A stretch of 47,953 nucleotides of DNA from Candidatus Gastranaerophilales bacterium (lineage in GTDB: Bacteria > Cyanobacteriota > Vampirovibrionia > Gastranaerophilales > Gastranaerophilaceae), in assembly GCA_947594025.1 (NCBI GenBank), contig CANQDZ010000007.1, positions 1 to 47,953 on the forward strand, written 5' to 3'. Under the pieces are notes generated by a model. The model saw only the letters and a list, made by a program, of their open reading frames with translations. It searched no databases and was not told the DNA's origin. Position 1 is the stretch's first letter. Each line of letters begins with the position of its first letter. Below, one piece after another: positions 1 to 47,953 of the stretch. A program made the position numbers and the translations under genes.

Positions 1-77
1 ACAAAACGCTCGCAAGAGTTTTACTTACGTACTCTTGCGGCATTTTGCATTCGCTCTCGTACGGCTCAAGTATCTTT
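1..77. repeat. 77-bp direct repeat, copy 1
   Basis: This 77-bp stretch is repeated without a visible mismatch at 154-230, an offset of 153 bp. It contains a 9-bp perfect inverted repeat (CGCAAGAGT at 11-19, ACTCTTGCG at 31-39) with an 11-nt loop, so each copy can fold into a strong hairpin. I see no coding potential. The copy touches the window edge, so the array may continue to the left. It could be a dispersed palindromic repeat family or part of a structured non-coding element; its identity is unknown. Confidence 0.85.
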
Positions 78-153
78 CGCCTACGATAAGCCTATCGTTC
101 CGATTTTTTATTACCTTTATTTTAACTTTACTTATCGACAGGATTACATCCTG
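78..153. other. Hairpin-bearing segment between the 77-bp repeats
   Basis: The 76 bp separating the two repeat copies holds two further short perfect inverted repeats: ACGATA/TATCGT at 83-88 and 93-98 (4-nt loop), and CAGGAT/ATCCTG at 139-144 and 148-153 (3-nt loop). The second one ends exactly where repeat copy 2 begins. With the hairpins inside the 77-bp repeats this gives four stem-loops in 230 bp. No gene is visible here. Confidence 0.6.
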
Positions 154-230
154 ACAAAACGCTCGCAAGAGTTTTACTTACGTACTCTTGCGGCATTTTG
201 CATTCGCTCTCGTACGGCTCAAGTATCTTT
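154..230. repeat. 77-bp direct repeat, copy 2
   Basis: Second copy of the 1-77 repeat, including the same 9-bp hairpin (164-172 with 184-192). Similarity stops after 230. The remaining stretch to 360 is AT-rich leader DNA for the next gene, in which I see only a likely ribosome binding site (GGAG about 8 bases before the ATG at 361). Confidence 0.85.
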
Positions 231-360
231 ATCAGCATGGCTTTAGACACTTAAATAAGCAAACTTTTATTATACCTGACAGGTTCTCTAATTTTTGCTC
301 TGTTGAGGGATATTCTTTTTTTTGTTTTTCCTATAACTTAAAAATAAAACGGAGAAAAAT

Positions 361-1038
361 ATGAAAAAACTATTGATAGTAACTACAAATTATTCAGGGT
401 GCAAGGACGATAGCGAAAACTGTATTAAAGAAACAGGTGTTTATTTGGAAGAATTTGCAATTCCTTATCTTATTTTTGAAAAATCAAATATTGATATGAC
501 TCTTGCAAGTCCAAAGGGCGGGCTTTCACCAATCGATGAAACTTCCATGTCCTGCTCAAATCCTATGGAATGGGACAGGTGTATAAAAATCCTGAGAGAC
601 ACAAAGAAATTAAACACAATAAATCTTGAAGAATTCGACGGCGTATATTTTCCCGGAGGACATGGCCCGATGTTTGACTTAACGGATAACCCCGATGTTA
701 TTAAAACCGTAGAATATTTCTTCAAAGAAGGCAAGCTTGTAAGCGCTATATGCCATGGGGTTTGTGCTTTAATTGATGCAAAACATGGAGCGTTTCCTTT
801 GATAAAAGGCAGACGCCTAACTTCGTTTACTGACGAGGAAGAAAGAATTGTTAAGAAAAAAGAACTTGTACCCTTTCTTTTGGAAACAAAATTGAGGGAA
901 CTTGGCGCTATTTTTGAAGCGGAAAAACCATGGGCAGAGCATGTTGTTGCGGATAAAAATTTAATAACGGGACAAAATCAAAATAGCGCAGCTCTTATTG
1001 CAGAAAAAATGATTGAATTTTTAAAGCCAAGCCCATAA
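361..1038 (+). CDS. DJ-1/PfpI family protein (Hsp31-like)
   Basis: A 225-residue protein of the DJ-1/ThiJ/PfpI superfamily. Seen: an N-terminal beta strand (KKLLIVTT), the 'ETGVYLEEFAIPY' segment that in the Hsp31-like branch carries the conserved acid, and the nucleophile-elbow motif AICHGVCAL with Cys131-His132 followed by a helix. Members act as glyoxalase III, deglycase-like or holding-chaperone enzymes in the cytoplasm; which activity applies here cannot be read from sequence. Length is typical. The ATG is preceded by GGAG at a good distance. The gene stands alone, followed by the tRNA-fMet gene on the other strand; the shared hairpin near 1150-1171 may terminate both. Confidence 0.85.
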   Translation: MKKLLIVTTNYSGCKDDSENCIKETGVYLEEFAIPYLIFEKSNIDMTLASPKGGLSPIDETSMSCSNPMEWDRCIKILRDTKKLNTINLEEFDGVYFPGGHGPMFDLTDNPDVIKTVEYFFKEGKLVSAICHGVCALIDAKHGAFPLIKGRRLTSFTDEEERIVKKKELVPFLLETKLRELGAIFEAEKPWAEHVVADKNLITGQNQNSAALIAEKMIEFLKPSP

Positions 1039-1140
1039 ATATTAAAATCTTTTGTTGTTATTGGTGCCTAAATATTAAAACTGACGTATTGAAATCGGTA
1101 TTGTGCCAATCCAAACAAAATGCATAAAGAACAATAAAAC

Positions 1141-1172
1141 AAAAATAAAAAAGCACCCATCGGTGCTTTTTA
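1141..1172 (-). terminator. Rho-independent terminator after tRNA-fMet (probably bidirectional)
   Basis: A stem AAAAAGCACC / GGTGCTTTTT with a 4-nt loop (about 1149-1171), flanked by an A-run on the left, reads on the minus strand as a GC-rich stem followed by T residues directly after the tRNA. The mirror-image T-run on the right means it could also stop transcription coming from the DJ-1 gene. Confidence 0.75.
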
Positions 1173-1174
1173 AA

Positions 1175-1251
<77 letters not shown>

Positions 1252-1283
1252 ATATTAAATTTTCATTTTTGCGTTTTACTCTC

Positions 1284-1408
1284 GGAGCAGTCCGACCGGA
1301 CTGACCTCTCCTCAAAAGTGACATTTAGTCACTTTTTCGTCGGCAGAGTATCCCGCGGCATATTTCTTCGCATCGAGGAAACACCCTCGACACTTCCATT
1401 ATGCTCTG
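1284..1408 (-). other. Structured leader of tRNA-fMet with partial tRNA copies
   Basis: This stretch holds several inverted repeats. 1288-1294 pairs with 1297-1303 (CAGTCCG/CGGACTG). 1314-1322 pairs with 1328-1336 (AAAAGTGAC/GTCACTTTT). 1373-1378 pairs with 1385-1390 (TCGAGG/CCTCGA), nested in outer pairings 1358-1362/1400-1404. It also shares segments with the neighbouring tRNA: 1284-1294 is an 11-nt inverted copy of the tRNA D-arm segment at 1233-1243, while 1295-1303 and 1350-1357 are direct copies of tRNA segments 1231-1239 and 1244-1251. If the promoter at 1398-1425 is used, most of this is the 5' leader of the tRNA precursor. Confidence 0.55.
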
Positions 1409-1425
1409 TAAAAATAAAAAATCAA
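1398..1425 (-). promoter_or_regulatory. Possible promoter of tRNA-fMet
   Basis: On the minus strand TTGATT (1425-1420) is followed after 16 bases by CATAAT (1403-1398), a fair match to a sigma-70 type promoter. It would give a precursor with a leader of roughly 140 nt before the tRNA. Confidence 0.4.
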
Positions 1426-1593
1426 GTCTTATTAACTTTATGTACATAATTTTTTATTTTATATACGTTTAGTTGCCCCTTTTTAAAATATGTTTCGTTC
1501 TTTAAAATTTTAAAAAATGTAAACAATTTTTGTAAATTTTTGTAAATATTTTTAAAAAAATTCAATTTTTGATAAAAAATTTAATTTTTTAGC

Positions 1594-1621
1594 TTGACTA
1601 CGAAGTTTTACGCAGTATGAT
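1594..1621 (+). promoter_or_regulatory. Promoter of rpoB-rpoC1-rpoC2
   Basis: TTGACT at 1594-1599 and TATGAT at 1616-1621, separated by 16 bases, form the best sigma-70 type promoter in the long AT-rich gap before rpoB. The predicted start near 1628 leaves an untranslated leader of about 120 nt. The DNA between about 1409 and 1593 is A/T-run rich with no gene or other signal that I can see. Confidence 0.6.
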
Positions 1622-1635
1622 TTTAAAAGCATATT

Positions 1636-1710
1636 AGAGCGGGTTATAATTGCAATTCGCTCTGATGCGAAGTCGAAAAAGGCTCTTACAGCTTAATTAA
1701 CAGCTTAATT
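1636..1710 (+). promoter_or_regulatory. rpoB leader: stem-loop and 11-bp direct repeat
   Basis: Within the predicted rpoB leader AGAGCG (1636-1641) can pair with CGCTCT (1658-1663) around a 16-nt loop. An 11-bp direct repeat (ACAGCTTAATT at 1688-1698 and 1700-1710) follows. Upstream ribosomal-protein genes (rplJ, rplL), which often precede rpoB, are absent here, so control must act at this leader or promoter. A regulatory function is an inference. Confidence 0.35.
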
Positions 1711-1749
1711 TAAAATAGTGATCACATACAATTTTTAGAGGTACCTTAA

Positions 1750-4700
1750 ATGTTAAAACAAAAATATGCACCCAGAGTCACTCCTATGGGAATTCCAGCT
1801 ACACGTTTGGATGACTTGCCCGACCTTATTGAAATTCAAAAGAAATCTTTTGAATGGTTCTTAAAAGAAGGTCTTAAGGAGGAATTATTATCGTTCTCTC
1901 CGATTAAGGATTATACGGGAAGATTAGAATTGCATTTTCTTCCTCAATATACTTTTGATAATCCTAAATATACTCTTGAAGAAGCAAGAATACATGACGC
2001 TACTTATGCAAAACAGCTTCGTGTAATGATGCGTCTTGTTAACCGTGATAGCGGTGAAATTAAGGAACAAGAAGTTTACATTGGTGATATACCGACTATG
2101 ACCGAAAAAGGAACATTTATTGTGAATGGTGCCGAACGTGTTATAGTTTCTCAAATTGTAAGGTCACCCGGTGTATACTTTAAAAAAGAAATTTCTCCAA
2201 CGGGTAAACGTTTATATAACGCAACACTTATTCCAAACCGCGGTGCTTGGTTAAAGATTGAAACGGATTCAAACGATTTAATCTATGTAAAAATAGACAA
2301 AAACAGAAAAATATTGGCTTCAACATTGCTTAAAGCTCTCGGCATAGCGCCTGTTGAAATGGAATCTTTATTTACTCACTTTGAGTTCTTAAAGAAAACA
2401 TTGGATAAAGATACGGCAAAAACAACCGATGAAGCTTTAATCGATGTATACAAAAAGCTTCGTCCGGGCGATCCTGCTACTGCTCAAGGCGGACGTCAAA
2501 TCCTTGAAGCTCGTTTCTTTGATGAAAAAAGATACGATATCGGTAAGGTAGGACGTTATAAAATCAATAAAAAATTAGGCTTGAACTTACCCGAAACTCA
2601 AAGAACAATTACAGTTCAAGATATTACAGCTATAATTGAATATTTGATTAATTTAACATACGATGAAGGACAATTGGATGATATTGACCACTTAGGTAAC
2701 AGAAGAATTCGTTCAGTCGGCGAACTTCTTCAAAACCAATTTAGAGTCGGTCTTTCAAGAATTGAGAGAATAGTTAAAGAAAGAATGACACTTCAAGATA
2801 ATGAAATGTTAACTCCTCTTAACTTATTAAACGTTAAACCGCTTAACGCCGCAATTAAAGAATTCTTTGGTTCTTCTCAATTGTCACAGTTCATGGACCA
2901 AACAAACCCTCTTGCAGAGCTTACTCACAAAAGAAGAATTTCTGCATTAGGACCGGGTGGTTTGATGAGAGAAAGGGCAGGTTTCGCTGTTCGTGATATT
3001 CACCCTTCGCATTATGGTCGTTTATGTCCGGTAGAAACTCCCGAAGGTCCTAACGCAGGTTTGATTGGTTCGCTTGCAACTCATGCCCGCGTTAACGATT
3101 ATGGTTTTATAGAAACTCCATACTTCGTTGTTAAAAACGGCATTGTAACTAATGAAGTTAACTATTTATCAGCAGACGAGGAAGAAGGCTTCCGTTGCGC
3201 TCCTGCCGATATCAAATTAAATAAAGACAGATCCATCAAAGAAGATCAGGTTCCTGCTCGTTATCATTCAGAATTTATTATGTGCGACAAGGACAAAGTT
3301 GACTATGTCGGTGTTTGTCCAATTCAGATTATTTCTGTTGCGACATCCATGATTCCCTTTATCGAACACGATGACGCAAACCGTGCTTTGATGGGTTCTA
3401 ACATGCAACGTCAGGCAGTTCCTCTACTTGTTACGGAACGCCCCGTCGTTGGTACGGGTCTTGAAAAACGTGCGGCAAAAGACTCTTGTATGGTATCTGT
3501 TACGGAAACAGACGGTGAAGTTGTAAGAGTTGTCGGTGAAGAAATTCACGTTAAAGACCCTCAAGGCAATGTTCACGTTTATCCTTTATTAAAATATACA
3601 CGTTCTAACCAAGACACTTGTATTAACCAAAGACCAATCGTTAAAGTGGGTCAAAAACTTAAAGCAGGTGACGTAATAGCAGATGGTGCATCAACCGACG
3701 GCGGAGAGCTTTCTCTCGGTAAAAACATTCTGGTTGCTTATATGCCTTGGGAAGGATATAACTTCGAAGATGCTATCCTGCTTTCAGAACGTTGTGTTCA
3801 TGATGATATATTTACATCAATCCACATCGAAAAACTTGAAATAGATGCCCGTCAAACAAAACTTGGTCCCGAGGAAATTACTCGTGAAGTTCCAAACGTT
3901 TCGGAAGATGCAGTTCGCCACTTGGATGAAAGAGGTATCGTAAGAATTGGTGCAAGAGTTTATGCAGACGACATCTTAGTTGGTAAAATCACACCTAAAG
4001 GAGAATCTGAACATCCTCCGGAAGAAAAACTTTTAAGAGCAATATTTGCCGAAAAAGCTCGTGAAGTTAAAGATAACTCACTTCGTGTACCGCACGGTGA
4101 AGGCGGTCGTGTTGTCGACGTTAAAGTATTTGACAGAGAAAAAGGCGACGAACTTCCTCCGGGCGCAAACACTGTAATTCGTGTTTATATTGCTCAAAAA
4201 CGTAAAGTTTCAGTAGGTGATAAACTTTCAGGTCGTCATGGTAACAAAGGTATCGTATCAAGAATTCTTTCAAGAGAAGATATGCCGTTTTTACCCGACG
4301 GTACTCCGGTTGATATCGTGTTGAACCCTCTGGGCGTTCCTTCCCGTATGAACGTGGGACAAACTTACGAATGTTTATTAGGTCTTGCGGCATACTTAAC
4401 CGGCAATCATTATGAAACTCCTTCATTTGACGAAATGTACGGTGAAGGTCAATCAGAAATTGCTACAAAGGCAGAATTGCTAAAAGGTATAAAAGAATCA
4501 GGTTGTGACTGGGTTAGAGAAGACGGTAAAGTTATACTTAGAGACGGCAGAACCGGTGAACCGTTCGACGAACCTGTTGCAGTCGGTTTATCATATATCC
4601 TAAAACTTGTCCACTTGGTTGACGATAAAATCCATGCTCGTTCAACCGGTCCGTACTCACTTGTTACACAACAACCATTAGGCGGTAAGGCTCAATTTGG

Positions 4701-5067
4701 TGGTCAAAGATTTGGTGAAATGGAAGTTTGGGCACTTGAAGCATACGGTGCTGCTTATACATTACAAGAAATGCTTACAATCAAATCCGATGATGTAAGC
4801 GGCAGATCTCGTGCTTATGAAGCAATTGTTAAAGGCGACAATATTCCACGTCCGGGAATTCCCGAATCATTCAAGGTATTGGTTCGTGAACTTCAATCTA
4901 TCGGATTGGATATTACCGTAGCTAAAAAAGGCGGCGAAGAAGTTGATTTGATGTCAGATAATGATGATTTAAGAAAATCTGCACCAAAGAGAGTTCTATC
5001 TGATATAGACAGTGAACTTTTAAACATCAATTTCTTTGATGAAAGCTCAACACTTTTTAAAGATTAG
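1750..5067 (+). CDS. rpoB: DNA-directed RNA polymerase subunit beta
   Basis: An 1105-residue RpoB, the length usual for cyanobacterial beta subunits and shorter than the E. coli protein. It forms one pincer of the polymerase and half of the active-site cleft. Seen: the rifampicin-pocket region [15 protein letters not shown] followed by SALGPGG, the [12 protein letters not shown] block, [14 protein letters not shown] near the catalytic face and the C-terminal [21 protein letters not shown] block. The rifampicin-region wording matches the cyanobacterial form. The ATG follows AGAGG with good spacing. First gene of a three-gene operon; rpoC1 starts 19 bases after the stop. No inactivating change was noticed. 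Confidence 0.98.
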
Positions 5068-5086
5068 AAAATAGGAGATTAGGAAA

Positions 5087-6802
5087 TTGTCAACCAGTAT
5101 AAATTATTTCGATTATATACGAATTTCAATAGCAAGTCCCGAACGCATATTGAAATGGTCTTACGGTGAGGTTACAAAACCTGAAACCATAAACTACCGT
5201 ACATTAAAACCCGAACGCGACGGTCTTTTTTGCGAAAGAATTTTTGGACCAACAAAAGACTGGGAATGTTATTGCGGTAAATATAAAAGAGTTCGTCACA
5301 AAGGTATTATTTGTGAACGCTGCGGCGTTGAAGTTACAGATTCAAAAGTAAGACGTCACAGAATGGGACACATTAAACTTGCGGCTCCCGTTAGCCATAT
5401 TTGGTTTTTAAAAGGAATTCCAAGTTATCTCGGATTATTACTTGATACGACATTAAAAGATTTAGAGCAAGTAATATACTTTAACGCTTATATGGTAGTT
5501 GACCCAGGTGATTCAGAATTCAAAAAAATGCAGCTTTTAACTGAAGAAGAATATGAAGATTATATTCTTGAGCATGAAGAAACAACATTAAGAGTCGGCA
5601 TTGGTGCTGAAGTTATTAAAGAACTTTTAAGCGAAATTAAACTTGATGAACTTGTAAACGAACTTAAGGCAGGTCTTGAATCCGCCGGAGGTTCCGTTCA
5701 AAAAAGAGCAAAACTTATTAAACGTTTAAGACTTGCAGAAAGTCTTCTAAGTTCAAATACCGAACCAAGCTGGTTTATTATGGATGTTTTACCCGTAACA
5801 CCGCCTGATTTACGTCCTATGGTTCAATTAGACGGCGGAAGATTTGCAACATCAGATTTGAACGATTTATACAGACGTGTAATTAACAGAAACAATCGTT
5901 TGTTAAGACTATTGGAAATGGGTGCACCCGAAATTATTGTAAGAAACGAAAAACGTATGCTGCAAGAAGCGGTTGATGCCCTTATTGATAACGGCAGACG
6001 AGGCAGAACGGTAGTCGGACCAAATAACAGACCTTTAAAATCGCTTTCTAATATCATTGAAGGTAAACAAGGTCGTTTCCGTCAAAACTTGCTTGGTAAA
6101 CGTGTTGACTACTCAGGTCGTTCAGTTATCGTTGTAGGTCCTCAATTGAAGTTAAATCAATGCGGTTTGCCAAAAGAAATGGCTATCGAATTATTCAAGC
6201 CGTTTGTTGTAAATAAATTGATTGAAAGAGGACTGGTTCAAAACATAAAATCAGCTAAGAAAAAGATTGAAAGATCAGAACCGGTTGTATGGGATATACT
6301 TGAAGAAGTTGTAGACGGTCATCCCGTTCTTCTAAACCGTGCTCCTACACTTCACAGATTAGGTATTCAGGCTTTTGAACCTACTCTTGTTGAAGGTCGT
6401 GCAATTCAATTACACCCGTTGGTATGTACAGCATTTAACGCCGATTTCGACGGCGACCAAATGGCTGTTCACGTACCATTGTCAATTGAAGCACAAACGG
6501 AAGCCAGAATGCTTATGCTTGCAACAAACAATATATTGGCTCCTGCAACAGGTAAACCGATAATTACTCCTTCACAGGATATGGTCTTAGGTATTTATTA
6601 CCTGACTATCTTGAAAAACCAAGATACGGAAATCAAAGGTTATTACCATGATTTCTTAGATGCAATATCCGCTCTTGAACTTGGAGTAATTAAATTGCAC
6701 GATAAAATTGTTGTAAGAGATGAAAACGGCGAAAGAATTGAAACGACAGTCGGAAGAATAGTTTTCAACGAAACAATCAGAAAATCTTTAGCCGCATCAT
6801 AA
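5087..6802 (+). CDS. rpoC1: RNA polymerase subunit gamma (N-terminal half of beta')
   Basis: 571 residues corresponding to the N-terminal part of bacterial beta'. Seen: the zinc ribbon [20 protein letters not shown] near residues 62-81, the [20 protein letters not shown] block, and the catalytic magnesium loop NADFDGDQM, whose three aspartates make the polymerase active centre. In most bacteria this is fused to the part encoded by rpoC2; separate genes are a cyanobacterial/plastid character. The start is TTG: it lies 9 bases after AGGAG, and the protein opening ([18 protein letters not shown]) is the normal family start. Slightly shorter than typical cyanobacterial RpoC1 (about 620), but ends in the expected [10 protein letters not shown] block. 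Confidence 0.97.
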
Positions 6803-6833
6803 ATTGAAAATAATAGTAAGGGAAATATAAAAA

Positions 6834-9800
6834 ATGACTACAATGACAAAGAATAAAAAGGTAATGCCTTTTATAAACGAAGTGGTAGATAAAAAAGGAT
6901 TAAATAAGCTGCTGGCTCAAGTTTATCTTGAAATGGGCGGGTCAAAAACAGCTTCTCTTGCAGATAACCTAAAAAATTTGGGTTATAAGTATGCAACAAA
7001 AGCAGGAACAACTATTTCAATTGAAGACTTGGACGTTCCAAAAGTTAAATCCGACTTATTAAAAGAAGCTCAAGACCAAATTGAAAAATCTAACCGTCGT
7101 TACATTAAAGGTGAAATTACAGAAGTTGAAAGATATACAAAGGTCATCGACACTTGGAGTGAAACAACTGCAAGACTTACGGAACAGGTTGTTAAAAACT
7201 TTGACAAATTAAACCCCGTATATATGATGGCATTCTCCGGAGCCCGCGGTAACTTATCTCAGGTTTCTCAGTTGGTTGGTATGCGTGGTTTGATGGCTGA
7301 CGCACAAGGTCAAATCATCGACTTACCTATTAAATCAAACTTTAAAGAAGGTCTTTCCGTTACAGAATACATTATTTCATCATACGGTGCAAGAAAAGGT
7401 CTTGTAGATACAGCGTTAAAAACAGCGGACTCAGGGTACTTAACAAGACGTCTTGTTGACGTTGCTCAAGATGTAATTGTCAGAGAAGAAGATTGCGGAA
7501 CAACACGTTCAATTAAAATGCAAGCTATCTTGGACGGTGAAGAAGTTATTGTACCGCTTAAAGCAAGACTTTTAGGCAGAACGGTTGCTCAAGATATTCT
7601 CGATAAAGAAGGAAACGTTGTAGTTCCTCGTAATAAAACAATAGACAGAGAAGATTTAGAAAAAATCGATAGTCTAAATCTTACATCCGTAGATATAAGA
7701 TCGCCGCTTACTTGCGGGCTTGAATTTGGTGTTTGCCAAAAATGTTACGGCTGGGCAATGACAACCCAAAAAATGGTTGATATCGGTGAAGCAATTGGTA
7801 CAATCGCCGCTCAATCAATCGGTGAACCCGGTACACAGCTTACAATGAGAACATTCCACACAGGCGGTGTATTCAAAGGCGCAGGCGCTATGCGTCAAGT
7901 AGTTGCTTTGTCTGACGGTGAAATCAAAACAAAAATTCAAACAAGAGAAGTCAGAACTCGTCACGGAGATATTGTTCAAGTTGCAATTAAAGAGGCTGAC
8001 CTTACCTTTGAAAGAAGGGGCAGAGAAGAAAAAGTCCACATCCCTGCAGGTGCAACTGTTTATGTTAAATTTGGCGATAAAGTAACAAAAGGACAAAAAC
8101 TTGCTGAATTTGAACCTGTAAGCTCAGGTCAAGGAAGCCGTTTAACCGAAAAAGCCACAAAGGATATTACATCTGATATTTCAGGTGAAGTTGTATACGG
8201 CGGTTTTACTGCTGATGAAAAGAAAGACCGTCAAGGCAACGTTTCAAGAATTGCGAACCGCTCAGGTATTGTTTGGGTATTGGGCGGTGACGTTTATACT
8301 CTCCCTGCAGGTTCTAAAATCCTTGTATCAGACGGACAAAAAATTAAACAAGGCGAAAAACTTGCAGAAACACTTATTGTGTCAGAGCACGGCGGTGAAG
8401 TTAGAGTTAACAACTCTCTTGAAATTGAAGAAACAAAATTTGAAGGTAAGAAAATTAAAAAGATTGTTGCCGGTAAAGAACTTACCATCGTTATTGCATC
8501 AATTCAACCTTCAAATGCCAAGTTTGAACAAACTAAGAAAGAACAATTCTGGACCGTTGATAAAACGGGTGAAAAATACATTGTTAAATGTCCTATTGAT
8601 ACAACAGTTGAAAACGGCATGATTATTGCCGAACTTATAGATGACGAATACAAGGTAACTTCATCAGGTGAAATTCGTTATAAAGGCATTGAAGTTGATG
8701 AAAATCAGGTCGTTACAAAAGGCGGTCAAGTTGTATTTATTCCCGAAGAAATACATCAAATTTCTAAGGATTCATCTTTAAAACTTGTTGAATCAGGCAC
8801 ATACGTTGAAGCAGGAACAGAAGTTGTTAAAGACCTATATACTCACATAGACGGTATTGTTGATATTAAAGAATTCAACGATATTATCCATGAAGTTGTT
8901 ATTCGCCCCGGTGAACTTTACACATTAGACAGCATTTCTGATCTTAAAGTTGACGAAGGTGAAGTGATTAAAGCAGGAACAACGGTTGCTAAGAAAATTA
9001 AAGCAAAAGTTGATTCTATCGTAACTATTGTTGAAAACGACAAAGACATGCTTGAGCTGGATGATATTGATGAAGAACTTAGCGACGATTTAAATGACGA
9101 AGAAGCAATTGATAAACAATCAATTCAAATTCTTGTCAGACCAATCCAAGCATTTGATATTCAACCAAAAGACGTTTCAATTAAATTTAACACAACCGAT
9201 GATGCAATTGAGATCGTTCCTCTAACTCAACTTCAATACAAAGATGGCGCAAGAGTTAGAAGCTTAGACGGTTCTGTTCTTACAAGAACAAGCTTAGTTC
9301 TTTCCATGAGCGGTTACTTAAGTCACTTAAAAGGTTTAGTTGAGCTTGATAAGAAGGGCGAATTAAAAGTAGTTGTTCTTGAAACATTGATTGTACGTCG
9401 TGAATCAGACGAAACATCAAAAACTATTTCTTCAACTCAAACTGAATTATTGGTTGAAAACGGTCAAATTATTGAACCAAAAACACCTGTTACAAAAACT
9501 CAGGTTCTTGCAATAAACAACTCTGTTGCAAGTATAAAAGATACTAAGAAGGATTTAAGACGTTTGCTTTTAATCTCTGAAAACAGTGAACAAAAGATTA
9601 ATCTTAAATCTAAACCGTCCGTTAAAAAAGGTGACTTTATCACATTAGATACGGTTATTTCAACAGGCGGCGAAGTTTCTGCAGTATCAGGTTTGGTTGT
9701 TGAAACAAGCGATAAATCAATCACCGTAAGAGTAGGTCATCCGCACTTAATCAGTGCAGGTACACTTCTTCAGGTTGATAATTCAGCCTTAATCCTAAGA

Positions 9801-10676
9801 GGCGACTTGCTAGCGACACTTGTCTTTGAAAGACAAAAAACAGGTGATATCGTTCAAGGTCTTCCAAGGGTTGAAGAATTGCTTGAAGCCAGAAAACCAA
9901 AGGATAGTGCAATTGTTGCAGAAGAAGACGGTACGATTGAAATTGAATACCATGAAGATGGTTCTCAATCATTGTTTGTTGTAAATGATAACGGCAGACA
10001 AGAAATAAAAGTTCCGATTGAAGCAACAATCATTGTTCTTGATAAACAAAAAATCCAAAAAGGTGATCCTTTAACGTCAGGTCCTTTGAACCCGCATGAT
10101 GTTATCAGGTTAAAAGGAGCATCCGCAGCGCAACAATATCTTGTTGATGAAGTACAAAGGGTATATCGTTCACAAGGTGTTGAAATTGCAGATAAACACG
10201 TTGAGGTTATTGTTCGTAAGATGATTAAGAAAATAAAAGTCATTGACTCAGGTACAACAAATCTTCTTGCGGGCGAACTTGTTGAAATCAAGGATATTGA
10301 AGCTGAAAATGAAAGAGTTTCAAAAATGGAAAATGGCGTTCCTGCAACTTACGAATACTTATTACTTGGTATTACAAAAGCCAGCTTGAACACGGAAAGC
10401 TTTATTTCAGCCGCATCATTCCAAGAAACAACAAGAATTTTAACCGAAGCTGCCGTTGAAGGCAAAAAGGATTTATTAAGAGGACTTAAAGAAAACATTA
10501 TTATCGGTCGTTTAATACCTGCAGGTACAGGATATTATCACTTAATAAATTCTGATGAAGAAAAAGAAAAAGAAGCTATCAAGAGAGCTCAACTTAAAAA
10601 TCAGGTTAGAAAACCGTCGGCTATCCTTGAAGAAATTGAAGGAATGTTTGGTTCTCCTGACTTTACAATAGAGTAA
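6834..10676 (+). CDS. rpoC2: RNA polymerase subunit beta' (C-terminal half), with large insertion
   Basis: 1280 residues forming the C-terminal part of beta'. Seen: the family opening, the cysteines C..SPLTCGLEFGVCQKC of the second zinc site, the trigger-loop block QSIGEPGTQLTMRTFHTGG at residues 327-345, and the downstream continuation GDIVQGLPRVEELLEARKPK from residue 1004. Between them lie about 650 residues rich in beta-strand repeats; this corresponds in position and size to the cyanobacterial SI3 insertion made of sandwich-barrel hybrid motifs. An acidic patch (LDDIDEELSDDLNDEEA) lies inside it. The gene follows rpoC1 by 31 bases with AAGGGA as ribosome binding site, and is followed by a strong terminator. 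Confidence 0.97.
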   Translation: MTTMTKNKKVMPFINEVVDKKGLNKLLAQVYLEMGGSKTASLADNLKNLGYKYATKAGTTISIEDLDVPKVKSDLLKEAQDQIEKSNRRYIKGEITEVERYTKVIDTWSETTARLTEQVVKNFDKLNPVYMMAFSGARGNLSQVSQLVGMRGLMADAQGQIIDLPIKSNFKEGLSVTEYIISSYGARKGLVDTALKTADSGYLTRRLVDVAQDVIVREEDCGTTRSIKMQAILDGEEVIVPLKARLLGRTVAQDILDKEGNVVVPRNKTIDREDLEKIDSLNLTSVDIRSPLTCGLEFGVCQKCYGWAMTTQKMVDIGEAIGTIAAQSIGEPGTQLTMRTFHTGGVFKGAGAMRQVVALSDGEIKTKIQTREVRTRHGDIVQVAIKEADLTFERRGREEKVHIPAGATVYVKFGDKVTKGQKLAEFEPVSSGQGSRLTEKATKDITSDISGEVVYGGFTADEKKDRQGNVSRIANRSGIVWVLGGDVYTLPAGSKILVSDGQKIKQGEKLAETLIVSEHGGEVRVNNSLEIEETKFEGKKIKKIVAGKELTIVIASIQPSNAKFEQTKKEQFWTVDKTGEKYIVKCPIDTTVENGMIIAELIDDEYKVTSSGEIRYKGIEVDENQVVTKGGQVVFIPEEIHQISKDSSLKLVESGTYVEAGTEVVKDLYTHIDGIVDIKEFNDIIHEVVIRPGELYTLDSISDLKVDEGEVIKAGTTVAKKIKAKVDSIVTIVENDKDMLELDDIDEELSDDLNDEEAIDKQSIQILVRPIQAFDIQPKDVSIKFNTTDDAIEIVPLTQLQYKDGARVRSLDGSVLTRTSLVLSMSGYLSHLKGLVELDKKGELKVVVLETLIVRRESDETSKTISSTQTELLVENGQIIEPKTPVTKTQVLAINNSVASIKDTKKDLRRLLLISENSEQKINLKSKPSVKKGDFITLDTVISTGGEVSAVSGLVVETSDKSITVRVGHPHLISAGTLLQVDNSALILRGDLLATLVFERQKTGDIVQGLPRVEELLEARKPKDSAIVAEEDGTIEIEYHEDGSQSLFVVNDNGRQEIKVPIEATIIVLDKQKIQKGDPLTSGPLNPHDVIRLKGASAAQQYLVDEVQRVYRSQGVEIADKHVEVIVRKMIKKIKVIDSGTTNLLAGELVEIKDIEAENERVSKMENGVPATYEYLLLGITKASLNTESFISAASFQETTRILTEAAVEGKKDLLRGLKENIIIGRLIPAGTGYYHLINSDEEKEKEAIKRAQLKNQVRKPSAILEEIEGMFGSPDFTIE

Positions 10677-10686
10677 GAAACTTTTT

Positions 10687-10729
10687 AAAGTGATACCGGT
10701 CTATAAACATGACTCGGTATCACTTTTTT
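10687..10729 (+). terminator. Terminator of the rpoBC1C2 operon
   Basis: AAAGTGATACCG (10687-10698) pairs with CGGTATCACTTT, followed by a T-run (10715-10729): a 12-bp stem with a 16-nt loop, starting 10 bases after the rpoC2 stop. Confidence 0.9.
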
Positions 10730-10746
10730 ACGAAAGGATTTTAAAA

Positions 10747-11211
10747 ATGAAAAAAATTATTTTATTATTTTGCGCAATACTTTTTACTCAGATATTTTCG
10801 TTTGCAGATGAATTAACTGACGTACAAGCTTTTTTTGATAAATATGTAAGTGCTGCAAACACATACAGTAAGGAAATTCCTAATTATTATTTAAACGACG
10901 CAAAAATTATTCGTGTTGTAATAAAAAAAGACGGAACAAAACAAGCTGTTAATTTTCCTATGAGCGACTATAAAGCACAAATGTCAAAAAGCGCAAAACT
11001 TGCAAAAATCGTCGGCTATAAAAATAACTACAGAAATGTCAGCGTAACAAAAGAAGGAACAGATTATAAAGTATCCGCCCTAAGATATCCAAACAAAGAT
11101 ACTAAAGGCTTATCCTGCTATTTTATAGTAACAAATACTCCAAACGGATATAAAATAAAAGTTGAATCTATGGATACCGAGGTTCAGGATTTCTTAAAAT
11201 ATGCAAAGTAA
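10747..11211 (+). CDS. Small exported protein, possible NTF2-like fold
   Basis: 154 residues. The N-terminus is a clear Sec signal peptide (MKK, hydrophobic core, FSFA cleavage site before DELTD at about residue 21). The mature part begins with a helix 'DVQAFFDKYVSAANTYSKEIPNYY' and continues as alternating strands, which resembles SnoaL/NTF2-like secreted domains; that is a weak resemblance only. An in-frame GTG start at 10690 lies inside the rpoC2 terminator, so I use the ATG at 10747, preceded by GAAAGG. It sits alone between the rpoC2 terminator and a bidirectional terminator at about 11239-11268. Function unknown. Confidence 0.8.
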   Translation: MKKIILLFCAILFTQIFSFADELTDVQAFFDKYVSAANTYSKEIPNYYLNDAKIIRVVIKKDGTKQAVNFPMSDYKAQMSKSAKLAKIVGYKNNYRNVSVTKEGTDYKVSALRYPNKDTKGLSCYFIVTNTPNGYKIKVESMDTEVQDFLKYAK

Positions 11212-11238
11212 GTAAAGAAAAATATAAATATTAAAAAT

Positions 11239-11268
11239 AAAAAAGACTCTTAATTAAGAGCCTTTTTT
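11239..11268. terminator. Bidirectional terminator
   Basis: A palindromic core CTCTTAATTAAGAG (11247-11260) is flanked by an A-run on the left and a T-run on the right, so it works for the plus-strand gene ending at 11211 and for the minus-strand gene whose TAA stop (11254-11256) lies inside the hairpin. Confidence 0.8.
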
Positions 11269-11712
11269 ATTTTTGTTTTCAGAATGTCTGGCGTGTGATA
11301 TTCCGCCGGCACCGGCAGTCGTGGCGCCTACAGCCAGAGCGATATTTCTTAATGTTCTGCCTTTTTTACCGGAATTTTTAGTTATATCTTTTGAATCTTT
11401 AATAGACTTGGAAATATGTCTAAATAATTTTACAACATTATCTTTTATAAATTTGCCTGCTTTTGTTATGTATTCAGGTACTTGGCGTGCAAATCCCACA
11501 ATTTTTTTGGAGGCTTTTTCAGCAATCGGTTTAGCCTTTAAATAAACAGGTTTTACTATTTCAACAAGCTTGTCAGCCGCATTTTTACCTAAAATCTTTT
11601 GTGAAGCTTTCTTAACAGATGATACAGACAGCCCGCTAAAAGATATATTGTTTTGGCGAGGTACCTTTATCGGCTCCATCCCTATTCTGCTAATGTTTAT
11701 CGGTTTAATCAT
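11254..11712 (-). CDS. Unknown protein with N-terminal IN...SFSG signature
   Basis: 152 residues, very basic, no recognised domain. It opens MIKPIN and carries NISFSG at residues 22-27, a signature shared with two other proteins in the window (see findings). The middle has amphipathic Lys-rich helices (residues about 40-115). Near residues 121-136 there is a small Ala/Gly-rich hydrophobic stretch (IALAVGATTAGAGGI), possibly a weak membrane segment, followed by a polar tail. It lies 29 bases after the gene at 11742-12401 and ends in a terminator, so the two probably form one transcript. Function unknown; probably lineage-specific. Confidence 0.65.
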   Translation of the reverse strand: MIKPINISRIGMEPIKVPRQNNISFSGLSVSSVKKASQKILGKNAADKLVEIVKPVYLKAKPIAEKASKKIVGFARQVPEYITKAGKFIKDNVVKLFRHISKSIKDSKDITKNSGKKGRTLRNIALAVGATTAGAGGISHARHSENKNKKGS

Positions 11713-11741
11713 AAAACTCGGCTTTCTCCATCTTCTTTAAG

Positions 11742-12401
11742 TTAGTCTTGATTGATTTCATCCAATCTTGCATTCATGTCTTTTCCGTCGTCTGCTTTAT
11801 CTAAGACTTTGTTGATTGGTTCATCAACAGTTGAACCGACGCCTGCTGCAAGACCTAAACATGCGATATCTTTATATTTTTTAATTCCTGTTTTTTCTGA
11901 GAAGTTTTGTGCAAATTCTCCTAATGCTTTTTTTGCATTTTTATTTCTTTCTGCGTCTCTAACAAAGAAGTCTACAGCTTTTTTTACACCATTTTTAGCT
12001 TTTGGACCGATTTTAATATCTTGTTGCAATAAATTAGTGAATGCTTTTTTGCCTTTGCCGTTTTCTGTTTTTGTAACAATATCGATGAGCGAATCAACGG
12101 CTTCTACGCCAAACTTCAATACTTTCTTAGCTATGCCGGCAACTTTACCGTCTTTATTTAAAAGTTTTAATAAATTCTTTCCTGAAGTAATTGCAGCAAC
12201 TAACGTTATTGCGCTGACAATAACATTTCTTGCTTTATCCATTTTTTTGTCTTTAGAAAATTCATCAAAGGCTTCTCTCGCTTTTTCACCATTACCACTT
12301 ACAGTATATGCGACAATGTTTTTCATTCTTTCTATGTCGTATGCGCTATATTTGCCGTAATCTTGAAAATTTACAGAACCTACTGAATTTACTTGACTCA
12401 T
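11742..12401 (-). CDS. Unknown Lys-rich helical protein
   Basis: 219 residues, not recognised. After a polar N-terminus (MSQVNSVGSVNFQDYG) comes a helical region, then a moderately hydrophobic segment at about residues 60-80 (VIVSAITLVAAITSGKNLL) and several Lys-rich amphipathic helices; a second hydrophobic patch lies near 180-192 (IACLGLAAGVGSTV). The start ATG follows AGGTAGGAG (minus strand), a good ribosome binding site. First gene of a two-gene minus-strand unit with 11254-11712. The style (Lys-rich, short hydrophobic patches, no signal peptide) matches the unknown pair at 19608-21394, though I cannot align them. Confidence 0.65.
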   Translation of the reverse strand: MSQVNSVGSVNFQDYGKYSAYDIERMKNIVAYTVSGNGEKAREAFDEFSKDKKMDKARNVIVSAITLVAAITSGKNLLKLLNKDGKVAGIAKKVLKFGVEAVDSLIDIVTKTENGKGKKAFTNLLQQDIKIGPKAKNGVKKAVDFFVRDAERNKNAKKALGEFAQNFSEKTGIKKYKDIACLGLAAGVGSTVDEPINKVLDKADDGKDMNARLDEINQD

Positions 12402-12493
12402 TTTTTGTCTCCTACCTTCACAATTTCATAAAGTTTAAAAATATTTTTTATTGCTATTTTTAAGGCTTTTTTCTGAGAAAATGTTACATTACT

Positions 12494-13717
12494 TTACATA
12501 AAATATTTTGTTCCCAATAACTCGTCAGGAAGAAAATTTTGTTTGGCGTCAGGGTTGCTGTGGGTATATATATAACCTTCCCCAAAACCATATTTTTTTG
12601 CATCTTTATAATGTGCATCTCTTAAGTGCATTGGGGGCGGATAGTCCTTGCCGTTTTGGATATCGCTCATAGCCCTGTCGATTGCCATTATGGTGCTATT
12701 CGTTTTTTTTGCGTTTGCCACAAATTGTACGGCTTGCGCAAGCGGAATTCTGCATTCCGGCATTCCCAGTATATCACATGCTCTGCATGCCGCGGAAGCT
12801 ATAAGAAATGCTCTAAAATCTGCATTTCCTACATCCTCTGCCGCACATACCAGTAATCTTCTTGCGATAAATCTCGGGTCTTCGCCAGAAAGAAGCATTT
12901 TAGCCATATAATATATGGCAGCATCGGCGTCAGAGCCTCTTAAGCTTTTTTGAAAGGCAGACGCCAGGTCATAGTGTTCTTGAGATGAATACCTTGAAGT
13001 TTTTCTTTGGAGCATGCTTTCAATAAAATCTTTTGTTATAGTTTTATTAACCCCTGATGCAAAGTATAAGTTTTCGACTGTATTTAGAGTAAATCTTGCA
13101 TCTCCTCCGCTTAATCTTGCGATTGTATCTTTGCCTTCATCGTCAATGTTTATATTGTGTTTATAATTTTCATTTAAATAATTAAGACCTTTGTCAATGA
13201 GTTTTTTTATATCTTCTTCTTTGAGGCCGTTAAGCATTATTACCTGTACTCTTGAAAGAAGTGCCGGAATTACCTGAAAAGAAGGGTTTTCCGTGGTTGA
13301 ACCTATAAAATGTATTGTTCCGTTTTCAATATGAGGTAAAAGGGCATCCTGTTGAGTTTTAGAGTATCTGTGAATTTCATCTATAAAAAGAATTGTTAAA
13401 ACTCCTGACCTCAAATTCTCATGCGCCCTATCAATTGTTTCTTTTATATCTTTGACGCCTGACGTGACCGCTGAAAGTTCAATTATATCTGCGTTATGCT
13501 CTTGCGCTATAAGGCGCGCAAGGGTGGTCTTTCCGCATCCGGGCGGTCCAAATAAAATAAATGAAAAAAGCCTTTTAGCTTTAATTAAATTATAAATCGG
13601 CGAATTTTGCGAAATAACGCTTTCCTGCCCTAAAAAATCATCCAATGTTTTTGGGCGGAGTATTTGCGCGAGGGGTGTTTGCTTGTTGTTTTCTTCTAAA
13701 TTATCAAACAAATTCAT
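12494..13717 (-). CDS. rarA: Replication-associated recombination protein A (AAA+ ATPase)
   Basis: 407 residues of the RarA/MgsA/WRNIP1 family, clamp-loader-like AAA+ ATPases that act at stalled replication forks. Seen: the N-terminal block RPKTLDDFLGQ, Walker A GPPGCGKTT (Lys63), Walker B LFIDEIHR (about residue 112), sensor region GSTTENPSF, LSGGDAR, and the C-terminal block SLRGSDADAAIYYMAKML. Length is slightly below the usual 430-450. The ATG is only 14 bases from the ATG of the divergent gene at 13732; no ribosome binding site fits, but TATGAT lies exactly 6 bases before the ATG, suggesting a leaderless mRNA. Confidence 0.95.
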   Translation of the reverse strand: MNLFDNLEENNKQTPLAQILRPKTLDDFLGQESVISQNSPIYNLIKAKRLFSFILFGPPGCGKTTLARLIAQEHNADIIELSAVTSGVKDIKETIDRAHENLRSGVLTILFIDEIHRYSKTQQDALLPHIENGTIHFIGSTTENPSFQVIPALLSRVQVIMLNGLKEEDIKKLIDKGLNYLNENYKHNINIDDEGKDTIARLSGGDARFTLNTVENLYFASGVNKTITKDFIESMLQRKTSRYSSQEHYDLASAFQKSLRGSDADAAIYYMAKMLLSGEDPRFIARRLLVCAAEDVGNADFRAFLIASAACRACDILGMPECRIPLAQAVQFVANAKKTNSTIMAIDRAMSDIQNGKDYPPPMHLRDAHYKDAKKYGFGEGYIYTHSNPDAKQNFLPDELLGTKYFM

Positions 13718-13718
13718 G

Positions 13719-13729
13719 GTACAATCATA
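13719..13729. promoter_or_regulatory. Overlapping divergent -10 elements between rarA and the solute-binding protein
   Basis: The 14 bases between the two start codons contain TACAAT (13720-13725, plus strand, 6 bases before the ATG at 13732) and TATGAT (13729-13724, minus strand, 6 bases before the rarA ATG). The two hexamers overlap by two bases. No Shine-Dalgarno can fit on either side. Confidence 0.5.
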
Positions 13730-13731
13730 TC

Positions 13732-14934
13732 ATGTTCAAAAAAATTTTTCTAATATTAATCTTTTGTTTTTTTCTTTTAATTGTTATTTTAGGAGCTTTT
13801 TATAAACAAAAAAAGAATGAGTTTATTTTTTGGACAATTCAATTAAAACCCGTTGCAGAGGAATTTATTGAAAGAAATATTGAGGAGTTTAAAGAAAAAC
13901 ACAATGATGTTGATATAGTTTGGATTGATATACCGATTGCGGAAGCTCAAAAAAGAATACTTGCAAGTATTTTAGGAGGCAATCCTCCCGATTTGGTTAA
14001 TTTAAACCCTGATTTTTCGGTAATTTTAGCGCAAATAGGTGCTCTCGAATATTTTAGCGGAGATGAGCTTAAAGATTTTGATAATAACGTAGTTAATGCT
14101 TTAAAATACGATAGCCAAATCTATGGTGTCCCCTTTTACGGGACAAGTTCCGTAACCGTTTTAAATAAAAAATGTACGGATGATTTCAGTAATTTAAAAA
14201 GATATGATGACATTTTAAAAATAAGCAATAAATGCCAAAACGCCTTTGCAATAAACATAAATGAAAATGATACCTTGGCTAAAATATTAAATAAATATGA
14301 CGTTTATACTTTTAAAAAGGATATTGATTATAAAAGAGCGGAATATGTATTTAAGATGTTTAATGATATGTACAAAAAAGAGATTATTCCAAAGGATAGT
14401 CTTACAATAAACCACAGAGAGGTTGTTGAAAAATATATGGCAGGCGACACAATGGCAGTTGTTGTCGGCGGTAATTTTGTCAAAATGATTGAAGAAAACG
14501 CAAAAGATGTATATAAAAACTCCGCTATTCTGCCTCAGCTTACAGGGAGCAGCGGAAAATACGATATATCCTTGATGAATTTCGTAATTCCAAAAAAAGC
14601 AAAAAATAAGGATTTAGCGCGCGAATTTTTATTTCAGTTGACAAGCGCCCCCAATCAAATAGAATTTGCAAAACTGACTAACGTGCTTGTTTCAAATAAG
14701 GAAGCATTAAAGGATGATTTTTTTAAATGCAAATCAAACTCTAATCTTAAAGACAGGGCAAGATGTATTGGAGTTAATCAGATGAAAAATCTTATGGATA
14801 AAAATTTCGGGTATTTGAACAAAAAAGAAATTAACGATTCTCTTAATTTATCTCTTGAAGAATACATTTTGGACAATAAATTTGATATAAAAAAAATCGG
14901 CGTTGATATAAATATTTTACAGAAAGGTGATTAA
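13732..14934 (+). CDS. Membrane-anchored extracellular solute-binding protein (family 1 type)
   Basis: 400 residues. The N-terminus FKKIFLILIFCFFLLIVILG is a signal/anchor with no lipobox cysteine and no clear cleavage site, so the protein is probably tethered to the outer face of the membrane. The rest matches sugar-type ABC solute-binding proteins: F..WTIQ..P, an EFKEKHNDVDIVWIDIP opening, GGNPPDLVNLNP, YGVPFYGTSSVTVLNK, KYMAGDTMAVVVGG and the C-terminal AREFLFQLTSAPNQIEFAK. No ABC permease or ATPase gene is adjacent; the next gene is an MFS transporter. I moved the start from a longer frame at 13645 to 13732 because the extra residues overlap rarA and break the signal peptide. Confidence 0.8.
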   Translation: MFKKIFLILIFCFFLLIVILGAFYKQKKNEFIFWTIQLKPVAEEFIERNIEEFKEKHNDVDIVWIDIPIAEAQKRILASILGGNPPDLVNLNPDFSVILAQIGALEYFSGDELKDFDNNVVNALKYDSQIYGVPFYGTSSVTVLNKKCTDDFSNLKRYDDILKISNKCQNAFAININENDTLAKILNKYDVYTFKKDIDYKRAEYVFKMFNDMYKKEIIPKDSLTINHREVVEKYMAGDTMAVVVGGNFVKMIEENAKDVYKNSAILPQLTGSSGKYDISLMNFVIPKKAKNKDLAREFLFQLTSAPNQIEFAKLTNVLVSNKEALKDDFFKCKSNSNLKDRARCIGVNQMKNLMDKNFGYLNKKEINDSLNLSLEEYILDNKFDIKKIGVDINILQKGD

Positions 14935-14942
14935 TTTATCAT

Positions 14943-14971
14943 TTGCCCCTTTTTGCAATTTGGTATATTAT
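14943..14971 (+). promoter_or_regulatory. Possible promoter of the MFS transporter operon
   Basis: TTGCCC (14943-14948) and TATTAT (14966-14971) are 17 bases apart and lie just upstream of a strong AAGGAGG ribosome binding site (about 14984-14990) before the ATG at 14995. Confidence 0.4.
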
Positions 14972-14994
14972 TAAAGAATAGGCAAGGAGGATAA

Positions 14995-16356
14995 ATGGAT
15001 CAACAAGAATTAAAAAAATTTTCAACAGTTCAATTGTTAAATTTCTGTATTGGGTTTTTTGGACTACAGTTTGCATGGCAGATGAGAATTATATTATCAG
15101 GGCCGGTTACGGAATCACTCGGGGCATCTCCATTTGTTTTCGGGCTTATTTGGCTTGCGGGGCCGGTTACGGGTATGGTTGTGCAGCCGTTAATAGGCGC
15201 CTTGTCTGATACAACACAAACCCGTTTCGGAAGAAGAATTCCATACATATTCGGGGGTGCCGTAATAGGCGCTTTGTCTTTAATTTTGTTTCCATACAGC
15301 GGTAAAATCGCATCACTTTTAGGAGATAATATACCTGCTTGGACGGGGTTATTTATAGCCGCAATATTTATTTGGTTTATCGATGCTTGTAATAATGCGG
15401 CACAAGGTCCATACAGAGCTTTAATTCCCGATAATGTACCTGTCGAACAACACGCACTTGCAAACTCTTATTTGAGCTTTGCAATAGGCTTGGGTTCAGT
15501 TGTTGCAGCCGGTGTCGCTCCGTTTTTAAGATTATTTGGTATTCAAATGTCAACAAATGCTCAATTTTTAATGGCGGGTCTTGCATTTATACTTGCAGTT
15601 AGCTGGACTTGCTTAACAATTAAGGAGAGAAAGATAGAAAAGAGCGAAAATACTCTTAAGGAAGAAAATAAAACAACATTTACGGATAATTTGAAGGCAT
15701 TTTTTGCAATTTCTCCCGATGTTATGAAAATATGTGCAATGCAGTTTTTTGCATGGATTGGGCTTATGAGTCTTATGATTTTCTTTACTCAATACGTCGT
15801 GCACGTTTTATATCAAGTACCTGATTTAACCGCAATTGATGCTTCGTTAAGACCGCAATACGACAGTGTTGTTCTTGACGGTCAAAACTTTTCTCAAATT
15901 TGCTTTGCCGTATTTAACTTAATATGCTTCATAATTGCAATTCCTATAGGGAAACTTGCGGAAAAATTCGGTAATGTTAAGGTGCATGTCTCATCTGTAT
16001 TATCAATGGCATTTGCCTACTTAATTATGGTATTTTATCCGACAAAAGCTGCGACACTTGTTGCAATGGGTCTTGCAGGTATCGGCTGGGCAAGCGTACT
16101 TGCGCTGCCATTTGCCATGCTTTCAAAATACATTAAACCAGGTACTGAGGGTTCTATGATGGGTATATTTAACATATTCATCGCAGCTCCTCAAGTTTTT
16201 GTATGTACATTGCTTGCTTGGTTTGTAAGCAAATCAACGTATGAATTAAACGGACTTCCAAACAATCACTGGGAATACGCTTTCTTAGTCGGTGCAATTA
16301 TGCTTGTATTAACGGGGGCTGCCGCATTATTTATTAAAGAAAAACAAGAACAATAA
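14995..16356 (+). CDS. MFS transporter, sugar:cation symporter type
   Basis: 453 residues with about 12 hydrophobic segments. The first loop reads ALSDTTQTRFGRRIPYI, the MFS motif A (D..GRR) in the form seen in sucrose/maltose-type (SLC45/SUC-like) carriers; the SGPVTESLGASPFVFGLIWLAGPVTG region before it also fits. A long cytoplasmic loop (residues about 205-235, charged) separates the two halves. Likely role: uptake of a sugar with protons at the inner membrane; the substrate cannot be told. The preceding gene encodes a sugar-type binding protein, suggesting a shared carbohydrate theme. It is the first gene of a plus-strand run reaching 19611. Confidence 0.85.
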   Translation: MDQQELKKFSTVQLLNFCIGFFGLQFAWQMRIILSGPVTESLGASPFVFGLIWLAGPVTGMVVQPLIGALSDTTQTRFGRRIPYIFGGAVIGALSLILFPYSGKIASLLGDNIPAWTGLFIAAIFIWFIDACNNAAQGPYRALIPDNVPVEQHALANSYLSFAIGLGSVVAAGVAPFLRLFGIQMSTNAQFLMAGLAFILAVSWTCLTIKERKIEKSENTLKEENKTTFTDNLKAFFAISPDVMKICAMQFFAWIGLMSLMIFFTQYVVHVLYQVPDLTAIDASLRPQYDSVVLDGQNFSQICFAVFNLICFIIAIPIGKLAEKFGNVKVHVSSVLSMAFAYLIMVFYPTKAATLVAMGLAGIGWASVLALPFAMLSKYIKPGTEGSMMGIFNIFIAAPQVFVCTLLAWFVSKSTYELNGLPNNHWEYAFLVGAIMLVLTGAAALFIKEKQEQ

Positions 16357-16371
16357 TTTGATATAGAAAAA

Positions 16372-16935
16372 ATGAAAAAAAGATATTTATTAATATTTAT
16401 ATTAATCTTACTTACGTTATTTGGGATTGCACAAGCCGAAGAGGATTTTGATGCGATATACGAAAATCTTCAGCCTGCTAATTTTGACTACATATTTGGA
16501 ATTGACCCTTATCAAACGGAAGATTATGTGAGATATAAACTCTCTCCTTATCCTTTGCTCAGAACAGGTGTTGACTTTAAATTTAAGGATACGATTATTC
16601 CAAACGGATATTATCTTTTAACACCAAGGATATATAATAAAAGAGAGTACATTTTATTTAAACAAGGCGGCAAGGTAATGTACGTAATACCCGTATATAA
16701 AAAAGAGATTGTTGAACCCGGTTTTTATAAAATGCATGTTCCTCAGGTTAAGAAAAATTTGTGGAATAAAGCGGGAGAAAAATTGACAAATCTCGTGGGC
16801 AGAATTTCGAAGGATTCAAAAAGAACTCCCCCGCCTCAGGCGTATATTGATGTAAACGACATACAAAATAAGTATTGGCAGCTTATATTATACTATGGCG
16901 GGCATAAATATTACTTATTATTCTCAAAGGACTAA
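16372..16935 (+). CDS. Exported protein of unknown function
   Basis: 187 residues. A clear Sec signal peptide (MKKRY, hydrophobic core, IAQA cleavage near residue 22) precedes an acidic start EEDFDAIYENLQPANFDYIFG. The mature part is rich in Tyr and beta strands and ends GGHKYYLLFSKD. No known domain recognised. No good ribosome binding site is visible, and the ATG is 15 bases after the MFS stop, so translation may depend on that gene. The next exported protein starts 2 bases after its stop, suggesting that the two are made together. Confidence 0.75.
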   Translation: MKKRYLLIFILILLTLFGIAQAEEDFDAIYENLQPANFDYIFGIDPYQTEDYVRYKLSPYPLLRTGVDFKFKDTIIPNGYYLLTPRIYNKREYILFKQGGKVMYVIPVYKKEIVEPGFYKMHVPQVKKNLWNKAGEKLTNLVGRISKDSKRTPPPQAYIDVNDIQNKYWQLILYYGGHKYYLLFSKD

Positions 16936-16937
16936 AA

Positions 16938-17855
16938 ATGAAAAAAATACTATCATTAATAATTATTTGTTCATTTGTATTATTAAATCAAGCGGAAGCA
17001 AAAATTTTTGCAGGCGGATATGATAACCTTCCTTCGAAAAAATTTTCCGTTTTTAAATTTGATAAAGAAAAAAGAGAAGTTGTTAAATTTTTAAATGATA
17101 TGAACAAATATGCCAACAAAAAAGATATAGAAGCAGTCAAAAAAATGTACGACAAGAATTATATGTCATCCGACGGGTTTGATTATGAAACATATATGAA
17201 AATAACCAAAGAGACATTTGATTCATATCCCGATATTAAATATAAATCAAGAATTGACGATATTGTAATTACGGGTAACAGAGCAGTTGTCAAAATGTCT
17301 GATTATACAACCGCATCTTTAAGCCCTGACGTCAAATCAAGTGATAAAACGGGTAAACTTGAAAGTATATGTAAATATACGACAATTTTAACAAAAGACG
17401 ATGAAGGATGGAAAGTTTTGTATGATACTGTGGAATTTGAAGAATCCGCACTTAAATACGGCGATGCAAAAGATATTGATATAAATTTCGATACCCCGAA
17501 TATAATTGAACCAAACAAAGATTACACATTATCTTTAACCGTTGATTACCCAAAAGGACTTTTTTTAACCGCATCTATATGTAATGAAGAAATAATATAT
17601 CCGGATAAGGCGCCCGATGAAAGCTTTAGAAAAATAAAACGAGGAGTTCCTCTTGAGAGAATTGTCCGTTCAAACAAAAATAACAGAAATGAGTATGCAA
17701 TAGCGTCAATCGGAGTTACCAGAGTATCGGTTAAAGAGGATAAAGATGCTTCGCTTATAAATTTTGCTTTTAACTTGTCAGGCATGGCATTTATTATGAG
17801 GAGAGTCAACGTGCTTGATTTAAAAACAAACATAAAGGTTGAAGCTAATGATTAA
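16938..17855 (+). CDS. Exported NTF2-like domain protein
   Basis: 305 residues. Signal peptide with cleavage near residue 21 (NQAEA|KIF). Residues about 50-155 read like a SnoaL/NTF2-like domain: VVKFLNDMNKYANKKDIEAVKKMYDKNY, a middle KITKETFDSYPDIKY, then strands 'RIDDIVITGNRAVVKM' and 'YTTILTKDDEGWKVLYDTVEF', the typical conical-fold ending. The C-terminal 130 residues look beta-rich and are not recognised. The ribosome binding site AAGGA lies inside the end of the previous gene. The stop overlaps lspA by 8 bases. Catalytic function is not implied; such domains often only bind small ligands. Confidence 0.75.
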   Translation: MKKILSLIIICSFVLLNQAEAKIFAGGYDNLPSKKFSVFKFDKEKREVVKFLNDMNKYANKKDIEAVKKMYDKNYMSSDGFDYETYMKITKETFDSYPDIKYKSRIDDIVITGNRAVVKMSDYTTASLSPDVKSSDKTGKLESICKYTTILTKDDEGWKVLYDTVEFEESALKYGDAKDIDINFDTPNIIEPNKDYTLSLTVDYPKGLFLTASICNEEIIYPDKAPDESFRKIKRGVPLERIVRSNKNNRNEYAIASIGVTRVSVKEDKDASLINFAFNLSGMAFIMRRVNVLDLKTNIKVEAND

Positions 17856-18318
17856 GGATAAAAAAGCCCTTGTTTTTATTCTGATTTTTTCCGTATTTCT
17901 TATTTTGTTTGAAAGTTCCGTAAGAAAAATTATATCTTTAAATCAGGCACATCTTTTGATGAGTGGTAATCCGATTTTAAAATTTCAAATCGTAAGCAAC
18001 TATGGCGCAGCGTGGGGAATTTTTCAAAATTCAAAGATATTTTTAATCGGTTTTGCAATTTTGATTTTGATTTTAAGTCTTTTTTATGTTCTTCGAAATT
18101 TATGTTTTGATAATAAAATTGAAATTTTATCTTTTGCACTGTTTATCGGAGGTACACTGGGCAACTTAATTGAGAGGCTGAGTCTCGGGCATGTGGTGGA
18201 TTATATAAAAATAGTTTCTTTAAATTTTCCAATATTTAACATATTTGACACTTGTATAGTGTGCGGAATTTTATTGTTTATAATAAACTCGCTAATTTCA
18301 AAAAGGAATGCGGAATGA
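17848..18318 (+). CDS. lspA: Lipoprotein signal peptidase (signal peptidase II)
   Basis: 156 residues, four membrane segments. Cleaves the signal peptide of prolipoproteins after lipid attachment to the conserved Cys, at the inner membrane. Seen: NYGAAWGIF (family N.GAAFGI block), GGTLGNLIERLSLGHVVDYI with the predicted catalytic Asp118, and FPIFNIFD with Asp134; family aspartyl-protease residues are therefore present. A TTG at 17839 would touch the AAAGG ribosome binding site, so I use the ATG at 17848, which overlaps the previous gene by 8 bases. Its stop overlaps the next start as ATGA (18315-18318), so translation is probably coupled to rluD. Confidence 0.93.
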   Translation: MIKDKKALVFILIFSVFLILFESSVRKIISLNQAHLLMSGNPILKFQIVSNYGAAWGIFQNSKIFLIGFAILILILSLFYVLRNLCFDNKIEILSFALFIGGTLGNLIERLSLGHVVDYIKIVSLNFPIFNIFDTCIVCGILLFIINSLISKRNAE

Positions 18319-19268
18319 CGACATTAAGGTATGAATATAAAAACGAAATGCGCCTTGATGTTTTTTTGTCTCAGGAACTTAAAGATTTTTCAAGGTCAAA
18401 AATTCAAAAGTTTATAAAAAACGGGGAAGTACTGGTTAACGAAAAAAAAGAGAAAGGCTCTTATTTATTAAGGGAAAGAGATATTATAGATGTTTTAGAA
18501 GTGTCCGAAAAAGATGAAATTATTCCGCAGGATATTAAGCTGAATATTGTGTATGAAGATGATTATCTTATCGTCTTAAATAAACAAAAAGGCATTTTGA
18601 CTCATCCGACAGCCAATCAAACTGACAATACTCTTGTGAATGCCCTTTTGTATCATTGCGGTGAAAATTTATCGAATGTTGACGGAGACAATAGAAGAAG
18701 GGGCATAGTGCACAGGCTTGATAAAAATACGGCAGGGCTTATGCTTGTTGCAAAAACAAATGAAGCTCATATCGAGCTTGCAAGGCAAATTAAAGAAAAA
18801 GAGGCTGTAAGAAAGTACAGAGCCGTTGTATACGGTAATCTCGAAAAAGACTTTGACACAATTAGTATTCCTCTTGTTAAAAATATAAAAGATACGGTTA
18901 AAGTAAAAGCCGCCGATTTAAATGATAAAAATGCCAAAGGTGCGGTGACTCTTTATAAAGTAATAGAAAGATTTGAAGGCGCAACTTATGTTGAATTTGA
19001 ACTTAAAACGGGAAGAACTCACCAAATAAGGGCACACATGGCACATTTAAATCACCCCGTTGCAGGCGATACTCTATATGGTTCAAAAGGCTTTAAACAT
19101 CCCGTTTTATCTAAAATAAAAACGCAAGAGCAGGTGCTGCAATCATATTTTATAAGTTTTAAACACCCTATAACTTGTGATAAAATGGAATTTGAACTCA
19201 CCCCAAAGGAATGGGACAAAGACATAATAACCGTGTTAAATGCACTCAGGGAGAATAAAAATGAGTAA
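18315..19268 (+). CDS. rluD: RluA/RluD-family rRNA pseudouridine synthase
   Basis: 317 residues. N-terminal S4 RNA-binding domain (residues about 12-70: RLDVFLSQELKDFSRSKIQKFIKNGEVLVN), then the catalytic domain with IVHRLDKNTAG carrying the catalytic Asp136, VRKYRAVVYG and the C-terminal GRTHQIRAHMAHLNHPVAGD block. It isomerises uridines, in RluD-type enzymes in helix 69 of 23S rRNA; exact targets are not shown by sequence, so RluD rather than RluC or RluA is a best guess. Start by ATGA overlap with lspA, with AAGGA just upstream. The pairing lspA-rluD is common in bacteria. The end overlaps the next gene by 8 bases. Confidence 0.9.
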   Translation: MTTLRYEYKNEMRLDVFLSQELKDFSRSKIQKFIKNGEVLVNEKKEKGSYLLRERDIIDVLEVSEKDEIIPQDIKLNIVYEDDYLIVLNKQKGILTHPTANQTDNTLVNALLYHCGENLSNVDGDNRRRGIVHRLDKNTAGLMLVAKTNEAHIELARQIKEKEAVRKYRAVVYGNLEKDFDTISIPLVKNIKDTVKVKAADLNDKNAKGAVTLYKVIERFEGATYVEFELKTGRTHQIRAHMAHLNHPVAGDTLYGSKGFKHPVLSKIKTQEQVLQSYFISFKHPITCDKMEFELTPKEWDKDIITVLNALRENKNE

Positions 19269-19611
19269 TATACTTATGATAATAGCAATAATTGAAACGA
19301 TATTAGTTGTTATGTTTGCAAACAACAATGCTTCAAATATTTTGAATTTGAATATAAATTATACTGATATCTCAGTTACGACAGGCTTTTTTGGCATTTG
19401 TATTTTAATTTATACACTCGGTATAACAGCCGGTGTATTAATTATGTTTAAGGGCATATTTTTGAGCTCTAAAAGGGCAAATTCCGCTAAAAGAATGCTT
19501 GAAAAACAGTCAATCAGCGCAGATGATTCAGAGCTTCAAATAAGAGCACTTGAAAACAAAATTAAGACCCTTGAAACCGCACTTGATAAAGCGTTAAACA
19601 AAAATAATTAA
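19261..19611 (+). CDS. LapA-like (DUF1049-type) small membrane protein
   Basis: 116 residues with two membrane segments (about 3-22 and 43-66) and a C-terminal cytoplasmic coiled coil (SELQIRALENKIKTLETALDKAL). The layout, two helices separated by an N-rich loop (FANNNASNILNLNINY) then a basic coil, matches LapA/YciS-type proteins that in E. coli help with lipopolysaccharide assembly control; the match is by architecture only. ATG at 19261 follows GGGAG; it overlaps the rluD stop by 8 bases. Its TAA stop shares the palindrome TTAA (19608-19611) with the stop of the convergent gene. Confidence 0.6.
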   Translation: MSNILMIIAIIETILVVMFANNNASNILNLNINYTDISVTTGFFGICILIYTLGITAGVLIMFKGIFLSSKRANSAKRMLEKQSISADDSELQIRALENKIKTLETALDKALNKNN

Positions 19612-20492
19612 CCGATAAAGTCTTTAAAAGTTTCTCTTTGAAGCTGGGTATAGTTATTGTTAAACAGTGGTCGAGGAAGCGCAGCATTGTTTAGCTGTGT
19701 GTTCTTTTGGTGATTTTTTGTCGTTAATTTTTTATTTAATGCGGGAAGACCGAAGCCTATAAAGCTTACAACCAAGCCTAATGAACCTGCTTGAAACCAA
19801 GCGTTAACTCTTTTGCCTGCTTTTGTAAGAGGATTATTGATATCGGTTAATTTTTTAATCAAATTATTTACTTTGCCGTTTGTGTCTTTTTCGATTAATT
19901 CAATAATTTCTTTAGCGCCTTTACCTTTAATATCTCCCAAGGCTTCAGTTGTTACTTCGGAAAGCTCCCTATTCAGGTTCAAAGCTTTTGAAGGGTCACC
20001 GCCATTTTCACCCAAGAATTTAACAAGTTTTGTTAAATCTTCTTTTGATGTTATGTTGCCGTATTTTGAAGCAATTTGTTCACTTGACATTGCGGCAACA
20101 CCTGACGGTCTTATGTAGTCATAAAATTTAGAAAATATATTTTTGCAATTTTTAGTATTTGGGCCGTCTTTTGCAAGAACAAGTCCCGTAGGTTTTGTCA
20201 TAAGCTTTGAAAAACCTGCTTTTAAACCCTTCATTGCAAATAGGATTGTTAAAATTGTGATAGAATCACGAGTTAAGATTTCACGTCTTTCATCCGCGTC
20301 TCTTGCTTGAAGAATTCTCGGACCGATAACAGCTGACAATAATAAAGTGTTGAATGCTATCGTGTTCATGTTGAAACCGTCCGCTTCAAAGAACTTAGCA
20401 GCCTTTTGAAGTCCTTTTCCGGATTTCATATTTTGTCCTATTTGGGTGCAAGCCCTTCTTGCGCCGGTTGTTATTGCGGAAATTGCGCTCAT
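19608..20492 (-). CDS. Unknown protein with membrane segments
   Basis: 294 residues, not recognised. Hydrophobic stretches lie at about residues 43-60 (MNTIAFNTLLLSAVIGP), 76-92 (ITILTILFAMKGLKAGF) and 232-250 (GSLGLVVSFIGFGLPAL); the central part is polar and helical with Lys/Glu-rich turns. No signal peptide. It starts inside the end of the gene at 20489-21394 by a 4-base ATGA overlap, so the two are translated in sequence and probably work together. Ends tail-to-tail with the LapA-like gene, sharing TTAA. Likely lineage-specific. Confidence 0.65.
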   Translation of the reverse strand: MSAISAITTGARRACTQIGQNMKSGKGLQKAAKFFEADGFNMNTIAFNTLLLSAVIGPRILQARDADERREILTRDSITILTILFAMKGLKAGFSKLMTKPTGLVLAKDGPNTKNCKNIFSKFYDYIRPSGVAAMSSEQIASKYGNITSKEDLTKLVKFLGENGGDPSKALNLNRELSEVTTEALGDIKGKGAKEIIELIEKDTNGKVNNLIKKLTDINNPLTKAGKRVNAWFQAGSLGLVVSFIGFGLPALNKKLTTKNHQKNTQLNNAALPRPLFNNNYTQLQRETFKDFIG

Positions 20493-21394
20493 TGTTGTTT
20501 AACCTCCGCAACGTTATCTATTTCTGCTTCAGGGTTTGTTTTGCTTATGCTGTAAATTTTTGGAAGAATTACAAGAACAACGCCTGAAAGTAGAGTTAAT
20601 GCTACATTTGTTATAAATCTTGAACCTATTCTTAAATTTTTAAATTGCTCTATGTTTTTTGGAGCTTTTTTTGTAAAGTCGTCAGCATATTTTTTTACAT
20701 AAGTTATCAGCTTGCCGAATGCAACAGAGTTGTTTTCGCTAAGTTGTGCTGAAAGCAAGTCGTCTGATAAGTTTGAAACTTGTGTTTTTTTAATTTTTGA
20801 GAATTTATCAATTAAAGTTCCAAGTAATTCATCTTGACATGTACCGTTGCCTTTTGCAAACATACGTTTTAAAAAGTTTCTTTTTGGAGCATTTTCGATT
20901 TTGCAAACATCTTCCGTTATTTCTTTTGCAAAGTTTGAAAGTTCTTTATCCTTTAAGCCCATATTTTCGCCAACTCTTGTGAATACATCTTCATAGAACA
21001 CTTTACGGGCATTATTTTCAAAATTTGCATTTTGAGTTGATTTGCTGATTATATCACTCAGGTCTTTTATTGATTTAACGGGAATGTCGTTTGCCGTACC
21101 CGTGAGTTTTCTTGCAACCGCTTGAACCGCCATAGGCACAAGAAACATGCTTGTTCCGGTTAAGCTTTCTCTGAGGGCTGTTTCCGTTGCTGCTATATAG
21201 TTTAATTTGCCTGTTTTTTCTCTGTTTCTGTTTAAAGATGACACCGTTCTCGGTAAACCGCAAGCCGTAACATCCTGCACCATAAAATCAGCAGCTTTTC
21301 CGCCTCTTGCGATAGCGTCAAAGACTTTAACCAGTGCGTCCGAAACTCCTACACCTTTAAATGAAGTTGTGGTATTGTTTATGCTTCTAATCAT
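20489..21394 (-). CDS. Unknown protein with N-terminal IN...SFKG signature and C-terminal membrane helix
   Basis: 301 residues, no known domain. It opens MIRSINNTTTSFKG, the same IN then SF[K/S]G pattern as the proteins at 11254 and 34263. The body is helical and charged; hydrophobic stretches lie near residues 95-110 (GTSMFLVPMAVQAVA) and 260-285 (FITNVALTLLSGVVLVILPKIY), the latter a convincing membrane helix followed by an acidic tail. The start ATG has a weak AAGG 11 bases upstream. It is the first gene of a two-gene minus-strand unit. An AT-rich 140-bp gap separates it from the divergent gene at 21535; no clear promoter for this strand was identified. Confidence 0.65.
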   Translation of the reverse strand: MIRSINNTTTSFKGVGVSDALVKVFDAIARGGKAADFMVQDVTACGLPRTVSSLNRNREKTGKLNYIAATETALRESLTGTSMFLVPMAVQAVARKLTGTANDIPVKSIKDLSDIISKSTQNANFENNARKVFYEDVFTRVGENMGLKDKELSNFAKEITEDVCKIENAPKRNFLKRMFAKGNGTCQDELLGTLIDKFSKIKKTQVSNLSDDLLSAQLSENNSVAFGKLITYVKKYADDFTKKAPKNIEQFKNLRIGSRFITNVALTLLSGVVLVILPKIYSISKTNPEAEIDNVAEVKQQ

Positions 21395-21522
21395 CTATAA
21401 TTAACCTTCACTGTTATAATTAAAATACATAATCAATTTTTATTGTTATTTTTACATTTAAAATTTAAAAAAATTTACAAAAGTTAAACATTACATTTCT
21501 TTTTTTTAATTTTAAAAAATGT

Positions 21523-21528
21523 TAAAAT
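21523..21528 (+). promoter_or_regulatory. -10 element directly before the GNAT-like gene
   Basis: TAAAAT followed by ATTTTT then the ATG at 21535; the identical 15-base string occurs before trmFO (42784-42798). Transcription would start at or next to the ATG. Confidence 0.45.
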
Positions 21529-21534
21529 ATTTTT

Positions 21535-22512
21535 ATGGCAAAAATCAAAAAAGTTATACTCCATAACAAAAAGCTCTTAAGCTGCCTTGTTCCTCACACG
21601 GGATACGATTTCTTTACAACGGGGTTTGCCCCGTTTCCGTTTGATGCCGTTAATTTTATTTTGCCCCTAAGATTTAAATTCTTTCAAGATGCTTATCTGA
21701 TTATGGAAAATAAAGAGGTTAAGGGATTTGTTTCTCTTGAGGTTGAGAAGGGTAGCAAATACCGGATTAATATAAGCAAATTCTTTTTAAACGAAAACTC
21801 TCTTGAATACGGCGAACAGTTGATTAATTATGTAACTTCAAGGTATAGCGCAATAGGCGCGACCTCTTTTAATATAAAGTTTGACAGCACATACGAAAAA
21901 CTTATTAATCTTTTGATTAATAACTGTAAGTTTAGAGTAAGCTCACAGGAAAAAATATACAAAATAGAAAACATAAAAAACACGGAAGGCACTCTAAATT
22001 ATTTTTATTCTTTCTCTAATCATGATGCTCAAAGTGTTTTAGAACTTGTAAACTCTTGTATAAACGGTTATCAAAGAGGGACTTTTGGCAAGAGTGAAGG
22101 TCACTTTAGAGAAAATTTAATAAATGAACTTGACAGTAAAACCATGTTCAAATATATATTCAAAGCCGATGATAAAGATGACATAAGGGGGTATTTCAGT
22201 ATATTTAGTCTTGATAATAAAAACTATATAGTGGATTTGATATTAGACCCTGCTTATAATCCTTATTTTATTGATATTATGAGTTTCTGTTCGCGTGAAA
22301 TACAAAAAAGGAAAAAGAATTTTTCAATTTATTTAAGGCTTAACCAATGTTTTATGAATTTTGGCGAACTTGATGAAATCGCAAGACAAGAAGAAGGATT
22401 TGAGTTTTTAAAACAAAATATAATTTTAACAAAAGATTTCTATGTCCCAATTAAAGAGGGAGAAAAAAATAAAGTAGTTTTCTTTGATGCTTTAAATCTT
22501 AATGCAAATTAA
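21535..22512 (+). CDS. Possible GNAT-like acyltransferase-fold protein
   Basis: 325 residues. The two halves each resemble a degraded acetyltransferase (GNAT) arrangement: 'DAYLIMENKEVKGFVSLEV....INISKFFLNENSLEYGEQLINYVTSRY' in the first half and 'YIFKADDKDDIRGYFSIFSLDNKNYIVDLILDP' in the second, strands that often flank the acyl-CoA site. The usual pyrophosphate-binding Q/RxxGxG/A loop is not evident, so catalytic activity is uncertain. TAAAAT lies 6 bases before the ATG and no ribosome binding site is present, suggesting a leaderless mRNA. Its stop shares TTAA (22509-22512) with the convergent gene. Confidence 0.55.
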   Translation: MAKIKKVILHNKKLLSCLVPHTGYDFFTTGFAPFPFDAVNFILPLRFKFFQDAYLIMENKEVKGFVSLEVEKGSKYRINISKFFLNENSLEYGEQLINYVTSRYSAIGATSFNIKFDSTYEKLINLLINNCKFRVSSQEKIYKIENIKNTEGTLNYFYSFSNHDAQSVLELVNSCINGYQRGTFGKSEGHFRENLINELDSKTMFKYIFKADDKDDIRGYFSIFSLDNKNYIVDLILDPAYNPYFIDIMSFCSREIQKRKKNFSIYLRLNQCFMNFGELDEIARQEEGFEFLKQNIILTKDFYVPIKEGEKNKVVFFDALNLNAN

Positions 22513-23450
22513 CCTCTGAATTTTAACGAATATAAATCAAAATCTTCAGATTTAAATCCGTATTCACCGTTAGGTTCAACAATTTTTTCAAAGAAACGCG
22601 ATATGCCCATTGTTCTTAAATCAAAGGCAGGGTACTCAAAATAACCGTATCTTGAAGCAAAAAGAGTCGTAACGATAATCTTGTTGTAGTATCTAAAGCT
22701 TGATATTTTTTCCAGAACCTTAATGGCAGGTCCTTTTAAGGTCGGATCCGAAAGCGCATCGTACGACAATGTAAAACTTGTTTGTATTCCGTTTGCTTTA
22801 TTTTTTGGATATATCTCTTTAATTAAGTTAACTAACCCTCTTAAGTGCACATCAAATTTATTAAAATTGTCGCAAACAATTACAATTTTTCCACCCTTTA
22901 AGGCGCCCTTAATACCTTGTTTTTCAAATAAATTGTAGAGAATATATTTATTGTTATCTTCCTTGATGTCGGCAATTTTTCTTCTGTCTTTTGTCAAGTT
23001 TTCATCAGTTGTATATTCAAGGTGAATGTCCAATAAGCCGACAAAACATCTGTTCACAAGAGTGGTTTTTTTAAGTTCTTCTTCAATTTCTTTATTTAAT
23101 TCGGCTTCTTCCTTTTCTTTATTTAAAAACTCTCTCTTTTGGCTTTCACGTATGCAGGCTTCAAGAACTTCCATCAAAGCTGTTTTTATAGCCAAATGAA
23201 CTACAAAAAGTATTACTGCCGCAGGAAAATAGCTGATATCTATCGGTCTTCCGGCAAAATCAACGGTATACGGCATCATGTTTCTTACAATGTTTGGAAC
23301 ATATTCTATAATGCCAAAAAATCCCGACCCGTCGTATGCAAAGTTTATAAATCTGTAACACCAAACAGCAATGCATAAAAATGCAAGCCATACGCATAAA
23401 GCTTGAACTATTTCTGCAATTTTATATAATGCCGTAAAAAGATGTTTCAT
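22509..23450 (-). CDS. Two-helix membrane protein with possible degenerate cyclase-like domain
   Basis: 313 residues. Two membrane helices (about 13-36 and 72-93) with a short external loop, then a charged coiled coil (about 97-130, EKEEAELNKEIEEELKK) and a soluble domain of about 180 residues. In the latter, NRCFVGLLDIHLEY, GGKIVIVCDNF and NKIIVTTLFASRYGYFEY occur in the order and spacing of strands in class III nucleotide cyclase domains, but metal and base-binding residues are not obvious; this is a tentative structural analogy. Start codon overlaps the panC stop by one base (TAATG), so it is the last gene of the minus-strand operon beginning at 30402. Confidence 0.65.
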   Translation of the reverse strand: MKHLFTALYKIAEIVQALCVWLAFLCIAVWCYRFINFAYDGSGFFGIIEYVPNIVRNMMPYTVDFAGRPIDISYFPAAVILFVVHLAIKTALMEVLEACIRESQKREFLNKEKEEAELNKEIEEELKKTTLVNRCFVGLLDIHLEYTTDENLTKDRRKIADIKEDNNKYILYNLFEKQGIKGALKGGKIVIVCDNFNKFDVHLRGLVNLIKEIYPKNKANGIQTSFTLSYDALSDPTLKGPAIKVLEKISSFRYYNKIIVTTLFASRYGYFEYPAFDLRTMGISRFFEKIVEPNGEYGFKSEDFDLYSLKFRG

Positions 23451-24313
23451 TAAAGTACCATATTATCAATTAATCTTATAGTTCCGTCTTTTTGCGGGAA
23501 CCTGACTGCGCAGAGTGCAATGCAGTCTTTATTAATTATATCAATTTTTTCAAAATTACTCAAATCGAGTATTTCAAAATAATCAATGTCTTCGCCGTCA
23601 AGTATGGTAAGAGCGGTGTCTATCAGTGTTTCGGCTGAATTTACGCCATTTTTATACAAATCTTTTATTGTAAATAAAGCTTTACTTAATTTTAAGGCTC
23701 TTTTTCTGTTTTCTTCATTTAAGTATCTGTTCCTGCTTGAAAGTGCAAGTCCGTCACTTTCCCTTACAATAGGACAGCCTATAATTTCTATATCAAAATT
23801 TAAGTCCCTCACCATTTTTTTAATTATAAAAAGCTGCTGAGCATCCTTTTGACCAAAATAAGCCCTGTTTGGTTTTGCCAAATTAAAAAGTTTTGAAACT
23901 ATGGTTGCAACACCGTCAAAATGTCCGGGACGGGATTTTCCGCAAAGTTTACTTACATCATTATAAGAAGGGCAAACAAGAGTTGTATCTTTCATATTTG
24001 AATACATCTCATCCGGACTTGGAGCAAAAAGAATATCACATCCTGCATCTTTGCACAGTTTGGCATCTTCCTCTAATGTTCTCGGGTATCTTTCATAATC
24101 CTCATTCGGTCCAAATTGAGTCGGGTTTACAAAGTCGCTTACAATCGTAAAATCATTATCGTTTACTGATTTTTTAATTAAGCTTAAATGTCCCCCATGC
24201 AAGGCTCCCATTGTGGGTACAAGCCCTATTGTTTTTGTTTTTTTAACTTCGTTTACCGCTTCAATTAACTCTTTAGTTGTTTTTATAATTTTCAAGTTTT
24301 TCTTTTTCCTCAT
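23450..24313 (-). CDS. panC: Pantoate--beta-alanine ligase
   Basis: 287 residues. Joins pantoate and beta-alanine with ATP to give pantothenate, the coenzyme A precursor. Seen: PTMGALHGGHLSLI (the HxGH nucleotidyl-transferase signature) near residues 33-46, SDFVNPTQFGPNEDYERYPRT, FGQKDAQQLFIIKKM and ALSSRNRYL, the KMSKS-like loop. Length is normal. The ATG at 24313 lies inside panB with no clear ribosome binding site; a TTG six codons later is an alternative. Next to panB as in many bacteria; panD (source of beta-alanine) is not in the window. Confidence 0.96.
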   Translation of the reverse strand: MRKKKNLKIIKTTKELIEAVNEVKKTKTIGLVPTMGALHGGHLSLIKKSVNDNDFTIVSDFVNPTQFGPNEDYERYPRTLEEDAKLCKDAGCDILFAPSPDEMYSNMKDTTLVCPSYNDVSKLCGKSRPGHFDGVATIVSKLFNLAKPNRAYFGQKDAQQLFIIKKMVRDLNFDIEIIGCPIVRESDGLALSSRNRYLNEENRKRALKLSKALFTIKDLYKNGVNSAETLIDTALTILDGEDIDYFEILDLSNFEKIDIINKDCIALCAVRFPQKDGTIRLIDNMVL

Positions 24314-25115
24314 CTTTTAATCTGAAGCTTTCATTTTCGTTTGGAAAACTGCCGTTTCTTACATCTTCAATATAATTTTTTGCGCTGTCTTCTAAAACTT
24401 GAGCCAGATTTGCGTATTTGCGAGCAAATTTCGGACAAAAGTCTTTAAATTTGCCAAGCACATCATCACTCACAAGTATTTGTCCGTCACATTTTGAACC
24501 TGCTCCAATTCCTATTGTTGGGATTGATAAGTTTTGGGAAATGTATTCCGCACTTTCCGTCGGAACCATTTCAAGCACCAATGCAAAGGCGCCTGCATTT
24601 TCCAACTCTTGTGCCTGCTTTAAAATTTCAAGCGTTGTATCTAAATTCTTGCCCGATACAACATGCCCGCCAATTGTATTTATAAATTGCGGCGTAAAAC
24701 CAAGATGCGCCATAACGGGAATTCCTGATTCCGTTAGTCTTTTAACTGTTTCTGCGATGTATTTTGAACCGCCTTCGATTTTAACGGCATCCGCACCGCA
24801 TTTTATGAGTTCTCCCGCATTTAAAACGGCATCAGATATATTTGCTTGATAGCTTAAAAACGGCATATCTGCAATAACAAGAGCATTCTTAACCCCTCTT
24901 GCAACTGCGGATGTAAAGATTTTCATCTCGTTCATAGAAACTTTTACGGTTGAGTTATAACCAAGTATAACCTGCCCTAAGGAATCACCTATAAGTATTC
25001 CGTCAAGTCCGGCTTCGTCAAATATCTTTGCAGTCGAATAATCATATGCCGTAAGTAAAGATATTTTTTTATTTTGAAGTTTGTATTCCTTTAGCTTCTT
25101 TGCTGTTATTTTCAT
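24273..25115 (-). CDS. panB: 3-methyl-2-oxobutanoate hydroxymethyltransferase
   Basis: 280 residues from the chosen start. Transfers a hydroxymethyl group from methylene-tetrahydrofolate to ketoisovalerate, the first committed pantothenate step. Seen: LTAYDYSTAKIFDEAG, LIGDSLGQVILGY, VKIEGG, HLGFTPQ and GIGAGSKCDGQILVSDD, including the metal-binding Asp of IGDSLG. I start at the ATG of MKITAKK (25115), which overlaps the yvcK stop as ATGA and follows AAAGG; a longer frame to 25145 adds only a Lys-rich tail inside yvcK. Overlaps panC by 41 bases. Confidence 0.96.
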   Translation of the reverse strand: MKITAKKLKEYKLQNKKISLLTAYDYSTAKIFDEAGLDGILIGDSLGQVILGYNSTVKVSMNEMKIFTSAVARGVKNALVIADMPFLSYQANISDAVLNAGELIKCGADAVKIEGGSKYIAETVKRLTESGIPVMAHLGFTPQFINTIGGHVVSGKNLDTTLEILKQAQELENAGAFALVLEMVPTESAEYISQNLSIPTIGIGAGSKCDGQILVSDDVLGKFKDFCPKFARKYANLAQVLEDSAKNYIEDVRNGSFPNENESFRLKDEEKEKLENYKNN

Positions 25116-26431
25116 TTTTTGCCTTTTTTTTGTTTTCTGTACCAATAATATATCGCTCTTGCGAGTCTTCTCGGAGAATGGCGAACAAGACCTTCATTAT
25201 TATCTTCAATAAGTTTGTGAGAAACAACCTGTATGCCCATATCCTTTATTGCGGATAAATCTAAATCAATAGGCAGTGAATCTTTTTCTTCGTATTTTTT
25301 TGCTAATTTTTCAGGCATTGAATTGTTAACCAAAACCGCATCAACAAATCTGTCACTTGTGGCACCGTTCATTTTTGCATGTTTTAATATTGCATTTATG
25401 TGGTCTGAGGCACTATAGTTATCTGTTTCTCCGGGTTGAGTCATAATATTGCATGCATAAATTTTCTTTGCTTTTGACTTATCGATAGCGCGGGTAATAT
25501 CTTCTATGAGAAGATTGGGGATGACCGATGTATATAAGCTTCCGGGACCTAAAATAATTAAATCCGCATCCTCTATTGCCTTAACTGCTTCGATATTTGC
25601 AGTACAATTTTTAGGTTCACAAGTAAGAGTTACAATTTTTTTCATAGCTTCCGGGATTTTGCTTTCCCCTTTTACGATTGAGCCGTCTTCCATGATTGCA
25701 ACAAGCCTCATATCGTCTGCGGTTGAAGGCAATACTCTTCCTCTTATTAAAAGAACTTTAGATGATTCTTTAATCGCTGTCACCATATCTCCGCAAATGG
25801 CACTCATAGCCGTAATGAACAGGTTTCCAAAGCTATGACCTTCAAGCCCTTCACCCGTTTTAAAACGATACTTAAACAATTTTGTAACTATATCATCATC
25901 ATCCGCAAGGGCAGCAATACATTGTCTTACGTCACCGGGAGGGATTATACCCATTTCTTCTCTTAATTTGCCCGATGAACCGCCGTCATCGCCAACTGTT
26001 ACAACTGCCGTAATGTTATTTGTTATATTCTTAATCCCTTTAAGCATGGTTGATAAACCTGTTCCGCCGCCGATTGCAACGATTTTTGGACCATGATTTA
26101 ACTTCATTCTTCTATAAATTACTTCTCTGACCTCATTTTGACCCCTCTGGTCTTTTACATCCATCATAGAAAAGTTTGTTTTCTGCCAGCCGCTCAAAAA
26201 AAACATTGCACCCAGTATAATTAGTGCCACACCCACTATTTCGGGTGGAACAAAATGAACGATTTTTTTAACTATATCTAAAAGAAAATATATAGGCTCA
26301 AGTTTAAACAAAAAGGTTAAGCCTATTGCCGCCAAAACAGCGCCCGTGATTGTAAGTGCAAACCAGCGTTTTATTCTGAGCCCGGGCAAAAGCCAAATTG
26401 CGTCTTTTTTAACCTTATCAAATATTTTCAT
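25112..26431 (-). CDS. yvcK: YvcK/CofD-like protein with N-terminal membrane hairpin
   Basis: 439 residues. The C-terminal 330 residues match YvcK, a UDP-sugar-binding regulator that links carbon metabolism and cell-wall synthesis: KIVAIGGGTGLSTMLKGIK, TVGDDGGSSGKLREE, PPGDVRQCIAAL, FGNLFITAM and GPGSLYTSVIPNL. The first 85 residues add two membrane helices (about 22-42 and 62-82), an arrangement also found in cyanobacterial-type members, placing the domain at the inner face of the membrane. Start ATG follows GAGGA and lies one base from the end of the upstream gene. Part of the same operon as panB and panC. Confidence 0.92.
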   Translation of the reverse strand: MKIFDKVKKDAIWLLPGLRIKRWFALTITGAVLAAIGLTFLFKLEPIYFLLDIVKKIVHFVPPEIVGVALIILGAMFFLSGWQKTNFSMMDVKDQRGQNEVREVIYRRMKLNHGPKIVAIGGGTGLSTMLKGIKNITNNITAVVTVGDDGGSSGKLREEMGIIPPGDVRQCIAALADDDDIVTKLFKYRFKTGEGLEGHSFGNLFITAMSAICGDMVTAIKESSKVLLIRGRVLPSTADDMRLVAIMEDGSIVKGESKIPEAMKKIVTLTCEPKNCTANIEAVKAIEDADLIILGPGSLYTSVIPNLLIEDITRAIDKSKAKKIYACNIMTQPGETDNYSASDHINAILKHAKMNGATSDRFVDAVLVNNSMPEKLAKKYEEKDSLPIDLDLSAIKDMGIQVVSHKLIEDNNEGLVRHSPRRLARAIYYWYRKQKKGKK

Positions 26432-26432
26432 G

Positions 26433-27035
26433 TTAAAAATCCTCAGAAACCCTATTGTATGTTATCGGGGTAGGTTTTAGAACATCGCAAGCTCTTTTTA
26501 GATTTTCAATATCTTCAAAGTGTATTGTTTCAGGAGTTGTATTTGCCTCTCTTATTTCTCTTATTGATGTATTTTTACCAAAATCTACTTCCAGCGCGCA
26601 TTTAGAATACAGTTCATCTTCTAAATATTTTTTTATTTCTTCATTTTTAATTATAATATTGAGCCAAGGGTTAAATTGCTGCACAGCTTTTGCAACAATT
26701 TTGGCAAAATCTTTATCTGAATTTAATTTATCGTAATATTTACCGTTTAACCTGATATTTTCAATTTTTAATCCGTACGTGTTTAAAAATCCTGCAACTG
26801 CGGATATTTGATATAAAATATCCGCTGAAATTTTGTCTTCATCTTTTTCTTTATTATCTCCGTCAATCAAAACACCAATTGATATTTCATGTCGGACTGC
26901 ATAATTTGCGAATTTTAAAATATCAATCGGGTTACCGTTATGCAAACCCGCGCTGATATTGGCAGAGCTGACATAAGGAAGCATTTCATATGCATCTTTA
27001 TTTTCAGGTGTTATATTACAATTAAAATCAAACAC
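26433..27035 (-). CDS. Short, divergent LamB/YcsF (PxpA-like) protein
   Basis: 200 residues against about 250 for 5-oxoprolinase subunit A (PxpA, LamB/YcsF). The opening is recognisable: FDFNCNI for the usual DLNCDLGE, then LPYVSSANISAGLHNGNP for PYVTSANIACGFHAGDP, and a helix before GVLIDGD where PxpA has GAHPGYPD. The first conserved Asp and the first His are kept, but the second motif His is lost and the C-terminal part is shortened. It could be a non-catalytic or altered-function homologue; PxpB and PxpC are not nearby. Start is GTG with AGAGGAAG upstream. Lies in the dus-yvcK-panBC operon. Confidence 0.6.
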   Translation of the reverse strand: MFDFNCNITPENKDAYEMLPYVSSANISAGLHNGNPIDILKFANYAVRHEISIGVLIDGDNKEKDEDKISADILYQISAVAGFLNTYGLKIENIRLNGKYYDKLNSDKDFAKIVAKAVQQFNPWLNIIIKNEEIKKYLEDELYSKCALEVDFGKNTSIREIREANTTPETIHFEDIENLKRACDVLKPTPITYNRVSEDF

Positions 27036-27061
27036 TTTATCTTCCTCTTTTATTATGTAAA

Positions 27062-27322
27062 TTATATAACAAAGTCTTTTACTATTTCAATCTTTTTTGC
27101 TCGCGGAAGTTTTTTTATTCTTGCTTCCTCTCTCATCGCCTCAGATTTTGTTTCATAGGCTTTTTTGTAGACTATTTTAACGGGCTTATTTGCGTTTGTA
27201 TATTTAGCACCGCCCTTTTTTAAGCCTTCTTTGTGTTGTTCAAATCTTTTTTCTACATCCTTTGCAATCCCGCAATAGAGTGTATCGCGTTCAGTTTGCA
27301 GAAGATAAACATAATATGTCAT
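27062..27322 (-). CDS. GIY-YIG domain protein (UPF0213/YhbQ type)
   Basis: 86 residues comprising just a GIY-YIG nuclease fold: TYYVYLLQTERDTLYCGIAKDVEKRFEQHKEG, in which YVYLL and YCGIAKD hold the two strand motifs with the Arg of the following helix (KRF), and a C-terminal EARIKKL block with the conserved Glu. Small stand-alone members have weak or unknown nuclease activity. The ATG lies 32 bases inside the end of dus, and the first residues are part of the fold, so the overlap is real. Translation is probably coupled to dus. Confidence 0.85.
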   Translation of the reverse strand: MTYYVYLLQTERDTLYCGIAKDVEKRFEQHKEGLKKGGAKYTNANKPVKIVYKKAYETKSEAMREEARIKKLPRAKKIEIVKDFVI

Positions 27323-28262
27323 CTAAAATTCCTACAATTTTATCGTAATTATCGCATACAACAAGAACCTGTCTGTATTTTGCGGCATTTTTAACGGAAG
27401 AAATGTAATAATTATAAAACTTTCTCATAAATTTTATGCCGTTTTGCGCCCCTCTTAATTCGACTTCAAGTTCAAGATGTTTTTTTAGCATTTCAATTTT
27501 TTCGGTCAAATCGGGTTCGTTCTCCTTAATGCCGTGATTTAGGTAATTCTCAATTCTTCCGGGAAGTGAAAAATCGCCAATTATACCCCTGCCTATTGCG
27601 ATGCCTGCGGCACCTGTTATATTTATACAATTTATGGCGTCATCAAGAGTTTTAATGTCGCCGTTTGCAAAATACGGTATGCTTATTTCCCCTTTTAATT
27701 CGCCGATTTTTTTCCAGTCTGCATGTCCTAAATACATGTCTGACCTGTATCTTCCATGGATTGTGATAAAGTCTGCACCCGCTTCTTCCATTTTTTTTGC
27801 AAAATCAACAAAGTTATCAATGCTTCTTGACCAGCCAAGCCTGAATTTTGCGCTCACCGGGACATTTACTGCATTTTTCACTTCGTTCACTATTTCTTGT
27901 GCAAGTTCCGGAGTCTTCATCATGGCGGAACCGTCACCGCTTTTTACAACTTTATTTACGGGACAGCCAAAGTTTAAATCAATAACGCTTGCCTTATCTT
28001 CGAGAAGTTTTGCACACTTTGCAATCATTTTTGGTTTATGACCTACAAGTTGAAAAGAAAGAGGATATTCACTATTATTGTATTTTAAAATTGCCCCTTT
28101 TGGATTGGGACAAGTATTTAGGGCTTCTGCTGAGAGCATTTCCGTGGATAAGAGACACTTTGAGCCATATTCTCTTATAAGTCCTCTGTAAACACAGTCT
28201 GAAACGCCTGCAAGAGGCGCCTGAATAACTTTTATATCTTTAACTTTAATTTTCTTGTCCAT
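27291..28262 (-). CDS. dusB: tRNA-dihydrouridine synthase
   Basis: 323 residues of the Dus family, FMN enzymes that reduce uridine to dihydrouridine in tRNA D-loops. Seen: IQAPLAGVSDCVYR, the catalytic FGCPVNKVVKSGDGSAM with its Cys, PVSAKFRLGW, ITIHGRYRSDMYLGHADW, PYFANGDI and the FMN phosphate loop GIAIGRGIIGD. The DusB subgroup is my best assignment from motif wording. Its ATG overlaps the end of the TPR gene by 17 bases, so it is the second gene of the operon. A C-terminal helical domain of normal size is present. Confidence 0.92.
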   Translation of the reverse strand: MDKKIKVKDIKVIQAPLAGVSDCVYRGLIREYGSKCLLSTEMLSAEALNTCPNPKGAILKYNNSEYPLSFQLVGHKPKMIAKCAKLLEDKASVIDLNFGCPVNKVVKSGDGSAMMKTPELAQEIVNEVKNAVNVPVSAKFRLGWSRSIDNFVDFAKKMEEAGADFITIHGRYRSDMYLGHADWKKIGELKGEISIPYFANGDIKTLDDAINCINITGAAGIAIGRGIIGDFSLPGRIENYLNHGIKENEPDLTEKIEMLKKHLELEVELRGAQNGIKFMRKFYNYYISSVKNAAKYRQVLVVCDNYDKIVGILDDILCLSSAN

Positions 28263-30402
28263 TACTGTTCAGATATTCTTTTAATTCCTGCGTTCTTGCC
28301 GCTGCATACTTTCCATACTCGTCGTTTAAGGTGCCTTCTTCTTTTTTGAGCTCAAGATATCTGTCATAACAGTTTACGGCATCTTTATATCTTTCCTGTT
28401 CGTCAAGTGCTAATCCTAAAGAATAGTATCCCATTGTGAATTTCGGGTCGTAATTTACCACTCTTTGGAATTGTACAAGGGCTTCAGGTTTTTTGTTTTG
28501 TTCTTGATAAATAAGCCCTTTATAATAATATGCATACGCATTTTTGCTATCTTGTTTTGTTACTTCATCAAGGAGCAAAATTGCATTGTGATAATCTTTT
28601 GCTTCGTATGCCTTTATTGCATCGTTTAATTTTTGGGTTGTTTTTGATTGTTTAAGATAGGTAATGGCATTTTTTACATCTTGATTGTTCGGGTCAAGCT
28701 GCAATATACTGTTAAAATATTTTTCGGCTTCATCGCTTCTGCCCAATTCTAAATTTGCATTTGCAGCCATATAAAGCATATCTTTGTTATTGGGCTCTTT
28801 GCTCAAAAATTTGTTTGCGTACTCAAGAGATTTTTGGTAGTCTTGAAGCTCGAAATAACAAGAAGAAATTGAACTTATAACCTCAGGTGTTTGATAAGGA
28901 ATTTTTAAAAATACATTAAGTGCTTCTTTATATTTTTTATTGTTCCAATATGAAAGAGCGTCATTATACATATTTGCGGAAGCTTCTTTATCAACCTCGG
29001 ATTTTAATTCCGTCAAAGCCTTATTATTTGGTACATTTTGAAGTCCGATTGCAATTATATTATTGTACTCGGCTTGATTTTTTTGTTCTAAATAAATTTG
29101 CGCCAGATTTATGTAGCTTTCCGCACTTTTAGGATTTATTGCAAGAGCTCTTTTGTAATACTGAATGGCTCTGTTTATTTCATGACCTTTATGCAATTGA
29201 TAAGCGCAGTCATATTGGGCATTAAAATCCTCAGGTCTTGTGTTTGCAACAGTTTCATAATAGCTGTAAAGCTGCTCGCCCGTAAATTTGTTTCTTGCAA
29301 TATCATCCACCGCCTCTTTTGCAACTTTGTTATTCGGATCTATTGACAAAACGACGGAATAATCTTTAAAGGCATTTTGGTAATTGTTTAATTTTTCCCA
29401 TGCAACACCTCTGTATAATAATAAATTTACATCCTTTGGCTTTTTGCTTAACATATTATCATATATATTAACTGCCTCTTGATAATTATTTTCAGACACA
29501 TAAACTGAGGCTAAATTCATATTTGCCGTTTCATCATTAGGGTCTATCGCCATTGCTTTTATGTACTGATTTTTTGCCTGAGCATTATCACCTTTTTTCT
29601 GCAAAACGGTACCCAAGTTTATAAGCGCACTCGCATCTTTTGGATTTTCAATGGTTCTTGAAAGCCAAAGTTCTTCCAGCCTGTTCAGAAGTTCGACATT
29701 ATTTTCACCAAGCTTAAGAGCCGCATTATATTCATCATTTGAGGCGTCAAGGTTCCCTATATCTTCAAGCAGCACGGCATATTTAAAGTGCAGAAGTGCA
29801 TTTTTGGGCTCTTGTTTAATTGCCGCTCTGTATGAATTTATGGCATCCAATTCATCATTTAAAGTTTTATATATATCCGCCATGTTTTCATAAGCTTTAG
29901 TTGAATATGTTTTGTCATGTGTAAGCTGAGCGTATTCATAAGCTGATGCCGCAAGCTCGCCTTGAGTTCTTAATATCCTTGCTTTTTCAAATCTTTGAGC
30001 GGGAGTTAATGAGTTTTTTTCAATTTCTTTTAAACTGTTTTGAACAGAATTTATTGTTGCCGCTTCTTTTGCGCTGATATTTTCACTATTCCAATATTTT
30101 AGATAAAAAAGAGCGTTTTTGAGGTCTACTGCAGCTTTTCCCGTTTGATTTTGCTGATTTGTATAATATTGTGCTCTTGCAAGGTAAGCGGTTACGAGTG
30201 CGTTTTTAACAACGTTATCGTATGGCTTTACTCTTAAAACTTTTCTGAATTCTTGAATTGCGGAGGAATATTTATTTGCTTTAAATAAAGTGACAGCATT
30301 ATTATAATAGTCTTGATATTTATTTTCATTATAAGAATCAGCCGTGCAATATAACGATGTAAACAGTAGAATAAAACATGCTGTTGCTATTTTATTTTTC
30401 AT
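28246..30402 (-). CDS. Exported TPR-repeat protein
   Basis: 718 residues. A signal peptide (KNKIATACFILLFTSLYCTA, cleavage near residue 21) is followed by more than ten tetratricopeptide repeats of about 34 residues with the usual W/Y-L-G-A-F-A-P pattern, e.g. AINSYRAAIKQEPKNALLHFKYAVLLEDIGN, and a break of poorer repeats near residues 370-480. The final repeats are again regular. Such proteins scaffold envelope complexes; the partner is unknown. Strong ribosome binding site GAGGGGG before the ATG. It opens an operon with dus, GIY-YIG, the PxpA-like gene, yvcK, panB, panC and 22509. Confidence 0.88.
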   Translation of the reverse strand: MKNKIATACFILLFTSLYCTADSYNENKYQDYYNNAVTLFKANKYSSAIQEFRKVLRVKPYDNVVKNALVTAYLARAQYYTNQQNQTGKAAVDLKNALFYLKYWNSENISAKEAATINSVQNSLKEIEKNSLTPAQRFEKARILRTQGELAASAYEYAQLTHDKTYSTKAYENMADIYKTLNDELDAINSYRAAIKQEPKNALLHFKYAVLLEDIGNLDASNDEYNAALKLGENNVELLNRLEELWLSRTIENPKDASALINLGTVLQKKGDNAQAKNQYIKAMAIDPNDETANMNLASVYVSENNYQEAVNIYDNMLSKKPKDVNLLLYRGVAWEKLNNYQNAFKDYSVVLSIDPNNKVAKEAVDDIARNKFTGEQLYSYYETVANTRPEDFNAQYDCAYQLHKGHEINRAIQYYKRALAINPKSAESYINLAQIYLEQKNQAEYNNIIAIGLQNVPNNKALTELKSEVDKEASANMYNDALSYWNNKKYKEALNVFLKIPYQTPEVISSISSCYFELQDYQKSLEYANKFLSKEPNNKDMLYMAANANLELGRSDEAEKYFNSILQLDPNNQDVKNAITYLKQSKTTQKLNDAIKAYEAKDYHNAILLLDEVTKQDSKNAYAYYYKGLIYQEQNKKPEALVQFQRVVNYDPKFTMGYYSLGLALDEQERYKDAVNCYDRYLELKKEEGTLNDEYGKYAAARTQELKEYLNSNGQEN

Positions 30403-30676
30403 TTTACCCCCTCAGTCTGATAACCTAATTTTACAACAGGCAAAATTTTTTGCATATAGTAACGTGCGTAATACCTAATGTTACTTGATTTTTTTATTAA
30501 AATGTAAAGTTTTGTAACAGTATATACAAAATATGAATATCGTATATACTTTTTGTTTTTATTATATTGTAAGTAAAAAATATATTAATAAATGTAACAA
30601 AAAATTTAAAAAAACAGAACTTTCCAAAAAAATAACCGTAAAACATGTAAAGTAATTAAGAAAAAGGAGACTTATC
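30403..30676. other. Divergent intergenic region between the TPR operon and the coiled-coil protein
   Basis: 274 bp, AT-rich. ATGTAAAGT occurs at 30502-30510 and again, extended to ATGTAAAGTAAT, at 30645-30656. The same 12-mer is present on the minus strand at 12499-12488, upstream of the unknown gene at 11742-12401. Two related GTATATAC-like strings lie near 30519 and 30541. A TAAAAT facing the TPR gene lies near 30431. No small gene or hairpin terminator was seen. Confidence 0.35.
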
Positions 30677-31315
30677 ATGGGAATGTGTGCAAGTCAAGCA
30701 AGATTATTAACTCTAACATCACTCAAAAGTGATTGCGAATTGCAAGCACAAAAAATTAATAATGACCGTGAAGCACTTGCAAGAACCCAAGAGAAGCTCA
30801 TGACTAAATATACCGATAAAATTAACAACAAAAAGTTAACGGTCAGAGTGACAAATAATGATGGTGTTGTAAATTATGATAATTTAACTGCGGAAAATCT
30901 TTTTAAGGCAGGTTACACAGTCGTAATTGACGGTAAAGAGTATAAGAAAGCCGACGCGCTTGACAGTAAATACAAAAAAAGTACTGTAGGCGAAGTAAAT
31001 AACGCTCTTCAAGCAGGCATAATAAATGGCGATATTATCTTGAAGAAGAAAAATAGCGCAACAGGAATAATGGAAGAAGTATCATATTCTGCAGAATCAG
31101 CAATTGTAGAAGATTATTACGATGCGGATGATGCAGCGGCAAAAGCTGAATATGACGCTGAAATGAGCAAAACTCAACGTAAAGATAAATCCTTAGAATT
31201 ACAATTGGAACAAATTGAAACAAAACATAAAGCATTAGAAACGGAAATAGCATCAATTCAAAAAGTTATCACTAGCAATATTGAAAATACCTACAATACG
31301 TTCAGCAAACAATAA
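30677..31315 (+). CDS. Unknown coiled-coil protein, MGMCASQAR family
   Basis: 212 residues. The N-terminus GMCASQARLLTLTSLKSDCELQAQKIN is an amphipathic helix with no signal peptide; it recalls, loosely, the N-terminal helices of flagellar axial proteins. The middle (about 45-130) is a beta-rich domain that includes TVRVTNNDGVVNYDNLTAENLFKAGY. The C-terminal 65 residues form a charged coiled coil ending NIENTYNTFSKQ. Not recognised from a named family; I think similar proteins are common in this lineage, but cannot test that. Excellent ribosome binding site AAAGGAG. Monocistronic: it meets hisF tail-to-tail with 13 bases between. Confidence 0.7.
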   Translation: MGMCASQARLLTLTSLKSDCELQAQKINNDREALARTQEKLMTKYTDKINNKKLTVRVTNNDGVVNYDNLTAENLFKAGYTVVIDGKEYKKADALDSKYKKSTVGEVNNALQAGIINGDIILKKKNSATGIMEEVSYSAESAIVEDYYDADDAAAKAEYDAEMSKTQRKDKSLELQLEQIETKHKALETEIASIQKVITSNIENTYNTFSKQ

Positions 31316-31328
31316 AAACTAGCTGATA

Positions 31329-32084
31329 TCACCTTGTTGGAATAGAATTGCTCCTTAAATCAGACTTTAAGGATGTTATAGAGAGAGATTGAAAATGAAA
31401 GATAGATGCGGCAAGAGCTGCATCTACTTTCGTATGTTTAAATAAATCTATAAAATGTTTTGAATAAGGACCCGCTCCTCCCGATGCAATAACGGGAATT
31501 GAAATGTTGTCTGCAAGAAGTTTGTTCATCTCGATATCAAAACCTTGCTTTGTGCCGTCAGCATCCATTGATGTCAGAAGAATTTCGCCTGCTTTCATAT
31601 TTTCGACTTCGCGCGCCCAATCTAAAAGTTTTAATCCCGTGTTCTTTTTGCCTGCATTTATATGGACATAATATTCTCCGTCAATTTTTTTGGCATCAAT
31701 TGCGACAACTATACACTGCGAACCAAAATATCTCACACAATCTTTTATAAGGCTTGGATTTAAAACTGCCTGAGAATTTATTGAAACTTTATCCGCCCCC
31801 GCATTTAAAATATCTTTTATGTCATCAATTGTTTTAATTCCGCCGCCTACGGTAAAAGGAATAAAAATCTCTTTGGATATTCTTTCAACAAGTTCAACGG
31901 TTGTTTTTCTTTTTTGATTTGTTGCCGTTATATCAAGAAAAACAAGCTCATCTATTCCTTCTTCCGAATATCTTTTTGCAAGCGCAACCGGGTCTCCCGC
32001 ATCAATCAGATTTTCAAAATTAACGCCCTTTACCGTTTTGCCGTCTTTAATATCAAGGCACGCTATAATTCTTTTTGCAAGCAT
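31329..32084 (-). CDS. hisF: Imidazole glycerol phosphate synthase cyclase subunit
   Basis: 251 residues, TIM barrel. With HisH it makes imidazole glycerol phosphate and AICAR, joining histidine and purine synthesis. Seen: AKRIIACLDIKDGKTVKG with catalytic Asp11, VVAIDAKK with Asp130, FTVGGGIKTIDDI, and the phosphate-binding VIASGGAG and AALAASIFHF blocks. All expected features are intact. No other his gene is nearby; instead it follows a GGDEF protein gene by a one-base stop/start overlap (TAATG), so its translation is probably coupled to that gene. Confidence 0.96.
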   Translation of the reverse strand: MLAKRIIACLDIKDGKTVKGVNFENLIDAGDPVALAKRYSEEGIDELVFLDITATNQKRKTTVELVERISKEIFIPFTVGGGIKTIDDIKDILNAGADKVSINSQAVLNPSLIKDCVRYFGSQCIVVAIDAKKIDGEYYVHINAGKKNTGLKLLDWAREVENMKAGEILLTSMDADGTKQGFDIEMNKLLADNISIPVIASGGAGPYSKHFIDLFKHTKVDAALAASIFHFQSLSITSLKSDLRSNSIPTR

Positions 32085-32959
32085 TAGTATTCCAAGTTCA
32101 TTTTAGAGAATTGCACTACTTGGTTCTTACCTTTTTGTTTTGCGGTATATAGCGCGTGTTCTGCGTATCTTATAATTGTATTTGCGTCCTCGTCTACATT
32201 TTCAAGGAACGGATATTCTGCAATACCCCCTGAAATTGTGATTGGGTGTCTTTCTTCTTCATTTGCGGGAATGAATTCCATTTTTTCAATGTCTTTTCTA
32301 AAACGTTCCGCAAAAATAAATGCCTGTTCTTCTGATGTGTTTGGAAGAATTAAGATAAATTCTTCATCGCCATATCTTGTAAGTACATCTTCTTTTCTGA
32401 TAAAGCCTTGAAGCATTTGAGCAACTTTTTTAAGTAATACGTCGCCCCATTCATAGCCGTACATATCATTTACCGTTTTAAAGTAATCTATATCAAACAA
32501 TAAGCATGATACACATCCGCCATAACGTCTGGTACGTGAAATTTCAGCATCAAGACGATGTTGAAGATATTTTCTGTTATATAAACCCGTAAGCTCGTCT
32601 GTGATAGCAATTTTTTTAATGCCGACTTTGTATTTAATTATTTTGGACAATGATTTGACTCTGGCATTTAATTCAACTTTATTTGCGGGCTTCTTAATGA
32701 AGTCATAAGCTTCTGCCCTGACTGTTAAATCTTCAGGGATTTCATCCGCACATATAAGAACGCTTGTTTCAAATTTAGTTACTTGGCAGATTTCTTTTAC
32801 CTTATCCATATCCATATCAAGAACAATGGCATAAGGGTTAACCTCCATATAGTTCTTTACGTTTTCTTGAGGAAAAACTCTTACATCAAAGTCTTCACCT
32901 AAATCTAAAAGATTTGATATATTATTTTCAGTATCTTTTGCATATACAATTATATTCAT
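32084..32959 (-). CDS. Receiver-like plus GGDEF protein with altered signature
   Basis: 291 residues from the ATG at 32959 (AAAGGA just upstream; the longer frame to 32986 lacks a site). The N-terminal 115 residues resemble a response-regulator receiver: a short strand opening, AIVLDMDMDKV with a candidate phospho-acceptor Asp, and DFIKKPAN with the Lys-Pro pair. Residues about 125-290 are a GGDEF domain: ITDELTGLYNRKYL, FDIDYFKTVND, and GDEEF at 197-201 in place of GG[D/E]EF. The inhibitory-site motif RKED (188-191) lies exactly five residues before. It would make or sense c-di-GMP; the altered Gly puts activity in doubt. Couples to hisF. Confidence 0.85.
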   Translation of the reverse strand: MNIIVYAKDTENNISNLLDLGEDFDVRVFPQENVKNYMEVNPYAIVLDMDMDKVKEICQVTKFETSVLICADEIPEDLTVRAEAYDFIKKPANKVELNARVKSLSKIIKYKVGIKKIAITDELTGLYNRKYLQHRLDAEISRTRRYGGCVSCLLFDIDYFKTVNDMYGYEWGDVLLKKVAQMLQGFIRKEDVLTRYGDEEFILILPNTSEEQAFIFAERFRKDIEKMEFIPANEEERHPITISGGIAEYPFLENVDEDANTIIRYAEHALYTAKQKGKNQVVQFSKMNLEY

Positions 32960-33002
32960 AGTATTCCTTTCTGCGCCATGTTGCATTTAGATTACGGAAT
33001 TA

Positions 33003-33011
33003 AGTATATCA
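33003..33011 (-). promoter_or_regulatory. Extended -10 promoter of the GGDEF-hisF unit
   Basis: TGATATACT on the minus strand (33011-33003), a good extended -10 (TGnTATACT), 44 bases upstream of the ATG at 32959. No clear -35 at the usual spacing. Confidence 0.4.
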
Positions 33012-33114
33012 TATTTTTTTAAAAAAAGATAACAATATATCCTACAAATGTACCATGTTATGAGCATGAAAATGGTTTAAACTAGTTTTGTAGATTGGAA
33101 TTTCTGAGGATAAA

Positions 33115-34266
33115 TTGGCATATTCACTAAAGTATAAAAAATATATTGAAACCCCTGATTACACAAGGAATACTAACCCCCTGCGCGTTGTAGAAATGCC
33201 AAAAAGGAAAAAGACAGCTTCTAAAAAAAGAGGAAGTTTTCTTAGGAAATTTATACAAATTTCTTTTTTGACATCCATCTTTTATATGACTTTCCCGAGC
33301 AACTATGAAAATTTTATCAGACCAAATTTGGTTTCAAGAATTCAAAACAGAAGCATTCACTACGATACATCAATTCTTGTTGAACCTACTGCAAATTATT
33401 TGTCAAATGCAAGTATGTTTGGTAAAAATTTAAGAACCGTTTCCCCTAAAAATAAGGAAATGCTAAGCATTATTCCTGTCGGTGAGATACAAGGTTTGGA
33501 AGGTAAGCTTGCTCAATTGAGCAGCAAATATCCAAATCTTGAAGCTCACGTTTACGTATACGATTTTGAATCAGCCGCCAAGGCTTCATTTAACGGCGAA
33601 AAACCCGCTCCCGTTGCAAGTGCCGTTAAAATACCCATTCTGTTCGAGTTCTTTAGAAAAATAGATAAAAGTAATGGCGCACTCTCCATTAATCAAAACG
33701 TTTTATTTGAGGAATATCAAAAAACTTCAGGTTCGGGTCATATGCAATATAACGGTACAAACAGAGAATATTCCTTCGATAGAATTGCGGAGCTTATGAT
33801 AACCCAATCCGATAACAGCGCCACTAATATTATTCTTGACTACATCGGCGGAAAAGAGGCTTTGAATTCTGCATTCAGACGCTGGGGTTTAAATAATTCC
33901 ATAATGGGAAATTGGCTCCCTGATTTAAACGGAACAAACCAAATGAGCGCAAAAGACCTTGCAACCGTGTTGTATAACTATGATAATCCTAAATTCTTAA
34001 GTACTTCAAGCAGAGAATACATCAGAAAATATATGTCCAACTTGCCTACCCATAAGCTTATAAGAGCAGGTATTCCCGAAAACGCTTTATTGCTGCACAA
34101 GACAGGTGACATCAAAAGTTCACTTATAGACGCAGGTATAATTTATCTTCCAAACGGACATAAATATATATTATCCGTAATAGTTAAGCGCCCGAGTAAT
34201 GACCCCGGGGCGCGCAACTTGATTGAAGATATTTCAAAAACCGTTTACGAAACTATTAACCGCTAG
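33115..34266 (+). CDS. Membrane-anchored serine hydrolase of class A beta-lactamase fold, lacking the Glu166 equivalent
   Basis: 383 residues. A Lys/Arg-rich N-terminus and one membrane helix (about residues 46-62) anchor the enzyme. The catalytic domain shows SxxK (Ser169-Lys172, SAVK), SDN (232-234) and KTG (329-331) in correct order. The omega-loop reads NWLPDLN (W267-N272) where class A beta-lactamases have RWEPELN: the deacylating Glu is Leu268. It probably acts on peptidoglycan or is a slow penicillin-binding protein rather than a resistance enzyme. Start is TTG, supported by GAGGA five bases before. It shares CTAG with the stop of the convergent phosphohexomutase gene. Confidence 0.85.
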   Translation: MAYSLKYKKYIETPDYTRNTNPLRVVEMPKRKKTASKKRGSFLRKFIQISFLTSIFYMTFPSNYENFIRPNLVSRIQNRSIHYDTSILVEPTANYLSNASMFGKNLRTVSPKNKEMLSIIPVGEIQGLEGKLAQLSSKYPNLEAHVYVYDFESAAKASFNGEKPAPVASAVKIPILFEFFRKIDKSNGALSINQNVLFEEYQKTSGSGHMQYNGTNREYSFDRIAELMITQSDNSATNIILDYIGGKEALNSAFRRWGLNNSIMGNWLPDLNGTNQMSAKDLATVLYNYDNPKFLSTSSREYIRKYMSNLPTHKLIRAGIPENALLLHKTGDIKSSLIDAGIIYLPNGHKYILSVIVKRPSNDPGARNLIEDISKTVYETINR

Positions 34267-35966
34267 GCTTTAATTGTTCCGCCAATACCTTTTACGGTGT
34301 CAACCAAATAATTTTCAAGATATTTGCCCGTTTCTTCACTAACCGCATCTATATACAGTCTTAAAACGGGTTCCGTGCCGCTTTTTCTGACAAATACACA
34401 TGAACCGTCTTCAAGATAAAATTTTAAGCCGTCGCCGTTTGGTTTGTACTCTCTTAAATGAGCATCTACGCCGTGTGTTTTTGGGTAATCAATGTTCATG
34501 CCCGCAATTTTATCTTCATCGCCGTTGAAATATTTTTCGAAATACTTAACGGCATTTTCTTTTTCTTCTTCTGTTGCAAATTTCATATTTACACAGTTAG
34601 AATAATAATTTCCGCCAATGTTTGTATTTATTTCTTCTAAGATTTCGCCAATAGGTCTTTGTTCTGTTGCAACTAAATCAAGTAAGGTTGCAAGTGCAAG
34701 GTAGCCGTCTTTTTCCGGAATATGACCTCTGATTGTCAAGCCGCCGGATTCTTCACCTGCGACAATAACAGGTTTGTCGCTGTCTGAGATTTCAATCATT
34801 TTTCCGCCCAGGAATTTAAAACCTACGGGAGTTTGTTCAACTTCTATGTCATATCCTTGTTTGTTCATGTATTCCGCCATAGCATCAATTTTGTTTGATG
34901 TAGCATCATTTTTAATAATTGTGCCTGAAGTCATTCCTTTGTTTTTAATTAAATGATACGCGCATAACATAATCACATCAGGTGCCGTTATAAAGTTGCC
35001 GTTTTCATCAATTACGCCAAATCTGTCTGAATCACCGTCATTTGCTAAACCTATTTTTAAAGGATTATCTGACTTTTTAACTTCTTCTGCAAGATTTTGT
35101 AAGTTTTTAGAAACGGGATTTGGACCTTCCGCCTCAGAGCTTAGTTCCTTTTTAAGTTCAATGCCGTTATCCTTCATAAGTTTTGGGAAATAATATTTTC
35201 CTGTTCCGCCAAAATCTTCATAAAAGATATCTATTCCTGCATTTTTAATGTTTTCAAAATCAACAAAACCTTTTTCATCCAAATATTCTTTATAGATTTG
35301 ATAAGGGTCGATTGAAATCTTTTTGCCGACGTATTCCGTATCTTTTGGTTTAAATTCGCCCTCAGCAGTTATTCTTTCAAGTCTGTCCGCAAGAGGTTTT
35401 ACCGTTTTATCATCTGCAACTGAGCCTTCATCCGTTAAGAAGTTGTAACCGCCGTCACTCCATGGGTTGTGGCTTGCAGTAAGTAATACGGATAGGGGAA
35501 GTTCATATTCTTTTGTGATTAAAGCCAAGACGGGAGATGCAACGGGGCTTATTTCATTTGCCTGTGCGCCTTCAAGCTGCGGTATTATAACGTCTATCCC
35601 TTCTTTATTAAATATGTCCGTAATTTCAGGCGCATACTTTTGTGTTGCCTGTCTTGTATCACCACCAACAAGGGTTGTTGACTGTCCCTTATCCTGCATT
35701 TCTTCCGCAAGAGCATGAGTCATTGAGTATACAAATTGGTCGTTGAATTTCTCGCCGTATGTGGCACGATATCCGGAAGTTGAGGTTCTCAGTTTGTTTG
35801 CGGCTTCAGCCCCTTCTTGCTGTGATAATAATTTTGTGTCACGTCCCTTGAATGAAACTGTGTCATAGGGTAAATCTACCGTTCTGACTGAGCGTATTCC
35901 CATAAAAGACTGATTTTTGTAAAAACCCAATCTTAAAACTTGCGGATTAATTGCTTGAACTCTCAT
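34263..35966 (-). CDS. Phosphoglucomutase/phosphomannomutase family protein with N-terminal signature extension
   Basis: 567 residues. An alpha-D-phosphohexomutase interconverting hexose 1- and 6-phosphates for cell-wall, glycogen or capsule sugars. Seen: LRTSTSGYRATYG, the phosphoserine loop LLTASHNPWSDGG (Ser165), the metal loop DGDSDRFG, the sugar loop GEESGGL and the phosphate loop RKSGTEPVLRLY. All catalytic parts are present. Unusual: about 50 residues precede the normal start, and they carry NQSFMG (18-23) and TVSFKG (36-41) after an AIN opening, as in two unknown proteins here. The ATG has GGGAG upstream, so the extension is probably translated. Confidence 0.92.
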   Translation of the reverse strand: MRVQAINPQVLRLGFYKNQSFMGIRSVRTVDLPYDTVSFKGRDTKLLSQQEGAEAANKLRTSTSGYRATYGEKFNDQFVYSMTHALAEEMQDKGQSTTLVGGDTRQATQKYAPEITDIFNKEGIDVIIPQLEGAQANEISPVASPVLALITKEYELPLSVLLTASHNPWSDGGYNFLTDEGSVADDKTVKPLADRLERITAEGEFKPKDTEYVGKKISIDPYQIYKEYLDEKGFVDFENIKNAGIDIFYEDFGGTGKYYFPKLMKDNGIELKKELSSEAEGPNPVSKNLQNLAEEVKKSDNPLKIGLANDGDSDRFGVIDENGNFITAPDVIMLCAYHLIKNKGMTSGTIIKNDATSNKIDAMAEYMNKQGYDIEVEQTPVGFKFLGGKMIEISDSDKPVIVAGEESGGLTIRGHIPEKDGYLALATLLDLVATEQRPIGEILEEINTNIGGNYYSNCVNMKFATEEEKENAVKYFEKYFNGDEDKIAGMNIDYPKTHGVDAHLREYKPNGDGLKFYLEDGSCVFVRKSGTEPVLRLYIDAVSEETGKYLENYLVDTVKGIGGTIKA

Positions 35967-36129
35967 TTATCTTCTCCCTTGCTGCTTGCCCTTATGTCCG
36001 ATATAAAACATGAAAAAATTATTTTTGAACGTTTATCTTAACATGTCTTAATGAAATATTTAATTTTATTAAAGAGTTTTATAATTTTGTCGATAAATGT
36101 TTTATATTACTTTAATAGGAGGAATTATT

Positions 36130-36837
36130 ATGCCCAACCCGATTTCAAAAATTTTTGGTTCAATATTTAGCGGTATTGCATCATTAAAAAATGCAAGCAA
36201 AACCACTCCGCTTAAAGCTTCCGTATCAACTTCCGCCGCAAAAAAAAGCGAAGCTGAAGAAAACGAAATGGTTGAACTCTCCCCCGTTGAAGAAAATGTT
36301 GAAAATAAAATTAGTTCAGGACAGTTGACAAAAAATAAAAAGATAAAAGAGAGCGGTGACTATACGTATACCGCTGACGGCACTGAAACCTTTAAGCAAA
36401 TTAAAGAGGCTCTCGGGCTTGCAGACGGCGTATTAAGAAGAACAAACTCTTCTCTTTTTGACAAATATAGTTCTCATGATAACTATGACGACATTATTCC
36501 GGACAAGGGCACTAAAATTGCAATTTATGCCGAAGACCTGCCATCTAAATCAGTTGATTTTAAAGATGATGACGGAAATGTTTTGTCAGGCTTCAAACAG
36601 GACTATGACGGCAGCCTTTATTACATCGTAAAATCAGGCGACACAAAAACAGGCATTAACGAAATGCTCGCAAATAAATGCTTTAGAAAATATTCCACAC
36701 ATGGTCTTTTTGAAGGCTACGGAGACGATGATGTAAATCCGCTTCAACCGGGTGATAAAATTACAATCCCCGAAAAGGGATTATTAGGCAAATTTCTTGC
36801 AAGCATTGCTGACTGGTTTGATTCATTTTTCAGCTAA
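36130..36837 (+). CDS. Protein with two divergent LysM-like repeats
   Basis: 235 residues from the ATG at 36130, which follows a perfect AGGAGG; a longer frame to 36097 is not needed. After a short amphipathic N-terminus (ISKIFGSIFSGIASL) and a low-complexity A/S/E-rich linker come two repeats of about 60 residues. The second reads LYYIVKSGDTKTGINEML and ends LQPGDKITIPEKG, a good LysM; the first (YTYTADGTETFKQIKEAL to KGTKIAIYAED) is weaker. LysM domains bind peptidoglycan or chitin. There is no signal peptide, so export, if any, would use another route. Ends LLGKFLASIADWFDSFFS, an amphipathic helix. Confidence 0.7.
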   Translation: MPNPISKIFGSIFSGIASLKNASKTTPLKASVSTSAAKKSEAEENEMVELSPVEENVENKISSGQLTKNKKIKESGDYTYTADGTETFKQIKEALGLADGVLRRTNSSLFDKYSSHDNYDDIIPDKGTKIAIYAEDLPSKSVDFKDDDGNVLSGFKQDYDGSLYYIVKSGDTKTGINEMLANKCFRKYSTHGLFEGYGDDDVNPLQPGDKITIPEKGLLGKFLASIADWFDSFFS

Positions 36838-36854
36838 ATTCAGGCAAACAAAAA

Positions 36855-36927
36855 TGCGCTAGCCGCGATTCGAACGCGGGACCTATCCCTTAAAAGGGGA
36901 GTGCTCTACCTACTGAGCTACTAGCGC
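36855..36927 (-). tRNA. tRNA-Lys, anticodon TTT
   Basis: Minus strand gives a 73-nt cloverleaf: acceptor GCGCTAG/CTAGCGC with discriminator A, D-arm TAGCTCAGTAGGTAGAGCA, anticodon loop CTTTTAA (TTT, reading AAA/AAG), and T-arm GTTCGAATC. No CCA is encoded; it must be added after transcription, unlike in the tRNA-fMet gene. No clear hairpin terminator follows it. It lies between the LysM-like and glycine-zipper genes, both on the plus strand. Confidence 0.95.
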
Positions 36928-37124
36928 ATAAAACTTATTTTGTTGTTGATGTCGGACTAAAATAATCCCAACGTGTTTTGATATTAACAAGAACAAAATT
37001 GAACGTCAATAATTTTTTTAAAAAAATTTTATTTAATATTTCTTAATAATATTTGCGAAATCGGTAAATATATTGAGAAATATTTTTTTTATTTAATTAA
37101 GTTTATAGTATAGAGGATAGCTAC

Positions 37125-38444
37125 ATGTCTACACAGATTAATTATACAAATAATCTAGCATTTGCTCAGAAGGCAATAAGATATGTAAACGGTCAGGATT
37201 TAAAAGAGAAATCAGCAGGTCAGACCATTAAAGAAAGTTTGCCGAGCTCCGTCGGTACAGCCGCATTATTTGAGCTCGCTCCCGATGCAAGACGTGCATT
37301 AAAGTTTAAAGAACTTTTAAAAGACGGTGCTTTAACAAAAAATGAATACAAAGCAGCTATAACGGGTACCGTTAAGGATAGTGATACCATAAAGAAAATT
37401 GGTGATTACTTCGAAAAAAAAGCTTTGAATGATGGCGCACAAACAGCTGCGAAAAAATCCACCTCATTTACTAAAAAGATATTCAAAAATTTTGGAAAAA
37501 AATCTGCCGAAGGTGTTGCAAAAGAAGCAGTTAAAGAATCTGCTCAAGCTGCGGCAGCTAATGCAGGAAAAGAAGCTGTAGAATCCGCTGTAACTAAAGC
37601 AGGTGAAAAAGCCGTAAAATCTGCTACAAGCAAAGCGGCAACAAAAGTGGTTACCAAGGGTCTATTAGGAGAAATAAAAGGCTTCTTTCTATTTAATATG
37701 GCAACTCAATTACTTGAGATAATTCCCGCATTTAAGCGCGGAGGCTTCACAGAAGGTGTAAAACAAATAGGTAAATCCATCCTTAATTCAGCAGGCGACG
37801 CTATAGGATATACTGCAGGTATGAAGCTCGGTGCAGCAGCAGGTACGGCAATCGGCGGTCCTATCGGTACAATAGTCGGCGGTATTGCAGGTATGGTACT
37901 TGGCGGTATTGCTTCAACAATTGTCGGAAAAGGAATTTCAAAAATATTTGGTAAAAACTTTAACGAAAAAGAAGCAGAAGCACAAACAGAGGCTCAATCT
38001 CAAGAAATGGCTGCAGACCAAGCAACTATGCAGGAATTAAGCGAAGCTGTTGCTCAAAAGATTGCTGAAGACCAAGCAGACGGTAAAGTAAGCAAAGATA
38101 CGGAAGAAATGATAGCAGAGTTAGATAATTTCAAAAAATCAAACGTAAGCTTTGGAAATTTAACCAACAATCAGGTAAACAGCCAAGCTAATAATCAAAC
38201 TTATACTCAGCAAATTCAACCCGGAGTTTATCAAACAACAACTCAACCTATCACACCCCAAGCAACAACACAGCCTCAAACGATAAATGCAGTTGCAAAC
38301 GGTGTAAATATGGGCGTTAGAAATAATATTTTAAATCAGCAAGCACAAGGTATTTATGAAATAAATAATATTCCGAGAAATCCTGACGGCTCAATAGACC
38401 ACAGAATTTATAACGCCTCAGTTTATATTCCCAAAACAGTTTAA
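37125..38444 (+). CDS. Unknown Ala-rich protein with glycine-zipper membrane segment and Q/N/T-rich tail
   Basis: 439 residues. Region 1 (1-100) is polar and begins STQINYTNNLAF. Region 2 (about 105-180) is Ala/Lys/Glu-rich amphipathic helix with repeats such as KEAVKESAQAAA and AGEKAVKSA. Region 3 (about 222-270) contains repeated GxxxG (TAGMKLGAAAGTAIGG, GTIVGGIAGMVLGG), a glycine-zipper typical of membrane-inserting or oligomerising hairpins. Region 4 (280-335) is E/Q-rich, and region 5 (345-410) is rich in N, Q and T. The closing stretch is an NPDGSIDHRIYN block. Ribosome binding site AGAGGA. Function unknown; the design resembles membrane-active or surface proteins, but there is no signal peptide. 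Overlaps the convergent gene by 27 bases. Confidence 0.7.
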   Translation: MSTQINYTNNLAFAQKAIRYVNGQDLKEKSAGQTIKESLPSSVGTAALFELAPDARRALKFKELLKDGALTKNEYKAAITGTVKDSDTIKKIGDYFEKKALNDGAQTAAKKSTSFTKKIFKNFGKKSAEGVAKEAVKESAQAAAANAGKEAVESAVTKAGEKAVKSATSKAATKVVTKGLLGEIKGFFLFNMATQLLEIIPAFKRGGFTEGVKQIGKSILNSAGDAIGYTAGMKLGAAAGTAIGGPIGTIVGGIAGMVLGGIASTIVGKGISKIFGKNFNEKEAEAQTEAQSQEMAADQATMQELSEAVAQKIAEDQADGKVSKDTEEMIAELDNFKKSNVSFGNLTNNQVNSQANNQTYTQQIQPGVYQTTTQPITPQATTQPQTINAVANGVNMGVRNNILNQQAQGIYEINNIPRNPDGSIDHRIYNASVYIPKTV

Positions 38445-39089
38445 AAGACCGTCAACCAGAATATAACGACCAAGCGGAACGACTTCGGTATATTTGCTTA
38501 AGGATTTAAGAAAGCATTTATTTTCACAAAAACCACCTGAGATATAAAGTTTCTCGGGTGTTTTTGTAAAGTTAAAAGCGTTATATGCAATCCCATGGAT
38601 AAATTTTGAAATTGCTATATTTGCATCCATTCCATGTGATATGTCATCCATAATTTTTTCAAGTCCGAATATTCCGCACGTTATATTGTATTTTTCATCG
38701 ACCGGGCTTAAATCTTCAGCCTTTACGTTATAAAATTTTAAAAGCATTTCAATGGTTGCACCCGTTGCGGATGCACATGACGCATTCCAGTCCATATCTT
38801 GAAATTTATCATCTTTAAATTTTGCCCATTTAATATCTCTTGAGCCTAAATCAAGAACAATTCCGTTAGGTTTTATAATATTTTCACACCCTTTTACAAG
38901 TGAGACAACTTCATTTACATGTTCTTTTGAATTTATGTGGCTAAAATTGTGCCCCGTACTTTTTTCAAAGGTTATACATTTTATGTTTTTAAGCTTTGAA
39001 GAACGGATAATGGAATATTTTTTCTTGCCGTTATCTTCTTCTAAAATTTTTGACCAAGTCGTTCCTGCATCTAAAAAGAAATTACTCAT
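38418..39089 (-). CDS. Short BadF/BadG/HgdC-like ATPase (2-hydroxyacyl-CoA dehydratase activator type)
   Basis: 223 residues against about 260 for HgdC-type activators, which use ATP to drive low-potential electrons from a [4Fe-4S] cluster bridging two subunits. Seen: FLDAGTTWSK (phosphate 1 loop), VLDLGSRDIKWAKF (phosphate 2), ASCASATGAT with Cys105 and ITCGIFGLEK with Cys138 at the places of the two cluster ligands, and LYISGGFCEN (adenosine loop). The activator N-terminal region is shortened and the helix GxGR motif changed. Partner gene lies 23 bases upstream in the same direction. TAGAAT lies 6 bases before its ATG. Confidence 0.65.
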   Translation of the reverse strand: MSNFFLDAGTTWSKILEEDNGKKKYSIIRSSKLKNIKCITFEKSTGHNFSHINSKEHVNEVVSLVKGCENIIKPNGIVLDLGSRDIKWAKFKDDKFQDMDWNASCASATGATIEMLLKFYNVKAEDLSPVDEKYNITCGIFGLEKIMDDISHGMDANIAISKFIHGIAYNAFNFTKTPEKLYISGGFCENKCFLKSLSKYTEVVPLGRYILVDGLLNCFGNIN

Positions 39090-39112
39090 AAAGATATTCT
39101 ATCATAAAGAGT

Positions 39113-39841
39113 TTATCTTAACTTTATAAAGGCTTCAATTTTTGCTTTTATTGAATTATTTGCAAGTCCGTCTGCATCAACGTAAAGTCCGTTATATTTA
39201 TCTGCCAGATACTTTGCAAGCTGATTTTTGGCGCAAAATGTCTGCGCATAAAAAACGGTTGGAACATCCTTGTCCACATAAGATTCAAGCTCAAGGTCGG
39301 CAGGATAGTTTGCCTCAACGCATCTTAGCCAGCCGTAAACGTGTGTTTCATTTGGAAAAATATCAAGAATTGTCAGGTCATGCGGCGGAACACCCCAAAA
39401 ACCAAACTTTGGTTTGCATTCTTCATAGCTGCCTGTATTAGGGGTTATTATGCCCGATGTTATAAGGTTTATTTTTTCTTTTAAGGGTAGATTACTTTTA
39501 CTTATCGGAATTATTATTTCTCCGTTATTCCATTCCGCTTCATATTTTAATGTTTCAACTTCAAAACCGCAGTCTTTAAGTATTTTTGCTGCAAAAAAAC
39601 CGCTGTCACACTTATCTTTACCTATCGGAGCAAGTATTTTTATAATTCTGTTTTTCAGATAAAAAGCGTTATCAAAAATATTTTTTATAATTTTACAATA
39701 AGCATTAGGGGTGATTTTTGAATCGGGTGCTCCAATCGGCACATCCAAATCAATAAAATCCGCATTAGGATATTTTTCCTTGTTTTCCTTTACTATTTTG
39801 GGTTCTACATATCCCCAAAATCCTATTAAATCCTTGCTCAT
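39113..39841 (-). CDS. Unknown protein paired with the activator-like ATPase
   Basis: 242 residues from the ATG at 39841; a longer frame from a TTG at 39856 would run through the promoter. Not recognised. It has six scattered cysteines (in AYCK, DKCDSG, KDCGF, EECKPK, RCVEA and FCAKN), a Rossmann-like alternation of strands and helices, and a distinctive FGFWGVPPHDLTILDIFP block. Being directly upstream of the activator-like gene suggests it is its partner or target, in the place where dehydratase or double-cubane proteins normally sit, but it is much smaller than those. TATAAT six bases before the ATG suggests a leaderless mRNA. Confidence 0.6.
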   Translation of the reverse strand: MSKDLIGFWGYVEPKIVKENKEKYPNADFIDLDVPIGAPDSKITPNAYCKIIKNIFDNAFYLKNRIIKILAPIGKDKCDSGFFAAKILKDCGFEVETLKYEAEWNNGEIIIPISKSNLPLKEKINLITSGIITPNTGSYEECKPKFGFWGVPPHDLTILDIFPNETHVYGWLRCVEANYPADLELESYVDKDVPTVFYAQTFCAKNQLAKYLADKYNGLYVDADGLANNSIKAKIEAFIKLR

Positions 39842-39846
39842 ATAAG

Positions 39847-39852
39847 AATTAT
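39847..39852 (-). promoter_or_regulatory. -10 element directly before the activase-partner gene
   Basis: TATAAT on the minus strand, six bases before the ATG at 39841 and within the 20-bp gap after the SNF2 stop. The preceding bases (TTTATTG) are identical to those before the SNF2 gene's TATAAT near 42744-42749. Confidence 0.5.
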
Positions 39853-39861
39853 ACAATAAAT

Positions 39862-42735
39862 TTACGCAAGTGAGAAAATGTCATATATTTCATCATCAGA
39901 CAACTCCGTAATAATTTTTTCTCCGACAAATATGGTGCTGTCTGCTAAATCTCTTTTATCTTTAATGATTTTATCAATTTTTTCTTCAAATGTTGATAGC
40001 GTTATAAATCTGTGTACCATAACATTTTTATCCTGACCTATACGATAGGTTCTATCGGTTGCCTGATCTTCAACCGCGGGGTTCCACCATAAATCGTAGT
40101 GAATAACATTGCTTGCCGGAGTTAAATTTAGTCCTAATCCGCCCGCCTTTAAAGAAAGTATCATTATTTTTTTGTCTTTGTCTTCTTCAAACTGCTTTAT
40201 TATTGTATCTCTTGACTTAACGTTTAAAGAGCCGTGGAAGAATAAGGGGTCAATGTCATATTCGTTTGCAACGATATTTGTTAAAATGTCGCCCATTTGT
40301 TTGTACTGCGTAAATATTAAAACTTTTTCGTCATTTTCAATGATATTATTTAAAATTGAAATTAACTTTTGCGTTTTACCGCTTGCATTTTGGCTCATAT
40401 CTCCATGTTTTAGGTAGTGATAAGGGTGATTGCAAACTTGTTTTAGGCAGGTAATAAGCTTGAATATTGCGCCTCGTCTGTTTATTGTTGCTTTTGAATT
40501 TGAAATTTCTTCCATGGATGATTGAAGCACTTTTTCATACAAAAGAGCCTGATTTTTAGTTAAATAACAGTATTCGTCAAGCACGATTTTTTCAGGTAAG
40601 TCTGAAATGATTGTTTTATCGGTTTTTAAACGTCTTAACATGAAAGGCGAAATTGCCTTTTTAAGCTTCTCTATTCGTGTTGTTTCTTTGAATTTCTCAA
40701 TAGGGATTGCGTAATTTTTGCCAAAATCCGTTACAGTGCCCAAATAGCCTTTATTTACGAAGTCAAATATACTCCACAGTTCATTTAATCTGTTTTCAAT
40801 CGGAGTACCTGTCATTGCAACTTTCATATTTGCCTTAATTGCTTTAACTGCTTGAGTTTGTGAAGTCGTCGGATTTTTGATGTTTTGCGCTTCATCTATT
40901 ACTAAAATATCCCACTCATACTTTTTGAATTGCTCGGCATCTATTCTTAAAATCGCATAAGTTGTTAAAATTGCATCGCAATCCATAGAAAATTCTCTGT
41001 CTATTCCATGGTATTTAAAGACATTCATAGAAGGTGCAAACATCTTAAACTCGCGCTCCCAGTTGCCTAAAAGTGTTGTTGGGCAAACAACGAGAGCGGG
41101 TTTTTTAATTTTCTTTTCTTCCTTAAGTTTTAAAATAAGGCTTATAACCTGAATTGTTTTACCAAGTCCCATGTCATCCGCTATACAGCAGCCAAAACCT
41201 TTTATGATATTTGTGTAAAGCCATTTGTATCCGACGACCTGATAAGGACGAAGAACGCCGTTTAAATCTTTTGGAATTTCAATGTCTTCAACCTTTGTGA
41301 AGTCGCTGATGATTTTTGCAAAAGCTTCATCGTAATCAAAATCGTAATCTTCAATTTTACCCGATAGCGCATAGTGCAAAAGTTTCATCTTGTTCATGAC
41401 AAGATTTGGTTTTTTCTTTAATCTTTCTAATAATTTGTCTGTTTCTTCTTTGTCTATAAGAATATATTTGTCTTTATACTTAATTAAACCGTTAGAATTT
41501 TTTGCCAGTTTTTGAAATTCTTCTGCACTTATTTTTTCATCTTCACCAAGCGATATTTCTATTGAAAAATCCATTAACTGATCAAGCGAGATAATGGAAT
41601 TATCTGCAAAATCAAGCAGTGATTTAATTTCTGCCATTCTTTTTTCTTTAATTTTTGCATTAATTGAAGCGCGGGGAACGATGATATTGTTCATTCCTTC
41701 CGGCAGATTAACCTCCATGCCTGCTTGAGCCAAATAATATGAAATCTGAGTGACAAGCTTGTATACACCTGCCAAATCAAGCTCCATAGTGATATCTTCA
41801 AGGTCTTCTATATATTTTGTTGCCCAATTTATTTGTTTTTCAATAATTGTTTGTTCAAATTCCGTCAATTTATCAAAAGGAACAACCTCATTTGTCTTTT
41901 TATTTTTTGCAAGAACTCTTAAAAGAAATTTGTCTTCTCCGTTTTCTTCAATGTTAAATATCGGCACTATTTCATAGCTTCCGAGAGCCATTTCGTCCAG
42001 CCATGTTTGAATATCGACAGCTAAGTCAACGCTTCTTATATATCTTTTATTTGGAGCTCGCTTGATGAAATATGAAGCGGATTTTAAATCCGCAAATTTA
42101 TACGCTTTTATGTTTAAAAACGTAAAAATCATATAATTCAGATATTTATCTATAATTTCTTTTGTTGTTTGAACATCAAGATAATCATTTTCTATAATGC
42201 TTTTATATGCATTTAAATAATCTTTATTGTTAAAATAAGGCTCATATACTATAGTGAACGCTTCTTTACCCATTTTAACCGTCGGAATAAAGTTTAATTT
42301 TTCAATTGTTTTTTTGACAAATTGAACAAGTGTATGATAAAAAAGATATTCGTCGCTTACTTCAATATGTAAATTTTCTTCTACGCCTGCAAAATACTCA
42401 AAGAGAAGGTTTGTTGTAATTAAATAGCCGTACTTATCCCCTCTGTATACAGGTTTTAATCTGTACAAAGAGCCCTTTGATTTCAAATAGTATTCAAAAT
42501 TATAAGGAGGAGTTATAAAAAACATCCCCTCGGGCCGGTCATTTAAATATTTAATACCGGTATCTCTTAAGATGGTATTTTTGGTGTCAAAAGTATCCGC
42601 AAATTCTTCTTCTATAAGTTCATATATTAAAGACACCGAAAATCTAAAATCCTTATTTTTCTGACTTTCAGGGTTTGAATCCAAATTTAATAATAACTTC
42701 TCTATATTATTCTTCTTAAACGTAATATTACTCAT
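39862..42735 (-). CDS. SNF2-family helicase-like ATPase
   Basis: 957 residues. The C-terminal half is a full SNF2/RapA-type motor: DDMGLGKTIQ (Lys526), VIDEAQNIKNP (DEAQ at 614-617), MTGTPIENRLNELWSIFDF, KVLIFTQYKQMGD, SLKAGGLGLNLTPA and DQATDRTYRIGQ. The first 450 residues are not recognised; they lack the SWIM zinc cluster seen in some bacterial members. Such enzymes move on double-stranded DNA to remodel bound proteins, for example recycling RNA polymerase. I use the ATG of SNITFKK (42735); the longer frame from a GTG at 42762 includes a TATAAT. It lies just upstream of the activase pair on the same strand, possibly cotranscribed. Confidence 0.92.
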   Translation of the reverse strand: MSNITFKKNNIEKLLLNLDSNPESQKNKDFRFSVSLIYELIEEEFADTFDTKNTILRDTGIKYLNDRPEGMFFITPPYNFEYYLKSKGSLYRLKPVYRGDKYGYLITTNLLFEYFAGVEENLHIEVSDEYLFYHTLVQFVKKTIEKLNFIPTVKMGKEAFTIVYEPYFNNKDYLNAYKSIIENDYLDVQTTKEIIDKYLNYMIFTFLNIKAYKFADLKSASYFIKRAPNKRYIRSVDLAVDIQTWLDEMALGSYEIVPIFNIEENGEDKFLLRVLAKNKKTNEVVPFDKLTEFEQTIIEKQINWATKYIEDLEDITMELDLAGVYKLVTQISYYLAQAGMEVNLPEGMNNIIVPRASINAKIKEKRMAEIKSLLDFADNSIISLDQLMDFSIEISLGEDEKISAEEFQKLAKNSNGLIKYKDKYILIDKEETDKLLERLKKKPNLVMNKMKLLHYALSGKIEDYDFDYDEAFAKIISDFTKVEDIEIPKDLNGVLRPYQVVGYKWLYTNIIKGFGCCIADDMGLGKTIQVISLILKLKEEKKIKKPALVVCPTTLLGNWEREFKMFAPSMNVFKYHGIDREFSMDCDAILTTYAILRIDAEQFKKYEWDILVIDEAQNIKNPTTSQTQAVKAIKANMKVAMTGTPIENRLNELWSIFDFVNKGYLGTVTDFGKNYAIPIEKFKETTRIEKLKKAISPFMLRRLKTDKTIISDLPEKIVLDEYCYLTKNQALLYEKVLQSSMEEISNSKATINRRGAIFKLITCLKQVCNHPYHYLKHGDMSQNASGKTQKLISILNNIIENDEKVLIFTQYKQMGDILTNIVANEYDIDPLFFHGSLNVKSRDTIIKQFEEDKDKKIMILSLKAGGLGLNLTPASNVIHYDLWWNPAVEDQATDRTYRIGQDKNVMVHRFITLSTFEEKIDKIIKDKRDLADSTIFVGEKIITELSDDEIYDIFSLA

Positions 42736-42783
42736 ATTAGATACATTATACAATAAATACACCGAGTGCGAATATTTTTTTGA

Positions 42784-42789
42784 TAAAAT
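42784..42789 (+). promoter_or_regulatory. -10 element directly before trmFO
   Basis: TAAAAT, then ATTTTT, then the ATG at 42796; the same string precedes the gene at 21535. Confidence 0.45.
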
Positions 42790-42795
42790 ATTTTT

Positions 42796-44106
42796 ATGGA
42801 AAAAGTAAGGGTTATAGGCGCAGGGCTTGCAGGCTCTGAAGCGGCATTATATTTGGCAAAAAATGGCATTACGGTTGATTTATATGAAATGCGTCCAAAT
42901 GTCGAAACGGGTGCACATAAAACATCGGATTTAGCGGAATTTGTGTGTTCAAATTCTCTCGGGTCAACCGATATAACTTCTGCTTCCGGTTTGCTTAAAG
43001 AGGAGATGAAACGTCTCGGCGGAACGCTTATAAATATAGCTTTCGAAAAATGCGTTCCTTCAGGAAAATCATTATCTGTTGACAGATGCGGTTTTAGCAG
43101 GGAAGTCACAAAGCTGATTTCTGAAAATGAATACATAAATCTTATCAGAGAAGAAGTTATTGAAATTCCAAACGATGATGTTTTAACGATTATTTCAACC
43201 GGACCTTTGACATCGCCTAAAATGTGTGAGTTTGTTAAAAAAATGACAAGGGAAGAAAACTTTCATTTTTTTGATGCTATTGCCCCTATTGTTGAAAAAG
43301 AAAGCATTGATTTTAACAAGGCATTTTATGCAAGCCGCTGGCAAAAAGGGGATGCTGATTTTATTAATTGCCCCATGCAAAAAGAAGAATATGAAAATTT
43401 CTATAATATTTTAACCACGGCAGAGAAAATTGAACTTAAGGATTTTGAGGCAAAATTTTTTGAAGGCTGCCTTCCGGTTGAAGTTTTAGCCTCACGCGGA
43501 GTTGATACGCTGAGATACGGACCCATGAAGCCCGTTGGTTTAAGGGATGAAAGATACCCCGACAGAAAATTTTACGCAGTCGTGCAGTTAAGACAGGACG
43601 ATAAAAAGGCAAGCTTATATAACCTCGTAGGTTTTCAAACCAATTTAAAGTGGGGAGAACAAAAAAGACTTATTGAAAGCATACCGGGACTTGAAAATGC
43701 CAAAATTGCACGATATGGTGTTATGCATGCAAACAGTTTTATAAACTCGCCAAAAATTTTAAAACCTACACTTCAAACTCAAAATAATGAAAAAATATTT
43801 TTTGCAGGTCAAATAACGGGGGTTGAAGGCTACAATGAAAGCATGGCAACGGGTCTTCTTGCCGGAATAAATGCAAAAAGATATTTAAAAGGTGAAGAAC
43901 TTTTAGAACTTCAAGATATTTCTATGCTCGGGGCGCTTACCCAATATATCACATTTAAGGAGCACAAGAATTTTCAGCCCGTAAATTCAAATTGGGGGAT
44001 AGTGAAAGAAGCGGAGCTTGACCGCAAAACAAGAAAAAATAAAGAACTTAAAAATGCTTATCTTGCAAAAAGATCGCTTGAATACATTGATTTAATTGCA
44101 AAATAA
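42796..44106 (+). CDS. trmFO: Methylenetetrahydrofolate--tRNA-(uracil-54-C5)-methyltransferase
   Basis: 436 residues. FAD- and folate-dependent enzyme that makes ribothymidine at position 54 of tRNA. Seen: the dinucleotide fold VRVIGAGLAGSEAALYLA, EMRPNVETGAHKT, ICSNSLG-type FVCSNSLGS, FSREVTKLI, FINCPMQKEEYENF with the conserved Cys, and GQITGVEGYNESMATGLLAG. Normal length. TAAAAT lies six bases before the ATG and no ribosome binding site is visible, so the mRNA may be leaderless. Divergent from the SNF2 gene, with 60 bases between the starts. Confidence 0.96.
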   Translation: MEKVRVIGAGLAGSEAALYLAKNGITVDLYEMRPNVETGAHKTSDLAEFVCSNSLGSTDITSASGLLKEEMKRLGGTLINIAFEKCVPSGKSLSVDRCGFSREVTKLISENEYINLIREEVIEIPNDDVLTIISTGPLTSPKMCEFVKKMTREENFHFFDAIAPIVEKESIDFNKAFYASRWQKGDADFINCPMQKEEYENFYNILTTAEKIELKDFEAKFFEGCLPVEVLASRGVDTLRYGPMKPVGLRDERYPDRKFYAVVQLRQDDKKASLYNLVGFQTNLKWGEQKRLIESIPGLENAKIARYGVMHANSFINSPKILKPTLQTQNNEKIFFAGQITGVEGYNESMATGLLAGINAKRYLKGEELLELQDISMLGALTQYITFKEHKNFQPVNSNWGIVKEAELDRKTRKNKELKNAYLAKRSLEYIDLIAK

Positions 44107-44137
44107 CACAAACTACCCCCATGTTTTATAAAAGCTG

Positions 44138-44143
44138 TATAAT
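44138..44143 (+). promoter_or_regulatory. Promoter (-10) of pepA
   Basis: TATAAT preceded by TG, 27 bases before the ATG at 44170, with a GAGGAG ribosome binding site in the leader. No convincing -35 element. Confidence 0.45.
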
Positions 44144-44169
44144 ACATTTAAAACTTGAGGAGATAAAAA

Positions 44170-45588
44170 ATGAAAATTAAATGCGATAAAAAAATAAAAA
44201 AAGCAGATATATTTATTACGGGAGTTATAGGGGGCAAAATACAAGATACAAGCCTTAATAACGAAACAAAAAAAGAAGTTGAAGCCGCCTTAAATAGTGG
44301 TATTAAAGGCTCTGTCGGCGACTTTTACCTTTTGAACAACTTAAAGGGCGATATTAAATCCGTTTTGCTTGTATGGTTATCTAAAGACGCATCTAACTAT
44401 AAGATAAGAGAAATCGGCGCTAAAACGTATAAATACATTGATAATTGCAAGCAGAACGAAAACGTTATTGCGGATAAAGTATTAAACGAAGAAATGACGT
44501 CTGCGTTTTTGGAGGGATTTTTAGACGCAAGCTATAAATTTGACAAATATAAATCAAAGAAAAAAGAATCATCAATAAAGAATGTCATTTTCACGGATGA
44601 AAAACTAAAACCATATATTGAAAAGTCCATAGTGTTATCCGATTCCGTTAAATTTGCAAAGGATTTAATAAATGAACAGGCACATGTTATGACTCCAACA
44701 CATATTGCGGAAATTGCACGCAATATTGCGGATAAAAACGGTTTTGAACTAAAAATCTTTGAAAAAGAAGAACTTGAAAAAATGAATTTTGGCGCATTTT
44801 TGGCAGTTGCAAGAGGAAGCGAGCAGCCGCCAAAGCTTATTCATCTTTCATACAAACCTAAAAATCCGACAAAAAAAATTGCTCTTATAGGCAAGGGCAT
44901 TACGTTTGATGCGGGCGGTCTCGATATTAAACCTGCTTCTTCAATGCTTGATATGAAGGATGACATGTCAGGATGCGCTTGTATTTTAGGCGTCATTCAG
45001 GCTCTTTCAAAACTTAAATCTAATGTTGAAGTTCATGCTATTTCGGCACTTTGCGAAAACATGCCAAGCGGACGTGCGTACAAACAAGGTGATATTTTAA
45101 AATCAAAAAGCGGCATGACAATTGAAGTTGATAACACGGATGCTGAAGGCAGATTAACACTTGCCGACGTTTTAACTTACGCAGACGAAACAGGATATGA
45201 TGAAATAATTGATATTGCAACACTGACAGGTGCGTGCATTGTTGCTCTCGGAAGCAGAATTTCAGGCATTATGGGTACAAATAAAAAAATGATTGATAAA
45301 ATCATTAAATCCGGTGAAAAATCAGGGGAAGATTTATGGGAAATGCCAATTAAAGAGGATATGAAGGATAACCTAAAATCCAATATTGCGGATGTTAGAA
45401 ATACGGGCGGTCGAGAAGCCGGAACCTCTGTTGCAGGCTGGTTTTTATCTAACTTTATAAAAAATAAGAATTGGGCTCATATCGATATTGCAGGTACTGC
45501 GCATATCTCTAAACCATACAGAGAACATGACGCGGGTGCCACAGGCGTTATGGTCAAAACGTTAACTAATTATCTGCTTGATGAATAG
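44170..45588 (+). CDS. pepA: Leucyl aminopeptidase (M17)
   Basis: 472 residues. Cytosolic two-metal aminopeptidase that removes N-terminal residues; E. coli PepA also binds DNA. Seen: IGKGITFDAGGLDIKP with metal ligands Lys242 and Asp247, MKDDMSGCACILGV with the next Asp, and NTDAEGRL (322-329) with Asp324 and Glu326, followed by the ADVLTYAD helix. The catalytic Arg lies in EGRL. The N-terminal 160 residues are the variable regulatory domain. Start ATG follows GAGGAG. The last 23 bases overlap the convergent MscS gene. Confidence 0.95.
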   Translation: MKIKCDKKIKKADIFITGVIGGKIQDTSLNNETKKEVEAALNSGIKGSVGDFYLLNNLKGDIKSVLLVWLSKDASNYKIREIGAKTYKYIDNCKQNENVIADKVLNEEMTSAFLEGFLDASYKFDKYKSKKKESSIKNVIFTDEKLKPYIEKSIVLSDSVKFAKDLINEQAHVMTPTHIAEIARNIADKNGFELKIFEKEELEKMNFGAFLAVARGSEQPPKLIHLSYKPKNPTKKIALIGKGITFDAGGLDIKPASSMLDMKDDMSGCACILGVIQALSKLKSNVEVHAISALCENMPSGRAYKQGDILKSKSGMTIEVDNTDAEGRLTLADVLTYADETGYDEIIDIATLTGACIVALGSRISGIMGTNKKMIDKIIKSGEKSGEDLWEMPIKEDMKDNLKSNIADVRNTGGREAGTSVAGWFLSNFIKNKNWAHIDIAGTAHISKPYREHDAGATGVMVKTLTNYLLDE

Positions 45589-46411
45589 TTATTTGATTAA
45601 ATGGAATTTCAATGCCTTCTTTATCAAATCTCTCTTTAATCATTAAGTTAAACTTGTAGAATACGCCTAAATAATGGCTTGTGCGCGTTTTAATTCGACA
45701 TTTAATTCTAACCGAGCTTGATTCAAATGACTCAAGACCAAACATCTCAAGGTCGTCTAAAATGTATTTAGACAGGTTATTGTCTTGTCTTATTTCTTCG
45801 CCAAGCTCTTTTATAACGTTTATAACGTGAGCTATATCTTCCTTGTATGCAACATCAATATTGAAAACAGCATAAGAAAATTCTTGTGTGTAATTTATGA
45901 TTTTATCCACAATTCTGTTATTTATATAATGAACCCTGCCGTTTACATCCCTTAAAATTACCGTTCTTATATTTATCTTTTGAACGGTTCCGATTGAACT
46001 TCCTATTTCTACAATATCACCGACTCTTAATTGTCCCGACAAAAGAATTGAAAAGCCTGAAATGATGTCTTCAACAAAGTTTTTGGCACCAAAACCTATT
46101 GCGACACCTGCAACCCCTGCAGCTGCCAAAAACGGTCTTATGTCTATTCCCAAAATGCTCAAGATATGAAATGCCATTATTATAAACAACACCGTATCCG
46201 TTGTTGAAATAGTAACTGTTTGAACGGTTTGTATTTGTTTTTTGGCTTCGTGATTTTTTGCCCTGTTTAAGATTTTTGCTAAAAGTTTTTTTATAAAAAA
46301 ATTCGCAATGCTGATTAATACATAGAAAAAAACAATCGTAAGAAGGAGTTTTACGCTTTTTTGAATGAAAGCTATTTCCCACATTTGCCTTATAAATACA
46401 ATTTTTTCCAT
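45566..46411 (-). CDS. Small-conductance mechanosensitive channel (MscS family)
   Basis: 281 residues, as in minimal MscS. Two or three membrane helices (about 20-40, 74-92), then the pore helix AAAGVAGVAIGFGAKNFVEDIISGFSILLSGQ with the Gly/Ala pattern of TM3, the beta domain VGDIVEIGSSIGTVQKINIRTVILRDVNGRVHYINN and an alpha/beta C-terminal domain. Opens on membrane tension to release solutes during osmotic downshock. Ribosome binding site AAGGAGA. It is preceded by the terminator of the zinc-ribbon gene, so it probably has its own promoter there, which I could not place. Confidence 0.93.
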   Translation of the reverse strand: MEKIVFIRQMWEIAFIQKSVKLLLTIVFFYVLISIANFFIKKLLAKILNRAKNHEAKKQIQTVQTVTISTTDTVLFIIMAFHILSILGIDIRPFLAAAGVAGVAIGFGAKNFVEDIISGFSILLSGQLRVGDIVEIGSSIGTVQKINIRTVILRDVNGRVHYINNRIVDKIINYTQEFSYAVFNIDVAYKEDIAHVINVIKELGEEIRQDNNLSKYILDDLEMFGLESFESSSVRIKCRIKTRTSHYLGVFYKFNLMIKERFDKEGIEIPFNQITIHQADN

Positions 46412-46435
46412 TTTTATCTCCTTCTTTTCAGGTTT

Positions 46436-46461
46436 AAAAAAGGCGCCTTGGTTAAGGCGCC
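46436..46461 (-). terminator. Terminator of the zinc-ribbon gene
   Basis: GGCGCCTT (46442-46449) pairs with AAGGCGCC (46454-46461) around a 4-nt loop; on the minus strand the stem is followed by a run of T (46441-46436). It begins 14 bases after the gene's stop. Confidence 0.88.
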
Positions 46462-46475
46462 CCTAATTCTTGAAC

Positions 46476-46778
46476 TTAAGCCTCCTCAGTTGAGGTCGGT
46501 TGTTCCTGTTGAGCTTGTTGTCTTTTTAGATAACATTCTCTGCAATATATTTCTTTTCCGCTTACAGGCTTAAATGGAACCTTTGTTTCCGCTCCGCATT
46601 CAGAACATGTTGCATCGTAAAGTTTTCTTCTGTTCTTTTGCCTGCGTGCCTTGCGACATTCCGGACATCTTTTTGGTTTATTTGCTAAACCTTTTTCTGC
46701 GTAAAATTCTTGTTCGCCAACCGTAAAAACAAATTCTTTTCCGCAGTCTTCGCAAGTAAGCGTTTCGTCTTGGTACAT
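46476..46778 (-). CDS. Small double zinc-ribbon protein
   Basis: 100 residues with two zinc-ribbon units. The first is CEDCGKEF to PKRCPECRKARRQ, the zf-trcl type. The second is CSECGAETKVPF to IYCRECYLKRQ, and a polar Q/E-rich tail follows. The four CxxC pairs give two complete sites. Such small proteins are linked to translation or nucleic-acid binding in other bacteria, but no function is known. I use the ATG at 46778, which has GGAG upstream; a longer frame to 46877 would run through the leader and contains a -10. Flanked by a good promoter and terminator, so it is a one-gene unit. Confidence 0.85.
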   Translation of the reverse strand: MYQDETLTCEDCGKEFVFTVGEQEFYAEKGLANKPKRCPECRKARRQKNRRKLYDATCSECGAETKVPFKPVSGKEIYCRECYLKRQQAQQEQPTSTEEA

Positions 46779-46848
46779 AGTATTTTTTTCTCCTATCTTA
46801 GTAACAATAACCCATGCGGTATAAACAAAGTCACAGGTAAGTTCTTGT

Positions 46849-46877
46849 ATTATAAGATTTTTTCTAAAATTATGCAA
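46849..46877 (-). promoter_or_regulatory. Promoter of the zinc-ribbon gene
   Basis: TTGCAT (46877-46872), 17 bases, TATAAT (46854-46849) on the minus strand: the best-spaced sigma-70 promoter in the window, giving a leader of about 65 nt. Confidence 0.65.
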
Positions 46878-46892
46878 GTTTTAAATTTTTCT

Positions 46893-46901
46893 TGATATAA
46901 T
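46893..46901 (+). promoter_or_regulatory. Extended -10 promoter of uppS
   Basis: TGATATAAT, a full extended -10 (TGnTATAAT), 23 bases before the uppS ATG; GAGG at 46914-46917 serves as ribosome binding site. Its -35 region would overlap that of the divergent zinc-ribbon promoter. Confidence 0.55.
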
Positions 46902-46924
46902 TCTTCTATATATGAGGCACCAAA

Positions 46925-47647
46925 ATGACGGCTGAAGAAAAAGATATAAAAAATATTGTTGAAAAAACGAACCTAAAACACATCGCAATTATTATGGATG
47001 GCAACAGAAGATGGGCAAAAGCGCATTTTTTACCTTCGGCATCAGGACATAAAAAAGGTGTCGAAGCTCTTAAAACAATAGTAAAGGCGGCACACTCTTT
47101 TGGTGTTAAATATATTACCGTTTATGCTTTTTCTACCGAAAATTGGAAAAGACCCAAGGATGAGGTAAATTTTTTAATGGAGTTGCTTGCAGCAACAATC
47201 TCAAATGAAGTTCTCGAGTTAGATAAAAATAACGTTAAACTTAAATTTATCGGGGATTTATCCATGCTGTCAGATAATCTTCAGAAAATTTTAAATGATG
47301 CGGAAGAAAAAACCCTGAATAACACGGGAGTTAATCTTCAAATTGCACTTAATTACGGTTCAAGAAACGAAATTGTAAATGCCGTTAAAAATATCATAAA
47401 AAGCAGAATAAAAGAAAACGAAATAAATGAAGATATCATTTCGGACAATTTATATACAAAAAATATTCCCGAACCCGATTTACTTATAAGAACGGGGGGA
47501 GAAAAAAGAATAAGTAATTATCTTTTGTGGCAGATTGCATACAGCGAAATATATGTAACGGATGTCCTTTGGCCTGATTTTAACAAAAGGGAATTTGGGC
47601 TTGCAATTACTGAATTTTCAGAAAGGCAGAGACGATATGGAAAATAA
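46925..47647 (+). CDS. uppS: Undecaprenyl/polyprenyl diphosphate synthase (cis-prenyltransferase)
   Basis: 240 residues. Condenses isopentenyl diphosphate units to the C55 lipid carrier for peptidoglycan and other wall polymers. Seen: IAIIMDGNRRWA with catalytic Asp25, GHKKGVEAL, YITVYAFSTENWKRP, the pocket helix region NFLMELL, and the C-terminal PEPDLLIRTGGEKRISNYLLWQ and YSEIYVTDVLWPDF blocks. Length and motifs are normal. Start follows GAGG. The stop overlaps the next gene by 11 bases, so the two are probably cotranscribed. Confidence 0.96.
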   Translation: MTAEEKDIKNIVEKTNLKHIAIIMDGNRRWAKAHFLPSASGHKKGVEALKTIVKAAHSFGVKYITVYAFSTENWKRPKDEVNFLMELLAATISNEVLELDKNNVKLKFIGDLSMLSDNLQKILNDAEEKTLNNTGVNLQIALNYGSRNEIVNAVKNIIKSRIKENEINEDIISDNLYTKNIPEPDLLIRTGGEKRISNYLLWQIAYSEIYVTDVLWPDFNKREFGLAITEFSERQRRYGK

Positions 47648-47953
47648 AATTATTGTTTTTGCAACATCAAACCCACATAAGGTAAAGGAATTAAATGAAA
47701 TTATGGGAAACTTTAACATCACGTTTATTTTGCCTGATAAAGGATTTGATCCCATAGAAGACGGCAAAACTTTTCTTGAAAATTCTTTTTGTAAGGCACT
47801 TTGTGCTTCAAAATGTGAAACAAGGGGATATAAGTATTTTTTAGCCGATGATTCAGGTTTATGCGTTGATTATCTAAAAGGCGGTCCGGGCATTAAAAGT
47901 GCAAGATATGAAAAAACTCCCGAACTCAGAATAAAAAAATTATTAAAAAATAT
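47637..47953 (+). CDS. rdgB: XTP/dITP diphosphatase, truncated by window end
   Basis: The first 105 residues of a Ham1/RdgB-type pyrophosphatase, which hydrolyses non-canonical purine triphosphates such as dITP and XTP to keep them out of DNA. Seen: IVFATSNPHKVKELNEIM with the SNxxK substrate motif, DGKTFLENSFCKALCASK, and ADDSGLCVDYLKGGPGIKSARY with the catalytic Asp pair. Family length is about 195-205, so roughly half is missing past the window. ATG overlaps the uppS stop by 11 bases, a coupled arrangement. Confidence 0.9.
   Translation, partial: MENKIIVFATSNPHKVKELNEIMGNFNITFILPDKGFDPIEDGKTFLENSFCKALCASKCETRGYKYFLADDSGLCVDYLKGGPGIKSARYEKTPELRIKKLLKN

Follow-up and report, generated by a model that had tools for sequence, protein, structure and literature searches.

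A miniature activator ATPase and its small partner in Gastranaerophilales, a likely minimal variant of the ATP-driven [4Fe-4S] reductases

ATP-driven electron injection, besides nitrogenase-type systems, is the main biological route to extreme reduction potentials. The closest described relatives of the locus analysed here are the 2-hydroxyacyl-CoA dehydratases (HADs), the benzoyl-CoA reductases (BCRs) and the double-cubane protein DCCP. In the catalytic subunits of this family two α/β domains of four parallel strands meet at the cluster site, with an intermediate three-helix CoA-channel domain (PMC11971306). The double-cubane ligands of BzdN are Cys36, 73, 100, 263, 293 and 327, of which Cys73, Cys100 and Cys327 are placed at helices 74–85, 103–113 and 327–343 (PMC11971306). 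In the literature searched, no paper was found that links Melainabacteria or Gastranaerophilales to activators of this kind.

The window, that is the whole stretch of 47,953 nucleotides analysed, belongs to a Gastranaerophilales-type genome and carries a gene pair on its minus strand. A small activator ATPase of 223 residues (38418–39089) is assigned to the ASKHA fold and the HgdC/DCCP-R type from its profile, AlphaFold model and cysteine conservation. Its partner (39113–39841, 242 residues from an ATG) resembles a miniature HGD-D/DCCP-type subunit, as judged from AlphaFold, VIA structural alignment, cysteine conservation and its register with DCCP; an alternative TTG start at 39856 would give 247 residues. 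The two genes are separated by 23 bases (39090–39112), where most relatives have a 4-bp overlap instead. These coordinates agree with the initial annotation, which had described two reading frames of these lengths with the partner 23 bases upstream of the activator.

A gene for a SNF2-family helicase (39862–42762, minus strand) ends 20 bases before the partner gene begins and is probably co-transcribed with the pair here. It adjoins the partner in only four of 80 loci (the best 80 of 397 matches) and was dropped as a member of the system. Elsewhere in the window, RNA polymerase β′ is encoded by two adjacent genes (5087–10676, plus strand; 571 and 1280 residues). Cyanobacteria have a split rpoC1/rpoC2, which this arrangement resembles, and it thus fits the taxonomy of the window. 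A short S-F-[KS]-G motif is also found near the N-termini of several unrelated window proteins (NNISFSGL, TTTSFKGVG and DTVSFKGRD; 11254–11712, 20489–21394 and 34263–35966, all minus strand), one of them phosphoglucomutase-like, and is possibly a lineage-specific N-terminal signal.

The activator is the more readily recognised of the two proteins. Its family profile matches HgdC (1hux, 1e-15), the 2-hydroxyisocaproyl-CoA dehydratase activator HadI (4eht, 1e-12), DCCP-R (7yyl, 7e-10) and MbdQ (3e-9), with MbdP also among the matches. The ATP-loop motifs DAGTTWSK, DLGSRDxK and SGGF are invariant or nearly so among the homologues, all 83 of which also have Cys105 and Cys138. In the alignment the two correspond to the cluster cysteines of HgdC and DCCP-R. 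Cys105 (codon 38775–38777, minus strand), in the motif DWNxSCASxTG, stands opposite NDKCAAGTG of HgdC and DCCP-R, and Cys138 (codon 38676–38678, minus strand), in the motif TCGIFGLEKIMDD, opposite STCTVFAESEV of HgdC. The ATP loops and the two cysteines had been picked out from the window protein at the outset. An additional CxxxC (38514–38528, minus strand), formed by Cys188 (83/83) and Cys192 (82/83), lies within the SGGFCENKC nucleotide motif; the aligned stretch of HgdC has no counterpart to it.

The AlphaFold model of the activator (pLDDT 91.5, with confidence falling at residues 104–106, the Cys105 loop, and at the C-terminus) displays an ASKHA fold with the activator ATP loops. It superposes best on DCCP-R (Z 21.9, rmsd 2.6 Å, 218 residues aligned), followed by MbdQ, HadI and HgdC (Z 20–21), with pantothenate kinase behind at 17.6. 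Each subunit has, by sequence, the two cysteines expected for a bridging [4Fe-4S], and by analogy the activator is probably a homodimer in which Cys105 and Cys138 of both subunits together hold one such cluster. The protein nevertheless scores under the curated cut-offs, with 50.3 against 125.4 bits for TIGR00241 and 14.7 against 31.5 bits for PF01869. On these scores it is a divergent subfamily of the HgdC/DCCP-R-type activators and is not filed as a TIGR00241 member. The low scores, together with the presence of type II pantothenate kinase and EutJ among the similar folds, would also suit a kinase-like or scaffold ASKHA protein that lacks a cluster and whose pairing serves something else. 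This is very improbable, as Cys105 and Cys138 are conserved throughout the 83 homologues in alignment with cluster cysteines, and the best structural matches are activators (Z 20–22) rather than the kinase. The label "miniature" is apt insofar as 223 residues fall under the 243 of DCCP-R and the ~270 of HgdC, but the shortening is mild and relatives range from roughly 215 to 250 residues.

The partner is far less evident from its sequence, and nothing reliable was returned for it in Pfam, NCBIfam or PDB sequence searches. A PUB domain scored 20.8 bits where the cut-off is 34.3, shikimate kinase came up in 13 of 34 relatives (best 0.006) and a designed helical barrel reached E 2.3; all three were taken as chance matches. 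The PF06050 profile gave no match to the window protein and hit one of 34 relatives at E 0.22, while NCBIfam, including the double-cubane equivalog NF040772, gave none. Alignment of the partner family with hhalign yielded nothing against a DUF2229 alignment and the C-terminal end only against three HGD-D proteins.

The six cysteines and the FGFWGVPPHD block reported for the partner are both present, with only three of the cysteines invariant. These are Cys49, Cys78 and Cys203 (82/82); Cys174 is found in 74 of the 82 relatives, and Cys91 and Cys142 are not conserved. FGFWGVPP[HN]D is a conserved block of the partner family, and in the window FGFWGVPPHDL (39374–39406, minus strand) covers the first strand and following loop of the second predicted α/β domain, opposite the DCCP region RILITGTPQPIP. 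With no structural input, a profile alignment sets Cys49, Cys78 and Cys203 opposite LPRNLC, TTCDG and QFC of DCCP, and the C-terminal AKIEAF opposite TRIEAF, so that a RIEAF signature is common to both. When the partner was compared with DCCP relatives, the score was reached by three of 100 shuffles over the full length, which is weak, by none of 100 for the C-terminal domain and by 34 of 100 for the N-terminal domain, which is not significant. The family link of the partner hence rests mainly on its predicted fold. The stretch around Cys174 aligns near the EETCIGER motif of DCCP and DDQCSGSR of BzdN; its absence from eight of 82 relatives makes an essential role as ligand unlikely. For the remaining distal double-cubane ligands no counterparts turned up in the partner, which has three invariant cysteines plus Cys174 rather than the six required for an [8Fe-9S] cluster.

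The AlphaFold model of the partner (pLDDT 91.2, pTM 0.83) points clearly to one fold. With VIA-align, the nine best entries are all 2-hydroxyisocaproyl-CoA dehydratase, benzoyl-CoA or 3-methylbenzoyl-CoA reductase, or DCCP (Z 11.2–13.4 over 227–232 of 242 residues, rmsd 3.6–4.4 Å), and the next fold reaches 6.6 over 86 residues. Foldseek gives E-values of 5e-7 to 1e-5 for MbdN and DCCP, with all others above 1e-3. Two α/β domains are predicted (~1–99 and 145–242), each of four parallel strands and meeting at the putative cluster site. The intermediate three-helix CoA-channel domain is replaced in the model by a short linker (99–145) with a single helix at 120–129. Cys49, Cys78 and Cys203 are modelled where helices 50–61, 79–90 and 205–215 begin, or just ahead of them, as in BzdN. 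Sequence and model together thus place three cysteines in strand-helix linkers where they could hold a cubane, and a [4Fe-4S] held by Cys49, Cys78 and Cys203 is predicted. The catalytic Glu65 and His131 of BzdO have no evident counterpart. The acceptor had been called unrecognised and new; it indeed has no match in sequence databases, but its predicted fold is that of a reduced dehydratase, benzoyl-CoA reductase or double-cubane subunit, and on this model it is not a new kind of acceptor protein. Identity with TudS (DUF523), a single small domain without an ATPase partner, was rejected given the two-domain model and the constant presence of the activator. TudS is not in the structural match list of the partner, though the two may still be similar.

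The two genes are closely tied in their distribution. Among 99 related genomes, partner and activator are each present in 51, leaving out weak cross-hits to full-size activators; both occur in 50, the partner alone in one, the activator alone in one and neither in 47 (Fisher 5e-26, with phylogeny and kinship ignored). In the two single-gene genomes the exceptions sit near contig ends. Within the genome_contigs collection, for the best 80 of 397 confirmed matches, the activator lies directly downstream of the partner in 69 loci, with a 4-bp overlap in 50, and 10 of the remaining 11 genomes encode it elsewhere or on another contig. The genes are therefore not separate in most genomes. In four of the 50 paired relatives the two are on different contigs, so the pair is retained together even when physically apart.

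The distribution is also patchy. Of 386 genomes sampled across the phylum, 73 have the partner, almost all of them in Gastranaerophilales. The same adjacent pair, with all motifs and 45% (partner) and 37% (activator) identity, is found in one outlying genome of another class (G108) and is absent from the other genomes among the 18 of that class searched. Over the genomes covered, which include the best 80 of 397 matches, the pair was met in Gastranaerophilales and this one outlier. A tblastn search of plasmids and phages with the partner gave no match. In one genus (g7) some species have the partner and others lack it, and in another (g24) the two genes are unlinked; this suggests repeated loss or transfer rather than strictly vertical inheritance.

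In G108 the pair (4265–5384, minus strand) is followed by opposite-strand genes for a NifU-type scaffold and a class-V aminotransferase (NifS/IscS-like). Around the pair in general, no third conserved neighbour gene was found in the best 80 of 397 loci. The lack of such a neighbour and of a known substrate pocket, along with the NifU/NifS-type genes of G108, would agree with an electron-delivery or cluster-handling module that acts on a third protein, for instance by activating another Fe-S or corrinoid enzyme. We regard this as improbable: NifU/NifS-type neighbours were seen only once, and on the other strand, and a cubane with one open iron would, by analogy with the family, speak for catalysis by the partner itself.

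The normal dehydratase subunits had been described as absent, which is true of the locus but not of the genome. A full-size activator is encoded on contig 3 (188 bits for TIGR00241) and four DUF2229 proteins, most with an HGD-D C-terminal signature, on contigs 43 (two), 11 and 2. These DUF2229/HGD-D-like proteins have 343–412 residues and a DUF2229 domain that was not found in the small partner; they are probably its distant relatives, and the miniature pair is separate from this full-size set. Two of them belong to a compact four-gene run on contig 43 (1605–5982), in which a DUF2229/HGD-D-like gene, a PHP-like gene (HSMFSDGTGD), a second DUF2229/HGD-D-like gene and a radical-SAM-like gene (CNCDCDFC) follow one another. 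This run is possibly another ATP-driven reductase cluster that uses the full-size activator of contig 3.

The conserved pairing and co-occurrence of the two genes, the homology of the activator and the predicted folds make it likely that the two proteins are the components of a minimal ATP-driven [4Fe-4S] reductase that represents a variant of the DCCP/BCR/HAD family. Family precedent suggests how clusters, dimers and complex would work together. The activator dimer, with its one bridging [4Fe-4S], would take an electron from ferredoxin or flavodoxin, bind ATP and dock on the partner. It would then deliver single electrons of very low potential to the [4Fe-4S] at Cys49, Cys78 and Cys203 of the partner, probably a homodimer. 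One iron of this cluster would be open to a small ligand or substrate, and the partner would reduce a small molecule or reductively trigger its reaction. As the helical domain is missing, the usual CoA-thioester site is absent, which argues against CoA-thioester substrates.

By analogy with the dehydratases, an electron might instead start a reaction that is non-redox overall. The fold alone is no proof of chemistry: the HADs of this family carry out a reaction without net redox change, and the three-Cys [4Fe-4S] of TudS works without electrons (PMC10611767). The partner could in that case be a Lewis-acid [4Fe-4S] enzyme, dehydratase- or desulfidase-like, that ATP and the activator only prime or occasionally repair when its cluster is oxidised, as in 2-hydroxyacyl-CoA dehydratases. 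HADs have the same fold and a three-Cys [4Fe-4S]-OH2 site and are formally non-redox (PMC11971306), the three-Cys cluster of TudS is a sulfide acceptor (PMC10611767), and the partner conserves three plus one cysteines. However, TudS needs no ATPase partner, whereas here the partner keeps its activator throughout, also where the two genes are unlinked, and there is no CoA-channel domain of the sort on which HADs rely. This non-redox role is accordingly considered unlikely.

The fold, invariant cysteines and near-perfect co-occurrence support well the idea of two paired proteins that use ATP to inject electrons into a small acceptor. This much of the original proposal stands, but the architecture is a known one in minimal form rather than an undescribed one. 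More tentatively, and slightly on the doubtful side, the pair may be the smallest known ATP-driven low-potential [4Fe-4S] reductase, acting without CoA binding on a small-molecule substrate; the CxxxC of Cys188 and Cys192 might then provide the activator with a further metal or redox site. If the reductase reading is true, a 242-residue acceptor and a 223-residue activator would reveal the smallest core with which the family can work, and should be simpler to express and engineer than dehydratases or benzoyl-CoA reductases. They would also indicate a so far unrecognised reduction in the gut bacteria that form the sister line of cyanobacteria and are for the most part uncultured.

Of the known systems, HadBC/HadI and HgdAB/HgdC (3o3m-o, 4eht, 1hux) share the fold of the partner (Z 11.2–12.9) and activator (Z 20–21), the ATP loops and both activator cysteines. 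The pair differs in its single small subunit, without a CoA-binding part or a surrounding fermentation operon. The Bzd/Mbd-type class I benzoyl-CoA reductases (8s02, 9g87, 9gai) have the same two α/β domains (Z 12.7–12.8), and BzdO has a three-Cys cubane site as predicted for the partner. They have, however, two subunit genes of ~375–447 residues per subunit and a CoA-channel helical domain, in contrast to one gene of 242 residues without this domain and with no aromatic-degradation genes nearby. TudS carries a [4Fe-4S] on three cysteines with a free iron and is described as partly related to the BCR/HAD family (PMC11971306, PMC10611767), but is a monomer of about 17.6–18.5 kDa without the ATPase that the miniature pair has.

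The two-gene logic of the pair is shared with DCCP:DCCP-R (6eno, 7yyl, 7yzm), and DCCP is the best match of the partner model (Z 13.4, 231 residues aligned, rmsd 4.4 Å), tied with others of the family. At 242 against 421–422 residues, the catalytic subunit is ~60% of the usual size, and it lacks both the intermediate helical domain and the full set of six double-cubane cysteines. According to the model, the partner is closer to DCCP as regards the lost CoA-thioester site, but with a single cubane. The predicted fold, the cysteines and the constant pairing with an activator are thus found, whereas the CoA-channel domain, the double-cubane ligands and scores above curated cut-offs are not; hence the pair is said to work like DCCP and the dehydratase-type ATP-driven reductases, not to be a member of HGD-D. 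The pair has no family name in the libraries searched and is a conserved minimal version of a known machine.
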